NCBI RefSeq assembly: GCF_900105355.1
Contig: NZ_FNSC01000001.1
Location: 496,001-560,000, forward strand
Direction of reading: 5' to 3'
DNA length: 64,000 bases
Source of the DNA: Pseudomonas anguilliseptica
Lineage (GTDB): Bacteria > Pseudomonadota > Gammaproteobacteria > Pseudomonadales > Pseudomonadaceae
A model generated the notes under the pieces. It was given only the letters and a program-made list of their open reading frames with translations, was not told the DNA's origin and searched no databases. A program made the position numbers and the translations under genes. Of this stretch, positions 1 to 64,000 are shown in pieces (positions within the stretch are counted from its first letter, which is position 1; each line of letters opens with the position of its first letter).

Positions 1-129
1 AAACAGCAGTGGATACAGCAGTAGCCACAGCGCACCCAAGGCATTGCCGCTGGTACGTTTCTTCAAGCCTTGCAACACGGTGGCGTAAAGAATGCGCCGG
101 TGCGTGAGCAAGCTAGTCAGGGCACCCAT
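1..129 (-). CDS. Putative ABC-2 type polysaccharide export permease, N-terminal fragment
   Basis: The window edge cuts this gene; only about 43 N-terminal codons are present, starting at an ATG whose complement is at 127-129. The visible peptide has a basic, hydrophilic start followed by a hydrophobic stretch with GNALGALWLLLYPLLF. This resembles the first membrane segment of Wzm-type permeases, where a G-x-LW-x-x-x-YP pattern is common. Its start lies 3 nt after the stop of the upstream epimerase gene, so it is probably the next gene of the same minus-strand operon. The export role is inferred from this short match and the O-antigen context. Confidence 0.5.
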   Translation of the reverse strand, partial: MGALTSLLTHRRILYATVLQGLKKRTSGNALGALWLLLYPLLF

Positions 130-131
130 GT

Positions 132-1220
132 TCAACCTTCTTTAAGCAGTTCTTCGAGGATGAGTCGGCTGGCGAAACCCGAGCCATAGGGCGCGCTCAG
201 GTCATCGGCACGGCCATCGGTAAGGTTTGTGAACGCGCTAATGATCCTTTCATAAGAAGCGCCCACCAGTTGATTCCAGCCCAGCTCGACGGTCTCTACC
301 CACTCGGTTTCATCGCGCATGGTGATGCATGGCACCCGGTAAAAGAAGGCTTCTTTCTGCACGCCACCGGAGTCGGTGAGAATCACCTTGGCGGCTTGTT
401 CCAGAGCAACCATATCGAGAAACGCCAACGGCTCGACCACGCTCAGAGGCTCGAGCAGGTGTTCCAGTTCAAAGTCACCAATCAGCTTGCGGGTGCGCGG
501 GTGCAGCGGCAGCACCACCGGCAGTTCGCGGGCAATGTTGACCAAGGCGCTAAGAATGCTGGTCAGGCGTTCATGCGAGTCGGTGTTCTCGGCGCGGTGA
601 CAGGTCGCCAGGGCAAAGCCCTTCTCGCTCAGCCCCAGGGTGCTGAGAATTTTGCTATTGCTGCGGGCACGGTCGCGGTAATACAGCGCCACATCGAACA
701 TCACATCGCCGACGTTATGTACGCCCTGAGTTAGGCCTTCACGCGCCAGGTTCTCTACAGCCAGCGTGGTGGGGCAAAGCAGAAGAGTGGAAACCCGGTC
801 GGCCAGAATGCGGTTAATCTCCTCGGGCATGCGCATGTTGAACGAGCGAAGACCGGCTTCGACGTGCGCGACTGGGATATGCAGTTTTGCTGCCGCCAGA
901 GCGCCGGCCAAGGTGGAGTTGGTGTCGCCGTAGATCAGCACCCAGTCAGGCTTCTCGGTCAGAAGAATCTGCTCGATGCCTTCGAGCATGCGCCCGGTCA
1001 TTGCACCGTGGCCGCCACCTGAAATCTCGAGGTTGTATTTGGGTGTGGGAATTTCTAGCTCGTCAAAAAATACCTGAGACATGTTCGGATCGAAGTGCTG
1101 GCCGGTATGAACCATCACCTCTTCCAGCACACCTGGGTGTTTGAGAAATTCCCGGGAGACTGCAGCGGCCTTAATGAACTGCGGTCGCGCCCCGACGATG
1201 GTGACGATTTTTCTGGTCAT
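132..1220 (-). CDS. wbpI: UDP-GlcNAc3NAcA 2-epimerase (WbpI/WecB family)
   Basis: A 362-residue, full-length member of the non-hydrolysing UDP-GlcNAc 2-epimerase family. Visible motifs are the N-terminal VGARPQFIKAA, GDTNSTLAGALAA, HVEAGLRSFN and the late DSGGVQKEAF segment that binds the UDP part. In the WbpA-B-E-D-I pathway known from P. aeruginosa, this enzyme inverts C2 of UDP-GlcNAc3NAcA to give UDP-ManNAc3NAcA, an O-antigen precursor, in the cytoplasm. Its start overlaps the stop of wbpE by 4 nt (ATGA), so the two are probably translationally coupled. The bare sequence would also fit WecB, which makes UDP-ManNAc; the four neighbouring pathway genes favour WbpI. Confidence 0.88.
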   Translation of the reverse strand: MTRKIVTIVGARPQFIKAAAVSREFLKHPGVLEEVMVHTGQHFDPNMSQVFFDELEIPTPKYNLEISGGGHGAMTGRMLEGIEQILLTEKPDWVLIYGDTNSTLAGALAAAKLHIPVAHVEAGLRSFNMRMPEEINRILADRVSTLLLCPTTLAVENLAREGLTQGVHNVGDVMFDVALYYRDRARSNSKILSTLGLSEKGFALATCHRAENTDSHERLTSILSALVNIARELPVVLPLHPRTRKLIGDFELEHLLEPLSVVEPLAFLDMVALEQAAKVILTDSGGVQKEAFFYRVPCITMRDETEWVETVELGWNQLVGASYERIISAFTNLTDGRADDLSAPYGSGFASRLILEELLKEG

Positions 1221-2308
1221 GCGCGCAGACTCTCCTGCAGGGATTGAATGATTGTGCCTTGTGCCGCTTCATCCAGGTAAGGATGCATCGGCAGACTCAT
1301 CACCCGCTGTGCAATCTCATCGCCCACCGGCAGACAGGCAGCCTCATCCTTCACCGCCGGCTGACGGTTGAGCGGGATAGGGTAATGCACGGCGGTAGGA
1401 ACGCCTGCAGTCTTGAGGCGCTCCTGCACTTGATCACGGCCGGATACCTGTACAGTGTACTGGGCCCAGGCGCTGCGATTATGCGCCTCGATGAAGGGCT
1501 CGGTTATGCCTGCCTCGCCGAGGAGTCGGGCATAACCCTGTGCGACCTGCTCGCGCTGTTTCAGTTCGCGCGGGAAGATCTCTAGCTTGGGCAGCAGGAT
1601 GGCGGCCTGCAGGGTATCTAGGCGGCTGTTCACGCCCACGCGGATGTGATGGTAGCGGCGATCCTGGCCATGCCGCGCGATCTGGCGGATAACTGTAGCC
1701 AGCTCTTCATCATTGGTGAAGATGGCCCCGCCGTCGCCATAGCAGCCCAAAGGCTTGCTTGGGAAAAAGCTAGTGCAAGCGATTGTGCTGAGGCTGCAGG
1801 AACTCCTACCTTTGTAGCTGGCGCCAAAACTCTGGGCGGCATCTTCGATAACCGGGATCCCATGCCGAGCGGCTATGCCGTTGATGGCGTCAAAGTCGGC
1901 GCACTGGCCATACAGCGACACAGGGATGATTGCCTTGGTACGCGGCGAGATGGCCGCCTCGAGCAACTGTGGATCAAGATTGTAGGTGCGCGGATCGACA
2001 TCCACGTAAACCGGCTTGGCGCCGAGCAGCGCAACAGTCTCGGCGGTAGCTATATAGGTGAAGCCGGGGGTGATGACTTCGTCGCCTGGCCCAATGCCCA
2101 ATGCCATCTGGGCAATCTGAAGAGCATCGGTGCCATTGGCCACGCTGATGCAGTACTTCGCACCGACAAAGACTGCGAGTTTCTCTTCCAGCTCATTTAC
2201 TTCCGGACCAAGGATGTACTGGCCATGCCCGAGAACTCGCTGGATACCAGCGTCGATCTTCTCTTTAATCAGCGCCTGCTGCGCTTTGAGGTCGATGAAC
2301 TCGATCAT
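1217..2308 (-). CDS. wbpE: UDP-3-keto-GlcNAcA aminotransferase (DegT/DnrJ/EryC1 family)
   Basis: A 363-residue PLP-dependent sugar aminotransferase. The Schiff-base lysine is K185 in [15 protein letters not shown]; other family signatures are SVANGTDAL near residue 55, [10 protein letters not shown] and IEDAAQS. In the WbpABDEI route it transfers an amino group, usually from glutamate, to the 3-keto sugar made by WbpB. Length matches the family. It overlaps wbpD by 4 nt upstream and wbpI by 4 nt downstream, giving a tight operon. Family assignment is secure; the exact substrate is inferred from the neighbouring enzymes. Confidence 0.9.
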
Positions 2309-2889
2309 GCTAGGCTCTCCTTGCGCAGTTCGCGGCCATGCAGCACATAGGTTGCGCCGGTATGAATACAGGGCGCACTACCCTCGCCCTCTAGCGGCAG
2401 ATCCAACTGATCACCAAACTCGCTCATCCAGCCAATCTGGCGGGCAGGAACACCCACCATCAGGGCGTATGGCGGGACATTCTTGTTAACTACAGCGCCC
2501 GCGCCAACGAACGCAAACTCGCCGATGGTAACGCCGCAGACGATGGTGCAGTTGGCGCCCAGAGTGGCACCTTTCTTGACGAGCGTATCGAGGTATTCGC
2601 TTTTCCGCTCAATCAGGGAGCGAGGGTTGTAGACGTTGGTAAAAACCATACTCGGGCCACAAAAAACGCCCTCTTCCAGGGTCACATTGTCGTACACCGA
2701 GACATTATTTTGGATCTTGCAGTTGTCTCCAATGACCACCTTATTGCCGACAAACACATTCTGGCCCAGAGACACACGTTGACCAATACGCGCGCCGCCA
2801 CATACGTGAACGAAGTGCCAGATGCGCGAGTCTACGCCGATCTGCGCGCCCTCGTCGACGATGGCACTGGAGTGCTGGTAGTGGCTCAT
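2305..2889 (-). CDS. wbpD: UDP-3-amino sugar N-acetyltransferase, left-handed beta-helix
   Basis: A 194-residue acyltransferase made largely of hexapeptide repeats (I-G-x-x-x-x type turns such as [35 protein letters not shown]), which fold as a left-handed parallel beta-helix and work as trimers. WbpD uses acetyl-CoA to N-acetylate the 3-amino group installed by WbpE. The segment [14 protein letters not shown] is typical of WlbB/WbpD proteins. The gene starts 3 nt after wbpB stops and overlaps wbpE by 4 nt. Position in a full WbpABDEI set makes this function likely. Confidence 0.9.
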
Positions 2890-2892
2890 GGC

Positions 2893-3843
<951 letters not shown>

Positions 3844-3896
3844 TTAGGTATTCTTTCGATTGTCGGGACAGAAGGCCGCAGAACGACCCAATTGAA

Positions 3897-5207
3897 TCAG
3901 GCTTTGATGACGTGGGCGGCCGGAGTCCGGTACTTGCCACGACTGTCCACGATCAGCGGAGCAGCGCGCAGGATCAGGTCGTAGTCGAAACGCTCGTGGT
4001 CGGTAGCCAGTACTACGGCATCAAAGGAGGCCAGATTCTCCGCAGTAAGCGACTCACTGGTCAGCTCGAAGTGATGCTCGCGCATCTTCGGGAACACTGG
4101 CACGTGCGGGTCGCTATAAGCGACTATACCGCCCTTGGCCTCAATCAACTCCATGATTTCCACGGATGGTGATTCACGCATGTCGTCGACGTTCTTCTTG
4201 TAGGCGATGCCCAGCACAAGTACCCGACTGGCCTTGAGCGCACGACCGCGGTCGTTGAGCCCGCCCATCAGCTTGCCCACCACGTATTCAGGCATGGCCT
4301 TGTTGACCTCGCCGGACAACTCGATGAAACGGGTGTGCAAGCCGTACTCGCGAGCTTTCCAAGTCAGGTAGAACGGGTCGATCGGGATGCAATGCCCACC
4401 AAGGCCAGGGCCAGGGTAGTAGGGGGTAAAGCCGAAAGGTTTGGTAGCTGCAGCATCAACCACCTCGAAGATGTCGATACCCATACGGTCGGCGACCACC
4501 TTCATCTCGTTAACCAAACCGATGTTCACAGCGCGGTGGATATTCTCCAGCAGCTTGGTCAGCTCAGCAGCCTTGGTCGAGCTGACAGAAACCAACCGAT
4601 CGATAGCCTGCTCATAGAGCGCGATACCGACCTGCAGACACTTAGATGTATGCCCACCGATAACCTTTGGAATGGTTCGCGTTTCAAAATTTGGATTACC
4701 TGGGTCTTCACGCTCAGGCGAGTAAACCAAGAAGATATTCTCGCCCACAGTAAGACCGCCTTCCTGAACGCGCGGCAGCAACTCTTCCTCAGTTGTACCC
4801 GGGTAGGTAGTACTTTCCAGTGAAAGCACCTGTCCCGCACGCAGATAAGGCTTGATGGCATTGGTGGTGTCGATCACGAAGCTCATATCCGGCTCGCGAT
4901 ACTTGTTCAACGGAGTCGGTACGCAGAGAATCAGCGCATCGCACTGACTGGCCCGACGGAAGTCAGTGGTCGCCTCGAAGCCGGATGCACGAGCTTTGCT
5001 GATGCGCTCACAGGCAATGTGCTCAATGTAACTCTGACCAGCATTGAGCTTGGCGACTTTGTCGGCATCAATGTCTATGCCGAGCACACGGTACCCAATA
5101 GCGTTGTAGCGAAGCATCAGGGGCAGACCAACATATCCGAGCCCTACAATGCCAACAACCGCTTCCTTACTTTTAAATTTAGCAATACTTACTTCGCCAA
5201 CATCCAT
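3897..5207 (-). CDS. wbpA: UDP-GlcNAc 6-dehydrogenase (UDP-glucose/GDP-mannose dehydrogenase family)
   Basis: A 436-residue dehydrogenase, normal length for WbpA/WecC. It has the NAD-binding [13 protein letters not shown] near residues 18-30, the catalytic cysteine C273 in [12 protein letters not shown], and the C-terminal UDP-binding domain ([18 protein letters not shown]). It oxidises C6 of UDP-GlcNAc to the acid and begins the UDP-ManNAc3NAcA pathway. It is the first gene of the minus-strand cluster, so the operon promoter should lie in the AT-rich DNA just above 5207. No clear Shine-Dalgarno is seen; a second in-frame ATG is not needed because the GLGYVG motif sits at the usual distance. 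Confidence 0.92.
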
Positions 5208-5851
5208 TGATCAAATCGCTCCGCAAATTCAAAGAAAATATAATTTTTTGAGGGTTGACGCCTTTCAATAATCTAATCTATTGATTCGATTTTATTTAAC
5301 CTTGGGCGGCATATTTTACGCGTCTACTGCACTAAAGCCGTCCGCGACTGGACAGACGCCTGGCTGTCGGCTGCCGAGACTGGCATCCAAGCGCAAATTG
5401 GAAACTGTCACGACAACACCCTATAAATGAACGGAAACACACCTAGAAAAACCAACAATCCTACCGTTAAGTGGTTGGTCCACCCGCATTGACCTGAAGC
5501 TGGCGAGCATGTGTGAATTGACCGAGAACCCAGACCTGCACTGCAACGCAGCGACTCATCCAAAGCAACCTGCCAATCCAAGCCCGAATCAGCAAAAAAG
5601 ATCAGTAACCAATACTGAGATGTGCATGCATGGGGGGGATGATACACGACAGGCGCACGGTTACGAAGTACAAACCGACCAATAGCTGGCAGTTTACTAT
5701 CATTACAGAAGCGCTTAAGTGGCCTGGAATGGGCCGCCCAGAGGCAATCAGCAAGCCCCACCCGACGCATCTGATTCAGAGCAGTGTATTGGCAAATTGG
5801 ACTTTCCGTGTTGATGGATCGAAGCAGGTTTGGGTCGGTGGACTGCCCCGG
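5208..5851. other. Intergenic stretch, no supported gene
   Basis: About 640 bases separate wbpA from a small membrane protein gene. Bases 5220-5320 are markedly AT-rich compared with the surroundings and are the likely promoter region of the wbp operon. The rest has only short reading frames without recognisable motifs or ribosome-binding sites. It may be residual DNA at the junction between the O-antigen locus and the mobile block to the right. Confidence 0.5.
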
Positions 5852-6028
5852 TTACCTGTGCGACGCCATCTTCCTCATCACGCAGACGAACATCCCGCAT
5901 GCCAGTAGTACGGCAATCAGCATCAGCGGAAAGCGCAACAAGATGATTATGGTCAGCACGAATGCGCCGGCCGAGGCCAATAAACCAATGAAGGTGAATG
6001 AGTACAGGATAAAACGCAGAAATGTCAT
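5852..6028 (-). CDS. Small two-segment membrane protein, unknown function
   Basis: A predicted 58-residue protein beginning MTFLRFILYSFTFIGLL. It has two hydrophobic segments, roughly residues 4-30 and 33-50, and a basic C-terminus (VMRKMASHR). I do not recognise a family. It follows the Gp3/RDF-like gene on the same strand by about 80 bases and is probably part of the same mobile-element module. An upstream in-frame ATG at 6073 would add 15 residues; the ATG at 6028 leads directly into the first membrane segment and is preferred. Confidence 0.5.
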   Translation of the reverse strand: MTFLRFILYSFTFIGLLASAGAFVLTIIILLRFPLMLIAVLLACGMFVCVMRKMASHR

Positions 6029-6107
6029 GATCAGACTCTCGAAATTGATCAACCATGGTGTCCCGCAGGACACTCATCGCCGGGTGTGTGATGAGGCAAC
6101 AGACCGG

Positions 6108-6992
6108 CTACTCGGTAGCCAGCAGCTCCAGTTTGTCCGCCAATGTTTCTTGGCCTGTTGCGCGGATGTCAGGTAGTGGTAGATTGATTTCAGCAGCGGG
6201 GAAGAACTCTTCAACAATGGCACTGCTGTCCTCTTCACTATCCTCAAATGCGCCATTGCTGAGACCTTGCCGTGCGGCGAGATCCAGTGCTGCCTGGTCG
6301 AATCCAGCGGACTGCCGGATGTCGTGCAATTGCTTGGCGGCCATTAGCGCCTCTTCCATCGTGATGCCGCTGCGCACGATGATGTCTGCATAGAAGATTG
6401 GTGCGCCGTGGCTCTGGCGGGTGGACTTGCCCCGCAGACGCAGCTCCAGTGGTAAACAAGCCAGCCGATTCCCTGAGATAGCCTGGAAATACTGCAGTCT
6501 AGCCGCCAGGGTGCGGATGCTGTTGAAGCCGGTGGTGCGGAACACAAAGCTGCCCAGCAGATCCTCATCACCTATGACTACGTTTAGTCGACCATAGGGC
6601 TTACAGGCACCTCCTTTCGCGAGTGCACAGGCATCAGGTGAAGGACAGGGTAAGGACTGCATACCTTCCTGAGTGACACGCTTGCAAGTTTCACCGTTGC
6701 CCACACAAATCGGACGTCCAGACTGGCGGTCAAACAAGGTGTAGTCAGCCCGAAAGTTCAACTCAGGCTCGTTGAATAGCAGCCTTACCGGAATGCTACG
6801 CAGCTTGTCATCTTGGCTCTTGCGCAGCTCATCATTGAGCGGGTGCAGTAACCAGCCATCCCGGCCTTGTACTTGTGAGGTGATAGTGAATTGATCGTCT
6901 TTCTCCGGTAGGCGTTTGCCGTTTTTCTCGATGACCTTGCCGATGGATATACGTCCGAGTACTGGCGGGGTAATTGCTAGACCTTTAAGCAT
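6108..6992 (-). CDS. Gp3-like / recombination directionality factor-like protein
   Basis: A 294-residue soluble protein usually annotated as 'hydrolase or metal-binding protein' in Pseudomonas islands. It resembles the Gp3-like recombination directionality factor family: N-terminal ITPPVLGRISIGKVIEKNGKRLPEKDDQF, a cysteine-rich middle (GETCKRV, CPSPDACALAKGGACKPYGRLNV) that could bind a metal, and a C-terminal acidic tail. The start at 6992 is chosen because GAAGGAG lies 6 nt upstream and the family begins with the conserved LKGLAITPPV segment. It follows the YqaJ gene behind a terminator-like hairpin. A role in excision or recombination of a mobile element is known for part of the family and only inferred here. 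Confidence 0.7.
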   Translation of the reverse strand: MLKGLAITPPVLGRISIGKVIEKNGKRLPEKDDQFTITSQVQGRDGWLLHPLNDELRKSQDDKLRSIPVRLLFNEPELNFRADYTLFDRQSGRPICVGNGETCKRVTQEGMQSLPCPSPDACALAKGGACKPYGRLNVVIGDEDLLGSFVFRTTGFNSIRTLAARLQYFQAISGNRLACLPLELRLRGKSTRQSHGAPIFYADIIVRSGITMEEALMAAKQLHDIRQSAGFDQAALDLAARQGLSNGAFEDSEEDSSAIVEEFFPAAEINLPLPDIRATGQETLADKLELLATE

Positions 6993-7008
6993 GGTTTTCT
7001 CCTTCAAA

Positions 7009-7050
7009 CAAAAAATAAAGCCACCCATCAGTACGAACTGATTGGGTGGC
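7009..7050 (-). terminator. Terminator-like hairpin between yqaJ-type gene and Gp3-like gene
   Basis: On the minus strand a 13-bp stem with one bulged base (arms 7037-7050 and 7020-7032, tetraloop 7033-7036) is followed by a T-rich run (complement of 7009-7019). It lies after the YqaJ stop and ends 17 nt before the next gene's start, just upstream of its ribosome-binding site. It could end the upstream transcript or act as an attenuator. Confidence 0.75.
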
Positions 7051-7071
7051 TAAGTGGTGGTGATTGATGAA

Positions 7072-8076
7072 TCAGGCGACCAGGAAACGGCGACTGCCTT
7101 CCTTGACCTTGGCGTAGCGAACTTGCAGGTGAGGTCTTTCTTTGATGAGGGTTTCAACGTCCAACACAGTGCTGTCTTTTGATTTCTTCCAGCTGACATA
7201 GCCACTGGAAAACTCTGCGCGGGTGGCATCGCCCATGGCTTGTTGCAAGGTCTGCTTGAGCTGCGCTTCATGAGATTGCTGCTGGGCAATCCGCTGACGC
7301 ACAGATTTCAGTTCCACGTAGGCCACTGACAAGGCTGGATCTGCAGAGAAGTCCACGGTTTGGCCGTTGTCTTCGGGGTAGAGGCAACGCAGTGCCAGAT
7401 CAGCTGAATCCGAACCGTCAGCAGGGGGAGGGGTATCGGTGATGACGTACTCCCAGAACTTTCGTTCCAGTTGGATGAGCCGGGCAATCATTTGCTCATT
7501 ACGCTCGATACGGTGGATTTCCAAGTGCTGACCACCCAACAAAACCGCCACATCAGCTGCTTGCTTGCCGGTGACGGCGAGCTGGTGCATCACCTGCAGC
7601 TGCACATACTCAGGCACGCCTTCCTTCCAGAGTCGTGCACCGTTAATGCCGGCGGTTTTACACTCCAGAATCTGAACATCAGTTGCACTGACTATTTCCC
7701 TGCCTATGTTCGCCAACATCCAGCTCAGGTCGGTATCTGGGTGTTGCAGTACGGCGTTGATGCGACGCACGCGATTGCCACTGCGCTTGGTGTAATGGGC
7801 AGCAACAATGGGTTCAAGAATGTTGCCCCAGTACGCGGGGCTTTCTTCATCCTGGGGATCGATCTTGGGTAAAGCGGCGTCTCTGCCAGTTTTCTCCATC
7901 CATAACTCCAGCTGGGATTTGTATGGATTAAGTCCAACAGCCGCAGCGGCATCTGAACTGCCAATGCCGCGCTTACGTATCTCCAGCCAGTCTTCACGCG
8001 GCAGCGCTTTGGTGGTTACCAGGCGGAGTGCGGGGCGAGATTTTGACACGGGGCTTTGCTTGGTTTGAGTTTTCAT
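7072..8076 (-). CDS. YqaJ-type phage exonuclease/recombinase
   Basis: A 334-residue member of the YqaJ family, related to lambda exonuclease, which resects dsDNA ends for single-strand annealing. Visible motifs: IGSSDAAAAVGLNPYKSQLELWMEKTG at the N-terminus of the domain, ILEPIVAAHY, and the metal-binding D-(x)n-ExK type segment ending in VQILECKTAG. The start at 8076 follows a good AAGGAG 8 nt upstream; longer upstream extension has no family similarity. The C-terminal third (AYVELKSVRQRIAQQQSHEAQLKQ) looks coiled-coil. The gene sits between DUF932 and Gp3-like genes, a grouping common in integrative elements. Confidence 0.85.
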   Translation of the reverse strand: MKTQTKQSPVSKSRPALRLVTTKALPREDWLEIRKRGIGSSDAAAAVGLNPYKSQLELWMEKTGRDAALPKIDPQDEESPAYWGNILEPIVAAHYTKRSGNRVRRINAVLQHPDTDLSWMLANIGREIVSATDVQILECKTAGINGARLWKEGVPEYVQLQVMHQLAVTGKQAADVAVLLGGQHLEIHRIERNEQMIARLIQLERKFWEYVITDTPPPADGSDSADLALRCLYPEDNGQTVDFSADPALSVAYVELKSVRQRIAQQQSHEAQLKQTLQQAMGDATRAEFSSGYVSWKKSKDSTVLDVETLIKERPHLQVRYAKVKEGSRRFLVA

Positions 8077-8094
8077 AGTTGGTCTCCTTGAAGA

Positions 8095-8128
8095 CAAAAA
8101 AGCCCGACCAGCAGAAGCTGATCGGGCT
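8095..8128 (-). terminator. Terminator-like hairpin between DUF932 gene and yqaJ-type gene
   Basis: On the minus strand a 12-bp stem with one mismatch (arms 8117-8128 and 8101-8112, loop 8113-8116) is followed by a run of T. It lies 29 nt after the DUF932 stop and ends about 20 nt upstream of the YqaJ start, the same layout as the hairpin in front of the Gp3-like gene. Confidence 0.75.
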
Positions 8129-8156
8129 GATTGGTTTGTGGGTTTAAGGGAATGGA

Positions 8157-9130
8157 TTAAGCAGCGAGTCGCAGCGCCGCATCTAATGCACGTTGCTTGA
8201 TCTGAGCACCTTGTCCGAACCAAGCCGAATCCATGCGGAATTCGTTGCTGCGGGCTCGGCGCTCGTGATCGACATACTCGGTAACGGCATTGAGCAGTCC
8301 CCAAGCCGTTCCTTTAGATGATTCCAGCGTTGCTCCACGACCTTTGCCTTCATAGAGGCTCTGTACCTTGCGCAGCGCCCGTTCATTCGGTAGGACCTCA
8401 GGAAGCGGGCTGTTCGGACTGGTTTCACACAGCACGTTCATGAAGTAACCCATGGCTTCATGCCATTGAACCTTACGCTCAGCCAAAGAGCGCATGCGGT
8501 ACATGAAATCGTCCCATTGCGAGACTGCGATACCCAGCTGCTTCTTCACAGCCCTTGGATCGAATCGGGTGCTGTGAGGCACCTTGATCGAACGACAGGC
8601 ACCATCCAAGGCAATGGTCAGGGTGTTATTGCAGACGACACGCACGGTGGTGGGTGTAGCAGTCGTGGCAAGTGTTCCGTCGCATGATGTTGCCAGCAGC
8701 AAGTAGCCGTTTACCTGATCATTACCCTTCAATGCGGTTGTTTGTCCCGTGCGTGCCAGCGCCCAGAACTTACGGCCACCTTTCAACACGCCTGCCGTTT
8801 CCAGCTCATATCCAGATACTTCGGTCAGATCCCGGTAGAACTCCAGCACTTCACGAGGCTGCACTATCTGGTAGCGATTGGACACTACGGACAGGGGTGC
8901 CTTGTTGTCTGATCGATACAGCACCTTCTGCTCTGGGAATGAGTGAATAGTGCCGAGGTGAGCCACGGCATCAGCCTTGAAGTGCACAGGGCTTTCTTCG
9001 ATCTGCCAGTTCATTCCGGCTTCACGTTGCCAGACTTCCAGCGGTTGTTTTTGGGTAAGACGATTGCCCAGGCCATGCCATGCCATGGGGTGTTGCCGAC
9101 ATAAGCCATTTGTTCGAGTTGATGAGCCAT
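8157..9130 (-). pseudogene. DUF932 phage/plasmid-related protein, frameshifted near its start
   Basis: The protein matches DUF932/phage-plasmid-like proteins (about 320 residues) of Pseudomonas islands over nearly its whole length, from GNRLTQKQPLEVWQREAGMNW to the C-terminus. The expected start is the ATG at 9130, behind AAGGA, encoding MAHQLEQMAYVGNTPWHG. After codon 18 the frame is lost: a 5-nt unit (CATGG) is repeated once too often around 9072-9088. Removing 5 nt gives a 322-residue open frame (974-5=969 nt). The downstream frame could still be read from ATG 9086 or from an out-of-frame upstream ATG at 9161, neither with a good ribosome-binding site. Function is unknown; family members accompany YqaJ-type recombinases. 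Confidence 0.8.
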
Positions 9131-9218
9131 AAGGAGGATTCCTTTTTGTAAGGGCAGGCATAAGCGCTGCGCAAAGCGCAGCACTGATCTGATTGGTTGT
9201 TGGGGGTGGGGTTAGTGG

Positions 9219-9495
9219 TTAAGCAGAAGCGATGTTCTGGTTAAAGCGATATCCGCAGTCCAGACAGAGGTTGTTGGCAAGGAAGCGACGATCGAGCTGA
9301 TTGCCCAGCTGGGCACCAATAGCGCAGCCGCTAGCTCCTCCTGCTAGACCGCCAAGGATGGCTCCCGAGAGTGCTCCGAGAGTAATACCAGCAGGTCCAG
9401 CTATGACGCCGACGGCGGCACCGATTTCACCGCCTGCCAAGGCGCCACTAACCCCTTTAGCGGCACCGCCAACGGTACCGACTGCGGCTCCGACC
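9219..9495 (-). pseudogene. Glycine-rich membrane-like protein, 5' end removed by IS66-type insertion
   Basis: About 92 codons of a gene remain, rich in Gly/Ala with GAAVGTVGGAAKGV and GAILGGLAGGASG repeats like a glycine-zipper membrane segment, ending in a Cys pair (CLDCGYRF). The inverted repeat of the IS66-type element begins at 9496 and replaces the 5' part. The reading frame continues by chance into the IS but without an ATG. No matching 5' part is present beyond the other IS end, so flanking DNA has been lost. It was probably the first gene of the YqaJ/DUF932 module. Function unknown. Confidence 0.6.
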
Positions 9496-9541
9496 GTAAG
9501 CGCTCCATAGACCCCACCTCCCTCTGGAGAGGTTTTGCGTT

Positions 9542-11098
9542 TTACAGTGGCGTCGTTGGTTGGCAGTTCCAAGGCAGCAGCGCTTCGTAGGCTTCAACGC
9601 TGTTGGCCAGCGGCAGGCGTTCGAGGACATGGCGCAGCCAGGCGTAGGGCTCCTGGCCATTGGTCTTGGCGGTTTCCACCAGGCTGTAGAGTTGGGCGCT
9701 GGCGGTCGCGCCTTTCGGCGTGTCGCTGAACAGCCAGTTCTTGCGACCTATGACGAAGGGCCGGATCGCGCGCTCGGCAGCGTTGTTATCGATCTGCAGG
9801 TGGCCAGCCTCGATGTAGCGTTCGAGTCGGCTCCAGTTGCTCGCCAGGTAGTTCACTGCTTTGCCCAGGGCATTCTGCGCCGTGACCTGCGGCTGGGGTT
9901 TCTCCAGCCAGGTCTTGAGCTGATCGAGGAGCGGTAGGCTGTGCTGCTGGCGGCCCCGGTAGCGCTGTTCATCGCTGGCATCCTTAAGTTCGCGCTCGAT
10001 GCCGTAGAGCTTGTTGATCATCCCCAACGCGATGTCGGCACGCCCGGTTTTGCCCTTCGGTTGCACCTTTTGCGCTTCGACGAACTTGCGCCGCGCATGC
10101 GCCCAGCAGGCCAGGCGCTCAACACCTTGTTGTGCGGCCACGGCGTTGTAGCCGGCGTAATCGTCGGTCATCAGGTAGCCGCGATAACCGTCGAGCAGGC
10201 GCAGCGGCACCTCCTGCGCGCGGCTGGTTGTGTAGTCGAAGAGGATCACCGGTTTGCCAGGCGGGCCACCGGTCTGCACCCACATCCAGGAGTGGCTGCT
10301 CGGATCGCGCCCAGGCTCCTTGAGCACCTGCACGCGGGTTTCATCGCAGTGGATCACCGGACTGTCCAGCAGCCTGTCGCGCATCAGGTTGAGCAACGGT
10401 TGTAGCAGTTCGCCGCACTGGATCACCCAGCGCGCCAGGGTCTGCCGGGGGATGTCGATGCCATGGCGACTGAGCATCTTTTCGAAGCGATACAGTGGGA
10501 TGCCGTCGGCGTATTTGCTGGTCAGCAGCATCGCCAGCACGCTCGGGCTGGCCAGGCTTTTCTCGATCAGTTGGGCCGGTTTGTCAGCGGTGACCGGCGC
10601 GCTTTCGCAGGCCTTGCAGGCATAGGTCTTGCGAATGTGGCGGATCACCTGAACCTGCATCGGGATGATTTCCAGCTGCTCGCTGGTTTCTTCGCCGATG
10701 GCCTGCTTGCGGCAACCGCATTCGCAGGTCAGTTCGTGTTCGGGCAGTTCGTGGATGACCTCGACACGCGGTAGTTCGGCCGGTAACGGCTTGCGCTTGC
10801 CGCGGCGCTTGGTCGGCGCAACGACTTCTTCCTCGACCTCAGCGGCCGGAGCTTCAGCCGCCGCTTCGGCCAGGCTTTCCGCTTCGTTGAACATCTCTAG
10901 CTGCGGTGAATCCGGGTCGCTGCTCTGCTCGGATTTACGGCCGAACAGGCGCTGGATCAACAGCGCGTTTTGTTCGCGCAGGCGCTCGATCTGCCCATCC
11001 TTGTCCTTGGCCAATTCCTGCGCCGACGACAACACCTCAGCGAGCAATTGCTTGAGCGCGGCGGGGTCATCAGGAAGGGTTTCGGGCACAGAAATCAT
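9542..11098 (-). CDS. tnpC: IS66 family transposase TnpC
   Basis: A 518-residue, full-length IS66 TnpC. The N-terminus holds a leucine-rich coiled coil and the GRKSEQ motif, followed by a zinc-finger-like cluster ([10 protein letters not shown]...YACKAC). The DDE catalytic residues are in [19 protein letters not shown] and [20 protein letters not shown]. It catalyses strand transfer of the element. The nested IS5 copy (11134-12325) separates it from tnpB, so co-transcription is now blocked or depends on IS5-borne signals. Its stop lies 46 nt from the left terminal repeat. Confidence 0.93.
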
Positions 11099-11133
11099 GC
11101 CTTGGATTATACCGGCTCAGGTGACGAACCTAG

Positions 11134-12325
11134 GGAAACCCTGAAGAAGACTTCCTGAATTTGGCAAAATACCTGAACTCCACCCGCCGAGTTTTCCGAT
11201 GAAGCAGATGACCTTCGCCGACGCCGAGTACGCCGGCAAGCGCAAGCAAACCCGCAAAGAGCTGTTCCTGATCGAGATGGATCAGGTTGTGCCGTGGAAG
11301 GGTTTGATTGCCTTGATCGAACCGCATTACCCCAAGGGTGAAGGCGGACGTCCAGCCTATCCGCTGATGGCGATGTTACGGGTTCATTTGATGCAGAACT
11401 GGTTCGGCTACAGCGACCCGGCGATGGAGGAGGCTCTGTACGAGACCACCATCCTGCGCCAGTTTGCGGGTCTGAGCCTGGAGCGCATTCCCGACGAAAC
11501 CACCATCCTCAACTTCCGCCGATTGCTGGAGAAACACGAACTGGCTGCGGGCATCTTGGCCGTCATCAATGGCTATTTGGGTGACCGCGGTTTGTCATTG
11601 CGCCAAGGCACCATCGTCGATGCCACGCTGATCAATGCGCCGAGTTCGACCAAGAACAAGGACGGTAAGCGTGACCCGGAAATGCACCAGACCAAGAAGG
11701 GAAACCAGTATTACTTCGGCATGAAGGCGCACATCGGCGTCGATGACGAGTCGGGTTTAGTGCATAGCGTGGTCGGCACGGCAGCCAATGTTGCAGACGT
11801 TACTCAGGTCGACAAGCTGCTACACGGCAAAGAAAACATGGTGGGTGCCGACGCGGGTTACACCGGCGTAGAGAAGCGGCCAGAACATGAAGGCCGTGAA
11901 GTGATCTGGCAGATCGCAGCCCGCCGCAGTACGTACAACACGTTGAGTAAGCGCAGCGCGCTATACAAAGCCAAGCGCAAGATCGAGAAGGCCAAAGCCC
12001 AGGTGCGCGCCAAGGTCGAGCACCCGTTTCGGGTGATCAAGCGGCAGTTCGGCTATGTGAAGACGCGCTTCCGTGGCCTGGCCAAAAACACCGCACAACT
12101 GGTAACGCTGTTCGCCCTGTCGAACCTGTGGATGGCCCGTCGACATTTGCTGACGAATGCAGGAGAGGTGCGCCTGTAATGTGGGAAATGACCGCTGCGA
12201 GGTGCTCGCGGCGGCCAGAAACACCGAAATGAGCGGATGACTTGATCGTTTTTGATCAGTTTTCCGCTTTCAAAATCAGCGGAGGCTGAAGTTGACCGGA
12301 AATACAGGGCTACTTCAGACCATCC
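11134..12325 (+). mobile_element. IS5-type insertion sequence, copy 1 (inside IS66-type element)
   Basis: A 1192-bp element flanked by a 4-bp target duplication CTAG (11130-11133 and 12326-12329), the YTAR-type target usual for the IS5 family. Imperfect terminal inverted repeats: GGAAACCCTGAAGAAG at the left and, on the complement, GGATGGTCTGAAGTAG at the right. It carries one transposase gene. Restoring one CTAG rejoins the last codons of tnpB, proving the insertion point. A second copy of the same length lies at 34416-35607. Confidence 0.95.
11199..12179 (+). CDS. IS5 family transposase (copy 1)
   Basis: A 326-residue DDE transposase. An N-terminal DUF772-like region (YPLMAMLRVHLMQNWFGYSDPAMEEALYE) precedes the catalytic core: D in GTIVDATLIN, D in VGADAGYTGVEKR, and E in the C-terminal KVEHPFRVIKRQFGYVKTRF block. 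The protein is identical to that of the copy at 34481-35461. The ORF starts 65 nt inside the left end, and no Shine-Dalgarno stands out. The gene looks intact and probably active. Confidence 0.95.
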   Translation: MKQMTFADAEYAGKRKQTRKELFLIEMDQVVPWKGLIALIEPHYPKGEGGRPAYPLMAMLRVHLMQNWFGYSDPAMEEALYETTILRQFAGLSLERIPDETTILNFRRLLEKHELAAGILAVINGYLGDRGLSLRQGTIVDATLINAPSSTKNKDGKRDPEMHQTKKGNQYYFGMKAHIGVDDESGLVHSVVGTAANVADVTQVDKLLHGKENMVGADAGYTGVEKRPEHEGREVIWQIAARRSTYNTLSKRSALYKAKRKIEKAKAQVRAKVEHPFRVIKRQFGYVKTRFRGLAKNTAQLVTLFALSNLWMARRHLLTNAGEVRL

Positions 12326-12672
12326 CTAGGGGTCAAAACCTGGTGCGGCCGGTTGCGCCACAGGTCGATACCGTCCAACAACCAGTTCAACTCCTGGGCC
12401 GTCAGCACGATCGCATCTTCGCCAGGTTCCGGATGCGACTTGAAGCGTTCAGCCTCCAATCGCTTGAGCCACAGGCAAAAGCCGTTGCGCTCCCAATACA
12501 AAATCTTCACCCGGCTGCGCGCGCGGTTGAGGAAGACGAACAGCACCGGGTCGAACACCGCCACCTTGATATCCAGCTCGACCAGGGCGGCCAGGCCATC
12601 GATGGATTTTCGGAAATCCACCGGCTTGGGGTATAGATAGACTTTTTCGACTTTGGCGTCGGGGCGCATCAT
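12310..12672 (-). CDS. tnpB: IS66 family accessory protein TnpB, last residues altered by IS5
   Basis: About 120 residues of TnpB, which supports IS66 transposition; motifs YLYPKPVDFRKSIDGLAALVE and FLNRARSRVKILYWERNGFCLWLKRLE are diagnostic. The start at 12672 (MMRPDAKVEK) is preceded by GGAG. The IS5 insertion after ...HQVLTP replaces the native end RFVT-stop with RDGLK-stop, read into the IS5 end, so the protein is nearly intact. The downstream tnpC is displaced by 1.2 kb. Confidence 0.9.
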   Translation of the reverse strand: MMRPDAKVEKVYLYPKPVDFRKSIDGLAALVELDIKVAVFDPVLFVFLNRARSRVKILYWERNGFCLWLKRLEAERFKSHPEPGEDAIVLTAQELNWLLDGIDLWRNRPHQVLTPRDGLK

Positions 12673-12755
12673 GACGGCTGGCTCCAGAAAGAAATTGGAG
12701 CTCAGCATTGGCTGGCCTGCGGATCATTTGTAGATGAGGTTTATGGAGCGCTTAC

Positions 12756-12989
12756 GCTCAAAGCATGGTTTGAGTGTGTGTCTACGGGGTAGCACCAGCA
12801 CTAGACCACGATATTTCTAGCAGTAGTGAGGCCGTGCTACTGGTGAGCACGTACCTGCTAATCACATCGGCGAAATCTCTGTTTGTAATCGGCAAAACAC
12901 AAACAGCCTTACAGATATTTTCCAAACCATAGAAAACAAAAAGGCTGCATAAAGCAGCCTTTGATTCCGGGAAAATGGGAAAGTGACAA
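12756..12989. other. Spacer between IS66-type element and recombinase gene
   Basis: No gene is seen. Its right part holds the terminator of the serine recombinase gene. The left part does not carry the missing 5' end of the gene truncated at 9495. It also does not carry the missing 3' end of the FKBP gene at 14832, so both partners of these truncated genes are lost or lie elsewhere. Confidence 0.5.
12932..12962 (-). terminator. Rho-independent terminator of the serine recombinase gene
   Basis: A perfect 9-bp stem (12940-12948 with 12954-12962, 5-nt loop), followed on the minus strand by TTTTTGTTTTC. It lies 28 nt past the recombinase stop. Confidence 0.9.
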
Positions 12990-14654
12990 TTATTGACACA
13001 GCTCTACAGGATGCCCACGCAAGATATTTGCATACCTAGGTGACAGCCAGTTATTTCCTTTATGTTGCGCCGTATCCAGCAAGGGGAATGCATCTATAAC
13101 CAGATGCCCCGGCTCAATCTTGCACAGCCACTCTCTGCCTGTAGCTTTGTGAATCATTAACAGCTTGTAGTAGTCAGTAGTACAGCTTTTCACCATCCTC
13201 TGCACACCAGCATAGCGCCAGCTAACACCCATAAACTCAAGCTCATTACATTCTATGCTGCCATCCATGCTTGTTATGATTTTGTAGTCAGCAGATTTAA
13301 GCATCGCATTCAGCACAGCAGGGCTAGATTCTAGAAGATTCTTTTCTTCTATCATCGCCTGCTTAATCTCACTCTCTACAACAGCACCAGCATCAATGCT
13401 CGCCAGCTCAGATACAAGCTTTTCTCTTTCTTCTTTCAAAGTTAGCAGCTTGTCTTTAGTTTCTGGTAGATCGAGCATATCCAGCTCAATCAGCTTACTG
13501 ATATTTCTGGACACAACAGACAACTGCTCTTCTATGACAATCTTTCTCTTTTCAGAGGTTGATAATGTTTGCTTCTGTAAAGCTCTCTGCAATCCACTAA
13601 AGGCCGTACAAAGGTAAATGTATAACACAAGATTATAAGGAATAGATTTATTATTCTTGCATCCTAAGTCTTTATTTCTATGATGACTCAAACACCTAAA
13701 AGCGTTTGGCTTGCCGTTAGTGTTATGCACAATCATCGTACTGTCACAGTGACTGCACACGACAAGACCAGATAGAAAGTTAGCTTTACCTGTCTTGGTT
13801 GGCTTGGCTGTCTTCCGCTGTTCAATCAGCTTTTGAACAAGAAAGAATCTTTCTTTCTCTACAATTGCAGGATAGGCATCTGGTATTTCTTCCCGCTTCC
13901 TTTCCTCTGCTGCTTCTGTATTGGCCCATACACCAATCGCCGCCCTGTTACGCAGCCATGCCGCAACAGTTGGCCCGCTAACCTTTTCTAGCCCTTCAAT
14001 CTTTCTCTTTTTAAGCTCTACGGCAATGCTATGTACGCCCATCGCTTGAATGTAAAGATTAAATACTTCTTGCACAGCTACAACAACTTCAGGCTTTAGA
14101 CCGCCCTCAGCAGTCAGCCACATCGGCACATTCCTTTTTACCTGCTTACCTTCCTTGGCTTCTTTCCGTCTGAGGTCATACGATGCCGATACACGCTCTG
14201 ACAATATTTTACTGTACCCATATGCAGCCTGAATCTTTGCCACCAGTAGAAAAGCATGGCTACCATTCAAGCTTTCTTTTGTGTAGGTAATACCATCATC
14301 TAGGGTGCAAATATCAACACCAGCTTTCAGGATGGGGGTTATCAATTCCCAAGCATCAACCATCTTTCTGCGCGTAGCTCGGTCGAATGCTTCCAGCAGC
14401 ACAAGATCACCGGAACGAATCAACCCCGCTTCGATAGCAGCAGCAATCTTGAGCATTCCAGATGCTTGCTTGTATTTCTTCCTTTCATCAGCAAACCCCG
14501 ATTTCCCGAGGTCTTCAAACACAAGATTACTTTTCACATAATCAGGATGGGCAGCTAGCCAGCGGTCTATAGCTTCCCGTTGACGCTGGTAACTATTCCC
14601 TTCCGATTGTTTGAAGCTGGAAAAGCGAATGTAGGGTATCGCCTGCTTTGTCAT
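12990..14654 (-). CDS. Large serine recombinase (site-specific integrase)
   Basis: A 554-residue serine recombinase. The N-terminal resolvase domain has YIRFSSFKQSEGNSYQRQ, with S12 the likely nucleophile and arginines in R-x-Q and DRATRRKMVDAW. A Recombinase domain follows (about 190-290), then a zinc ribbon (CSHCDSTM ... CLSHHRNKDLGC) and a long coiled coil (about 370-450). Such enzymes integrate and excise elements between short attP/attB sites without host factors. The gene begins at an ATGA overlap with a 46-codon ORF and lies about 200 bp from the truncated FKBP gene, its probable attachment locus. Base composition is lower in GC than the neighbours, indicating transfer. Confidence 0.92.
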   Translation of the reverse strand: MTKQAIPYIRFSSFKQSEGNSYQRQREAIDRWLAAHPDYVKSNLVFEDLGKSGFADERKKYKQASGMLKIAAAIEAGLIRSGDLVLLEAFDRATRRKMVDAWELITPILKAGVDICTLDDGITYTKESLNGSHAFLLVAKIQAAYGYSKILSERVSASYDLRRKEAKEGKQVKRNVPMWLTAEGGLKPEVVVAVQEVFNLYIQAMGVHSIAVELKKRKIEGLEKVSGPTVAAWLRNRAAIGVWANTEAAEERKREEIPDAYPAIVEKERFFLVQKLIEQRKTAKPTKTGKANFLSGLVVCSHCDSTMIVHNTNGKPNAFRCLSHHRNKDLGCKNNKSIPYNLVLYIYLCTAFSGLQRALQKQTLSTSEKRKIVIEEQLSVVSRNISKLIELDMLDLPETKDKLLTLKEEREKLVSELASIDAGAVVESEIKQAMIEEKNLLESSPAVLNAMLKSADYKIITSMDGSIECNELEFMGVSWRYAGVQRMVKSCTTDYYKLLMIHKATGREWLCKIEPGHLVIDAFPLLDTAQHKGNNWLSPRYANILRGHPVELCQ

Positions 14655-14791
14655 TGCTTCGCATCCTTGGGCAGCACCTTGGCCAGCATCCTGTACAGGT
14701 TGAGCAGCACCAGCACATCTACCCCGCTTTCCTGAATTTCTCGCATAGTCATTAGGCCAAGCTGCCTGTAGGCATTCTGTAGTATTGGCAT
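14651..14791 (-). CDS. 46-residue ORF coupled to the serine recombinase, unknown
   Basis: A short gene encodes MPILQNAYRQLGLMTMREIQ and continues to ...AKVLPKDAKQ (46 residues). It is mostly helical, with a leucine-rich LVLLNLYRMLAKVL segment. A GGGGG stretch lies 7 nt upstream of the ATG at 14791. Its TGA overlaps the recombinase ATG as ATGA, a usual sign of translational coupling. I do not recognise a family. Possible roles are a small accessory factor (directionality or regulatory protein) of the recombinase, or a leader ORF for coupling. Confidence 0.6.
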   Translation of the reverse strand: MPILQNAYRQLGLMTMREIQESGVDVLVLLNLYRMLAKVLPKDAKQ

Positions 14792-14831
14792 TGTGCTACC
14801 CCCTGATCTACTTGAACAGGCTATAGACTAC

Positions 14832-15032
14832 CTAATGTAAAAGTAGCTCCCAGCCTTTGATCACCCGGCCGGTGCCGATCACGCACTGGAAGGCTTTGCC
14901 GCGATCATAGGATGAGTCGAACTTACTGCCATCTTCTAGAAAACCATTGTATTGGGTAGTGATCAGCGCACCTTTGACCACTGCCTTGCCGTCACCCAAC
15001 TGGATGTCTTCGATCTTCAATTCATCGTTCAT
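14832..15032 (-). pseudogene. FKBP-type peptidyl-prolyl isomerase, cut after 65 codons
   Basis: The first 62 residues match small FKBP isomerases (MNDELKIEDIQLGDGKAVVKG, TTQYNGFLEDGSKFDSSYDRG, FQCVIGTGRVIKGWE). These proteins normally run to about 110 residues. After IKGWE the sequence changes to LLLH-stop, so the second half of the FKBP domain, with most of the active-site residues, is missing. The break near 14848 coincides with the end of the recombinase-bearing element, pointing to integration inside this gene. No 3' half was found elsewhere in the window. The product is unlikely to be functional. Confidence 0.85.
14843..14860. other. Putative attachment junction (attL-like) of the recombinase element
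   Basis: Sequence similarity to FKBP genes stops abruptly here, within the codons for IKGWE, and element DNA begins on the left. Large serine recombinase genes commonly lie next to one attachment junction, as this one does through its 46-codon partner. The crossover dinucleotide cannot be fixed without the other junction, which is not visible in this window. Confidence 0.5.
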
Positions 15033-15112
15033 GCTGTGCTGCTCTCTTGTCTGGTTCGCCCGCGGGGATGGCTGCCGCCTTCACAGCCGAGACAACCTGG
15101 TGGTCTGTCGAG

Positions 15113-15625
15113 TCACTTTTGCACAGGTTCCAATATAGCCAACAGCGCCGACAGGCCATCATCCAGCTGATTGCAGATCGCGACAGGCAAGGCCGCGAGG
15201 ATGCGCGCCTCATTGTCGACATGGGCCTCCACCGCCTGGTCGATCAGTTCCAGGCCTGCCGGGGTGAGTTGCACCAGCAGGCTGCGAGCATCACTGGGGT
15301 TGGGGATGCGGCTGATCCTGCCGGCGGCTTCCAGCTGCTGCAGCTGCCGGGTCATGGTGCCGGAGGTGATCATCAGCGCCGAGAACAGGGCCGTGGGCGC
15401 CAGGCAATAGGGAGCGCCGCTGCGCCGCAAGGTCGCCAGCACATCGAACTCCCAAGCACTCAAGCCGAAGCGCTCAAACACCGGTAGCAGCTCGCGGCGC
15501 AACAATGCCGAGCAGCGGCCAATACGGCCGATCACCCCCATCGGGCTGACATCCAGATCCGGCCGCTCTTGGGCCCATTGCTGGAGGATGAGATCAACAG
15601 CATCGGCTGGGCGTGACGGGTGCAT
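15113..15625 (-). CDS. MarR family transcriptional regulator
   Basis: A 170-residue winged-helix regulator. The helix-turn-helix/wing region is APTALFSALMITSGTMTRQLQQLEAAGRISRIPNPSDARSLLVQLTPAG, with the typical MarR wing D-x-R. The start at 15625 has GGAGAG upstream; an earlier ATG at 15700 would run through the palindromic operator region. It is divergent from an EamA transporter gene across 92 bp containing a perfect palindrome, so it probably represses both itself and the transporter until a ligand binds. Confidence 0.9.
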   Translation of the reverse strand: MHPSRPADAVDLILQQWAQERPDLDVSPMGVIGRIGRCSALLRRELLPVFERFGLSAWEFDVLATLRRSGAPYCLAPTALFSALMITSGTMTRQLQQLEAAGRISRIPNPSDARSLLVQLTPAGLELIDQAVEAHVDNEARILAALPVAICNQLDDGLSALLAILEPVQK

Positions 15626-15642
15626 GGCGGACTCTCCAAAAA

Positions 15643-15662
15643 TTATCTTGAATTCAAGATAA
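15643..15662. promoter_or_regulatory. Perfect 20-bp palindromic operator for the MarR regulator
   Basis: TTATCTTGAATTCAAGATAA is an exact palindrome in the divergent marR/eamA intergenic region. MarR dimers bind palindromes of about this length. It lies 18 bp upstream of the regulator start. Confidence 0.8.
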
Positions 15663-15680
15663 ATTCGACTTAGGCTGAAA

Positions 15681-15700
15681 TTATCTTGAATGCGAGACAA
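15681..15700. promoter_or_regulatory. Second, imperfect MarR operator copy
   Basis: TTATCTTGAATGCGAGACAA matches the perfect palindrome at 17 of 20 positions, with the left half identical. Its centre is 38 bp from the first, closer to the transporter gene. It is probably a second, weaker site. Confidence 0.65.
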
Positions 15701-15717
15701 TCTACAGGATAACCATC

Positions 15718-16620
15718 ATGCTGCGTACCCCCTGGTTCAACACCTTGCTCACTGCCCTGGCTCCCTTGATCTGGGGATCCACCTATATCGTCACCACCGA
15801 GTGGTTGCCGCCTGATCGCCCCTTTGTCGCCGCAATGCTGCGAGCCCTGCCGGCCGGTCTGTTGCTGGTGCTGTGCTGCCGTCAGCTACCGACGCGCAGT
15901 GACTGGGGCCGTATGCTGGTACTCGCCGCACTGAATATCGGCTGCTTTCAGGCCCTGCTATTCGTCGCGGCCTACCGCCTGCCCGGTGGCCTGGCGGCCG
16001 TGGTCGGGGCGGTGCAACCCCTGCTGCTGATGGGCCTGCTCTGGGGCCTGGAGGGTCGACGCCCAGCTCAGGTGACCATTGGTGCCAGCCTGCTGGGAGT
16101 TGCCGGCATGGCGGCACTGCTGCTGTCACCCGATTCGCGCTGGGACACCCTGGGGATTGTCGCGGCCTTCGCCGGCATGAGCTGCATGGCGCTAGGGACT
16201 TACCTGACCCGACGCTGGAAGAGCGACCTGGCTTTGCTGCCCTTTACCGGCTGGCAGCTGTTGCTGGGCGGGCTGATGCTGCTGCCGCTGGCCGTGCTGG
16301 TCGATCCGCCCTTGCAGAGCCTGAGCATCAGCCAGGGTCTGGCCTATGCCTACCTGTCGCTGTTCGGTGCGCTACTGGCCTACGTGCTGTGGTTCCGCGG
16401 CATTGCCCGCCTGTCACCCGTGGCCGTTTCTTCACTGAGCCTGCTGAGCCCGGTGGTGGCCGTCTTGATCGGCTGGCTGCTACTGGATGAGCGTATCACC
16501 GGCGTGGCCCTGATCGGCCTGCTGACCGTACTGGGCAGCATCCTCGCCGTGCAGTGGACCAGCAACGCCCCCAAGGCCTCTAGCCAGCCCAAAGATTCTT
16601 CCCTGAGCAACCCTGTATAA
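15718..16620 (+). CDS. EamA/DMT family transporter
   Basis: A 300-residue inner-membrane protein with about ten hydrophobic segments in two EamA repeats (LLTALAPLIWGSTYIVTTEWLPPDRPFVAAMLRALPAG opens repeat 1; YAYLSLFGALLAYVLWFRGIARLSPVAVSSLSLLSPVVAVLIGWLLLDE is in repeat 2). Such carriers usually export amino acids, metabolites or drugs. It is divergent from the MarR gene and followed after 11 nt by a nitroreductase, so the two plus-strand genes likely form a MarR-controlled operon. Substrate unknown. Confidence 0.9.
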   Translation: MLRTPWFNTLLTALAPLIWGSTYIVTTEWLPPDRPFVAAMLRALPAGLLLVLCCRQLPTRSDWGRMLVLAALNIGCFQALLFVAAYRLPGGLAAVVGAVQPLLLMGLLWGLEGRRPAQVTIGASLLGVAGMAALLLSPDSRWDTLGIVAAFAGMSCMALGTYLTRRWKSDLALLPFTGWQLLLGGLMLLPLAVLVDPPLQSLSISQGLAYAYLSLFGALLAYVLWFRGIARLSPVAVSSLSLLSPVVAVLIGWLLLDERITGVALIGLLTVLGSILAVQWTSNAPKASSQPKDSSLSNPV

Positions 16621-16631
16621 CGGAGCCTGCC

Positions 16632-17249
16632 ATGACCAACACTGTCAAACACCTGATCGAATCCCGGGTATCCACCACGCGTTACCAGGGCGGTCGCGAA
16701 CTGCCCGAGCCCGTCATCCGCGAGCTGGTTCAGCTGGCCACCCGCGCCCCCACGGCCTTCAACCTGCAGAACTGGAAATTTATCGCCGTACAGTCCGCAG
16801 CGGCCAAGGCGCGCCTGTACGAGCTGGCCTACCAGCAACGCCAGGTGCTAGATGCCTCGGTGACCTTTATCGTCTGCGGCACTCTTGAGGCCCACACTCA
16901 CCTGGCCCAGCACCTGCAACCCTCGGTCGATGTCGGCATCCTGCCCGCCAGCGTCCAGCAGAGCTGGACGGACATGGTCAACCAGAGTCATGCCGACAAC
17001 CCTCAGCTGCAACGTGAAGAGGCGGTGCGCTCGGCGTCCCTGGCGGCCATGACCATGATGCTGGCCGCGCAGGGCATGGGCCTAGCCAGTGGTGCCATGA
17101 CCGGCTTCGATGCCGAAGGTGTGGCACAGGCCTTTGCGCTGGAAGCCCATGAGCCGCCCATCCTGCTGGTTACCGTCGGCTATGCCGCCGAGGGCAACTG
17201 GCCGCAGAAAGTGCGCCGCCCCGTGCAGGAGGTGCTCGCCTTCGCCTAA
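16632..17249 (+). CDS. Nitroreductase family FMN enzyme
   Basis: A 205-residue nitroreductase-fold protein. It shows the FMN-binding N-terminal SRVSTTRYQGGRELPEPVIRELVQLATRAPTAFNLQNWKF pattern and the late GLASGAMTGFDAEGVAQAF segment typical of the family. It reduces nitro compounds or quinones with NAD(P)H. It lies 11 nt after the EamA gene with a GGAG site before the start, so both may respond to the MarR regulator's ligand. The natural substrate is unknown. Confidence 0.9.
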   Translation: MTNTVKHLIESRVSTTRYQGGRELPEPVIRELVQLATRAPTAFNLQNWKFIAVQSAAAKARLYELAYQQRQVLDASVTFIVCGTLEAHTHLAQHLQPSVDVGILPASVQQSWTDMVNQSHADNPQLQREEAVRSASLAAMTMMLAAQGMGLASGAMTGFDAEGVAQAFALEAHEPPILLVTVGYAAEGNWPQKVRRPVQEVLAFA

Positions 17250-17268
17250 GCCAATCGCGGGCGCAGCA

Positions 17269-17574
17269 CTACTGCTCGTGCTGCGCCCGCGGCAGCAGCG
17301 CCCGCACATTGCTGGGGCGCTGGCTAAGAAAGCGGGTACAACTGACGCGCAGAAACGAGGCGAAATTCACCACCTCGCCACGGTAGTCCATCACCTCGTC
17401 ATACAGCTTGGTAATCAGCTGATTGGTGGTCATGCCATCGACTTCGGCGATTTCGCGCAGGATGTCCCAGAACTGATTTTCCAGACGCAGGGTGGTGACC
17501 ACGCCACGGATGCGCAGTGATCGGGCGCGGGACTCGTAGAGAATCGGATCGGCTTTGACATACAGCTCGCACAT
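17269..17574 (-). CDS. Ribbon-helix-helix domain protein
   Basis: A 101-residue protein with a central RHH-like domain (IRGVVTTLRLENQFWDILREIAEVDGMTTNQLITKLYDEV, about residues 23-62), matching the RHH_4 type. An excellent GGAGGTGA site precedes the ATG. It is convergent with the nitroreductase gene and follows the PfpI gene by 46 nt on the same strand, so the two may be co-transcribed. Such proteins can be DNA-binding regulators; no target can be named. Confidence 0.8.
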   Translation of the reverse strand: MCELYVKADPILYESRARSLRIRGVVTTLRLENQFWDILREIAEVDGMTTNQLITKLYDEVMDYRGEVVNFASFLRVSCTRFLSQRPSNVRALLPRAQHEQ

Positions 17575-17620
17575 GACGGCTCACCTCCCTGAATGTTGGG
17601 GCCTGACAGGCCCCGGCAGT

Positions 17621-18202
17621 TTATAGCGTGATCTGCGTACCCAGCAGGCCGAGAAACGCCGCCAGCCAGTTGGGGTGCGCCGGCCAGGCCGGTGCAGTGA
17701 CCAGATTGCCCTGCACATGGGCCTGGTCCACGGCGATATCGATATAGCGCCCGCCAGCCAGGCTCACTTCCGGGCCACAGGCCGGGTAGGCGCTGCACTC
17801 GCGGCCTTTAAGCACACCGGCGGCAGCCAACAACTGCGCGCCGTGGCAGACAGCAGCAATCGGTTTGCCGGCCTTGTCGAAGGCCTGCACCAGCGCCAGC
17901 ACCTGAGCGTTCAAGCGCAGGTACTCCGGGGCGCGACCACCGGGAATCAGCAGGGTGTGGTAGTTTTCGGCCTTAACCTGAGCGAAGTCGAAATTAAGGG
18001 CGAAGTTATGCCCGGGTTTTTCGCTGTAGGTCTGCTCACCTTCAAAATCGTGGATGGCGGTGCGTACGCTTTGCCCGGCAGTCTTGTCCGGGCACACCGC
18101 GTGCACCTGGTGACCGACCATCAGCAGTGCCTGAAACGGCACCATCACTTCGTAGTCTTCGACGTAGTCGCCGACCAGTATGAGAATCTTCTTCGCTGCC
18201 AT
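17621..18202 (-). CDS. DJ-1/PfpI family protein
   Basis: A 193-residue protein of the DJ-1/PfpI superfamily: [22 protein letters not shown] at the N-terminus, [12 protein letters not shown], and the nucleophile elbow [14 protein letters not shown] with the reactive cysteine. Members act as chaperones, deglycases/glyoxalases or peptidases; the exact activity is not evident. A GGGAG site precedes the start. No second gene lies upstream in the operon. Confidence 0.9.
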
Positions 18203-18351
18203 GTGCCTGCTCCCTTCAATAAATTGAGAAGCTCAGAGTGTTATCCCGATCCGCCCGGTGCGGGTAATAGCCCGGTACTACAGGGCAAGCGATGGATAAA
18301 CGGTCAGCGAGGAAATGGAGAAAGGCAACCTGGATTAAGGAATGGCAGCAA

Positions 18352-18437
18352 GTAGGTTGGGTTGAGGAGCAAGGCGACGAAGCCCAACTAGGCATGCCAC
18401 TGCTCGTTGGGCTTCGCTGCGCTCAGCACCAACCTAC
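18352..18437. repeat. REP-like long inverted repeat
   Basis: An imperfect inverted repeat of about 86 bp: GTAGGTTGGGTTGAGGAGC followed by GACGAAGCCCAAC, then its mirror GTTGGGCTTCGCTGCGCTCAG and CCAACCTAC. This is the form of dispersed palindromic repeats found between genes in many Pseudomonas genomes. It occupies the 286-bp gap between the PfpI gene and the next gene. Confidence 0.75.
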
Positions 18438-18488
18438 CTGCGCGCGTCATGCATACCAAGGCTGTACATAGCCGAAGGAAAGGCTGAA

Positions 18489-18902
18489 TTATTCCAGCAC
18501 TTCCTCATCACGCAGCAGCACATAAGTGCAGCCAGTGTCGTCTTCCAGGTAGTCGTGCACATAGAACATCACGACTTCCCCCAGGCCCGGCTGGGCGGCT
18601 ACGTAGTCACCGATGTCCACGGCGAAATGGCCTTTGGAACCCGGCTTGGCTTCGCATTCGATACGCGCATTGACGAACAGCTCCGGCGCGCTGTCGCCGA
18701 AATAATCCTCACGTTCTGCCGCATCCCAATCGGCTGGAGCTTCGAACGGGCCGCAGAACAATACCTTGGCATCACCCAGATCCACTTCCTCGGCGTCCGG
18801 GTCCTGATCATCGGCGCGATAGACCGTGCAGTCCTGCACCTCAGGGTTTTCCAGGATGGCCAGACGGGCCGCCAGTTGTTGCTCAGTATCCATAGGGGGC
18901 AT
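18489..18902 (-). CDS. Conserved hypothetical acidic protein
   Basis: A 137-residue, strongly acidic cytoplasmic protein (many D/E; ADDQDPDAEEVDLGDAKVLFCGPFEAP, then VHDYLEDDTGCTYVLLRDEEVLE). I recognise no characterised domain. GGAG lies 7 nt before the ATG at 18902; an internal ATG four codons later is less well placed. It stands alone between a REP-like repeat and the broken lactate genes. Confidence 0.7.
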   Translation of the reverse strand: MPPMDTEQQLAARLAILENPEVQDCTVYRADDQDPDAEEVDLGDAKVLFCGPFEAPADWDAAEREDYFGDSAPELFVNARIECEAKPGSKGHFAVDIGDYVAAQPGLGEVVMFYVHDYLEDDTGCTYVLLRDEEVLE

Positions 18903-19149
18903 AGCTATCTCCGAGCGTTTGGCGATTAAGGTCAGGGCTGATCAACTTGCCGTCCTTCGGCAAGTCAGGCTTAGCAGGCTATGAGCTGTGGTGGCTGCAG
19001 CGCAAGCGATGAAATGCATGCAACCGACTCACGGCAGAATATTGTGTGACTTAATTTAGCGTTAAGACTGGCGGCAGAAACTCGCACCCAAGTTCACAGA
19101 CGAGATTCCGTTTATGGAGCTGCCTTGGGTGTATCACAACTCTGCACTT

Positions 19150-20116
19150 GCACAGATCGGCCGCGAGCAACCGCCCGGTGGCCCTGGCCCCGGTCGGCCT
19201 GACCGGCATGTACGCCCGCCGCGGTGAAGTACAAGCGGCCAAGGCGGCTGCCGCCAAGGGCATTCCCTTTACGCTGTCGACCGTGTCGGTGTGCCCGATT
19301 GAAGAAGTCGCGCCAGCTATCGACCGGCCGATGTGGTTTCAGCTGTATGTGCTGAAAGACCGCGGCTTTATGAAAAACGCCCTGGAGCGCGCCAAGGCCG
19401 CCGGTGTCACCACCCTGGTGTTCACCGTCGACATGCCCGTACCCGGCGCGCGCTACCGTGATGCCCATTCCGGCATGAGCGGGCCGAACGCTCCTGTGCG
19501 CCGCATGCTGCAAGCCATGATCCACCCACGCTGGGCCTGGGATGTCGGCCTGCTCGGCAAGCCCCACGACCTGGGCAATATCTCCGCCTACCGGGGCAAC
19601 CCCACGGGCCTGGCCGACTATATCGGCTGGCTGGGCAACAACTTCGACCCCTCGATTTGCTGGAAGGACCTGGAATGGATTCGTGAGTTCTGGGACGGCC
19701 CAATGGTCATCAAGGGCATTCTCGACCCGCAGGACGCCAAGGACGCGGTGAGCTTCGGCGCCGACGGTATCGTCGTGTCCAACCACGGCGGCCGCCAACT
19801 GGATGGCGTGATGTCCAGCGCCCGTGCCCTTCCGGCGATTGCCGATGCGGTGAAGGGTGAGCTGGCAATTCTCGCCGACTCCGGCATTCGCACCGGTCTG
19901 GACGTGGTGCGCATGATCGCCCTCGGCGCGGACACGGTGATGCTCGGCCGCGCCTTTATCTACGCCCTGGCCGCCGACGGGGGCGCGGGGGTGAGCAACC
20001 TGCTGGAGCTGATCGAGAAGGAAATGCGCGTGGCCATGGTGCTGACCGGGGCCAAGTCGATCAGCGAGATCAATGCCGATTCGCTGGTGCGTGAACTGCA
20101 CCACGCCGCGTCCTGA
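19150..20116 (+). pseudogene. lldD: FMN-dependent L-lactate dehydrogenase, 5' end missing
   Basis: About 320 codons match LldD from [22 protein letters not shown] to the C-terminus, including the substrate/FMN residues in [14 protein letters not shown] and [21 protein letters not shown]. LldD is normally about 381 residues; roughly the first 60, with part of the FMN-binding barrel, are absent. Upstream sequence shows no similarity and no permease (lldP) or regulator. A start at 19148 is possible but lacks a ribosome-binding site. The catalytic histidine in SNHGG is kept, so the loss is recent, but the truncated product is unlikely to fold. Confidence 0.85.
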
Positions 20117-20141
20117 CGCTGCATCTAATTTCGGAGCCTGC

Positions 20142-22894
20142 ATGAGCCTGCCTGCCGCTTTTCTCACCGCCATCAAGCGCCTGATCCCTGCCGAGCGGCG
20201 TTTCGACGACCCGCTGTCGACCCTGGCATTCGGCACCGATGCCAGCTTCTACCGGCTGATCCCCAAGCTGGTGGTGCGCGTCGAGGCAGAGCTGGAAGTG
20301 GTCGACCTGCTCAAGCTGGCCGGCGCCCATCAGGTGCCGGTGACCTTTCGCGCCGCTGGCACCAGCCTGTCCGGCCAGGCCATCAGTGACTCGGTATTGA
20401 TCGTGCTGGGCGATAACTGGAACGGCCGGGAAATCCGCGGCCAGGGCAGCCAGATCCGCCTGCAACCGGGGGTGATCGGCGCCCAGGCTAATGCCGTGCT
20501 GGCGCCCTTTCAGCGCAAAATCGGCCCAGATCCGGCGTCGATCAACGCCTGCAAAATCGGCGGCATCGTCGCCAACAACGCCAGCGGCATGTGCTGGACA
20601 CCGAAGACCCGCTCAGTGTCACACGCTTCTTCTCCACCCACGCCGACCTGCTCGCGCAGCTCAACGAGTTGGGCAAACAGACCCGTGCCAACAGCGCGCT
20701 GGCGGCGAAGATTCGCCACAAATACCGGCTGAAAAACACCACCGGCCTGTCGCTCAACGCCCTGGTGGATTTCGACCAGCCGCTGGATATCCTCAGCCAC
20801 CTGCTGGTCGGCTCCGAAGGCACCCTGGGTTTTATCAGCGCGGTAACCTACAGCGCGGTAACCTACAACACCGTGCCCGACCACCCGCACAAGGCCAGCG
20901 CCTTGCTGGTGTTCCCCGATGTGGAGAGCTGCTGCCGTGCGGTGACGCTGCTCAAGCAGCAGCCGGTGTCCGCCGTCGAACTGCTGGACCGCCGTAGCCT
21001 GCGCTCGGTACAGAACAAGCCTGGCATGCCGGAGTGGGTCAAGGGTTTGTCCAACAGTGCCTGCGCATTGCTGATTGAATCGCGTGCCGCCAGCCAGAGT
21101 CTGCTGCATGAGCAGCTTCAGCTGATCATGGCCTCCATCGCCGACTTCCCCCTGGAAAAGCAGGTGGATTTCAGCGAAGACCCGGCCGTTTACAACCTGC
21201 TGTGGAAGATCCGCAAGGACACCTTCCCCGCCGTCGGCGCGGTGCGTCAGACCGGCACCACAGTGATTATCGAGGACGTCACCTTCCCCATCGAACAGCT
21301 GGCCGAGGGCGTCAATCGCCTGCTCGCGCTGTTCGATAAACACGGCTACGACGAAGCGATCATTTTCGGCCACGCCCTGGAGGGCAACCTGCACTTCGTC
21401 TTCACCCAGGGCTTTGACAGCGAGGCAGAAAAGACCCGCTACGAAGCCTTTATGGACGACGTGGCGCAACTGGTTGCGGTGGAGTTCGGCGGCTCGCTCA
21501 AGGCCGAGCACGGTACCGGGCGCAATATGGCGCCCTTCGTCGAGCTGGAATGGGGCGCGGATGCCTACCAATTGATGTGGCAGATCAAGCGCCTGCTCGA
21601 CCCCCAGGGCATTCTCAACCCTGACGTGATTCTTTCCGACGATCGCGACATCCACCTAAAGAACCTCAAGCCGCTGCCGGCCGCCGACGAGATCGTCGAC
21701 AAGTGCATCGAGTGCGGTTTCTGCGAGCCGGTCTGTCCGTCCAAGGGGCTGACCCTGAGCCCACGCCAGCGCATCGTGATCTGGCGCGACATTCAGGCAA
21801 AAAAGCGCGCCGGCATCGATACCTTTGAGCTGGAAGCGGCCTATCAGTACCAGGGCATCGATACCTGCGCCGCCACCGGCCTGTGCGCCCAGCGCTGCCC
21901 GGTGGGCATCAACACCGGCGACCTGGTGCGCCAGCTGCGCGCCCGCGACGCCAACAGCCCGCGCAGCGCCGACTGGCTGGCGAATAACTTCCGCCGCGCC
22001 CTGCAGGGCGCGCGGCTGATGCTGCATGTGGCCAACGGCGCGCGCAGGGTCATGGGTGCGCCCCTACTTAGCCGCACTTCGGCGGCACTGAGCAAGGCCA
22101 GCCAGGGCCGCGTGCCACAGTGGACGCCAGCGATGCCGCAAGCGGTACAGCGCCTGCAAGTGCCTGCCGTAATGGCGGATACCCGACCACGCGTGGTCTA
22201 TCTGGCCGCCTGCGTATCCCGCGCCATGGGCCCGGCGGCAACCGATTCCGAGCAAATGCCGCTACTCGACAAGACCCGCGCGCTGCTGGAGAAAGGCGGC
22301 TTTCAGGTGGTGTTTCCGGATGAGCTGGACAACCTCTGCTGCGGCCAGCCGTTTGCCTCCAAGGGCTACAGCGAACAGGCCGAACGCAAGAAGCAGGAAC
22401 TGATCGACGCGCTGCTCAAGGCCAGCCGTGGCGGCCTCGACCCCATCTACTGCGACACCAGCCCTTGCACCCTGCGTCTGTTGCAGGATGGCCTGGACTC
22501 ACGGCTAAAGCTGCACGACCCGGTGAAATTTATCCGCGAGCAGTTGCTCGACCGTCTGCACATCACCCCGCAGGACAAACCGGTGGCCGTGCATGTCACT
22601 TGCAGCACCCAGCATCTGGGCGAGGCGCAGGGGCTGATTGATATCGTCCGTCGCTGCACTTCAGAAGTGGTCATCCCAGAGGGCATTCACTGTTGCGGCT
22701 TCGCAGGCGATAAGGGCTTCACCACGCCCGAGCTGAACGATCACGCCCTGCGCAGCCTGAAGTCAGCAGTGCAATATTGCGAGGAAGGCATCAGCACCAG
22801 CCGCACCTGCGAAATAGGCCTGAGCCAGCATGGCGGTATCGATTATCACGGGCTGGTCTATCTGCTGGATCGGGTCAGCAGCGCCAGGCCTTGA
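20142..22894 (+). pseudogene. FAD/4Fe-4S D-lactate dehydrogenase, internal deletion and frameshift
   Basis: The gene matches the long (about 940-residue) Pseudomonas D-lactate dehydrogenases: an FAD_binding_4 N-terminus (VTFRAAGTSLSGQAISDSVL), an FAD-oxidase C domain, a 4Fe-4S ferredoxin part (CIECGFCEPVCPS, CAATGLCAQRCPVG) and CCG motifs (NLCCGQPF, IHCCGFAGDKG). After NNASGMC, near 20593, the sequence jumps to LDTEDP in another frame: about 20-25 conserved codons are lost, with a frameshift. An in-frame 15-bp tandem duplication (AVTYSAVTY) lies near 20840-20870. The remainder reads open from 20591. It follows lldD by 25 nt, so both lactate enzymes are inactive here. Confidence 0.88.
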
Positions 22895-22920
22895 GTGACC
22901 AACGACCCAGTCAATGAGTG

Positions 22921-22944
22921 AGGGCTTTCTATACTGAAAGCCCT
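22921..22944. terminator. Perfect hairpin after the dld remnant
   Basis: AGGGCTTTC (22921-22929) and GAAAGCCCT (22936-22944) form a 9-bp stem with a 6-nt loop. No T-run follows, so it may be a weak terminator or an mRNA-end stabiliser. Confidence 0.45.
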
Positions 22945-22967
22945 ACCTACATCGCTGGAGCCATGCC

Positions 22968-23213
22968 ATGCGCCGTCTTGCCACTTTCCTTGCTACCGCA
23001 CTCCTCAGCACTTCGCTCTGGGCCATGCACTGCCCGGCGGATATGGCCAAGATCGATGGCCTGCTGAAAACCGATCCGCCGAGCGATGCCGCCGTACTCG
23101 CGCAAGTGCAGCAGCTACGCGCCGAAGGCGAAGCCCTGCACAAGGCCGGTAACCACAGCGAATCGGTCAAGGTTCTGGGCGAAGCGCTGCAACTGCTCGA
23201 AGCCAGCGAATAG
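22968..23213 (+). CDS. Small periplasmic protein of unknown function
   Basis: An 81-residue protein with a signal peptide (MRRLATFLATALLSTSLWAMHC, cleavage probably after WA). The mature part is short and helical (MAKIDGLLKTDPPSDAAVLAQVQQLRAEGEALHKAGNHSESVKVLGEALQLLE), resembling half of a TPR unit. GGAG lies upstream of the ATG. It is convergent with the histidine kinase gene. No function is known to me. Confidence 0.7.
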   Translation: MRRLATFLATALLSTSLWAMHCPADMAKIDGLLKTDPPSDAAVLAQVQQLRAEGEALHKAGNHSESVKVLGEALQLLEASE

Positions 23214-23240
23214 CCCAGACAGAGGCCGAGAAGGTGCTGG

Positions 23241-26156
23241 TTAAAGCGCCCGCCCTAACAGACTAAGCGCCACGCGGCGCACCTGCGCCAGATCAATCGG
23301 CTTGGCCAGGCAAGCCTGGGCGCCGCGCTGGCGTGCTTCGGCAAACACCGCCTCATCTGCCGCAGCACTGATCACCAATACCGGCACCGCCTGCAACCGC
23401 GGGTTAAGGCGCATGGCATCCAGCACTTGCATGCCGTCGCCATCGGGTAGATCCAGATCAAGCAACAGCAGGGTCGGCGTACAGTGCTCCAGTTCAGCCA
23501 GCGCCCGCTGCACCGAGCCGGCGCCGCGTACCTCGGCAAATTCACGCAGGGCTTCCTGAACCACCTTGAGGCAGGCCGGGTGATCTTCCACACACAGCAC
23601 CTCGGCCAGCTGCTTGGGCTGCGCCGACATGGACTGCACATCGGCAACAGCCGGTGCTGCCGGTGCCGCCGCGCCGGGCAGGTCAATCCAGAAACGGCTG
23701 CCCATGCCGGCGCTGCTGCTAAAGCCTATTTCGCCCGCCATCAAGGTGGCCAGCTCACGACACAACACCAATCCAATACCGGTGCCAGGAATGCTGGAAT
23801 TCTCCCGACCCAGACGCTGGAACGGCTGGAACAGATTGGCCTGCTGCTCGGCCGTCATTCCCGCACCGTTGTCTTCGACCCACAAACGCACACAGTTCGA
23901 GCGCACCTCATAACCCATGCGAATCAGCCCCTGCGGGCTGTTGTACTTGATCGCGTTGGACAGCAGGTTGAGTACCACCTGGCGCACCCTGCGCACATCT
24001 GCCTGCACGTAAAGACCGGCATCGGCGTCAGCCAGTACCTGCAGCTGCAACTGACGTTGCTGCACTTCCGGCTGTACCAGCTCGGCGCAGCCATGCAGCA
24101 GCGCGCCGACTTCCACCGGTTGTAACTTGAGCTGCTGACGGCGGCTTTCGATGCTCGACAGGTCGAGAATATCGTCCACCAGTGAGGTCAGATGGCGGCT
24201 GGCATTGACGATCTCGCGGGCGTAATCGGCCTCCAGCTTGGCCTCGGGCTTGTCCTGCGCCTCCATCTCGATCAACTGACCAAAGCCGTAGATCGCATTG
24301 AGCGGCGTGCGCAGCTCGTGGCTCATGCTCGACAGAAAGCGGCTCTTGGCCTGGCTGGCGGCCTGGGCATCCAGACTGGCGCGACGCAGGTCTTCCTGCA
24401 CCTGTTTGAGCCGCGTGATATCGACATGAGTACCGGCCGCACGCAGGGCTCGGCCCTCGCTGTCACGTTCCAGCACCTTACCGCGGCTCAGTAGCCAGAC
24501 GTACTCACCCAGAGCATCGGCGTAGCGGTATTCCGCCTCAAAGTTATCCTCACCACTGCTGGCAAACAGCTGACGCAGATGGCGAATACGCTCTACATCA
24601 TTAGGATGCACGCGCTGATTAAACTCACTGAAACTCATGATCGAATGAGTCAAACCAAAGCGCCTGAGGAAGCGCTCGCTGAGAGTGATGCTCATACCCT
24701 CTGCCTCGACCTCCCAGAGACTTTCCGTGGTGCTTTCCAGCACCAGCTGGAGAATTCGTTGCGCCTCCACACGCTGCGCTTCACTGGCCTGCAACTGCTC
24801 GCCGGTCTGCTGCACCGCCTCCGCCATGCTCACCAGCTCACGGATCTGACTGCTCGGTGCAGTGGGCTGATAGTTGCCCTGACCCAGCTCGCGCATCATC
24901 CCGACAATCCCGTCAATCGGCCGTACCAGCTGCTCACTCAAGCGCCGCGAACGCAGCCACATCAGGGCAAAGAACAGCAGATAGAACAGTGCCAGACCAA
25001 CAATCAGCAGATAACCGATATGCAGGTAGCGTTCGGCCAGGCGATTGGTCTCACTGAAGATGTGCTCCTCATCCACCACCAGCAACAGTTGCCAGCCGGT
25101 CTGCGGGATCTCACTCCAGGCAATCAGCCGATTGCGCCCGCCCAGCACCACTTCCTGCACATTGCTCTGTCCGGCCGCCATGGCCTGCAACAGCGGCTGC
25201 ATCTCGGCACGCTTGGCCAGGCTGAAGTCTTCAGGCTTGAGCACCTCGCGACGCACCGCTTCGGCATAGGAGTATTCGGTCAGCTCGCGCAGGCCGAAAT
25301 CCTCTTCGCCAGCACTCGGCAAGGCCATGATGTTGTGGTCGCGGCTGACCAGCATGGCATAGCCCTGCCAGGACACATCCAGCTCGCCAATCTCACCGAG
25401 CATCTGCCCGACCGTAATATCCAGCCCCACCACGCCTTCGAGGAAATCACCGCGATACACCGGCGCCACTGCCGACATCATCCAGCCCATACCTGCCGGG
25501 TCAAGGTAGACATCGGTCCAGGCCACCTTGCGCTCGGGGTTGTGCTTGGCATCCGCCAGGTAATAAAAGTTGTAATCGGGTATCACCATGTCATGGGGAT
25601 ACTGCTCGGGGGTCATAAAGAAGGGGTAGATGCGGTTGTAACTGTCCCAGGTATTGAAATAGGCTGCCGCCACGCGCGGGTTGGCGGCCTGGATCGAACG
25701 CATCAAAGGATCGAGCTGCGACAGGCGCAGGGCCTTGGCGTGATCCTGCTGGGCTAACGGTGTGCTGTTGGCATAAAAGGACGCCGCCCGGCCACCATCG
25801 CTGCGGCTGTAGAACACGCCGTCTTCAGTCAGCGCATGGCGCTGGCGCTCTAGCGCATCGGGCTCAAACCTATGGTTATCCAGAGCATTGAGCGCAGCAT
25901 CACGGAAGATCTGTACCTGCACCTCCACCGATCGCAGGCGGCCATCAATCACCTGACCTTCACGCGCCACCGCCGCAGACAGATCATCCAGCGCGCTCTG
26001 CTGCAAATGCTCGATCTGCGCATCGCGAATCGCCGCGTTGCTCAGCAGGTACACCGTGATCAACACCGACTCGACCAGAATCAGCGGAATCAGGGCACTC
26101 TGCACAAAAGCGCGCCAGATCCACTGACGTAAAGGGTAACGCGACGCGCGCGGCAT
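23241..26156 (-). CDS. Hybrid sensor histidine kinase/response regulator
   Basis: A 971-residue membrane-bound sensor. It has a transmembrane segment at about 19-40, a periplasmic dCache-like sensing domain (about 45-370), a second membrane segment (about 379-400), a HAMP-like linker, and a PAS domain (about 465-590) with a C-terminal PAC (EAEYRYADALGEYVWLLSRGK). HisKA follows with H613 in SSMSHELRTPLN, then HATPase (N-box NLLSNAIKYN, DNGAG, GTGIGL), and a C-terminal receiver with likely acceptor D900 and K952. It should autophosphorylate and pass the phosphate to its own receiver; output needs an Hpt or partner regulator not in this window. Signal unknown. It is a single-gene unit. Confidence 0.93.
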   Translation of the reverse strand: MPRASRYPLRQWIWRAFVQSALIPLILVESVLITVYLLSNAAIRDAQIEHLQQSALDDLSAAVAREGQVIDGRLRSVEVQVQIFRDAALNALDNHRFEPDALERQRHALTEDGVFYSRSDGGRAASFYANSTPLAQQDHAKALRLSQLDPLMRSIQAANPRVAAAYFNTWDSYNRIYPFFMTPEQYPHDMVIPDYNFYYLADAKHNPERKVAWTDVYLDPAGMGWMMSAVAPVYRGDFLEGVVGLDITVGQMLGEIGELDVSWQGYAMLVSRDHNIMALPSAGEEDFGLRELTEYSYAEAVRREVLKPEDFSLAKRAEMQPLLQAMAAGQSNVQEVVLGGRNRLIAWSEIPQTGWQLLLVVDEEHIFSETNRLAERYLHIGYLLIVGLALFYLLFFALMWLRSRRLSEQLVRPIDGIVGMMRELGQGNYQPTAPSSQIRELVSMAEAVQQTGEQLQASEAQRVEAQRILQLVLESTTESLWEVEAEGMSITLSERFLRRFGLTHSIMSFSEFNQRVHPNDVERIRHLRQLFASSGEDNFEAEYRYADALGEYVWLLSRGKVLERDSEGRALRAAGTHVDITRLKQVQEDLRRASLDAQAASQAKSRFLSSMSHELRTPLNAIYGFGQLIEMEAQDKPEAKLEADYAREIVNASRHLTSLVDDILDLSSIESRRQQLKLQPVEVGALLHGCAELVQPEVQQRQLQLQVLADADAGLYVQADVRRVRQVVLNLLSNAIKYNSPQGLIRMGYEVRSNCVRLWVEDNGAGMTAEQQANLFQPFQRLGRENSSIPGTGIGLVLCRELATLMAGEIGFSSSAGMGSRFWIDLPGAAAPAAPAVADVQSMSAQPKQLAEVLCVEDHPACLKVVQEALREFAEVRGAGSVQRALAELEHCTPTLLLLDLDLPDGDGMQVLDAMRLNPRLQAVPVLVISAAADEAVFAEARQRGAQACLAKPIDLAQVRRVALSLLGRAL

Positions 26157-26303
26157 ACGATGGTCTCATCCAGAAGACATAGCGAATGTGCAGGATGCAA
26201 TCATAGCCGGCAAGCCCAATCAGCGTCCGCCAGGCAATTGTCGGGTCGACGCTGTGGAGCCTTTGGCGTAAACTCGCGTCTCAGTACCAGCAGCAAAAGC
26301 TTT

Positions 26304-26695
26304 GGGGCCGATTAGGATTCGACGCCGGTAGCGAAGCTCTAGGTGCATGCCGACTTGGTAACAGAAGTCGTAAATCCACTGTTGCAACTTTCTATAGTTG
26401 CCAATGACGAAAACTACGAGGGCTACGCTCTCGCTGCGTAAGCGGCGCGACTAGTCCTTCTGGTAGCTTCGGCTCCAGCGATCACTAGGGGATGCCTGTA
26501 AACCTGAAGTGATTGTCATGCAGAACAGGATCGCCGCGTAGTACGTTGTGGACAAAGCGGCTAAAACTTACACAACTCGTCCAAAGCACCCTGCCCGTCG
26601 GGCGGCTGCGGATTAACTCAATAGACACGGCTAAGCATGTAGTACCGAAAGTGGAGAACTGGCGGACGGGGGTTCAAATCCCCCCGGCTCCACCA
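26304..26695 (+). ncRNA. ssrA: Transfer-messenger RNA
   Basis: About 392 nt with the canonical 5' end GGGGCCGATTAGGATTCGAC and 3' end GGTTCAAATCCCCCCGGCTC-CACCA, which pair as a tRNA(Ala)-like acceptor stem (GGGGCCG with CGGCTCC). The internal reading frame gives the tag ANDENYEGYALAA followed by TAA. It rescues stalled ribosomes and marks products for proteolysis. The tRNA-like 3' end is a frequent integration site for islands, and accessory genes start about 400 bp beyond it. Confidence 0.97.
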
Positions 26696-26709
26696 AATAT
26701 ACATCTAAG

Positions 26710-26731
26710 GGCGTCCACGGACGTCTTTTTT
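26710..26731 (+). terminator. Rho-independent terminator of ssrA
   Basis: GGCGTCC (26710-26716) and GGACGTC (26719-26725) pair in a 7-bp stem with one G-T pair, followed by six T. It lies 15 nt past the CCA end. Confidence 0.85.
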
Positions 26732-27068
26732 GTGCCTGAAATCCAGTTTAAACCGGGCGTTCAGTGCCATTGACGCCGACATACGTCAATTGACGGACAC
26801 GCCTTTTACATTCCCCCTGACTCAACCGCCTGACGAATCCTGAGGGCGATCGGGTGATGAAGAAACCTGGTAGCATTGTAGACGACTGGTCTATTTTGAA
26901 ATATATTGCAGCCCACAGGTGAACTCAGACCAGCATCTGGCCTAGCAAACCAGCGCACAAAGCCCCATAGCGCAAACTCCTAGCACGCCACGGCGCACTG
27001 AACTTCTAACGCCACGCACATTACGCCGCGCGCTCACGGTAACCCCGCGCGAGACTTCGCAGAAAAAA
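26732..27068. other. Gene-free regulatory stretch before the dehydrogenase operon
   Basis: No gene is supported. It contains the upstream NemR-like site at 26879-26893. The second copy of that site lies immediately before the dehydrogenase start, so this stretch probably holds the operon's promoter and looping or second-promoter region. Confidence 0.5.
26879..26893. promoter_or_regulatory. NemR-like operator site A
   Basis: TAGACGACTGGTCTA: 5-bp arms TAGAC/GTCTA around a 5-bp spacer. It is identical to the site at 27069 and is the exact reverse complement of the site upstream of the TetR gene (40858). It lies 204 bp upstream of the dehydrogenase start. Confidence 0.7.
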
Positions 27069-27083
27069 TAGACGACTGGTCTA
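27069..27083. promoter_or_regulatory. NemR-like operator site B
   Basis: TAGACGACTGGTCTA, 14 bp upstream of the alcohol dehydrogenase ATG, where a bound repressor would block initiation. AAGGA of the ribosome-binding site follows directly. Confidence 0.75.
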
Positions 27084-27097
27084 TTAAGGATAGATAC

Positions 27098-28251
27098 ATG
27101 TTTAACTTCGATTTTTACAACCCGACCCGTATTGTCTTTGGCCGCGACACCATCGGCCGTCTGGATGATTTAGTGCCGGCTGACGCGCGTGTGTTGCTGC
27201 TTTACGGCGGCCAGAGTGCCGAGAAAACCGGCACCCTGGCGCAAGTGCGCGAAGCGCTTGGTGCCCGGCACGTGCAGGCGTTCGGCGGTATCGAGCCGAA
27301 CCCCAGCTATGAAACATTGATGCAGGCCGTAGCGTTGGTCAGTGAGCAGCGCGTGGACTTCCTGCTCGCGGTGGGCGGCGGCTCGGTGATTGATGGCACC
27401 AAGTTCGTGGCTGCTGCGGTTGGCTATGCCGGCGATGCCTGGGACATCCTCGAAACCCGCGGCGCCAAGATCCGCCACGCCCTGCCGTTCGGTAGCGTAC
27501 TGACGCTGCCTGCCACCGGCTCGGAAATGAACCACAGCGGCGTGGTCACGCGCCGGGCAACGCAAGCAAAACTGCCGTTTCGCAGTGCTCATGTGTTCCC
27601 GCAATTTTCAATTCTCGACCCGACCAAGACCCAGACCCTCCCCGTTCGCCAGCTGGCAAACGGCGTGGTCGATGCGTTCGTGCATGTCATGGAGCAGTAC
27701 CTGACCTACCCGATCGATGCCCGCGTGCAGGACCGCTTCGCCGAAGGGCTGCTGCAAACCCTGATCGAAATCGGCCCGCTGATGCTGGAGGAATCCGCCG
27801 ACTACAGCACCCGCGCCAACCTTATGTGGACGGCCACTTTGGCGCTCAATGGGCTGATCGGCGCGGGCGTACCGCAGGACTGGTCCACTCACATGATCGG
27901 CCATGAGCTAACCGCGCTGCACGGCATCGATCACGCACGCTGGCCATCGTGCTGCCCGCGAACCTGGAAGTTCGTCGTGAAGCCAAGCGCGCCAAGTTGC
28001 TGCAATACGCCGAGCGGGTTTGGCAGATCCGCCAGGGCGACGAAGAACAGCGGATTGACGCCGCCACCCAACAGACCCGGACGTTCTTCGAGAGCCTCGG
28101 CCTACCGACGCGCTTATCGGCCTACCAGCTTGGTGCTGACGCCATCGCTGCGCTGATCAACCAGCTCGCCGCTCACCGCCTAACCGCACTCGGCGAACAC
28201 AGCGACGTCAACTTAGACGTCAGCCGCCGGGTGCTTGAGGCGAGCCTCTAA
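27098..28251 (+). pseudogene. Iron-containing alcohol dehydrogenase, frameshifted
   Basis: Matches YqhD/BDH-type group III alcohol dehydrogenases: N-terminal FDFYNPTRIVFGRDTIGRLDDLVP, NAD(P) motif VGGGSVIDGTKFVAAA, and iron ligands in DAFVHVMEQY and HMIGHELTALHGIDHAR. YqhD-like enzymes reduce toxic aldehydes with NADPH. Around 27932-27940 the frame shifts: instead of HARTLAIVLPANLEVRR, frame 1 gives HARWPSCC. A 4-nt loss in an ACGC repeat (CACGCACGCACGC to CACGCACGC) restores a 385-residue protein. The C-terminal quarter reads on in another frame to 28251. Two operator sites lie upstream; the PfpI and reductase genes follow. Confidence 0.88.
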
Positions 28252-28333
28252 GCCGCGCCGCTAGCGCTACACACCCACGCTAGCGGCACATGAACAAACA
28301 GCCACCAGCACTTTTAACCGCAAGGTAAACCAC

Positions 28334-29011
28334 ATGAAAATCCTCCTCGTTCTGACTTCCCACGAGCAACTTGGCGACACGGGTGAGAAGACCGGTTTCT
28401 GGCTCGAAGAGCTCGCCGCGCCTTACTACGCCTTTCTCGACGCCGGCGCGCAACTGACCCTGGCATCGCCCAACGGCGGCCAGCCACCGCTTGACCCAAA
28501 GAGCAACGAGCCTGACTTCCAGACCGACGCCACCCGCCGTTTCGAGGCCGATTCAGTTGCCACGCACGCGCTGGCCAATACGCTAAAGCTGAGCGACATA
28601 AATAGCGCCGAGTTTGATGCCGTGTTCTACCCCGGCGGCCATGGCCCGCTGTGGGACCTGGCCGAAGATGCCGCATCCATCGCCTTGCTCGAGCACGCCA
28701 TCGCCGCTGGCAAGCCGGTCGCGGCGGTGTGCCATGCGCCTGCGGTGCTGCGCCACGTCAAGGGCAGCGATGGCCAGCCATTGGTCGCTGGCAAAGCGGT
28801 CACCGGCTTCAGCAACAGCGAGGAAGAGGCTGTGGGCCTGACTCAGGTGGTGCCGTTCCTGGTCGAGGACATGCTCATGGCCCAGGGCGGCCACTACAGC
28901 AGGACCGCCGACTGGCAGGTGCATGTCGTCACCGACGGGTTGCTGATCACGGGCCAGAACCCGGCCTCCTCCGAAGCTACCGCCCACGCGCTGCTAAAAC
29001 TGCTGGCCTAA
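28334..29011 (+). CDS. DJ-1/PfpI superfamily protein, Hsp31/glyoxalase III-like
   Basis: A 225-residue protein of the type 1 glutamine amidotransferase-like group. It shows LTSHEQLGDTGEKTGFWLEELAAPYYAFLDAG at the start, FYPGGHGPLWDLAED, and the nucleophile elbow AAVCHAPAVLRHV with the catalytic Cys. Relatives convert methylglyoxal or act as chaperones under electrophile stress. It lies between the dehydrogenase and Old Yellow Enzyme genes and probably shares their operator sites, which fits detoxification. Start chosen by AAGG upstream and the family N-terminus. Confidence 0.88.
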   Translation: MKILLVLTSHEQLGDTGEKTGFWLEELAAPYYAFLDAGAQLTLASPNGGQPPLDPKSNEPDFQTDATRRFEADSVATHALANTLKLSDINSAEFDAVFYPGGHGPLWDLAEDAASIALLEHAIAAGKPVAAVCHAPAVLRHVKGSDGQPLVAGKAVTGFSNSEEEAVGLTQVVPFLVEDMLMAQGGHYSRTADWQVHVVTDGLLITGQNPASSEATAHALLKLLA

Positions 29012-29101
29012 GGCCGGCGTCACGCCTCTGCCGACGTCGGCAGAGGTGCACTTTTTGCCCGTGGCCGCTAGGTGGCCGTGGGTATCACCAGGAGAGCAAA
29101 A

Positions 29102-30226
29102 ATGGATACAAGTCGTTTTTTTCAGTCGGTACAACTCGGCCCTTACGTGCTCAACAACCGCATCGTCCTGCCGCCCCTGACGCGCTCGCGCAGCACCCAG
29201 CCGGGAAACATCGCCAACCCGCTGATGGCCACCTATTACCGGCAACGTGCCGGCGCAGGCTTTATGGTCACCGAAGGCACGCAGATCGAACCCCGCGGCC
29301 AGGGCTATGCCTGGACGCCGGGCATTCACAGCCAGGCGCAAATCGACGGTTGGCGCAACGTCACCGATGCCGTGCATGCCGCCGGCAGCATCATTTTCGC
29401 CCAGCTCTGGCACGTCGGTCGGGTTTCGCACACCTCGCTACAGCCCGATGGCGCAGAGCCGGTAGCGCCTTCGGCTATTGCCGCAACCAACGTAAAGGTG
29501 TTCATCGAAACAGGCCCAGGTACCGGCGCCTTGGCCGAACCTTCAGCGCCCCGTGCCCTGAGCAATGTCGAAGTCAAAGAACTGGTGCAGCTGTACGCGC
29601 AGGCCGCGCGTAACGCACTGAGTGCGGGCTTTGATGGCGTGGAAATCCACTGCGCCAACGGCTATTTGGTCAATCAGTTCATCTCTGCGCATAGCAACCA
29701 GCGCGACGATGAATATGGCGGTTCGCTGCACAACCGTTTGCGCTTCCTGCGCGAGATTGTCCAGGCCGTAGCCGAGGTTGTCGGTGCCGACCGTTTGGGC
29801 GTGCGCTTCGCGCCGTTGTTTGAAAGCACGGCCGAGGACCGGGTCTATTTGGGCCTGGTTGAAGAGGATCCGCACAGCACCTACATCGAGGCCATCAAGG
29901 TGCTCGAAGAAGCGGGTATCGCCTACCTGTCGATCGCCGAGGCCGACTGGGACAACGCCCCGGACCTTCCCGAAGACTTCCGCCGCGAGGTTCGCCAGGC
30001 CTTTAGCGGCCGCATCATCTACGCCGGCCGCTACACCGCACAACGCGGGGCGCAAACCCTGGAGGCAGGCTTGGGTGACATGATCGCTTTTGGCCGTCCG
30101 TTCATTGCCAACCCGGATTTGCCGCAACGCATTGCCAATGGTTGGCCGCTCAACCCGGTCGACCCAAGCAGCATGTACGGCGGCACGGAGAAGGGTTATA
30201 GCGACTACCCCACCTACACCGAATAA
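29102..30226 (+). CDS. nemA: Old Yellow Enzyme family alkene reductase (NemA-like)
   Basis: A 374-residue FMN enzyme: RFFQSVQLGPYVLNNRIVLPPLTRSRS at the N-terminus, the substrate-binding H-x-x-N pair in GVEIHCANGYLVNQF, DEYGGSLHNRLRF, and the FMN-phosphate motif GRPFIANPDLPQR. It reduces the C=C bond of N-ethylmaleimide, enones and quinones with NADPH. The start at 29102 follows CAGGAGAG. Known nemA genes are controlled by NemR; here a NemR-like regulator gene lies 11 kb away, with its sites in front of this operon. Confidence 0.9.
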   Translation: MDTSRFFQSVQLGPYVLNNRIVLPPLTRSRSTQPGNIANPLMATYYRQRAGAGFMVTEGTQIEPRGQGYAWTPGIHSQAQIDGWRNVTDAVHAAGSIIFAQLWHVGRVSHTSLQPDGAEPVAPSAIAATNVKVFIETGPGTGALAEPSAPRALSNVEVKELVQLYAQAARNALSAGFDGVEIHCANGYLVNQFISAHSNQRDDEYGGSLHNRLRFLREIVQAVAEVVGADRLGVRFAPLFESTAEDRVYLGLVEEDPHSTYIEAIKVLEEAGIAYLSIAEADWDNAPDLPEDFRREVRQAFSGRIIYAGRYTAQRGAQTLEAGLGDMIAFGRPFIANPDLPQRIANGWPLNPVDPSSMYGGTEKGYSDYPTYTE

Positions 30227-30237
30227 ACCCGCCACAG

Positions 30238-30272
30238 CGGCCGTCACGGTTTAACCCTGACGGCCGTCTTCT
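30238..30272 (+). terminator. Terminator after the reductase operon
   Basis: CGGCCGTCA (30238-30246) and TGACGGCCG (30258-30266) form a perfect 9-bp stem with an 11-nt loop, followed by TCTTCT. It probably ends the adh-pfpI-nemA transcript. Confidence 0.65.
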
Positions 30273-30414
30273 GATGACGCCGTCATGCAGCATCTGGATA
30301 ATTGCACCCTTCTCGCGGCGATACGCCTGATCGTTACCCAAGCCCCCGCCTACACGTCCACACTCAAGCGCTGCGCAGAGCAATAACCCGGCAGAGCATT
30401 AAGGACTTCTCAAC

Positions 30415-31014
30415 ATGACAGAACTGCAGAGCAACCCGGACTGTATTGGCCTGGTACTGGCCGCCGGCTACGGGCAACGCTTCGGCAGCGACAAACGCCG
30501 CGCCCAGCTGGCAGACGGCAACAGCTTGCTGCGCGCGACAGTGCTGCGTGCGCAAGAAGCCTTCAGCGATGTTCGCGTCGTGCTAAAAGCCGAGGACGAT
30601 GCCCAGGCCCTGGCTATTCCACCCGGCGTTCAGCTGGTACGTGCGGCCCACGCCAAACAGGGCATGGGCTCAAGCCTGGCTGCCGGCATCCAGAGCCTGG
30701 CACACTCGCAGGCCACTGCGGTGGCGGTGCTGCTTGGAGATATGCCGTGGATTTCTGTCGCCACCCTGCGGCAACTGCGAGCGCAGGCCCACGCTGACCA
30801 TATCGTCGTGGCTTACTGCGAGGGCCAGCGCGGCCACCAGGTGCTGTTCGGCCGGTGCTTCTGGCCGGAGCTGATGCAACTGCAGGGCGAGAATGGGGCC
30901 AAGGGCTTGATCGCCAGCCATGCGCAACAGGTGATTGCCGTGACGCTCGATGACCACGGCATTCTGCGGGACGTCGACAGGCCGGCCGACCTCAGCCACC
31001 CACCGACTTCATAA
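30415..31014 (+). CDS. mocA: Molybdenum cofactor cytidylyltransferase-like nucleotidyltransferase (MocA type)
   Basis: A 199-residue nucleotidyltransferase with the signature LVLAAGYGQRFGSDKRRA (residues about 13-30), GMGSSLAAGI, and VLLGDMPWIS. MocA joins CTP to molybdopterin to give the cytosine dinucleotide cofactor used by bacterial xanthine-oxidase-type enzymes. The molybdenum hydroxylase genes at 35973-38633 need exactly this cofactor. The 3' end overlaps moaA on the opposite strand by 23 bp. A MobA (GTP-specific) role is possible but the context favours MocA. Confidence 0.82.
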   Translation: MTELQSNPDCIGLVLAAGYGQRFGSDKRRAQLADGNSLLRATVLRAQEAFSDVRVVLKAEDDAQALAIPPGVQLVRAAHAKQGMGSSLAAGIQSLAHSQATAVAVLLGDMPWISVATLRQLRAQAHADHIVVAYCEGQRGHQVLFGRCFWPELMQLQGENGAKGLIASHAQQVIAVTLDDHGILRDVDRPADLSHPPTS

Positions 31015-31960
31015 TCAGGGCGCTGCCGGTAAACGTAGCGTCCTGCTTGTCCGCAAGCGCACGGCCGAGCAACCCGGTCAGCTGCGGCTGCACCTGCTCA
31101 GTCGGCAGATCCAACAGCGCGCCCATAAAGTGCCCGCGATTGGATGACAGGCATCCATATAACCAGCCCGTAGACGACAGGCGCAGACGGCTGCAACTCC
31201 GGCAAAAGGGCGCGCTTTCGTTGGCAATGATGCCGAACGCCCCGCGCTCGCCAACGCTATAACGCAGCGCGGTGGAGTCTACCGGCGCCTCAGCCTGGGT
31301 GAAGGCATAGCGCTGGCCGATAAGCTCCAGCAGCTCGCGCTGGCCGACGAACTGGGTACGAAAAGCCTCTGCATTCTGGGCCAGATGGCCCATGCGCATA
31401 AGTTCGATAAAGCGCAATTCGTAGCCCTGCTGAAGGCAGAACGCCAACATGGGCAAAACTTGATCGAGGTTGCTACCACGCATCGGCACCATGTTGATCT
31501 TGATGCTCATGCCGGCTCGGCGCGCCTGCTCGATGGCGCTGAGCACCGTCTGCAGGTCGCCGCCCTTGGCGATCGTGCGGAAGGCACTCGGGTCGAGCGT
31601 ATCAAGGGACACATTGAGCCGCTGGATGCCGGCGCTGCGCAATAACGGCAGTTTGCCGGCCAGCAACTGGCCATTGGTGGTCAGGCTAATGTCCTGCAAC
31701 GCCAGCTTACCTATGCCCTGCAGAAAGGGCTCCAGCCGGTCACTCAGCAGCGGCTCGCCGCCGGTAATGCGCAGTTCCTCAACCCCGGCAACATCCCTGA
31801 GCAACTCGACGGCACGCAGCATCGACGCGGACGTCAGCTCATCGCGTGCGGCCACCAAGCGACGGCCATCGGCCACACAGTAGGTGCAGGCGTAATTGCA
31901 GGCCGCGGTGAGGCTCAGGCGCAGTTTGCGAAAACGTCGACCATGTCGATCGACGATCAC
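30992..31960 (-). CDS. moaA: GTP 3',8-cyclase, molybdenum cofactor biosynthesis
   Basis: A 322-residue radical SAM enzyme. The N-terminal cluster is CNYACTYC (C-x3-C-x2-C), followed by ITGGEPLLSDRLEPFL; the C-terminal cluster cysteines lie in PFCRSCSRLRLSSTGWLYGC. It begins molybdopterin synthesis from GTP with MoaC. It overlaps the ABM-domain gene by 4 nt upstream, so it is the last gene of the hydroxylase operon. It is probably an extra copy serving that operon, since moaA is usually elsewhere. Length and motifs are normal. Confidence 0.92.
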   Translation of the reverse strand: MIVDRHGRRFRKLRLSLTAACNYACTYCVADGRRLVAARDELTSASMLRAVELLRDVAGVEELRITGGEPLLSDRLEPFLQGIGKLALQDISLTTNGQLLAGKLPLLRSAGIQRLNVSLDTLDPSAFRTIAKGGDLQTVLSAIEQARRAGMSIKINMVPMRGSNLDQVLPMLAFCLQQGYELRFIELMRMGHLAQNAEAFRTQFVGQRELLELIGQRYAFTQAEAPVDSTALRYSVGERGAFGIIANESAPFCRSCSRLRLSSTGWLYGCLSSNRGHFMGALLDLPTEQVQPQLTGLLGRALADKQDATFTGSALIMKSVGG

Positions 31961-32295
31961 CCGACAACGCCCGCGTGGGCATCAGTGGTGGCTTCGATGT
32001 CCTCCGCCAGCGCTTCAAGCACATAAACCTGACGATCGCTCAGCAGCTCGCCAAGGGCATTGGCCATGGCCGTGTAATGCGGCATCTGCCGATGAAGCGC
32101 TATCGCCTCGTGGCTGGCCCAGCGCTCGACGAAGACAAACCGCCCAGCCTGCTCAATACAGCGATTCAGGACGTAAGCCAGGCAACCGTCTTCGCCGCGC
32201 GAGGGCTGCACGCAAGCTCGCAGAATCTGCTCGACCTGCTGCTCTTTGCCGGCTTTGGCGGTCAGTACCGCGACAACGCGTATGGCTTGATTCAT
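31957..32295 (-). CDS. Antibiotic biosynthesis monooxygenase (ABM) domain protein
   Basis: A 112-residue ferredoxin-like-fold protein of the ABM/putative quinol monooxygenase type: RVVAVLTAKAGKEQQVEQILRACVQPSRGEDGCLAYVLNR, then FVFVERWASHEAIALHRQMPHYTAM. Small ABM proteins act as cofactor-free monooxygenases on quinols or bind small aromatics. It lies between xdhC (28 nt) and moaA (4-nt overlap) in the molybdenum operon. The substrate is not known. Confidence 0.85.
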   Translation of the reverse strand: MNQAIRVVAVLTAKAGKEQQVEQILRACVQPSRGEDGCLAYVLNRCIEQAGRFVFVERWASHEAIALHRQMPHYTAMANALGELLSDRQVYVLEALAEDIEATTDAHAGVVG

Positions 32296-32323
32296 GCGGA
32301 TGGGTTCCTCGGTTGATCAGTCG

Positions 32324-33532
32324 TCAGCGCTGCACGGCGAACTGCCGAAAAGCTTCTGTAGTAACAGCGGTTGCGGCCTGGCCAGCGATCAGCACAGGGT
32401 CGCTGTCATGGATGCTCGCGGCGCGCAAACGCAGGCTGCCGCCATGGCGGCCGTTGAGCACTGCCTGAATTTCCGCCAGCACCGCCATGGCCACGCTTTC
32501 CGGGGTGTCGCCGCCCAGGTCCAGGCCGATCGGATAATGCAAACATGCCAGCCCCGGCAGCTCGTCCTGCGGTTTAGCCAATTGTTCGTGGATGCCGGCC
32601 AACAAGCGCTCGGTACGCTCACGCGGGCCTAGCTGGCCGACATAGCAGGGTTCACTGTGCAACACGCCCTGTAGCCAATGCGCGTCTTGCACCAGGCTGT
32701 GGGTCATCACCGCTACCGCAGCCCCGCGCACCAGCTCGTGGTAAGCGAAAGGCTGCTCGACGTCGCCGACCAGTATCTGGTCAGCCTCGGCAAAGCGCTC
32801 GGCTCGGGCAAAGTGCGCCCGGCCGTCGATCACCGTCACATGCCAACCCAACAGCTTGGCCATGCGCACCAGCGGCTGGGCATCATGGCCCGCGCCGAAG
32901 ATCACCAGACGCCGCACCGGCGGCAGGTACTCCAGAAGCACTTCCACTTCGCCGAGACCATTCGGGTAGAGACCACGGGATGACTTGCCGCGCAGCAAGG
33001 TCTTCTGCAGGTCGGCGCTGATTTGCTCAACCAGCACCGAGCGCAGCAACTCGCCCGCGGCCTCCTGCCCAGGCATCAAGCACAAACGCTCGCCTAAGCG
33101 TGGCGCAGCCGCGCCCGAGCTGGCGATTACCGTGGCGATGGCCGCAGGCTGCTGGCGGTCGCGCACGCTGAGCAAAGCATCGACCAAGGCGCAAGGGCCG
33201 GCCGGCAGGCGCTCGAACAGCACGTGAACCTTGCCGTTACAGCCCAGGCCGAAGCTCAGCGCTTCCTCGCTGGCGTCATCCGCCTCTGCGGTGCTGTAGC
33301 TGCGCAGCGCCGGCCCGGCTTCGGTCAGCCACCAGGCCTTTTTCGCCACTTCCGCCTCCAGGCAGCCACCACTGATGGTGCCCTCGGGCCGGCCGAAGCG
33401 CGACACCAGCATGCGCGCACCGGGCCGCCGATACGCAGAGCCCTCGACCTTGACCACAGTCGCAAGCACCGCTTCGCGGCCAGCCTCGCGCTCGGCCAGG
33501 AGCGCATCCAGCAATGTGTTCAGGCCCGACAT
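32324..33532 (-). CDS. xdhC: XdhC/CoxI family maturation factor
   Basis: A 402-residue protein with an N-terminal XdhC_CoxI domain (EAVLATVVKVEGSAYRRPGARMLV, EGTISGGCLEAEVAKKAW) and a C-terminal Rossmann XdhC_C domain (RRLVIFGAGHDAQPLVRMAKLLGWHVTVIDGR). XdhC binds and inserts the sulfurated molybdenum cofactor into xanthine-dehydrogenase-like enzymes. The start at 33532 has GGAGG 7 nt upstream; it lies 13 nt after the cytochrome gene. It looks intact although the enzyme it serves is broken. Confidence 0.9.
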   Translation of the reverse strand: MSGLNTLLDALLAEREAGREAVLATVVKVEGSAYRRPGARMLVSRFGRPEGTISGGCLEAEVAKKAWWLTEAGPALRSYSTAEADDASEEALSFGLGCNGKVHVLFERLPAGPCALVDALLSVRDRQQPAAIATVIASSGAAAPRLGERLCLMPGQEAAGELLRSVLVEQISADLQKTLLRGKSSRGLYPNGLGEVEVLLEYLPPVRRLVIFGAGHDAQPLVRMAKLLGWHVTVIDGRAHFARAERFAEADQILVGDVEQPFAYHELVRGAAVAVMTHSLVQDAHWLQGVLHSEPCYVGQLGPRERTERLLAGIHEQLAKPQDELPGLACLHYPIGLDLGGDTPESVAMAVLAEIQAVLNGRHGGSLRLRAASIHDSDPVLIAGQAATAVTTEAFRQFAVQR

Positions 33533-34415
33533 GCGGCACCTCCGCTCAATGCAGGGACTCGGTCCGGCGCTTAGCCACAGCTGGCACCGATACCTGCGCA
33601 CCACTGTCGCCAAAGCGCTGCAACATAAAGCTGCTCAGCGCGGCCAGCTCTTGGTCGTTGTAAATGGTACCGAACGACGGCATAAGCCGATCCACAGGGG
33701 CGTCGGCAGCACCGTGCCCACTCAACAAGATGCCGAGCAAGTTGCTGGCGGCCGGGTCGTTGACCGTCTTCAAGCCCAGCAGCATGGCCGTCTGGCTCTG
33801 GTTGCCCGTGCCGTCCCAGCGGTGGCAACTGGCGCAGGCTTCGGCGAACAGCTTGTTGCCGAGTGCATTGCCGCTGCCCGGCTCAGCAAGCGTGACCTGC
33901 TGCGGGCGAGGCACGCCTTCACTGCGCGGCGGCGAGTCCTTGAGGAACACCGCAATCGCCTGACGGTCAGCGTCGGTCAGGTGGCGCAAGCTGTTTTCCA
34001 CCACCTCTGCCATGGGCCCCGAAGACAAACCCAGGCCTGGCGCTGCGCCATCCTTCAAATAGCCGGCAAGCACGTCCGTGGGCCAGGCACCAATGCCGTG
34101 CACGGGGTCGGCACTGATGTTGTAGGCGTTCCAACCCTGAAGCAGGTTACCGGCCAGCGAGCGGTCGCTGCTGACTGCCTGAAACAGGTTGCGCGGTGAG
34201 TGGCATTCGCCGCAGTGACCCGGCCCTTCGACGAGGTATTTGCCGCGATTCCACTCCGCAGAGCGCTGGCTGTCCGCCTGAAATGGCTCATCGTTAAGGA
34301 ACAGCAGATTCCAGAGAACCATGCCCCAGCGCTGATTAAACGGGAAGCCGATTTGGTTTTCGCGCGGTGCTTGCTCGACTGGCTCCAGGCTGTCGAGGTA
34401 ACCCTTGATCGCTAG

Positions 34416-35607
34416 GGAAACCCTGAAGAAGACTTCCTGAATTTGGCAAAATACCTGAACTCCACCCGCCGAGTTTTCCGATGAAGCAGATGACCTTCGC
34501 CGACGCCGAGTACGCCGGCAAGCGCAAGCAAACCCGCAAAGAGCTGTTCCTGATCGAGATGGATCAGGTTGTGCCGTGGAAGGGTTTGATTGCCTTGATC
34601 GAACCGCATTACCCCAAGGGTGAAGGCGGACGTCCAGCCTATCCGCTGATGGCGATGTTACGGGTTCATTTGATGCAGAACTGGTTCGGCTACAGCGACC
34701 CGGCGATGGAGGAGGCTCTGTACGAGACCACCATCCTGCGCCAGTTTGCGGGTCTGAGCCTGGAGCGCATTCCCGACGAAACCACCATCCTCAACTTCCG
34801 CCGATTGCTGGAGAAACACGAACTGGCTGCGGGCATCTTGGCCGTCATCAATGGCTATTTGGGTGACCGCGGTTTGTCATTGCGCCAAGGCACCATCGTC
34901 GATGCCACGCTGATCAATGCGCCGAGTTCGACCAAGAACAAGGACGGTAAGCGTGACCCGGAAATGCACCAGACCAAGAAGGGAAACCAGTATTACTTCG
35001 GCATGAAGGCGCACATCGGCGTCGATGACGAGTCGGGTTTAGTGCATAGCGTGGTCGGCACGGCAGCCAATGTTGCAGACGTTACTCAGGTCGACAAGCT
35101 GCTACACGGCAAAGAAAACATGGTGGGTGCCGACGCGGGTTACACCGGCGTAGAGAAGCGGCCAGAACATGAAGGCCGTGAAGTGATCTGGCAGATCGCA
35201 GCCCGCCGCAGTACGTACAACACGTTGAGTAAGCGCAGCGCGCTGTACAAAGCCAAGCGCAAGATCGAGAAGGCCAAGGCGCAAGTTCGCGCCAAGGTCG
35301 AGCACCCGTTCCGGGTGATCAAGCGTCAGTTCGGTTATGTGAAGACGCGTTTCCGTGGCCTGGCCAAAAACACCGCACAACTGGTAACGCTGTTCGCCCT
35401 GTCGAACCTGTGGATGGCCCGTCGACATTTGCTGACGAATGCAGGAGAGGTGCGCCTGTAATGTGGGAAATGACCGCTGCGAGGTGCTCGCGGCGGCCAG
35501 AAACACCGAAATGAGCGGATGACTTGATCGTTTTTGATCAGTTTTCCGCTTTCAAAATCAGCGGAGGCTGAAGTTGACCGGAAATACAGGGCTACTTCAG
35601 ACCATCC
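34416..35607 (+). mobile_element. IS5-type insertion sequence, copy 2 (inside cytochrome c gene)
   Basis: 1192 bp with the same ends as copy 1 and a CTAG target duplication (34412-34415 and 35608-35611). It is inserted in the cytochrome gene in the opposite orientation. It differs from copy 1 only at nine clustered synonymous positions (equivalent to 11963-12068). Confidence 0.96.
34481..35461 (+). CDS. IS5 family transposase (copy 2)
   Basis: A 326-residue DDE transposase, identical in amino-acid sequence to the copy at 11199-12179, with catalytic residues in VDATLIN, GADAGYTG and the HPFRVIKRQFGY block. The gene is intact. It is antisense to the cytochrome gene it interrupts. Confidence 0.95.
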   Translation: MKQMTFADAEYAGKRKQTRKELFLIEMDQVVPWKGLIALIEPHYPKGEGGRPAYPLMAMLRVHLMQNWFGYSDPAMEEALYETTILRQFAGLSLERIPDETTILNFRRLLEKHELAAGILAVINGYLGDRGLSLRQGTIVDATLINAPSSTKNKDGKRDPEMHQTKKGNQYYFGMKAHIGVDDESGLVHSVVGTAANVADVTQVDKLLHGKENMVGADAGYTGVEKRPEHEGREVIWQIAARRSTYNTLSKRSALYKAKRKIEKAKAQVRAKVEHPFRVIKRQFGYVKTRFRGLAKNTAQLVTLFALSNLWMARRHLLTNAGEVRL

Positions 35608-35972
35608 CTAGAATGTCATCGCGCGACATCTTGCTGTAGGAGGTATAGGGAAACGCCGGGTAGTAGTGCTTGCCATCACGGCCCACACCGGCCTGCAGCG
35701 CACTGACGAACTCGTCATCGGTCCACGCACCGATGCCGGTTTGCGTGTCAGGGGTAATGTTGGGCGAAAACAGCGAGCCGAACGGCAGCTTGAACTCAAC
35801 ACCACCGGCGAAGGGTTGACCGCCGGACACGGTATGGCAAGCCACGCAGTTGGCGGCGCGCGTGAGGTATTCGCCCTTAGCCAGCGAGTAGTCCTGAGCA
35901 TAGGCCGCTTGCGCCAGCAGAGCAGCACTGGCGAGCAGCAGTAGGTTGCTTATTAATTTCATCAGGTGCTCC

Positions 35973-38170
35973 TTAAACCGGGTAGTAGCCGAAACGGCTC
36001 AGCGGCAAGCGACGAATGCGCTGGCCCGATGCGGCGAACAGGGCGTTGACCAGGGCCGGACCGATCAACGCAGTACCGGCCTCGCCAACGCCACCCGGCG
36101 CTTCCAGACTCGGCAGCAGGTGCACCTCCACCGCCGGCGCTTCGCTGATACGCAGCTGCCTATAGTTGTGGAAGTTGGTCTGCTGCACCTGGCCGTTTTC
36201 GATGAGGATTTCGTTGAACAGCGAGGCGGACAGGCCGAACAGCGTGCCGCCCTCGATCTGCGCCTTAACCGAGGTCGGGTTAGTCGCAAAGCCGCAATCC
36301 ACCACACTGACCAGGCGCTTGATGCGTATGCCCAAGTCGCCCTGCATCTCCAGTTCAACCAGGGTCGCCACATAGCTGCCGAACACCGCACTGACCGCCA
36401 CCCCACGGCCCTGCCCTGCGGGCAACGGCTTATTCCAGTCAGTCTTTTCGGCCAGCAAACGCAGCACCGCCTGGGCACGTGGCTGCTCCGCCATCAGCTC
36501 CATGCGGTAGGCAACCGGGTCGGCCTTGGCGTTGTGCGCCAGCTCATCAATAAAACACTCCAGGGCATAGGTGCCACGCAGCGGGCCCACGCCGCGCCAC
36601 CAGGACACGGGCACAACGCTCGGCTCCCGGCGGATATAACGAACCTGCAAATGCGCCAGGCTGTAGATGGGCTCTACCGCCACTTCCACGGCATCGGCAT
36701 CGGCATCCACGCCATTGGGTGGCAAGCTGCCGACATAACGGGCGAGAATCGAGGCGCCGGCGATGCGGTGCTCCCAACCCAGCGGCCGTCCCTGCTCGTC
36801 GAGGGCGGCCTGCATACGGTCGGCGTAAAGCGGCCGGTAAAGGTCGTGGGTCATGTCCTCCTCACGGCTCCAGATCAGCTTGATCGGGTAAGCAACCAGG
36901 CGTGCGATGGCCACCGCCTGGGTGATGAAATCAAACTCCAGACGCCGACCGAATGCGCCACCGACCAGCTGGTTGTGCACCTGGATTTTTTCCACGGGCA
37001 ACCCGGTGACTTGGGCCGCCGTCTGCTGGGCGAACACCGGCACTTGGGTGCCGACCCACAGCTCGCAGGCATCTTTACGCACATGGGCCACGCAGCTCAT
37101 GGGCTCAAGCGGTGAATGGGACAACAGCGCCTGCTCGTAAACCGCCTCGTACTGGCTGGCCGATTGCTGCTTGGCTTGTTCAATGTCGCCAGTGCGCTTA
37201 GCGACCACGCCATCACGGCTACTGGCCGCGAGCAGCTCCTGGTCCAACTGCGCTGAACCAATCGCGGCATGTGGGCCGAGGTCCCACTCGTTTTCAGCGC
37301 CCTGATGGCCTGCTGACAGGCCCAGAAGTTGCTCGCGGTGACGGCCACGGCATTGTCCAGGCGCACGATGTCGCGCACCCCAGGCCCCCGTCGCGCCGCA
37401 GTATCATCAACGTTGAGCAGCAGCCCGCCATACACCGGACAGGTGATACTGGAGGCCACCAGCATGCCGGGGATTTGCAGGTCGATGGTAAAGCGCGCCT
37501 TGCCGTTGACCTTCGCGGGCGTATCCAGGCGCTGCGCGGGGGTGCCCAGTAACTTGAACTGCTCGGGGGTTTTCAGTGGCACTGCGTCGGGCAATGGCAG
37601 CGTCGCAGCCGCCTCGACCAAGTCGCCATAGCCCGCCTGCAGGCCATTGGGGCCAAACACCTGGCCGTTCTGCGCATGGCACAGGCTCGGCGCGACGCGC
37701 CATTGCAGAGCAGCCGCCTGGATCAACAGGATCCGCGCCGTAGCGCCCGCCCGACGCAGCGGCTCCCAGGTAACACGAGTAGAAGTCGAACCACCGGTGG
37801 CCTGAAACTGCATCAGGCTGTCGGTATACAGCGCCGAGTTCGGTGGCGCTTCCTGGATCACCACCTGATCCAGGGGCACTTCCAGCTCCTCGGCGACCAT
37901 CATGGCAATACCGGTTTGCGCACCCTGGCCCATTTCAATTTTCGGCGAGATCACCGTGACCACGCCATCGGGGCCCACCCGCACAAAGGCACCGTAACCC
38001 TCAGCTGAGCGATCACCAAGCCGACCTGTCGCCGCCGCCTCGGCGGCTGCGCTTTTAGACACCAACGGCGGTAGCCAGGTACTCAACACCAAGCCGCCGA
38101 GGGCGATACCGCTGCCCTGCAAGAGGCGGCGACGGGACATATCAACAGTCATTTCGTTAGTCTTTTTCAT
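35973..38170 (-). pseudogene. Molybdopterin-binding hydroxylase subunit (IorB-like), frameshifted
   Basis: An isoquinoline/aldehyde oxidoreductase beta-subunit type protein. The N-terminus has a twin-arginine signal (SRRRLLQGSGIALGGLVLS), then cofactor-binding repeats (IEMGQGAQTGIAMMVAEEL; GGAFGRRLEFDFI; PVSWWRGVG). At about 37288-37291 one base is missing: the frame leaves ...QQAIRALKT, while the expected EWDLGPHAAIGSAQLDQELL is in the next frame. Adding 1 nt gives 733 codons (732 residues), normal for the family. The enzyme would hydroxylate aldehydes or N-heterocycles using MCD cofactor. A sequencing error cannot be excluded. Confidence 0.88.
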
Positions 38171-38171
38171 C

Positions 38172-38633
38172 TCACGCCTCCTCTACACGGCCAACACTGT
38201 GAATGGCCGTGCGAATCCGGGTGTAGGTGGCGCAGCGGCACAGATTGCCCGCCATGGCGGCATCAATCGCCTGGTCGTCAGGCTTCGGCTGGCTCTGCAG
38301 CAGCGCCGTGGCGGCCATGATCTGCCCTGATTGGCAGTAACCGCATTGCACCACCTCATGCGCCAGCCAGGCCTGCTGCACGGCTTGGCCCACGGCCGTC
38401 TCGCCGATGGCCTCAATGGTGGTGATCGAACGCCCCGCTACAGCGGAAATCGGCGTCACGCATGAACGTATCGGCTGGCCATCGAGGTGCACGGTGCACA
38501 CGCCGCACTGGGCAATGCCACAGCCATATTTGGTTCCGGTCAGGCCCAGTACATCGCGCAGGACCCATAGCAGAGGCATATCGGGGGCAACGTCAACCTG
38601 CTGCGACTGTCCGTTGATGATTAACGTTTGCAT
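38172..38633 (-). CDS. 2Fe-2S subunit of molybdenum hydroxylase (IorA-like)
   Basis: A 153-residue protein with two 2Fe-2S clusters: the plant-type set CGIAQCGVC...C (about residues 40-62) and the CO-dehydrogenase-type set CGYCQSG...CRC (about 100-137). It passes electrons from the molybdenum centre to the cytochrome. The start at 38633 has AGAGGA upstream. It lies 1 nt before the molybdopterin subunit gene and is the first gene of the minus-strand operon. It has no signal peptide and would be exported with its Tat-targeted partner. Confidence 0.9.
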
Positions 38634-38732
38634 GTTATTTCCTCTGCCTAAAGTGTTAATGCCGACAACCTTGGTTATCGCTTTGATCATGTGGGTGCGC
38701 TACGTGACGCAGACTAAAACAGCTTCATGCCC

Positions 38733-38975
38733 TCACGAATTAATCCGCCTTAAACGGGCAACCAGCCACCCGGCCAGTGGGAAGGAGATAAGCTGGGTGA
38801 CAGGCACCAATACCAGCACTTCCACCAATACCATTAGCGGAAAACTCAAATCACGGGTCAGCGGGGCCAACACACTCAGCACCAATAAGAGTGTTGGGTA
38901 TAACCCCAGACAGCCCACCACTACACGCCAGAACATGGCGTTTATTTGATGCGAGCGCTTGCTGGGTGTATGCAT
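38733..38975 (-). CDS. DUF2798-type small membrane protein
   Basis: An 80-residue protein with two hydrophobic segments (FWRVVVGCLGLYPTLLLVLSVLAPL and FPLMVLVEVLVLVPVTQLISFPLAGWLVARL), the form of DUF2798 proteins. The start at 38975 is preceded by AGAG; a start at 38993 would add six residues. It lies between the hydroxylase operon and the CurA-like gene, on the same strand, about 100 bp from each. Function unknown. Confidence 0.7.
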   Translation of the reverse strand: MHTPSKRSHQINAMFWRVVVGCLGLYPTLLLVLSVLAPLTRDLSFPLMVLVEVLVLVPVTQLISFPLAGWLVARLRRINS

Positions 38976-39023
38976 AAAAATCTCTGCAGGCATTGCCTGT
39001 AACTTAGCGGCCTGGATCTTTTA

Positions 39024-39062
39024 AATAAAAAAACCCTGCCAGCAAGGAGCTTGAGCTGGCAG
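39024..39062 (-). terminator. Terminator of the CurA-like gene
   Basis: CTGCCAGC (39036-39043) and GCTGGCAG (39055-39062) form an 8-bp stem with an 11-nt loop; on the minus strand it is followed by GGTTTTTTTATTT. It lies 34 nt past the gene's stop. Confidence 0.88.
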
Positions 39063-39095
39063 AGCACGAACCATGGTCATTCCAACGCCAGACAA

Positions 39096-40130
39096 TCAGT
39101 CGTGACCGACGCGAACCACCAACTTGCCAAAATTACGGCCCTCGAGAAGCCCGATAAAGGCCATAGGCGCCTCTTCCAAGCCGCTCACTAATTCCTCGCG
39201 ATACTTGATCTGACCCTGTGCAAACCAGCTCGACATCTCGTTAAAGAATTCGTCGTAGCGGTGCGCGTGATCATCAAAAATAATAAAACCCTGCACATGA
39301 ATGCGCTTACGCAGAATGGCGCCCATCAAAGACGGCAAGCGATCTGGCCCGCTGGGTAAGGCGGTGTCGTTGTAGTGCGCGACGATGCCGCAGACCGGCA
39401 CCCGCGCCTTGGTATTGAGCAGCGGCAGCACCGCCTCGAAGACCTTGCCACCGACATTCTCGAAGTAGACATCGATACCCGCCGGGCAGGCCTTGGCCAG
39501 TTGCTCGGCGAAGTCCGGCGCACGGTGATCGAGGCAGGCATCAAAGCCCAGCACCTCGACGGCATACCGGCACTTTTCCGCGCCGCCGGCGACGCCGACC
39601 ACATGGCAGCCCTTGATTTTGCCGATCTGCCCGACAGTCGCGCCGACCGGCCCGGTAGCAGCCGCCACCACCAGTGTTTCGCCCGCCTGCGGCCGGCCAA
39701 TATCGAGCAAGCCCATATACGCGGTGAAGCCCGGCATACCAAAGATGCCCAAGGCATAAGAGGGCTGTGCCGGCGACTCGCCCAGCGCGGTCAGGTCACT
39801 GCCATCGGACAACGCATAGTCCTGCCAGCCAGCAAAGGACAGCACCCAGTCACCGACCTTGTAGGCCGGGTTTTTCGAAGCCTCCACACGGCATACAGTG
39901 CCACCCACCATCACCCCGCCGATTTCCACCGGCGGCGCATAGGACGGCGCATCACTCATGCGGCCGCGCATGTAAGGGTCGAGCGACAGGTAGACGGTAC
40001 GCAGCAGCACCTGCCCTTCTGCAGGCTCAGGAATAGGGCTTTGCTCAATGCGGAAATTCGCCTCGACAGGCGCACCGTGCGGGCGCGAGGCCAGAACAAC
40101 GCGTCGATTGATTTGCTTTGACTGGGGCAT
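39096..40130 (-). CDS. curA: NADPH-dependent alkenal/curcumin reductase-like MDR enzyme
   Basis: A 344-residue zinc-independent medium-chain reductase of the CurA/leukotriene B4 dehydrogenase type: VYLSLDPYMRGRMSD near the N-terminus, the NADP motif VVAAATGPVGATVGQIGKIKGCHVVGVAG, and DVYFENVGGKVFEAVLPLLN. These enzymes reduce the C=C of enones and 2-alkenals. The start at 40130 has AGGAG 7 nt upstream. A NemR-like site lies 52 bp upstream, which fits electrophile detoxification. Confidence 0.88.
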   Translation of the reverse strand: MPQSKQINRRVVLASRPHGAPVEANFRIEQSPIPEPAEGQVLLRTVYLSLDPYMRGRMSDAPSYAPPVEIGGVMVGGTVCRVEASKNPAYKVGDWVLSFAGWQDYALSDGSDLTALGESPAQPSYALGIFGMPGFTAYMGLLDIGRPQAGETLVVAAATGPVGATVGQIGKIKGCHVVGVAGGAEKCRYAVEVLGFDACLDHRAPDFAEQLAKACPAGIDVYFENVGGKVFEAVLPLLNTKARVPVCGIVAHYNDTALPSGPDRLPSLMGAILRKRIHVQGFIIFDDHAHRYDEFFNEMSSWFAQGQIKYREELVSGLEEAPMAFIGLLEGRNFGKLVVRVGHD

Positions 40131-40182
40131 ATGCAAACTCCTGGCTGATGTTGAAGAAATGGTTGTCTCGGAGCAGATGAAT

Positions 40183-40197
40183 TAGACCAGTCGGCTA
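40183..40197. promoter_or_regulatory. NemR-like operator site C
   Basis: TAGACCAGTCGGCTA differs at one base from site D. It lies between the TetR gene and the CurA-like gene, 52 bp upstream of the latter's start. Confidence 0.7.
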
Positions 40198-40242
40198 TTA
40201 AGCCGATAAAAAAAGCCCACCAACTGTTGGGCAGTCTCGCCA

Positions 40243-40836
40243 CTAGGTGTTGTCAGAGGCCAACATGGTCTGGGTCGTGTCCATGGCGTTTTCCAGCGAC
40301 CGACTATTACGGTGCAGCTTGCTCAGCAGGCTGGCGCCGAGCCACAGCTGATAAAGGGCCGTCGCCGTGCGGTAAGCATCGCCTGGCGGCAGGGAACCGT
40401 CTTGCTGGCCCTGCGCAATGCAGTCAGCGATCCGCACAATGATTTGATCGGCGCCATCGCGCAGCGTGAGGCGCATGGACTCAGAGAGATCCGCCACCTC
40501 AGCGCTCAGCTTCACCACCAGGCACTTCTGCTCATCGCAGGGCTCGCAGTAGCTGTCCAGCCACTTCTGCCAATAGCCCATCAGCCGTTCGCGGGCCGTG
40601 TTGCCCGTGACGGCGAAGCGCTCGTCCATGTTCGCCAGATAAGTGCGAAAGTAATCCTCGAGCAAGGACTGGCCGTACTGCTCTTTGGATTTGAAGTAAT
40701 GGTAGAACGAGCCTTTCGGCACGCTGGCGGCCTGCAAAATCTCGTTAAGGCCCACACCTGTGAAGCCCTTCACCACCATCATGCGGTGGCCGGTGTCGAG
40801 TAAATGCTGGCGCGTGTCATCGTAGTTTTGCTTCAT
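40243..40836 (-). CDS. nemR: NemR-like TetR family repressor
   Basis: A 197-residue TetR regulator. The HTH is at about residues 25-50 (GFTGVGLNEILQAASVPKGSFYHYFKSKE). The ligand part contains CLVVKLSAEVADLSESMR, close to NemR of E. coli, where the cysteine at the equivalent place (here C105) senses reactive electrophiles and bleach. Two further cysteines (C97, C100) are near. The gene stands between the CurA-like and GST genes, with an operator-like site 21 bp upstream of its start, suggesting autoregulation. The symbol is a family-level assignment. Confidence 0.82.
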   Translation of the reverse strand: MKQNYDDTRQHLLDTGHRMMVVKGFTGVGLNEILQAASVPKGSFYHYFKSKEQYGQSLLEDYFRTYLANMDERFAVTGNTARERLMGYWQKWLDSYCEPCDEQKCLVVKLSAEVADLSESMRLTLRDGADQIIVRIADCIAQGQQDGSLPPGDAYRTATALYQLWLGASLLSKLHRNSRSLENAMDTTQTMLASDNT

Positions 40837-40857
40837 CGGGGCAGGCTACCAATAAAT

Positions 40858-40872
40858 TAGACCAGTCGTCTA
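40858..40872. promoter_or_regulatory. NemR-like operator site D
   Basis: TAGACCAGTCGTCTA, with perfect 5-bp arms, 21 bp upstream of the regulator's ATG in the divergent nemR/gst region. Confidence 0.75.
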
Positions 40873-41002
40873 TTTTGAATATCAACGCTCTACTATACCA
40901 ACACTCCACCTCGGCCACCCAGGCCAAACCGCAATGCAACCCGCCGACAGCAGAGGCTACTCCGCAAAAAAGCGCTACGCTTCGAGCATACCCTTTCAAT
41001 AG

Positions 41003-41017
41003 TAGACCAGTTGACTA
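41003..41017. promoter_or_regulatory. NemR-like operator site E
   Basis: TAGACCAGTTGACTA differs from site D at two positions. It is 91 bp upstream of the glutathione S-transferase start. Confidence 0.6.
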
Positions 41018-41108
41018 CTGGGCGCGTAGCATCCATCTAGAACACGCCAATTACCAATCACACATCAGCGCGCCATATGCACGATGCGCCCCAAACGGAG
41101 CCACACCG

Positions 41109-41729
41109 ATGATCAAACTTCACCACCTGAATGCCTCACGCTCAATTCGCATCCTCTGGCTACTGGAGGAAATCGGTGAGCCCTATGAGCTCATCAAGTA
41201 CACGCGCGATGCAAAAACCCACTTGGCCCCCGCTTCACTAAAGGCCATCCATCCGCTCGGCAAATCGCCGGTGATTGAACTAGACGGGCAGGTTATTGCC
41301 GAGTCTGGCGCGATGGTGGAAGTGCTGATTAAGCGCCTGGCGCCTCACTTGGCACCTGCTGAAGGTTCAGCTGCATACATTGATTACCTGACGTGGATTC
41401 ACTTTGCAGAAAGCTCTGCCATGCTGCCTTTTCTACTGAAAATATTTAATCAGTATGAAACCCAGTCAGGCACCGACCTGAAGTTTCTAAACGCCTACGC
41501 GGAGACTGAATTCAACAAGGTGTTTGCCCATATCAACAACCACCTTGAAGGTCGGAACTTTCTGGTAGAAGAGCGCCTGACCGGCGCGGACTTTATGCTG
41601 GGCTTCGTCGTGCAGGAGGCACTGAATAACCTAAAAGGCGCACAGGCCTTCCCGCACATCGAACGCTATATCCGTAACCTGGAAAGCATCAGCAGCTACC
41701 AGCGCGCCCTGGCAAAAGAGCAAAACTGA
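41109..41729 (+). CDS. Glutathione S-transferase
   Basis: A 206-residue GST. The N-terminal thioredoxin-like half has HHLNASRSIRILWLLEEIGEPYELI and the glutathione-binding PLGKSPVIELDGQVIAESGAMVE (the ES motif). The helical C-terminal half has LTGADFMLGFVVQEA. It conjugates glutathione to electrophiles. It is divergent from the NemR-like gene, with operator-like sites between. Codons before 41109 have no GST similarity. No strong ribosome-binding site is seen. Confidence 0.9.
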   Translation: MIKLHHLNASRSIRILWLLEEIGEPYELIKYTRDAKTHLAPASLKAIHPLGKSPVIELDGQVIAESGAMVEVLIKRLAPHLAPAEGSAAYIDYLTWIHFAESSAMLPFLLKIFNQYETQSGTDLKFLNAYAETEFNKVFAHINNHLEGRNFLVEERLTGADFMLGFVVQEALNNLKGAQAFPHIERYIRNLESISSYQRALAKEQN

Positions 41730-41784
41730 AGCACCCCAAGTAAGGACGGCCTCGGCCGGCGCTGGCGTTAGGCGTTCACTTCTG

Positions 41785-41829
41785 CGTGTTAGTACCTGAG
41801 CCGAGCGCCTAGGCTCAGGTACTAACACG
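41785..41829. repeat. Perfect 18-bp inverted repeat between convergent genes
   Basis: CGTGTTAGTACCTGAGCC (41785-41802) is exactly complementary to 41812-41829, with a 9-nt loop. It lies between gst and mnmH, ending 2 nt before the mnmH stop codon. It may be a bidirectional terminator or an mRNA-end structure; there is no T-run on either side. Confidence 0.8.
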
Positions 41830-41831
41830 GC

Positions 41832-42929
41832 TTAGGCCTTTGCTTGACGCGCCTTCAGGTAGGCGATGACCGCAGCCTGGTCGCCGGCGAACTCAATACG
41901 CGCGGCCTTGCTGTCGCGCTGATAGGCGTACATCGGGTCGTAATACTCGCACAGCAGCCCGGCGATCCAGTCGCGATGCAGCTCAACCGCGCCACTGCGC
42001 TGTTCGTTCAGCGCCACTTGCATGATGGCCAGCAAGCGCTGGTAGCGTTCACCGCCCAGGCGCTTCTGGATATTGCTCAGACTTTGCAGCAGACGTTCGG
42101 CGTAGAGCCGAAAGCCCTCTTCCTCACCGTGCAAGGCAGTAAATTCGGCGCACAGATTGACCACGTAATCGCGCAGAATGCGCTCGACACGATCCTCGAA
42201 GGCATCCTCCAACCACACCAGCGGGTACTGCTGCATGCCCTGGTACAGCGCCAGCGGCACGGTGCAGCTGCCGACCATGCGCCCTTCGTCTTCCAGCACA
42301 AACTGCTCGGTGCCACGGGCGCGCTGCTTGAGCAGATCAATGGCCAAACGGTTTTCGAAGTCGATCTGCGCCGGCTGGCCGCTGGCGCGTTTGCCGAAGC
42401 TGGAGCCACGGTGGTTGGCGTGGCCTTCCAGATCCAAGCTGTTATCCAGCTGCACCAGCACGTCGGTCTTGCCGGTGCCGGTCAGGCCGCCGAGGATAAC
42501 GAAATCGCACTCGGCCACGGCTTGCTGGGTGGTTTCCAGCAAAAAGGTGCGCATCGCCTTGTAGCCACCGATTACCCGAGGATAGTCGATACCGGCTTCG
42601 GCCAGCCATTGCTGAGTGATCTGCGAACGCAGACCGCCGCGAAAGCAGTACAGATAGCCGTGCGGATTGGCCTTGGCGAACGCCGCCCAGGCCGCGACCC
42701 GCTCGGCCTTGACCTGTCCGCTGACCAGTTGGTGGCCGAGCGCGATGGCGGCGTCCTGGCCATGCTGCTTGTAGCAGGTGCCGACACGCTGGCGCTCGCT
42801 GTCATCCATCAGCGGCAGGTTGAGCACTCCGGGGAAGGCGCCCTTGCTGAACTCGACGGGCGCGCGGGCGTCCATCATCGGCAGATCATTGAGGAAGATG
42901 TCGCGGTAGTCGGCGGTGTTGTCGCGCAT
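41832..42929 (-). CDS. mnmH: tRNA 2-selenouridine synthase
   Basis: A 365-residue enzyme (also SelU/YbbB) with an N-terminal rhodanese domain carrying the active cysteine in [12 protein letters not shown] and a C-terminal P-loop domain ([16 protein letters not shown]). It replaces sulfur of 2-thiouridine at the wobble position of Lys, Glu and Gln tRNAs with selenium through a geranylated intermediate, using selenophosphate from SelD. Its start overlaps the selD stop (TGATG). Length is normal. Confidence 0.95.
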
Positions 42930-43963
42930 CAGAGCACCTCTACCGCGTAGCGCTGTCGCGGGGCCAAACGGCCGATGGGTGCCAGGTTCAGGCCCAGCTC
43001 GGCGGCCACGGCGAGAAATTCTGCTTCGCCCTCAGGGGTGACCGCAACCAGCAGGCCGCCGCTGGTCTGCGGATCGCACAGCAGGTCACGCTGTGCGTCG
43101 CTGATGGGCGCAATCTTCTCGCCGTAGCTGTCGAAGTTGCGTAGGGTGCCGCCCGGCACGCAGCCCTCGGCCAGGTAGTAGTCGACCCCCGGCAGGCGCG
43201 GCACGGCGGCGTAGTCGAGCTGGGCAGTGAGATTGGCACCATCGGCCATCTCCACCAAATGACCGAGTAGGCCGAAGCCGGTGACGTCGGTCATCGCCGT
43301 AACCCCGGCCAACTTGCCGAAGCGCGAACCGGGTTTGTTCAGGGTGCACATCCAGTCGCGCGCCAGGCCGACATCCTCGGGACGCAGCTTGGCCTTCTTC
43401 TCGGCGGTGGTGAGGATGCCGATGCCCAACGGCTTGCTCAGGTACAACTTGCAGCCGGCTGTGGCGCTGTCGTTGCGCTTCATGTGCTGCTTGTTGACCA
43501 CGCCGGTGACGGCCAGGCCGAAGATCGGCTCCGGGGCGTCGATGGAATGCCCGCCGGCCAGCGGGATGCCGGCCTCGTCGCACACAGCGCGGCCGCCACG
43601 AATCACTTCACGAGCCACTTCCGGCGGCAGCAGGTTGACCGGCCAGCCGAGGATGGCGATGGCCATCAGCGGATCGCCGCCCATGGCGTAGATATCGCTG
43701 ATCGCGTTGGTGGCAGCGATGCGACCGAAGTCATAGGGATCATCGACAATCGGCATAAAGAAGTCGGTGGTCGACACCACCCCGCGCTCGTCGTCCAGGG
43801 CATACACCGCCGCATCATCACGCGAGGCATTGCCCACCCACAGCTTGGGGTCAAGGTTCTGTGCGCCGCTGCCGGCGAGAATCACCTCCAGCACCTTGGG
43901 CGAAATCTTGCAGCCGCAGCCGGCACCGTGGCTGTACTGGGTCAAACGGATCGGCTCGCTCAT
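42929..43963 (-). CDS. selD: Selenide, water dikinase (selenophosphate synthase)
   Basis: A 344-residue enzyme with the N-terminal catalytic [10 protein letters not shown] (Cys form, no selenocysteine), ATP-binding [30 protein letters not shown], and [18 protein letters not shown] and DPQTSGGLL motifs. It makes selenophosphate from selenide and ATP. It is coupled to mnmH and divergent from a putative selenate transporter, forming a selenium locus. Nothing here shows selA/selB, so tRNA modification is the use supported by the window. Confidence 0.95.
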
Positions 43964-44132
43964 CGGTCAGGCTCTCGGCAAATCGGAAACAGGCGCGGAT
44001 TCTAGCAAAGCTGGCCTTTAACACGGCGCCCCATATAATCGCGCCACGTCGACTACCCTGACTACGCGCAGCCCACTTGTTCTCGTGGCCTGTCATTTCG
44101 AACCTTTTCCGCTATTGAACCGGAGAATTTTC

Positions 44133-44984
44133 ATGCTCAAACGTACCCTGGCGCTCGCCGCCGGCTTTGCCCTTTCCCTGTCTGCCAGCCTGACCCATGC
44201 CACCGAAGTGCTCCGCGTCAGTGCCATTCCGGACGAAGCACCGACCGAACTGCTGCGCAAATTCAAACCGTTGGGCGCCTACCTGGAACAGCAACTGGGC
44301 ATGAAGGTCGAGTTCACCCCGGTCGCCGACTACCCCGCCGTGGTCGAAGCACTGGCCACCGACCGCCTGGACCTGGCCTGGCTCGGCGGTTTCACCTTCG
44401 TGCAAGTGCGCCTGAAGACCGGCAACGCCATGCCCCTGGTACAGCGCGAGCAGGATGCCCAGTTCACCAGCAAGTTCATCACCGCCAACCCGGATGTGAC
44501 CTCCCTGGCCGACCTCAAGGGCAAGACCTTTGCCTTCGGCTCGGTATCGTCCACCTCCGGCAGCCTGATGCCGCGCTATTTCATGCTGCAGGACGGTATC
44601 AAGCCGGAAAGCCACTTCAGCCGTGTTGGCTACTCTGGCGCGCATGACGCTACTGCTGCCTGGGTGCAGGCCGGCAAGGTCGATGGTGGCGTGCTCAACG
44701 CCAGTGTGTGGGACAAGCTGGTTGCCAGCGGCAAGGTCGATAGCAACAAGGTCAAGGTGTTCGCCACAACCCCGACTTACTACGACTACAACTGGACCGT
44801 GCGTGGCAGCCTCGACCCGGCCCTGGCCGAGAAGATCAAAGCCGCTTTCCTCGCCCTCGACCCGGCCGTTCCTGCGCACAAGGCGATTCTCGATCTGCAG
44901 GCCGCCAGCCGCTTTATCGAAACCTCGCCTGAGAACTACAAGGGCATCGAGGACGCTGCGCGCGCCGCTGACCTGCTGAAATGA
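44133..44984 (+). CDS. Putative selenate ABC transporter, periplasmic binding protein
   Basis: A 283-residue binding protein of the PhnD/phosphate-phosphonate type, with signal peptide [23 protein letters not shown]. Conserved parts are [42 protein letters not shown] and [19 protein letters not shown] closely related family beside selD is annotated as selenate-binding; that specificity is inferred from the neighbourhood, and phosphonate-like oxyanions remain possible. GGAG precedes the start at 44133. The stop overlaps the ATPase gene by 4 nt. Confidence 0.85.
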
Positions 44985-45778
44985 CCCTGCGCCTGTCCGG
45001 CGCCAGCCTCAGCCACGGCAACGGAGTCCACGCCCTGAGCGGCGTGGATTTGCAAATCGCCGCAGGTGAGCGCGTCGCCATCATCGGCCCGTCCGGGGCC
45101 GGCAAGTCGAGCCTGCTCAACCTGCTGGCCACTGCGCTGCAACCCAGTGGAGGCGAACTGCAGGTGCTCGGCGAGCAGCCGTGGCAACTGTCCAGCCGCC
45201 AGCGTCAGCGCTTGCGTGCGCGCATCGGCCTGGTACACCAAGCGCCGCCACTGCCGGCACGCCAACGGGTGATCACTGCAGTGCTGGCTGGCAAGCTTGG
45301 CCAATGGAGCCTGGGCAAGAGCCTGCTGAATCTGCTGCACCCGCTGGATATCCCCGGTGCACGCCGTGAGCTGGCCAAGCTGGACCTGGCCGACAAGCTG
45401 TTTGCCCAGTGCCAGCAGCTTTCCGGAGGTCAGCTGCAGCGCGTCGGCATCGCCCGCGTGCTGTACCAGGCGCCAGAACTGCTGCTGGCCGACGAGCCGG
45501 TGTCAGCCATGGACCCGGTGCTGGCCGAACACACCCTCAACGTATTGTGTCGGCATGCCGAGCAGCATGGCGTGACCCTGGTCGCCAGCCTGCATGCGGT
45601 GGAACTGGCCCTGGCGCACTTCCCGCGCATCATCGGCCTGCGCGACGGGCGGATTCTCTTCGACCGCCCTGCCGACGAGGTCGATCAGGCGCAGCTCGAC
45701 GCCCTGTATGCCAATGAGCAACTGCTCTCGCCGCCCGTGCCCAGCGTGACCCTGAGCCTGCAGATTCCGCGATGCTAA
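44981..45778 (+). CDS. Putative selenate ABC transporter, ATP-binding protein
   Basis: A 265-residue ABC ATPase of the PhnC type: Walker [13 protein letters not shown], signature [15 protein letters not shown], Walker [14 protein letters not shown], and H-loop LHAVELAL. It energises import with the two permeases that follow. It overlaps both neighbours (4 nt and 7 nt). No membrane segment or substrate clue is present in the protein itself. Confidence 0.92.
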
Positions 45779-46599
45779 ACCGCGACACCCGCGACCCGGC
45801 CGCCCTACCCCGCCTGCTGCTCACCCTGCTGGCGCTGGCGCTGCTGTGGCCGGGTATCCAGCTCAGCGAGCTGAATCTGGGCGTGCTGTTGCAAGCTGAC
45901 AGCCAGAGCGAGATGGGCCGCTTCGTCGCCGCCTTCTGGCCGCCAACCCATGGCACGGACTTTCTGCAGTTACTGCTCGACGCCACCCTGCAGACCCTAG
46001 CCATCGCCACCGCCGGCATGGCCCTGGCGCTGCTACTGGCTATACCAGCCAGTCTGCTGGCCAGCCGCGCTCTTTCGCTGTCCGCCGCGTCCTGTGGTGG
46101 TCGGCCGAAGCCACTGGCGCAACTGCTGCGTTGGCCGGTGCGCGGCCTGCTGATCTTCCTGCGCAGCGTGCCGGAAATCGTCTGGGCGCTGCTGTTCGTC
46201 CGCGCCGTCGGCCTCGGCCCCACCGCCGGAGTACTGGCGATCGCCATTACCTACAGCGGCATGCTCGGCAAGGTCTATGCGGAAATCTTCGAGTCGGTCG
46301 ACCAGCGCCCGGCCCACGCCCTGCTCCAGGCCGGCAGCAGCCGGCTGGCGGCGTTCGCCTACGGCATCCTGCCAAATGCCGCGGCCGAGCTGACCTCCTA
46401 CACGGTGTACCGCTGGGAATGCGCGATCCGCGCCTCGGTGGTGATGGGCTTCGTCGGCGCCGGCGGCCTGGGCCAGCAGATCGACCTGTCGCTGCGCATG
46501 TTCGCCGGCGGTGAGGTGGCCAGCATGCTGCTGACCTTCCTCCTCCTGGTGCTGCTGGCCGACCAGCTCAGCCGCCTGCTGCGCGGGAGGCTGGCATGA
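45772..46599 (+). CDS. Putative selenate ABC transporter, permease 1 (PhnE-like)
   Basis: A 275-residue inner-membrane permease with about six hydrophobic segments and the BPD transport domain. The EAA-like loop is [55 protein letters not shown]. It overlaps the ATPase gene by 7 nt and the second permease by 4 nt, so the four genes form one operon. Confidence 0.9.
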
Positions 46600-47363
46600 G
46601 CCGGCTGATCAACCTGGTGCTGCTGCTCGGCATCGGTGCGGCGGTGGTCGCCTCGTTCGTCTACCTGGGCATCGACCTGGGCGCCCTGACCGGCGGCGAC
46701 AGCCTGGGCCAGATGGCCGGCTACGTGCGGCGTTTTCTCAGCCCCGACCTGAGCGCCGAGCACCTGGCGGCCATCTGCCGTGGCGCTCTGGAAACCCTGG
46801 CCATGTCAGCCATCGGCACCTTGCTGGCGGCAGTGTTCGGCCTGTTGCTGGCCTTGCCCGCCGCCGGACGTTTCGGCTGGCCGCTGCAGAGCGCCGCGCG
46901 CTTGCTGCTGAATGCCCTGCGGGCGACTCCCGAACTGGTCTGGGCCGCGCTGATGGTGCTGGCCGCAGGGCTGGGGCCGAATGCCGGCACCCTGGCCCTG
47001 GCCCTGCATACCGCCGGGGTACTCGGCCGGCTGTTTGCCGAAGCGCTGGAAAACACCCCCACAGCACCCGCCGAAGCCATTCGCCTGCAGGGCGGCAGTC
47101 AGGTCGCGGCGTTCTGCTACGGCACCCTGCCCAACCTGTGGCCGCAACTGTTGGCCTACTGCCTGTACCGCTGGGAAAACAATATTCGCATGGCCAGCGT
47201 GCTCGGTTTCGTCGGCGCCGGCGGCCTGGGGCAGATGCTCTATGTCAGCCTCAGCCTGTTTCAGGAAGCCCAAGCCAGTACGGTGATAATCGCCATGTTG
47301 CTGCTGGTATTGGGTGTCGATGCGCTGAGCAGCTGGAGTCGACAGCGCTGGATTCGCGCCTGA
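46596..47363 (+). CDS. Putative selenate ABC transporter, permease 2 (PhnE-like)
   Basis: A 255-residue permease paralogous to the preceding one. The EAA-like loop [54 protein letters not shown] is conserved between the two. Two separate permease genes suggest a heterodimeric channel. It is the last gene of the operon; a perfect 10-bp hairpin follows 33 nt downstream. Confidence 0.9.
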   Translation: MSRLINLVLLLGIGAAVVASFVYLGIDLGALTGGDSLGQMAGYVRRFLSPDLSAEHLAAICRGALETLAMSAIGTLLAAVFGLLLALPAAGRFGWPLQSAARLLLNALRATPELVWAALMVLAAGLGPNAGTLALALHTAGVLGRLFAEALENTPTAPAEAIRLQGGSQVAAFCYGTLPNLWPQLLAYCLYRWENNIRMASVLGFVGAGGLGQMLYVSLSLFQEAQASTVIIAMLLLVLGVDALSSWSRQRWIRA

Positions 47364-47396
47364 TTTCGAGTGGGGAGTATGGCGGGCGGCCGATGT

Positions 47397-47421
47397 GGAA
47401 CGGAGCGGGTAGCTCCGTTCC
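47397..47421. terminator. Perfect hairpin after the transporter operon
   Basis: GGAACGGAGC and GCTCCGTTCC form a 10-bp stem with loop GGGTA. No T-run follows; it may stop transcription weakly or protect the mRNA 3' end. Confidence 0.55.
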
Positions 47422-47535
47422 TGCGCCGCCGGGTAGGCGAGCGCAGCGCATCGAAATGCCAGAGGGGAAGAAACTCATCGTACCGGGTGGGTAACCCTCC
47501 GTTGCTGGATGTACGACGGGCGCTGCAGTGCAGCA

Positions 47536-47560
47536 CCAGGCACCTGGGCAAGGTGCCTGG
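47536..47560. terminator. Perfect hairpin after putA (convergent side)
   Basis: CCAGGCACCT and AGGTGCCTGG form a 10-bp stem with loop GGGCA, the same architecture as the hairpin at 47397. It lies 69 nt past the putA stop on the minus strand. No T-run is present. Confidence 0.55.
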
Positions 47561-47628
47561 GGGTGGAGCCGGTGTTGCCAACCACCCCGGCCGGCGAACC
47601 AGTCGAAGTGGGATGCTCGTAGAACCTG

Positions 47629-50600
47629 TCAGCCGATGGTCATCAGGCTGGCGTTGCCGCCCGCTGCGGCGGTGTTGATGCTCAGGGCGTGCTCGATCAG
47701 CAGACGCTCCAGCGGAATGTCCGCCTCGCCTTTGTGCAGACCATGCACACCGATGATTGCGCCAGGACGCTGAGCCGCCAATTGGCAGACTTCGCGCAGC
47801 TGATCGGAGTCACCGTGATGCAGGATGGCGTCGAACGTAGTGTCGCTTTCGCTCCACTGGCTAAGCACGGTGATGCGTTGCTGCACGGCCTTGGGCAGCG
47901 CGGCAAACAGCTCGCGGCTCAGCTCGCCTTCCTGCCACAGCACCTGGCAACCCACGGCCAAAGCCGCTGCCAACTGCACCAGCAGATCACTGCGCTCATC
48001 CGCCAGACACAGCACATGCTCACGCGGCAGCAGGCTGTAGCTGTTGCGCTCACCGGTTGGGCCGTTGAGCATCTGCACGGTGCCGCTCTGCGCCAGCTCG
48101 ACATACTGCGCGCTTAGTGCGCTCAGGCTCGGCTCATGCTTGGCCGCCCAGTCTTGCAGGGCCTTGATCACTTTGGCCTGCTCCGCCGGACGCTGGATTT
48201 CGCCACTTTCCTGCTGCAGCTGCTTGGCCACTGCGTCCTGCGGACGGGTCGCCAGCAGGCGATACATATACAGCGGGCCACCGGCTTTCGGGCCGGTACC
48301 GGACAGGCCTTCGCCGCCGAACGGCTGCACGCCAACCACCGCACCGACCATATTGCGGTTCACATACAGGTTGCCGACCTTGGCGGTGTTAACCACCTGG
48401 GCGATGGTTTCGTCGATGCGCGTGTGCACACCGAGGGTCAGGCCGTAACCGCTGTCGTTGATCTGCTGCAGCAACTTGCCCAGGTCAGCACGCGGGTAGC
48501 GCACTACGTGCAGCACCGGGCCGAAAATCTCGCGCTGCATCTCATCGAAGCTGTCCAGTTCAATCAACGTCGGCAGCACAAAAGTGCCACGTTTGATGTC
48601 GTCACCCACGGCACGGGCAGTCTGGAATACCTTGCGACCCTTCTCGCGCATCTTCTCGATGTGCTGGTCGATATTGCCCTTGGCTTCCGCGTCGATCACC
48701 GGGCCGATGTCGGTGCTCAAACGCTCCGGGTTGCCCAGGCTGTATTCGGCCATGGCGCCCTTGAGCATGTTGATCACCCGATCCGCCACGTCTTCCTGCA
48801 CGCACAGTACGCGCAGGGCCGAGCAACGCTGGCCGGCGCTGTCGAAGGCCGAAGCCACCACATCGACCACCACCTGCTCGGTCAACGCCGAGGAGTCGAC
48901 GATCATGCTGTTGAGGCCGCCGGTTTCGGCGATCAGCGGGATGGTGCGGCCCTGGGCATCCAGGCGACCGGCGAGGTTGCGCTGGATGATGCCGGCCACT
49001 TCGGTGGAGCCGGTGAACATCACACCACGCACCCGCTCATTGCCGATCAGGCCGGCTCCGACGGTTTCGCCACGACCGGGCAGCAGTTGCACAGCACCGC
49101 TCGGTACACCGGCATCCAGCAGAATGCGCACGGCTTGCGCAGCGATCAGCGGAGTCTGCTCGGCCGGCTTGGCCAACACGGTGTTACCGGCAGCCAGCGC
49201 GGCGGCAACCTGACCACTGAAGATCGCCAGCGGGAAGTTCCACGGGCTGATGCACACCACCGGGCCCAGCGGGCGATGGCTGTCATTGCTGAAATGATTG
49301 CGCGCCTGCGCCGCGTAGTAGCGCAGGAAGTCCACTGCCTCACGCACTTCGGCAATGGCGTTGGCGAAGGTCTTGCCGGATTCACGCACCAGCAGACCCA
49401 TCAGCTGCTGCATTTCCGCTTCCATCTGGTCGGCGGCGCGATCCAGCACGGCGGCGCGTTCGGCCGGCAGGGTCGACTGCCAGATCTGCCCGCTGGACAC
49501 CGCACAAAGCACGGCGTTGCGCACATCCTGCTCGCTGGCCTCATGCACATGGCCAACGATGTCGCGGTGATCCGCCGGGTTGCGTACCGGCTGCGCTTCG
49601 CTCAGCTCAGGGGTGTCGCAGCCGAGCAGCGGCATGGCCTTGTAAGCGCTGTTGGTGCTGCTCAGCAGCGCCGAAGACAGCGAACCCAGGCGGTGTTCGT
49701 TGGCCAGGTCGATGCCTTCGGAGTTGACCCGTGCCTCGCCATACAGGGCGCGCGGCAGAGCAATACGCGGGTGCGGCAGACCGAGGCCGCCTTCCTGGGT
49801 GGCCATCTGCTCGATCTGCTGCACGGGGTCGAGCACCAGATCCTTGATCGAGATGCTGTGGTCGGCGATGCGGTTGACGAACGAGGTGTTCGCGCCGTTT
49901 TCCAGCAGACGACGCACCAGGTAAGCCAGCAGGGTTTCATGGCTGCCCACCGGTGCGTAGATGCGGCACGGACGGTTCAGCTTGCCATCGGCGACCTTGC
50001 CCACCACCTGCTCGTACAGCGGCTCACCCATGCCGTGCAAGCACTGGAACTCGTACTGACCGGGGTAGTAGTTCTGCCCAGCCAGCTGGTAAATGGCCGA
50101 CAGCGAGTGGGCGTTGTGCGTGGCGAACTGCGGGTAGATCGCCTCCGGCACGGACAGCAGCTTGCGCGCGCAGGCGATGTAGGAAATATCGGTGTACGGC
50201 TTACGGGTGTAGACCGGGTAGCCTTCCAGGCCTTCGACCTGGGCGCGCTTGATCTCGCTGTCCCAGTAGGCGCCTTTTACCAGGCGAATCATCAGACGGT
50301 GACGGCTGCGCTTGGCCAGGTCGATGACGTAGTCGATTACATATGGGCAGCGCTTCTGGTAGGCCTGAATGACAAAGCCGATACCGTTCCAGCCGGTCAG
50401 GGCCGGGTCGAAGCACAGACGCTCCAGCAGATCGAGGGAGATTTCCAGACGGTCGGCTTCTTCGGCATCGATGTTCAGGCCGATGTCGTACTGCTTGGCC
50501 AGCTTGGTCAGGCTCAGCAGGATCGGGTACAGCTCGTCCATCACCCGCTCGTACTGGGCGCGGCTGTAGCGCGGATGCAGGGCGGAGAGCTTGATCGAAA

Positions 50601-51570
50601 TACCCGGACCTTCGTAGATGCCACGGCCGTGCGAGGCCTTGCCGATGGCATGGATGGCCTGCTCGTAGGATGCCAGGTAACGCTTGGCGTCTTCATCGGT
50701 CAGCGCGGCTTCACCGAGCATGTCGTAGGAGTAACGGAAGCCTTTGCTTTCCATATTGGTGGCATTGGCCAGGGCTTCGGCGATGGTCTCGCCGGTGACA
50801 AACTGCTCACCCATCAGACGCATGGACATGTCCACGCCCTTGCGGATCAGCGGCTCGCCGCCCTTGCCGATAATGCGGTTGAGCGAAGTCACCAGACCGG
50901 CTTCGTTGTGCGTGGCCACCAGTTTGCCGGTGATCAACAGGCCCCAGGAGGCGGCGTTGACGAACATCGACGGGCTGTTACCCAGGTGCTGGCTCCAGTT
51001 GCCGTTGCTGATCTTGTCGCGGATCAGTGCGTCACGGGTGGCCTTGTCCGGGATACGCAGCAGCGCTTCGGCCAGGCACATCAGCGCCACACCTTCCTGC
51101 GAGGACAGCGAGAACTCCTGCAGCAAACCCTGCACCAGGCCCTGACGGCCGCCAGCGTTCTTCTGGTTGCGCAGCTTCTCGGCAATGCCCATGGCCAGCT
51201 TGTTGCTCGCCTCGGCCATATCCTTGGGCAGACGCGCCTGCTCCAGCAGCATCGGCACCGCTTCGGTTTCCGGACGACGATAAGCACCAGTAATCGCCGC
51301 ACGCAGCACCGATTGCGGAAGGATGCTTTCGGCGAAGTCGAGGAACACCTGCAGGCCTTGCTCGGTCAGGTTTTCCACCACCTCTTCGCCCGCCACAGCG
51401 GCCAGGCCGGAGTGCTCGGCCGGGGTCAGACCACCCTCGATCTGCTCCAGGTAATTGAAGATCGCCTGCTTGATCAGCCAGTGCGGCGTGCGGTCAATCG
51501 ACTGCGCAGCCTGCTTGAGGCGATCACGGGTTGCATCATCGAGCTTTACGCCAAGGGTAGTGGTGGCCAT
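47629..51570 (-). CDS. putA: Trifunctional PutA: RHH repressor, proline dehydrogenase, P5C dehydrogenase
   Basis: A 1313-residue protein, normal for trifunctional PutA. Residues 1-47 form a ribbon-helix-helix DNA-binding domain (TTTLGVKLDDATRDRLKQAAQSIDRTPHWLIKQAIFNYLEQ). The FAD proline dehydrogenase barrel follows (about 260-560; LVKGAYWDSEIKRAQ, REEE-type ends). The aldehyde dehydrogenase covers about 640-1110, with the glutamate in IAETGGLNSMI and the cysteine in DSAGQRCSALRV. A C-terminal conserved domain follows. It oxidises proline to glutamate at the membrane and represses put genes when proline is low. putP is not adjacent. Confidence 0.97.
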   Translation of the reverse strand: MATTTLGVKLDDATRDRLKQAAQSIDRTPHWLIKQAIFNYLEQIEGGLTPAEHSGLAAVAGEEVVENLTEQGLQVFLDFAESILPQSVLRAAITGAYRRPETEAVPMLLEQARLPKDMAEASNKLAMGIAEKLRNQKNAGGRQGLVQGLLQEFSLSSQEGVALMCLAEALLRIPDKATRDALIRDKISNGNWSQHLGNSPSMFVNAASWGLLITGKLVATHNEAGLVTSLNRIIGKGGEPLIRKGVDMSMRLMGEQFVTGETIAEALANATNMESKGFRYSYDMLGEAALTDEDAKRYLASYEQAIHAIGKASHGRGIYEGPGISIKLSALHPRYSRAQYERVMDELYPILLSLTKLAKQYDIGLNIDAEEADRLEISLDLLERLCFDPALTGWNGIGFVIQAYQKRCPYVIDYVIDLAKRSRHRLMIRLVKGAYWDSEIKRAQVEGLEGYPVYTRKPYTDISYIACARKLLSVPEAIYPQFATHNAHSLSAIYQLAGQNYYPGQYEFQCLHGMGEPLYEQVVGKVADGKLNRPCRIYAPVGSHETLLAYLVRRLLENGANTSFVNRIADHSISIKDLVLDPVQQIEQMATQEGGLGLPHPRIALPRALYGEARVNSEGIDLANEHRLGSLSSALLSSTNSAYKAMPLLGCDTPELSEAQPVRNPADHRDIVGHVHEASEQDVRNAVLCAVSSGQIWQSTLPAERAAVLDRAADQMEAEMQQLMGLLVRESGKTFANAIAEVREAVDFLRYYAAQARNHFSNDSHRPLGPVVCISPWNFPLAIFSGQVAAALAAGNTVLAKPAEQTPLIAAQAVRILLDAGVPSGAVQLLPGRGETVGAGLIGNERVRGVMFTGSTEVAGIIQRNLAGRLDAQGRTIPLIAETGGLNSMIVDSSALTEQVVVDVVASAFDSAGQRCSALRVLCVQEDVADRVINMLKGAMAEYSLGNPERLSTDIGPVIDAEAKGNIDQHIEKMREKGRKVFQTARAVGDDIKRGTFVLPTLIELDSFDEMQREIFGPVLHVVRYPRADLGKLLQQINDSGYGLTLGVHTRIDETIAQVVNTAKVGNLYVNRNMVGAVVGVQPFGGEGLSGTGPKAGGPLYMYRLLATRPQDAVAKQLQQESGEIQRPAEQAKVIKALQDWAAKHEPSLSALSAQYVELAQSGTVQMLNGPTGERNSYSLLPREHVLCLADERSDLLVQLAAALAVGCQVLWQEGELSRELFAALPKAVQQRITVLSQWSESDTTFDAILHHGDSDQLREVCQLAAQRPGAIIGVHGLHKGEADIPLERLLIEHALSINTAAAGGNASLMTIG

Positions 51571-52133
51571 TGGTTTGTCCTGTTATGAGCTGGAGCACGG
51601 CAACTAAGCGCCGGGAGCAATTTCTGACGTCGCCCGCAACGGCCCCGATGGGGTGGCCGCCATGGGTCGCGGGGCACAAAAATCTGGCGAGAGATTAAAC
51701 CTCAGAAGGCGCAAGGTGCAACTAGGTGCAACTAGGTGCAACCAAACAAATCCAAGGTCACCCATGCCATCTAACAGCCCGTAATTCGGCTATCTATTCA
51801 CGCAAACCCAGTACTGGCAAGGCTCTAGCAAAAAGCACCTGCCGCACCAGAAAAACGCCCGTTTTAAAAAACCGCAGAGCATCCGACGACAGGTACAACC
51901 CAAACGCACACAAGGTTGCACTATGGCTTTTATTCACGCCTTAACTGAGCAAAGCACAACAGGCCACTGTCCGCGCAGTGGCCGACGGAGTGCACAGACA
52001 GTCAGCGCAACCGGGCACTAGGCGATAAACAGATAGAGCACAGAGCCCGACGGCAGGACTCAGGCGACGGAGCGGATAGCCGGGCGACACAATGTCGCGC
52101 TAAGCTCAAGACAGGATTCACAAGGAGATGACC
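51571..52133. other. Intergenic region upstream of putA
   Basis: About 560 bases with no supported gene. They should contain the putA promoter and PutA/other regulator sites. A short tandem repeat is present at 51714-51741. Frames in this stretch lack ribosome-binding sites and recognisable sequence. Confidence 0.5.
51712..51741. repeat. 10-bp tandem repeat upstream of putA
   Basis: The unit AGGTGCAACT is repeated nearly three times in a row, about 145-170 bp upstream of the putA start. A period of 10 bp equals one helical turn, so a protein could bind successive units on the same face of the DNA. Confidence 0.6.
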
Positions 52134-52421
52134 ATGACTGCCAAGGAAGCGCAATTGACCGAGTTGCTCAGCTTGTCCACGCGCACCCTCACCCACCTGA
52201 CAGCCGCAATCACCGCCATGTCGTTTGAACTGCTCAACACCCAGGACAGCGCGGTAAACGCCACCGCGCACAAGATGATCGAGCGAATGCTGGCAATCAA
52301 CAGTGAGCTGGACCAACAGTGGCAGTTGCTCGGTCAGCTGGCCGGCACACAGCCTGAACTCAGCAACTCGCTCGAGCAGGTGGTGCTGCAGAGCCTGGAA
52401 CCGGTAGCTGACGAGCACTGA
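52134..52421 (+). CDS. Small helical protein, unknown
   Basis: A 95-residue, all-helical soluble protein (TAKEAQLTELLSLSTRTLTHLTAAITAMSFELLNTQDSAVNATAHKMIERMLAINSELDQQWQLL). I recognise no domain. Two ATGs compete: the one at 52134 is 5-8 nt after AAGGAG and is preferred over 52128. It stands alone between putA and a porin gene. Confidence 0.65.
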   Translation: MTAKEAQLTELLSLSTRTLTHLTAAITAMSFELLNTQDSAVNATAHKMIERMLAINSELDQQWQLLGQLAGTQPELSNSLEQVVLQSLEPVADEH

Positions 52422-52574
52422 CTTACGCCTGCCTAAACAACCACCGCGCAAGCCGATCAAACGCACCATCAGCACCACGCCGCGACAAAGCTAGCAGGCG
52501 CACCAACTTAAGGCTGAATCTGTCCAACCGGTCAGTTATCAGTGCATACCGCGTATTTACATTCCCCTGGAAAG

Positions 52575-52605
52575 CACTAGAGTGCGCGCCCGCAGCGCTC
52601 TAGTG
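52575..52605. repeat. Short inverted repeat upstream of the Tsx/OmpK-like gene
   Basis: CACTAGAG (52575-52582) and CTCTAGTG (52598-52605) flank a GC-rich 15-nt spacer, 113 bp upstream of the porin start. It could be an operator or a 5' leader hairpin. Confidence 0.4.
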
Positions 52606-52717
52606 GCGGTGCCGTGGCCATATGCAGAACTTGGCCTTGTTCTTGCTCAAGCTCCGACAGCCTGACCACTCAGACAGGTTTAAAACCATAATTCAGCACT
52701 TTGGGGAGCACCACTCG

Positions 52718-53512
52718 ATGAACCGTACTCTTTCCTCTCTGGTCCTGGCGGGCGGGCTGCTGGCGGGCGGCCAGGCCGTAGCGGGCGACCTGCTGCACTG
52801 GCAGAACAACAGCCTGACCTACCTGTACGGCCAGGATTACAAGATCGACCCGGAAATCCAGCAGACCATCACCTTCGAGCACGCCAGCGGCTGGGCTATC
52901 GGCGACCTGTTCTTCTTCGTCGACACCATCAAGTACAACACCGACGCCACCAACGGCGCAGGCGACGGCCACACCTTCTATGGTGAATTCTCCCCGCGCC
53001 TGTCGTTCGGCAAGCTGTTCAACAGCACGCTGGAGTTCGGCCCGATCAAAGACGTGCTGCTGGCCACCACCCATGAATTCGGTGAAGACGATGTCGAGTC
53101 CTACCTGATCGGCCCAGGCTTTGACCTGGCGATCCCCGGCTTCGACTACTTCTCACTGAATTTCTACAACCGCACCACCGATGGCAAGCGCGACGGCGAC
53201 AACGTCTGGCAGATCACCCCGGTGTGGAGCTACACCATCCCGGTGGGCAAATCCGATATCGTGATCGACGGCTTTATGGACTGGGTGGTGGACAACGACA
53301 AGAGCTACCACGCCAACCTGCACTTCAACCCACAGATCAAGTACGACCTGGGCAAGGCCATGAGCTGGGGTGAGAAGCAACTGTATGTCGGCATCGAATA
53401 TGACTACTGGAAGGACAAGTACGGCATCGAAGACAGCGGTTTTGTCAGCGACAACTTCGTCGGCGCGACGGATCAGAACACCGCCAGCCTGCTGGTAAAA
53501 GCACACTTCTGA
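52718..53512 (+). CDS. Tsx/OmpK-like outer membrane channel
   Basis: A 264-residue outer-membrane protein with signal peptide MNRTLSSLVLAGGLLAGGQAVA. The mature part is a beta-barrel with alternating aromatic residues (LLHWQNNSLTYLYGQDY near the start; the end LVKAHF has the terminal phenylalanine needed for BAM insertion). It resembles nucleoside-specific channels of the Tsx/OmpK family. GGGGAG lies upstream of the start at 52718. Substrate is presumed to be nucleosides; this is not shown here. Confidence 0.85.
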   Translation: MNRTLSSLVLAGGLLAGGQAVAGDLLHWQNNSLTYLYGQDYKIDPEIQQTITFEHASGWAIGDLFFFVDTIKYNTDATNGAGDGHTFYGEFSPRLSFGKLFNSTLEFGPIKDVLLATTHEFGEDDVESYLIGPGFDLAIPGFDYFSLNFYNRTTDGKRDGDNVWQITPVWSYTIPVGKSDIVIDGFMDWVVDNDKSYHANLHFNPQIKYDLGKAMSWGEKQLYVGIEYDYWKDKYGIEDSGFVSDNFVGATDQNTASLLVKAHF

Positions 53513-53636
53513 TATTCCGCTGAAAACCCGCCAGCGCCAGTGATTACAGGCTGGCGGGCATCTCCCGCAACACCCTTTCTCGCGCTAACTTGCCCAGCTG
53601 CGGCGTAATTGCCTCAGTATCAGGGTCTTCTACTCT

Positions 53637-54158
53637 GTGATTACTCAGCAGTGGAAACCCAGCACGCCCAACGCCCTTCACCGCACACTTGCCCGCGCGC
53701 TGCTTGCCAGCCTGCTGCTCACCCTGGCTGCGTGCAGCACCCTGACCCCACACGACCCATTGCGCATCGAACTGGTCGGTATCGAACCTCTGCCTGGCGA
53801 AGGCCTGGAAGCGCGCTTCGCGATCAAACTGCGGGTACAGAATCCCAATGACCGAGCCATCGATTTCAACGGCGTGGATCTGGGGTTGCAGGTTAACCAG
53901 CAGCCGCTGCTAAGTGGCGTCAGTGACCAACGTGGGCAAGTGCCACGTTATGGCGAAAGCATTCTGCGCATTCCCGTCAGCCTTTCTGCCTACGCTGCAC
54001 TGCGTCAGGCCTGGGGCATGGCCGGCTACCAGGACGGCCAGGGCCTGCCTTATGAACTACGCGGCAAACTGGCCAACGGTCTGTTCGGCACCTGGCGTTT
54101 CAATGACCGCGGCACGCTGAATTGGCCACAACTGCCAGCGCCCGGTGCAGCGCGATAA
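53637..54158 (+). CDS. LEA type 2 family lipoprotein
   Basis: A 173-residue protein with a lipoprotein signal ending in LLTLAACS and a WHy/LEA-2 domain ([51 protein letters not shown]). Such proteins fold as small beta-sandwiches linked to stress tolerance; the bacterial role is unclear. The start is uncertain: GTG at 53637 is used here and no strong ribosome-binding site is visible. Confidence 0.8.
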
Positions 54159-54208
54159 AACCCTATACAATATGCGGCCTTTTCCTATCGACCTATCAAG
54201 GACCCGCC

Positions 54209-54550
54209 GTGAGCACGTTGCCGCCCTGCCCCAAATGCAATTCCGAGTACACCTACGAAGACGGCGCCCAGCTGGTCTGCCCGGAGTGCGCCCACGAATG
54301 GTCGAGCACTGACGCGAGCGACGCGGCAGATGACGCCAAGGTGATCAAGGATTCGGTGGGCAACGTGCTGCAGGACGGCGACACCGTCACTGTGATCAAG
54401 GACCTGAAAGTCAAAGGCTCATCCCTGGTGGTCAAGGTCGGCACCAAGGTCAAGGGCATCCGCCTGTGCGACGGCGACCACGACATCGACTGCAAAATCG
54501 ACGGCATTGGCGCGATGAAGCTGAAATCCGAGTTCGTGCGCAAAGTCTGA
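54209..54550 (+). CDS. yjdM: YjdM/PhnA family zinc-ribbon protein
   Basis: A 113-residue protein with an N-terminal zinc ribbon ([21 protein letters not shown], two C-x2-C pairs) and a C-terminal YjdM domain ([39 protein letters not shown]). The start is GTG at 54209, after AAGGA; it begins STLPPCPKC, as family members do. Despite the older name PhnA it is not a phosphonate hydrolase by default; its function is poorly known. It ends with a strong terminator. Confidence 0.92.
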
Positions 54551-54569
54551 GTCAGCCTCTAATAAAAAA

Positions 54570-54597
54570 AGCCCCGGTCAGCTGCCGGGGCTTTTTT
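54570..54597 (+). terminator. Strong rho-independent terminator after yjdM
   Basis: AGCCCCGG and CCGGGGCT form a perfect 8-bp stem with a 6-7-nt loop, preceded by an A-run and followed by six T, so it can work in both directions. Confidence 0.95.
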
Positions 54598-54657
54598 CAT
54601 TAGCTAGCATCAATACAGAGCAAATCGCTCGTTCGAGGCGCCAGCCTGGAGGATCTT

Positions 54658-55380
54658 ATGCGTACTGTTGCGCTGTGTCTGATGTTGCTACTGCCCTGGG
54701 CTGTACAGGCCGAACCATGGAAGGTGGTCGGCGATGAGCAGTTTGCGCCCTACAGTTTTGTCACCATTGATGACGACCAGCCGCGTGGACTGGATGTCGA
54801 GCTGGTGGAGGCGGTGCTGCAGGAAGCCAAGCCCCCTTACAGCCTGCGCCTGTACCCCTGGGAGCGGGTCAAGCGGATGATTGATCGCAGGGAAGTGGCC
54901 ATGGCCTTTGTGTTCGCCGGCACCCCTGAGCGCATGCAACAGTATGAGTTGGTCGGACCGATTCGTACCGGTTCCACGGTCTTTATGACCTCAGACAAAA
55001 TCACCCTCAGCGAGTGGATCGAACTCGATGACCTGTCGCCTTATACCATTGGCCAGGTGCGCGGCTACGCCTACCAATCGGAATTTGATAAGGCGGACCT
55101 GTCACGCGATACCAGCGCGCAGAACCCGCGCCAACTGGTGTCGATGCTGTTGGCCGGGCGTATCAATATGATAGTTGGCGACCGGGCGCAGTTGATGTAC
55201 TTCGTGCGCGAGCAACGCGCCGAGCAAAGCGTGCGCATTCTGCCCAAACCATTGGTGGAAATGCCGCGCTACGTGGCCTTCGCCAAGGGTGATAGCGCCC
55301 GTGCCAAACAGTTCTCGGCTGCGCTAGAGCGTTTAAGACAGGCTGGCACCTTGGACAGCATTCACAAACGCTGGCACTAA
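54658..55380 (+). CDS. Orphan solute-binding protein, SBP_bac_3 type
   Basis: A 240-residue periplasmic protein with a signal peptide (MRTVALCLMLLLPWAVQA). The domain is of the amino-acid-binding type: VVGDEQFAPYSFVTIDDDQPRGLDVELVEAVLQEA at the front, LYPWERVKRMIDRREVAMAFVFAGTPER, and the late LERLRQAGTLDSIHKRWH. No permease or ATPase is adjacent, so it may be a stand-alone sensor-type binding protein. It is about 30% like the protein at 60914 in layout. Confidence 0.85.
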   Translation: MRTVALCLMLLLPWAVQAEPWKVVGDEQFAPYSFVTIDDDQPRGLDVELVEAVLQEAKPPYSLRLYPWERVKRMIDRREVAMAFVFAGTPERMQQYELVGPIRTGSTVFMTSDKITLSEWIELDDLSPYTIGQVRGYAYQSEFDKADLSRDTSAQNPRQLVSMLLAGRINMIVGDRAQLMYFVREQRAEQSVRILPKPLVEMPRYVAFAKGDSARAKQFSAALERLRQAGTLDSIHKRWH

Positions 55381-55414
55381 GCCGCGTCTTGTATCTATTT
55401 GCCTAGGAGCCAGC

Positions 55415-55609
55415 ATGCACGTCGCCCTTGCGTTATTACTGCTCTCGACCACCCTAGCCCTGAGCGCCTGCGGCCTCGGTGAAACCGCCGCAACCGCCAG
55501 CCTGCAAGCTGAGCAGGCGGCACAACTGCAGCAGCAGACCGAGCAGCTGAAACAGCAGATCGAAGCGGCCAATGCGCAGAGCAATAAACGCTTGGAAGAA
55601 AGCTACTGA
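55415..55609 (+). CDS. Small coiled-coil lipoprotein
   Basis: A 64-residue protein with a lipobox (LALSAC, lipidated Cys near residue 19) and a Gln/Glu-rich coiled coil (LQAEQAAQLQQQTEQLKQQIEAANAQSNKRLEES). CCTAGGAG lies upstream of the ATG. It follows the solute-binding gene by 34 nt. Function unknown; a short Lpp-like envelope spacer is one possibility. Confidence 0.7.
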   Translation: MHVALALLLLSTTLALSACGLGETAATASLQAEQAAQLQQQTEQLKQQIEAANAQSNKRLEESY

Positions 55610-55627
55610 GAAAGGACGAAGACGGCC

Positions 55628-56338
55628 TTACTGCACCGGTAGGAAGTTCATAAACAACAACCCTTGGGCATAACTCACGCCCATGCGCCGATAGCGCTCA
55701 TCCAGCACATCGGTGAGCAGATCCAGACGCGCGACTATCTTGCCGAACTCCACGGCATAGCTGAGGTTATGCCCCTTGGCGGAAATCTCGTTGGACAATA
55801 GCCAGGGCTTGCCGCCGGCATCCGTACGCTGGGCGAGCATCCAGCTGGCCTTTTCGAAATTACGTGCGGCGTTATGGATAAACTGCGGGTCCAGCGTGTC
55901 GCTCAGGTAGTACTCGGTGCGCCCGCCATGGGCAGTGATCAGCATGCTCGCCAGCGAATAGATAAACGCGCCCACGCGATCGCCCTGGTACTCGGCACTC
56001 AGTGCATAACTCAGCGCCGCAACATCGGTACGCCCGCCCAGTTGCGGCAACGGTTGGTCCAACTCGATGGCACGGTGTACCGCGCGCTTGGCGGATTCCA
56101 CATCAGCCAGGCCGGTTTTCCGCCATTCACGCGGGTTGCGCAGGTACAACTTGTCCATCAGGCGGTAGAGGCTGTTGAGGTTGTTACGCATGCCCAGGGT
56201 AGCCATACGGTCGGCATGGCTCTGGAAGAACTCGGTGGGCTTGATCGGGCTGCGGTTACTGACGATGGTCTGATGATCCTGCCGGGTTGAGCAGCCACTG
56301 ACCGCCAACAACAGCAAAATCAGCAGCGGCAGGCGCAT
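55628..56338 (-). CDS. Conserved hypothetical lipoprotein
   Basis: A 236-residue lipoprotein: signal MRLPLLILLLLAVSGCS with the lipidated Cys at about residue 16. The body is helical, with MRNNLNSLYRLMDKLYLRNPREWRKTG, then DRVGAFIYSLASMLITAHGGRTEYYLSDTLDPQFIHNAARNFEKASWML and SYAVEFGKIVARLDLLTDVLDERYR. It looks like a widespread Pseudomonas family without known role. The start at 56338 is placed at the signal peptide; a longer start at 56407 would put hydrophilic residues before it. Confidence 0.75.
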   Translation of the reverse strand: MRLPLLILLLLAVSGCSTRQDHQTIVSNRSPIKPTEFFQSHADRMATLGMRNNLNSLYRLMDKLYLRNPREWRKTGLADVESAKRAVHRAIELDQPLPQLGGRTDVAALSYALSAEYQGDRVGAFIYSLASMLITAHGGRTEYYLSDTLDPQFIHNAARNFEKASWMLAQRTDAGGKPWLLSNEISAKGHNLSYAVEFGKIVARLDLLTDVLDERYRRMGVSYAQGLLFMNFLPVQ

Positions 56339-56655
56339 TGCCACAGCATTGCTGCCCGACCAGACGGGCCCAGTTCTTAGCCATTGCCAACGCTGCACAG
56401 TACTCATCAGGGGAGGTCGTCCGCTGCGGTGTGATGGGGTAACGCTAGCAACAAAATCCAGATTGGCCAGTTTTCCTCCCCGAATACATGACTTTCAGCA
56501 CAATCAAGCACCTAGCTGCATAAGCTCAGGTGGACTGCCAACAGACCGCCTGAGACGCAAAAAATTTCCAACCACTTATCAGTACATCGCCAAAAGGCCC
56601 GTCGCAGAGCGCTTTAAGCGGTATGATCCGCAGCTTTTTGGCTGCCGAGTGCCCC

Positions 56656-57381
56656 ATGCTGCGTCTGTTTGTCCTGCTTTGCCTGTTAATTACTTTGCCC
56701 GCCTTCGCTGACGCCCCGAAAACCTTCAACGCCGCGAAAAAAATTGCCTGGCGGTTATATGCCGAACGCCCCAGCACCTTCTATTGCCAATGCGCCTATA
56801 ACGGAAACCGGGTCGACCTCAACAGCTGTGGCTACAGCCCGCGCAAACAGCTGCGCCGTGCCCAACGTCTGGAGTGGGAACATGTGGTGCCAGCCTGGGT
56901 GATCGGCCATCAGCGTCAGTGCTGGCAGAACGGTGGACGCAAGAACTGCACCCGCACAGACGCCACGTTCAAGGCCGCCGAAGCCGACCTGCACAACCTG
57001 GTGCCGAGCATCGGCGAGGTAAACGGCGACCGCTCCAACTACGCCCTCGGCATGCTCAGCGACAAACCCACGCAGTACGGAAGCTGCCCGATGGTGGTCA
57101 ACTTCAAGGCGAAAACCGCCATGCCGCCGGCCCATACGCGCGTGGCAGCAGCGCGCATCTATCTGTATATGGCCGAGCGTTACCAACTGCGACTGTCCAA
57201 AATCGACCGCCGCACCTACGAAGCCTGGAGCCGCCAATACCCGATCAGCGAGTGGGAGCGCTGGCGCAATCAGCAGGTCGGCTGCGTGATGGGCCACGGC
57301 AACCCCTATGTCGGTGCCATCGACCCCAGCCGTTGCAGCCCGCTACGCCGCGCCGGCAACCCGCAAAGCAACAGCGGTTAA
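56656..57381 (+). CDS. endA: Endonuclease I
   Basis: A 241-residue periplasmic or secreted nuclease with signal peptide MLRLFVLLCLLITLPAFA. Catalytic and metal-binding motifs: LEWEHVVPAW (His of the beta-beta-alpha metal fold), ADLHNLVPSIGEVNGDRSNY (Asn ligand), and several cysteines in likely disulfides (CQCAYN, CGYSPRK, CWQNGGRKNC, CPM). It cleaves double-stranded DNA. Start at 56656 begins the signal peptide. Confidence 0.93.
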   Translation: MLRLFVLLCLLITLPAFADAPKTFNAAKKIAWRLYAERPSTFYCQCAYNGNRVDLNSCGYSPRKQLRRAQRLEWEHVVPAWVIGHQRQCWQNGGRKNCTRTDATFKAAEADLHNLVPSIGEVNGDRSNYALGMLSDKPTQYGSCPMVVNFKAKTAMPPAHTRVAAARIYLYMAERYQLRLSKIDRRTYEAWSRQYPISEWERWRNQQVGCVMGHGNPYVGAIDPSRCSPLRRAGNPQSNSG

Positions 57382-57453
57382 GCCTCAACCCCAAGAGCCT
57401 GCACGCAGTTATTGACGCTAAACTTCACACCACGCCAGCCCGAGTATTGCCCT

Positions 57454-58035
57454 ATGTCCAGCACCGCCACCCCAAGCGCCGCCCACGCCATTGCCGAAAC
57501 CCGCGCCTGGGTTGATCGCGCCGTGATCGGCTTAAACCTCTGCCCGTTCGCCAAGGCCGTGCAGGTCAAAGGGCAAGTACGCTATAAGGTGTGCGCCAGC
57601 GCCGAGCCGGAAGAGCTACTCAGCGCCTTGATCGACGAGCTGCACGCGCTCGCCAACTGCGAGCCAAGCGAAACTGACACCACCCTGTTGATTCACCCCG
57701 CAGCCCTTAGCGACTTTCTCGACTTCAATGATTTTCTCGCCGTGGTCGATGACACCCTAGACGACCTCGGCTATGCCGGCATCCTGCAAGTGGCCAGCTT
57801 CCACCCGCAGTTCCAGTTTGCCGACACCGGCGTCAATGATCTCAGCAACGCCACCAACCGCTCGCCCTACCCGACCCTGCATATCCTCCGCGAAGCCAGC
57901 ATCGATCGCGCCGTGGCCGCCTTCCCCGACCCGGAGGCGATCTTCGAAGCCAATATCCAGACCCTGGAAGACCTCGGCGCCGAAGGCTGGGGCGCCCTGC
58001 AGGCGCAATGCCGCAAAGACGCGCAAACCAGCTAA
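57454..58035 (+). CDS. DUF1415 domain protein
   Basis: A 193-residue protein spanning the DUF1415 domain: AETRAWVDRAVIGLNLCPFAKAV, VCASAEPEELLSALIDELHAL, LDFNDFLAVVDDTLDDLGYAGILQVASFHPQFQFAD, NRSPYPTLHILREASIDRAV. Function unknown. It starts 73 nt after endA on the same strand. The conserved LNLCPFA motif suggests a functional cysteine. Confidence 0.88.
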   Translation: MSSTATPSAAHAIAETRAWVDRAVIGLNLCPFAKAVQVKGQVRYKVCASAEPEELLSALIDELHALANCEPSETDTTLLIHPAALSDFLDFNDFLAVVDDTLDDLGYAGILQVASFHPQFQFADTGVNDLSNATNRSPYPTLHILREASIDRAVAAFPDPEAIFEANIQTLEDLGAEGWGALQAQCRKDAQTS

Positions 58036-58359
58036 GCCACAAGCCTAGGGCTGCCAGAACACCTGACGGCACGACAGCGTATCTATCCAGCTCAGTACCC
58101 ACGCCCATGCAAATGAGCGTGCGGATGCTGCATACCCGACGAATGGACGCTATTGAGCGCAGTTCCAAGCAAGAACCTTGAGAGATTTGCAAGCTGATCA
58201 ACACAATTAATCGGCGCGACTCAATAAAATCCCACGTCTTTCGCAGCTGCCAATACTGGTTGAGTTGATTGCCGAGTGCGCTCACCTCTGCGGGCCGGTG
58301 GCAACAACGCTCACGACCCTCTTGCGGGTCAAGAAACAGATAAAACAAGGGATAACGCT
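58036..58359. other. Intergenic region upstream of the FimV-like gene
   Basis: About 320 bases with no supported gene. Likely holds the promoter of the fimV-like gene (AT-rich part near 58190-58240). Confidence 0.45.
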
Positions 58360-59562
58360 ATGGCTCGGGTTCGTAAACTGGTGCTGGCAATCGCAGCGGC
58401 TTCGGCGCTGTCATCCGGCATGGCGCACGCGCTAGGGCTGGGCGAAGTAACGCTGCAGTCAGAACTTAATCAGCCATTGGTAGCTGAGATCGAGCTACTG
58501 GAAAGCCGTGGCCTGGATGCCAATGAAGTGATCCCGACCCTGGCGTCCCCAGAAGCATTTAACAAGGCCGGGATTGATCGTCAGTTCTTCCTGACCGACC
58601 TGAAGTTCACCCCGATGCTCAAAGCCAATGGCAAGGGCGTTATCCGGGTGACCTCGAGTAAGCCGATGCGCGAGCCGTACCTGAACTTCCTGGTACAGGT
58701 GCTCTGGCCGAACGGCCGCCTGCAACGCGAATACACCCTGCTGCTGGACCCACCGCTCTACACCGCGCAAAGCGTTATCCCTGCCGCAGTGCAACAGCCG
58801 GTGACCGCAGCCTCTTCTCCAGCACGGGCACAGCCGCCTGCAGCGCGCCCGGCAATTACTGCAACTCAGCCAGCATCCTCCAGCACTGCTGCCACAGCGC
58901 AGGCAGGCAATGAGTACAAGACCACAGCCAACGACAACCTCTGGGACATTGCCAACCGTGTGCGGGGTGACGGCAGCGTGCATCAGGCCATGCTGGCGAT
59001 CCAGGAGCTGAATCCGCAGGCCTTTATCGATAACAACATCAACCGCATGAAAAGCGGCCAGGTGCTGCGCCTGCCCGATGCACAACAAATCAACAGCCGC
59101 ACGCAAAGCGCCGCCATTGCTCAGGTTAACCAGCAGACTGCGGCCTGGCGTGAAGCGCGCAGTGTTGCTGCCAGCGCCCGCCAGCTGGATGCCAGCAAGC
59201 GTAATAGCGCAGCCGCTACGCCAGCCACAATTGAACGCCGCGATAACCTGAAACTGGTTGCCGAAGGCAGCGACAAGGCGGGCGCCGGCAGTGACAAAGG
59301 CAGCGCAGGCAACAAGGCCCTGCTTGATCAGCTGGCAGTAACCCAGGAAAGCCTCGATTCGACCAATCGTGAAAATGCTGAGCTGAAAAGCCGTATTGCC
59401 GACCTGCAAAGCCAACTCGACAAACTGCAGCGCCTGATCCAGTTGAAGAACGATCAGATGGCCAAGCTGCAGGCCTACCTGGCCGCGCAAGACCAGGCTC
59501 CAGCTGCAGCACCTGGGGTTTCAGAGACTACAGCTGGCAATCAAACACCGGCTATTCCTTAA
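58360..59562 (+). CDS. FimV-like LysM protein, short form
   Basis: A 400-residue protein matching the N-terminal half of FimV. Signal peptide VRKLVLAIAAASALSSGMAHA leads into the FimV N-terminal domain (LGLGEVTLQSELNQPLVAEIELLES, YLNFLVQVLWPNGRLQREYTLLLDPP). A Pro/Ala/Gln linker, a LysM-like domain (YKTTANDNLWDIANRVRGDGSVHQAMLAIQELNPQAF) and a coiled coil (LDSTNRENAELKSRIADLQSQLDKLQRLIQ) follow. FimV of about 900 residues continues with a membrane segment, a cytoplasmic acidic region and TPR; all are missing here. It may be a peptidoglycan-binding paralogue or a truncated gene. AAGG precedes the start. Confidence 0.82.
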   Translation: MARVRKLVLAIAAASALSSGMAHALGLGEVTLQSELNQPLVAEIELLESRGLDANEVIPTLASPEAFNKAGIDRQFFLTDLKFTPMLKANGKGVIRVTSSKPMREPYLNFLVQVLWPNGRLQREYTLLLDPPLYTAQSVIPAAVQQPVTAASSPARAQPPAARPAITATQPASSSTAATAQAGNEYKTTANDNLWDIANRVRGDGSVHQAMLAIQELNPQAFIDNNINRMKSGQVLRLPDAQQINSRTQSAAIAQVNQQTAAWREARSVAASARQLDASKRNSAAATPATIERRDNLKLVAEGSDKAGAGSDKGSAGNKALLDQLAVTQESLDSTNRENAELKSRIADLQSQLDKLQRLIQLKNDQMAKLQAYLAAQDQAPAAAPGVSETTAGNQTPAIP

Positions 59563-59608
59563 GCCAAGCGCGTTCACAACCCACAACGGTGGTCTGTGAA
59601 CGCGGCAC

Positions 59609-60711
59609 TTAGCTACTCGCCGGGGTGCACTTGGCCTGTGCAGCCTCTTCCGTCAGGTTGCGCACCGAGGTGTAGAACAGCTCGCAGGTTTGCAGCTTGT
59701 CAGTGACCTGCCATTTCTCGCTGCAGGCACTCAGCACCGGGCTCGCGTCCTGATTGGGTTGTTCGCCCATACGCGCCTGCCAACAGGCGGCGCTGAGATC
59801 CTGCCCCATGACCTTGAGACCGGCAGCATCGGCTTTCTGCTCGTCACCGTTATAGTTTTCCGGGTCAGCGGCATACCAGATGTAGCTGGGGTGATTGGCG
59901 CCAAGCACGGCCACCTGCTGCCCAGCCGCCGGGCTGATCTGCGCCAGGCCGAGGACATCGATGGAAACCCCGTACTGCTGATTAACCCAGCTGCGTACCG
60001 GGCTGCCATCGGCAGCGCCTGACCGCCCTCACCAGCAGTCAACTGCATCACCATCTGCGTCTGGTAGGCGTTGAAATAGCTGTAGACCCCCTCAAGCGCG
60101 CTACCAGCGTTGGCAGGCGCGGCAATCGGGGCAATGTCGATGATGGTCTGGAAGGCCGGCGTCTGCGCCGCACCGATGCCGTTCTCGGTCAGCAGGCCAG
60201 CCCAACGATTTGTGGTGCTCGACTCCAGATAATCCTGCGCCTGGGTCAGCGAGTAATCCGGCGGAAAGTGCAGCAACTCAACGCTCTTGCGGTTATCCAG
60301 CGCCATGCCCAGCGGCAAGAACAACGACCAGTTGTATTGCCACTTGCCATCCTTGTTAAGCAGTTTCGCGCCCGCGTAGGCCAGCTCTCCGGTCTTCAGC
60401 AGCTGTTCGAGTGGCTTACCGTACCCCTCGGGCACCTCGGTGAATTTGGCGTAGAGGTCTTGCTGCTCGCGGTGCACGGTTACCTTGGCCTTGTCGTAAC
60501 CATCGCGCTGCAAGCTCTGGCCCAGGTAGTGCTCGGCGGTCTGCTCCAGCGTCCAATCGCGATAGCAGATCACATTGCAGTTATTGGGGTAGGCAAATAG
60601 GCGAGTAACGCGCTCCGCGCTGCCCAACTTGACCGTTACATCGGCAGCTTGGGCGTGGCAGGCAAGCAACAAAACGGCTGTGGCGAGCATGAATCCTTTA
60701 CGACTCAGCAT
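59609..60711 (-). pseudogene. Secreted protein of unknown family, 1-nt frameshift
   Basis: A signal peptide (MLSRKGFMLATAVLLLACHAQA) leads into a mature protein with NNCNVICYRDWTLEQTAEHYLGQSLQRDGYDKAKVTVHREQQDLYAKFTEVPEGYG. I do not recognise it. Near 60015-60022 the frame breaks after GEGGQALP: the continuation DGSPVRSWVNQQYGVSIDVLGLAQISPAAGQQVAVLGANHPSYIW is in the next frame. One extra base would give a 367-residue protein ending at 59609. AAGGAG precedes the ATG at 60711. A tract of ten G lies just upstream. Sequencing error is possible. Confidence 0.75.
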
Positions 60712-60729
60712 GAGTAACTCCTTAATTGA

Positions 60730-60739
60730 GGGGGGGGGG
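60730..60739. repeat. Homopolymeric G10 tract in a 5' leader
   Basis: Ten consecutive G (C on the coding strand), 18 nt upstream of the start of the secreted-protein gene and just before its ribosome-binding site. Tracts of this length are prone to slippage. Confidence 0.8.
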
Positions 60740-60750
60740 TGAGCCTTCTC

Positions 60751-60782
60751 CCTTTCGTGCTCTATGCCTAAGGCACGAAAGG
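60751..60782. repeat. Perfect 10-bp inverted repeat in the divergent region
   Basis: CCTTTCGTGC (60751-60760) and GCACGAAAGG (60773-60782), 12-nt loop. It lies between the divergent genes at 60711 (minus) and 60914 (plus), next to the G10 tract. It could be an operator or a leader hairpin. Confidence 0.6.
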
Positions 60783-60913
60783 GGCGAAGCGATTGATTTT
60801 GCACAATCAACTACAAGCAACAGTTCAAAATTTTCCACTCCGCCCACCCATTTAGCACAACTGGACTACCCTTTTCATTAGTCGTTGCATTACCTGCCCC
60901 TGTGGAGCTTGAC

Positions 60914-61675
60914 ATGAATAAGTATTTTCATACTGGCCTGCTTGCACTGCTATTAACTTGCAGCACACACGCTGTACTCGCCGCCCCGCTGGTGTTTATT
61001 ACCGAGGCCTACCCCCCGTACAACTTCTCCGACGACAACATCCTGCGCGGCATCGCCGTGGATATTCTGGTGGCGGCCAGCCAAAACACCGAACAACCCG
61101 TTAAGAGGAGCGACATCCAGCTCTTACCGTGGGCGCGAGGCTATCACTCCGTTCAGAAAAACCCCAACACCGTACTGTTCTCCACCACACGTACTCCTGC
61201 GCGGGAGAAACTGTTCAAATGGGCCGGGCCGATTGCCGAAACCCGCGTGGTGTTGATGGCGCGCAAGGACCGCCATATCAAAATCGACAGCCCCGCAGAC
61301 CTGCTGGCCTACCGGATTGGCGCGATTCGCGAAGACATCGGCGAACAAGCCGTCCGCGCCCTCGGCGTGGGCCAGGAACAACTGTTGTTATCGGCCAATG
61401 CCGACGCCCTGAGCCGCCAGCTGGATGCTGGGCGCATCGACCTGTGGGCCTATGAAGAAAACGTTGCGTACTGGTTCCTGCGCAACGCCGGTTTCGAAAC
61501 CGCTGAATATGAAGATGTCTACCTGCTGGAACAAGGCGAACTCTGGTTCGCCTTCAACCTGCACGTCACGGACGAACGCATCCAGCAACTGCAGAACGGC
61601 ATTGACGCCCTGCATAAAACCGTCGGAACATTCGGCAAAAGCCGCTACGACGACATCCTGCTCAACTACCTCTGA
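60914..61675 (+). CDS. Orphan solute-binding protein, SBP_bac_3 type
   Basis: A 253-residue periplasmic protein with signal peptide (NKYFHTGLLALLLTCSTHAVLA). Domain features: LVFITEAYPPYNFSDDNILRGIAVDILVAAS, LLPWARGYHSVQKNPNTVLFSTTRTPARE, and a C-terminal helix LQNGIDALHKTVGTFGKSRYDDILLNYL. No transporter genes are adjacent. GGAG precedes the ATG at 60914. Orphans of this type are common in Pseudomonas and often unassigned. Confidence 0.85.
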   Translation: MNKYFHTGLLALLLTCSTHAVLAAPLVFITEAYPPYNFSDDNILRGIAVDILVAASQNTEQPVKRSDIQLLPWARGYHSVQKNPNTVLFSTTRTPAREKLFKWAGPIAETRVVLMARKDRHIKIDSPADLLAYRIGAIREDIGEQAVRALGVGQEQLLLSANADALSRQLDAGRIDLWAYEENVAYWFLRNAGFETAEYEDVYLLEQGELWFAFNLHVTDERIQQLQNGIDALHKTVGTFGKSRYDDILLNYL

Positions 61676-61789
61676 GCTATAGCCCCCTCTAACAGGCCGT
61701 TGAATAAAGCCAGCCTCTTCTACCGACCTCAACCCAAGCCGGTGCGTGGTACCGACCTCAAACAAAACGAGCAATTCAGTTACGCTAGA

Positions 61790-62395
61790 ACAGCGCATCC
61801 TGAACGATCACCCGCCACTCCCTCTGCGAGGCCTGACCGATATCGTTATGGCGTCGATGAACCGGGGCTTTGACGGGCTGTACTCCACGCTTGGGCGGGC
61901 TTCGCTTACGCCGGAATGCCTGCTGCGCATGTCAATACTCAAGGTAATCTACACCATTCGCTCCAAGCGGCAGTTGGTCGATCAGATTGATTTCAACTTG
62001 CTGGTTCACCGGCTTCTCGATGGACGAGCGCATGTGGGATCACTCGATCCTTCAGCCACAACCGCGACCGGATGTTCCGCCAGGATTTAGCGCGCCTGTT
62101 CTTTCAGCGCATCAAGTCGCTGGAGTAGTGGTCCGAGTGCGCCAGCGACGAGCATTTTAGCGTCGACGGCACACTGATCCCGAGGCCCGACTGGCGCGCA
62201 AGAGTAATGGTGATACCAGTCGGTTGGCGTACGATGATGGAGCACCACGCGGCATCCGGGGTATGCCGACAGCCAGAAGATCCGCAAGACCTTGGCTGAC
62301 TGAAGACGGTTGGCGGCCGGCGCAAGGCCACGCTGATCGGTCACGCCAAGCTAAGTACTCAGTTATTGCTGGGTTTCTCGGTCTACAACGGATCC
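61790..62395 (+). pseudogene. Transposase remnant
   Basis: The first part reads LEQRILNDHPPLPLRGLTDIVMASMNRGFDGLYSTLGRASLTPECLLRMSILKVIYTIRSKRQLVDQIDFNLL, a clear transposase N-terminus of the IS5 superfamily. After about 62010 the frame changes: HNRDRMFRQDLARLFFQRIKSLE, then a TAG, then WSECASDEHFSVDGTLI with the first catalytic Asp. Much of the middle is deleted; a C-terminal-like piece (ATLIGHAKLSTQLLLGFSVYN) follows. Not functional. Confidence 0.8.
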
Positions 62396-62488
62396 GACTA
62401 AGCAACCTATCAGGTTGGTGGCGAGAACCGCATGTATAGGGCAAGTGCGCCCCAAAACTCCGAAAGACGTGAAAGCTGTGCTGAAAAC

Positions 62489-62529
62489 GGTCAAAAAGAC
62501 CTGAATCCAAGCCTTCTTGGATTCAGGTC
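62489..62529 (-). terminator. Perfect 14-bp terminator hairpin, probably for the chemotaxis receptor gene
   Basis: GACCTGAATCCAAG (62498-62511) is exactly complementary to 62516-62529, with a 4-nt loop. On the minus strand it is followed by TTTTTG. It lies 134 nt past the receptor stop codon, inside the end of the decayed IS. Confidence 0.88.
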
Positions 62530-62663
62530 GGCCAAGGCGCTTGAAAAGCGTCAAGCCAAACGGGTTGGGGCAATGAAAACTAAATTTTCCAGCGGCCTAC
62601 TAAAACCGCACAAGCATGCTGTTGTGCAATAACCATGACGTTACGCCAAAAGGCCAGCAACAC

Positions 62664-64000
62664 TCACTCCGTGCGGAAACGCACCACCAGCTGTTTCAGC
62701 TCACTGCTCAAGCCGCTTTGTTCCTGGGCGTAGCTTTCCACCTCGGCTGCCTGCACAGATATCTGCGTCACTGCGTCGTTGATGGCGACGATGTTCTGGT
62801 TGATTTCCTCTGTCACCAGATGCTGTTCCTCGGTCGCAGTGGCGATCTGCATGGTCATGTCGCGGATCATCTGCACCTTGCCTTCAATGCTTTCGAAGGC
62901 GGCCATCACCTCTTCAGACAGCACGATAGCCTTGCCCGACTCGACCAGGCTTTGGTCCATGCTCACCGTCACTTCCTTGATACGGTTAACCAGCAGGTTA
63001 AGGATATTGTTGATCTGCTCAGTAGAGTCCTGAGTGCGTTTGGCCAGGTTGCGCACCTCATCGGCCACCACCGCAAACCCGCGCCCCTGCTCGCCCGCGC
63101 GGGCGGCTTCGATGGCGGCGTTCAAGGCCAGCAGGTTGGTCTGTTCGGCGATCTGCTGAATGGTCGAGAGGATATTGTTGATATTGACCGTTTCCTTCTC
63201 CAGCTCCTGAATCACCTTGCTGGAGTTCTGGATGCTGGCGCCAAGATTGTTGACCCCGGACGTGCTGCGGCCAATCACCTCTTTACCATTGCGCGTGGCC
63301 ACCAGGCCCTGCTCCGACACCTCGGCGGTCTGCACGCAGGTCTTGGCCACCTCATTGGCCGCCGACGACATCTCGGTCACGGCAGTGACAATCTGCTCCA
63401 CCGAACTCAACTGGCGCTGCAGCGTGGCCGACATCGCCGTGGTGCGCTTGTTGGTATCGCTGGAAACCCCATCCATGCTGATGGCGTTCTCCTTGATCAC
63501 CTTGATCATGCCCTGGATCGACTCGATAAACTGATTGAACCACTTGGCCAGCTCGCCGGTTTCATCGCTGCTGAGCAGGTCCAGGCGGCGGGTCAGGTCA
63601 CCTTCCCCCTGAGCGATGGTGCGCAGCCCGTCTTTCACCAGATTAATCGGGTTGACGATCCGGTTGGCGATCACCACCCCAGCCGCGCCGAACAGCAGCA
63701 CCAGCACGATGCACACCACCAGGGTGATCCAGGTCAGCTCACGGGCACTCGCGTAGATCTCATCGGCCTGCTTGAAGCCAACAAACTTCCAGCCCAGCTC
63801 CGGCGAGGTGTAGACGTTGGCCATATACGCCACCCCGTCGATCTCCACCTCCACCAGGCCGTTCTCGGTTTTGCCGATAACCGCGAAATGCTCGCCGGGC
63901 AGCTCGCTGACCTTCTTGAAGTTGTTGTCCGGCTTAAGGCCATCCACCAGCAAGGTGCCGCTGCCCTCGGCCAGCATCAGAAAGCCGGTTTCACCGAAGC
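62664..64000 (-). CDS. Methyl-accepting chemotaxis protein, C-terminal part (cut by window edge)
   Basis: About 445 residues are visible; the gene continues past 64000, since the frame stays open through [14 protein letters not shown]. There is the end of a dCache-type periplasmic sensor ([22 protein letters not shown]), a membrane segment ([24 protein letters not shown]), a HAMP domain ([28 protein letters not shown]), and the signalling tip [39 protein letters not shown]. It controls CheA at the flagellar or pilus array. Ligand unknown. Confidence 0.95.

Follow-up and report, generated by a model that had tools for sequence, protein, structure and literature searches.

In Escherichia coli NemR, the pair Cys106-Lys175 acts as a hypochlorite switch and Cys21 and Cys116 serve the electrophile response, according to the accessible part of PMC7464077. 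CurR of Pseudomonas aeruginosa senses hypochlorite and N-ethylmaleimide, to judge from the title of Duang-Nkern et al. (2024, Gene 927:148754; cited in PMC12838394 and PMC12239554). AltR of Pantoea ananatis is, like the regulator described below, related to NemR; the available text of PMC13178969 presents it as a self-repressing TetR protein that has a key cysteine and, by way of inverted repeats, governs stress genes within a cluster, and reports a response to thiosulfinates and none to N-ethylmaleimide. A literature search, in which subscription journals were thinly covered, returned no paper on a CurR regulon of several transcription units.

Here a 64,000-bp stretch of the Pseudomonas anguilliseptica genome (the window; contig NZ_FNSC01000001.1, positions 496,001 to 560,000) was analysed. 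We consider it highly likely that five boxes within it are operators of the locally encoded CurR, heading curR, curA, gst and the unit yqhD-pfpI-oye, and that oxidants or electrophiles release the repressor through Cys105. The regulon is real, conserved and of a known kind, a well-supported but fairly ordinary stress-response circuit; what is new is its extent and its scatter over several transcription units. Its features are as follows.

26879-26893, plus strand: box 1, TAGACGACTGGTCTA, 204 bp ahead of the yqhD ATG
27069-27083, plus strand: box 2, same letters as box 1, 14 bp ahead of the yqhD ATG
27098-28252, plus strand: yqhD-like iron alcohol dehydrogenase gene (Pfam PF00465, PF25137)
28334-29011, plus strand: pfpI, DJ-1/PfpI family protein gene (Pfam PF01965)
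29023-29048, plus strand: terminator-like T-tract hairpin in the gap from pfpI to oye (four found in the stretch against a shuffle mean of 2.7)
29102-30226, plus strand: oye, NemA-like old yellow enzyme gene (Pfam PF00724; ATG at 29102, mechanical open reading frame from 29072)
39096-40130, minus strand: curA, NADPH-dependent curcumin reductase family (NF058644; ATG at 40130, mechanical open reading frame from 40136)
40183-40197, plus strand: box 3, TAGACCAGTCGGCTA, one change from the consensus, 52 bp ahead of curA
40215-40232, minus strand: terminator-like hairpin after curR (two overlapping matches against a shuffle mean of 0.7)
40243-40836, minus strand: curR, TetR-family repressor gene, 197 aa (NF058643)
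40858-40872, plus strand: box 4, TAGACCAGTCGTCTA, 21 bp ahead of curR
41003-41017, plus strand: box 5, TAGACCAGTTGACTA, two changes from the consensus, 91 bp ahead of gst
41109-41729, plus strand: gst, glutathione S-transferase gene (Pfam PF02798, PF00043; ATG at 41109, mechanical open reading frame from 40875)

The best structure matches of the TetR protein are PDB 3rd3 (E ~1e-96) and 4l62 (E ~1e-95), both of which we take to be PA2196, and it shares a TetR branch with E. coli NemR (4yze, E 3.7e-45). Against the NCBIfam CurR model NF058643 it scores 376.2 bits, above the curated equivalog cutoff of 300, and the product of curA reaches 607.5 bits against NF058644 (cutoff 440); in these adjacent, above-cutoff genes the window resembles CurR-curA (PA2196-PA2197) of P. 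aeruginosa. A search of a defence library with CurR gave no match. The window differs from the P. aeruginosa pair, as far as the title of the 2024 paper allows comparison, in that its boxes also head gst and, 13 kb off, yqhD-pfpI-oye.

With the E. coli NemR-nemA-gloA system the window shares equivalents of Cys106 and Lys175, a NemA-like enzyme among the presumed targets and the half-sites TAGAC/GTCTA. It departs from that system in its box, which is 15 bp long, whereas E. coli K-12 carries before nemR the 16-bp sequence TAGACC-N4-GGTCTA, presumably the NemR box. It departs also in gene order, with nemA directly after the regulator gene in E. coli but oye 10 kb away here (29102-30226 versus 40243-40836), and in residues, since the window CurR lacks Cys21 and Cys116; gloA was not seen among the window genes examined. 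In its presumed mode of action CurR resembles NemR, but of four NemR-specific features tested it lacks three. Searching 274 genomes of the class with E. coli NemR gave three matches at E 1e-40: the window's own protein and two others, both accompanied by 15-bp boxes. The recognition helices of CurR and NemR are nearly identical in alignment, yet their boxes are 15 and 16 bp long, so that the locus also offers a case of near-identical helices that would read boxes of different length. The AltR box, CAATCTAC-N6-GTAGATTG in the available text of PMC13178969, is unlike that of the window.

The initial annotation had seen in the TetR protein the cysteine block of NemR, and this holds in part: among the six NemR cysteines named in the accessible part of PMC7464077, the window protein keeps 98 and 106 (together with Lys175) and lacks 21, 116, 149 and 153. 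The electrophile chemistry that it proposed is plausible for the family, by analogy with a relative. Conservation was assessed in the best 80 of at least 574 confirmed relatives from a species collection, one of which (L092) was dropped as lying on the same contig as L090; the 79 loci come from Pseudomonas, Microbulbifer, Shewanella, Vibrio, Photobacterium, Oceanimonas, Rouxiella, Thauera, Zoogloea and other genera. Cys105 and Lys173, which correspond to Cys106 and Lys175 of NemR, occur in all 80 sequences formed by these 79 loci and the window, Cys139 is found in 76 of them, Cys100 in 42 and Cys97 in 21, and none of the 80 has a cysteine at NemR position 21 or 116. This invariance bears on a different view of the regulator, that it binds a small organic ligand as AcuR binds acrylate, with the cysteine in no sensing role and the regulon catabolic instead of stress-related. 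AcuR (NF051457) is the second-best NCBIfam match, loci of homologs about 30% identical hold related boxes with a different core, TAGACGATCGGTCTA, and the linked molybdenum hydroxylase would suit catabolism. We nonetheless judge this view very improbable, because the AcuR match stands at 115.9 bits, well under its cutoff of 247, while CurR passes its own, because the two residues are invariant, and because hypochlorite and N-ethylmaleimide both appear in the title of the 2024 paper on CurR.

The boxes are very probably the binding sites of the nearby CurR repressor, a prediction made from sequence. The five 15-bp sites given in the initial annotation (26879, 27069, 40183, 40858 and 41003) were all recovered, and so were their relationships: boxes 1 and 2 are identical and lie 190 bp apart, box 4 is their exact reverse complement, and boxes 3 and 5 carry one and two changes, with mismatches counted from the 15-bp consensus TAGACCAGTCGTCTA. 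At up to three mismatches the window holds these five boxes only, and the strand-wise count of eight matches compares with a shuffle mean of 0.50 and was reached in 0 of 100 window shuffles. Half-site matches of the looser form TAGAC-N5-GTCTA, with as many as two mismatches allowed, are not enriched in the window (12 against a mean of 9.5; 26 of 100 shuffles reach 12), and the case for the boxes therefore rests on the full sequence. Across the 5.23-Mb genome the consensus with no or one mismatch occurs at four places, all inside the window, where composition alone predicts about 0.29 per genome and the reversed control pattern is found at one. Exact TAGAC-N5-GTCTA occurs three times in the genome, each time in the window, and with one mismatch at 18 places, five of them in the window.

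The initial annotation had suggested a genome scan at up to two mismatches, and its outcome was mixed: the places with no or one mismatch all fall in the window, but the count at up to two, eight places including the five boxes, lies below the 11 of the reversed pattern, so that two-mismatch matches carry little meaning. The signal lies in the close matches and in how they cluster, not in the two-mismatch counts. The three other two-mismatch places were considered as further regulon members, and look like chance: two lie inside mechanical open reading frames (537 aa; 150 and 128 aa) and the third is flanked by a GAPDH-like gene and a DDE transposase.

Within the genus, the box follows the regulator. 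Of 59 genomes sampled from a larger group, 24 encode a regulator of at least 45% identity; a box with no or one mismatch is present in every one of these 24, compared with a single one of the remaining 35 (Fisher p 1.2e-15). Relatedness among the genomes and the inclusion of the regulator's own box make this p-value too small. The 45% line was set after the match list had been viewed, at a gap running from 45% to 34%. The reversed control pattern occurs in 19 of the 59 genomes with no association with the regulator (p 0.40). One of the 24 regulator genes (G049) contains an in-frame TAG, and a single genome of the 59 (G051) has a box and no regulator at this identity, an observation that goes against the main reading. 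The next CurR paralogs of P. anguilliseptica itself, 34% identical, have no box in their loci.

Across genera, 77 of the 79 loci from the best 80 of at least 574 relatives hold a box with up to two mismatches; the two without one (L081 and L120) likewise go against the main reading. These loci contain 176 boxes (72 exact, 85 with one and 19 with two mismatches), and each of the 176 can be assigned to curR, pfpI, oye, yqhD, curA or gst, the six window proteins having served as queries and the permitted range running from 350 bp upstream of a gene start to 25 bp inside it. With no leeway for start-codon uncertainty, 21 boxes are left unplaced, all next to the start of an oye gene. The gene just behind a box is curR in 74 loci, in most of these loci with the box at the position of box 4, then pfpI (29), oye (29), yqhD (23), curA (18) and gst (1). 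That the boxes should be chance or a dispersed repeat with no regulatory role, as the eight genome places against 11 for the control might suggest, is a negligible prospect given their conservation genus-wide and cross-genus ahead of the same genes; the 24/24 versus 1/35 co-occurrence and the 176/176 placement rule it out for practical purposes. The proposal of a NemR-type electrophile regulon is supported, because the boxes track the regulator in the genus and head only six gene families, with the amendments that the regulator belongs to the CurR branch and is not strictly NemR, and that the box measures 15 bp.

With P. aeruginosa CurR and E. coli NemR as models, we infer the following course for binding, repression, inducer, chemistry and enzyme roles. 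In unstressed cells a CurR dimer would sit on the boxes and hold down curR through box 4, curA through box 3, gst through box 5, perhaps together with box 4, and the 13-kb-distant yqhD-pfpI-oye through boxes 1 and 2. Oxidants or electrophiles would attack Cys105, and its conserved partner Lys173 suggests a switch of the kind proposed for Cys106-Lys175 of E. coli NemR; the modified CurR would then leave the DNA, and the detoxification enzymes would be made until the agent is gone. YqhD would reduce aldehydes, CurA and the old yellow enzyme enones, PfpI would act on glyoxal-type damage, and the transferase would conjugate electrophiles with glutathione.

The terminator-like hairpin that follows curR suggests that curA is probably a separate unit, although its fold is weak and no better than in shuffles (z -0.31); a T-tract hairpin downstream of curA (about 39034-39065) folds to an intermediate degree (z -1.51). 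No promoter-like match was found around boxes 3-5. All five boxes lie upstream of a gene for handling electrophiles or of the TetR gene itself, as first annotated, with the gst box the weakest. In the relative L192 (CurR 94% identical), the gene order of the window and boxes 1-4 are kept within one mismatch, while the gst box of its contig (seen in L072) has three mismatches, and the matching place in five relatives inspected has three to four, which makes box 5 the least certain. Its two changes, and a box ahead of gst in 1 of the 79 loci from the best 80 of at least 574, are also points against the main reading.

The yqhD-pfpI-oye unit raises the matter of control at a distance. In the window assembly the yqhD frame is broken near 27940, with the C-terminal part of the family continuing in another frame, and the product scores 453 bits against PRK15138, below the cutoff of 645, matched only to residue 281; the gene is intact (385 aa) in L192 and L156. 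The window shows two more apparent frame breaks, near 20600 and 37290. Box 1 overlaps a single promoter-like match at 26879-26907 (one found against a shuffle mean of 0.5, not significant). This chance-level promoter match, the lack of any such match around boxes 3-5 and the broken frame are further observations against the main reading. The oye product reaches 389 bits against PRK10605, just under the cutoff of 403. The window oye has no box of its own and would depend on the yqhD promoter; the hairpin before it folds better than shuffles (z -2.70), is partly kept in L192 and might attenuate oye.

In other genomes the genes that are distant here are close neighbours of curR: in the 79 loci from the best 80 of at least 574, pfpI is found within 4.5 kb of it in 44, oye in 42 and yqhD in 27, while the corresponding figures for curA and gst are 27 and 14. 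An oye far from the regulator with its own box is found in four genomes (G019, G020, G034 and G055; that of G034 reads in two frames). Among the best 30 oye matches with loci, 18 genomes combine a close oye (at least 67% identity) with the regulator, and 15 of these have a box no more than 1.5 kb upstream of oye, ten of them within 75 bp, compared with none of five genomes that have a close oye and no regulator; less similar oye genes have one in none of seven, one of these in a regulator-bearing genome. The three exceptions of the 18 are the window, whose boxes 1 and 2 lie about 2 kb upstream of oye and head yqhD-pfpI-oye; G032, where oye sits at a greater distance downstream of yqhD-pfpI; and G014, a genuine exception with a close oye and no box within 1.5 kb, which is again an observation against the main reading.

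G032 also holds, besides a CurR at 88%, a CurR paralog (48%, tblastn) between two boxes directly ahead of yqhD (86%) and pfpI (82%). This arrangement and the broken window yqhD would fit a history in which CurR controls only curR, curA and gst, with boxes 1 and 2 as relics of a lost private CurR-like paralog beside yqhD and of little effect today. Such a restriction seems improbable to us, because boxes 1 and 2 are letter-perfect both in the window and in L192, where yqhD is intact and the boxes stand 191 bp apart with no paralog in the gap, and because a perfect box, the same as that of curR itself, should be bound by CurR. As a tblastn query the G032 paralog found no trace in the window stretch, and a blastn comparison of L156 with the sequence lying upstream of box 2 yielded only the box matches and short chance-level ones; a deletion scar of a second regulator between the boxes was discarded on these results. 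By gene order, loss of a second regulator there is a possibility.

Control of the distant unit by CurR can be set in a wider scheme, which we put forward tentatively and hold to be somewhat doubtful as a whole: CurR would head a modular regulon of Gamma- and Betaproteobacteria whose same five enzyme families move between near and distant units under one near-invariant 15-bp box, yqhD-pfpI-oye having here lost a private CurR-like repressor and been taken over in trans by CurR, with a box in P. segetis also before a molybdenum hydroxylase. Reading the locus as a regulon extends a repressor-reductase pair to several units with a precise box, whose targets in other genomes become predictable by a simple search, and makes it a clear case of regulon cohesion despite gene scatter.

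Between the two groups of boxes lie genes for MobA, MoaA, an XdhC-like protein, a cytochrome c and a molybdenum hydroxylase, together with a transposase. The initial picture of a detoxification regulon spread around the hydroxylase operon needs the amendment that the hydroxylase genes themselves carry no box here: none of the genes in between has one at up to three mismatches, and the stretch before the hydroxylase has no place with five mismatches or fewer. In P. segetis (L193) an exact box stands 193 bp ahead of the small-subunit ATG of a hydroxylase related to that of the window (identities 77% for the small and 73-76% for the large subunit), so that the link between box and molybdenum hydroxylase may be functional in some species.

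The box upstream of nemR in E. coli K-12 (locus L191, 1494-1509) has half-sites identical to those of the predicted box of CurR, the TetR-family repressor encoded in the window, but its spacer is one base longer, giving 16 bp rather than 15 bp; despite this difference in box length, the recognition helices of E. coli NemR and CurR are nearly alike. Genome G032 encodes, besides CurR, a second CurR-like paralog, and the two proteins may have targets in common. At locus L156 of that genome (4913-7535), the paralog is flanked by two boxes and lies immediately upstream of yqhD-pfpI. A one-mismatch box also stands immediately upstream of a second oye gene (41-43% identical; 7-9 kb from curR) at 19359 in locus L113 and 17661 in locus L114. 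Loci L039 and L040, 217 kb apart on contig 1 of genome G000, each carry a 34% CurR paralog and are near-identical, with 96 of 3,564 positions differing when compared without alignment, a likeness suggestive of an extensive chromosomal duplication.

Three window genes, yqhD and those for the molybdenum hydroxylase large subunit and a FAD-linked oxidase, have frame breaks, and two further features lie near box 1 and the hydroxylase genes:

20591-20732, frame break in the FAD-linked oxidase gene, its two domains in overlapping ORFs
26304-26695, complete tmRNA gene, ending 184 bp upstream of box 1
About 27940, frame break in yqhD
34481-35461, DDE transposase gene, with cytochrome c genes on one side and molybdenum hydroxylase genes on the other
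About 37290, frame break in the molybdenum hydroxylase large-subunit gene

The three breaks reflect either decay or indel errors in the assembly; the hydroxylase large subunit is unbroken in relatives (L072, L073, L074, L192 and L197). At the place in L192 (near 13900) that matches the window tmRNA gene, only a tmRNA-like 3' end is present and ARAGORN found no tmRNA gene there, and this difference from the window may mark an integration site. In P. segetis (L193, reached via L082), an exact CurR box at 2930-2944 lies 193 bp upstream of a two-subunit molybdenum hydroxylase related to that of the window.
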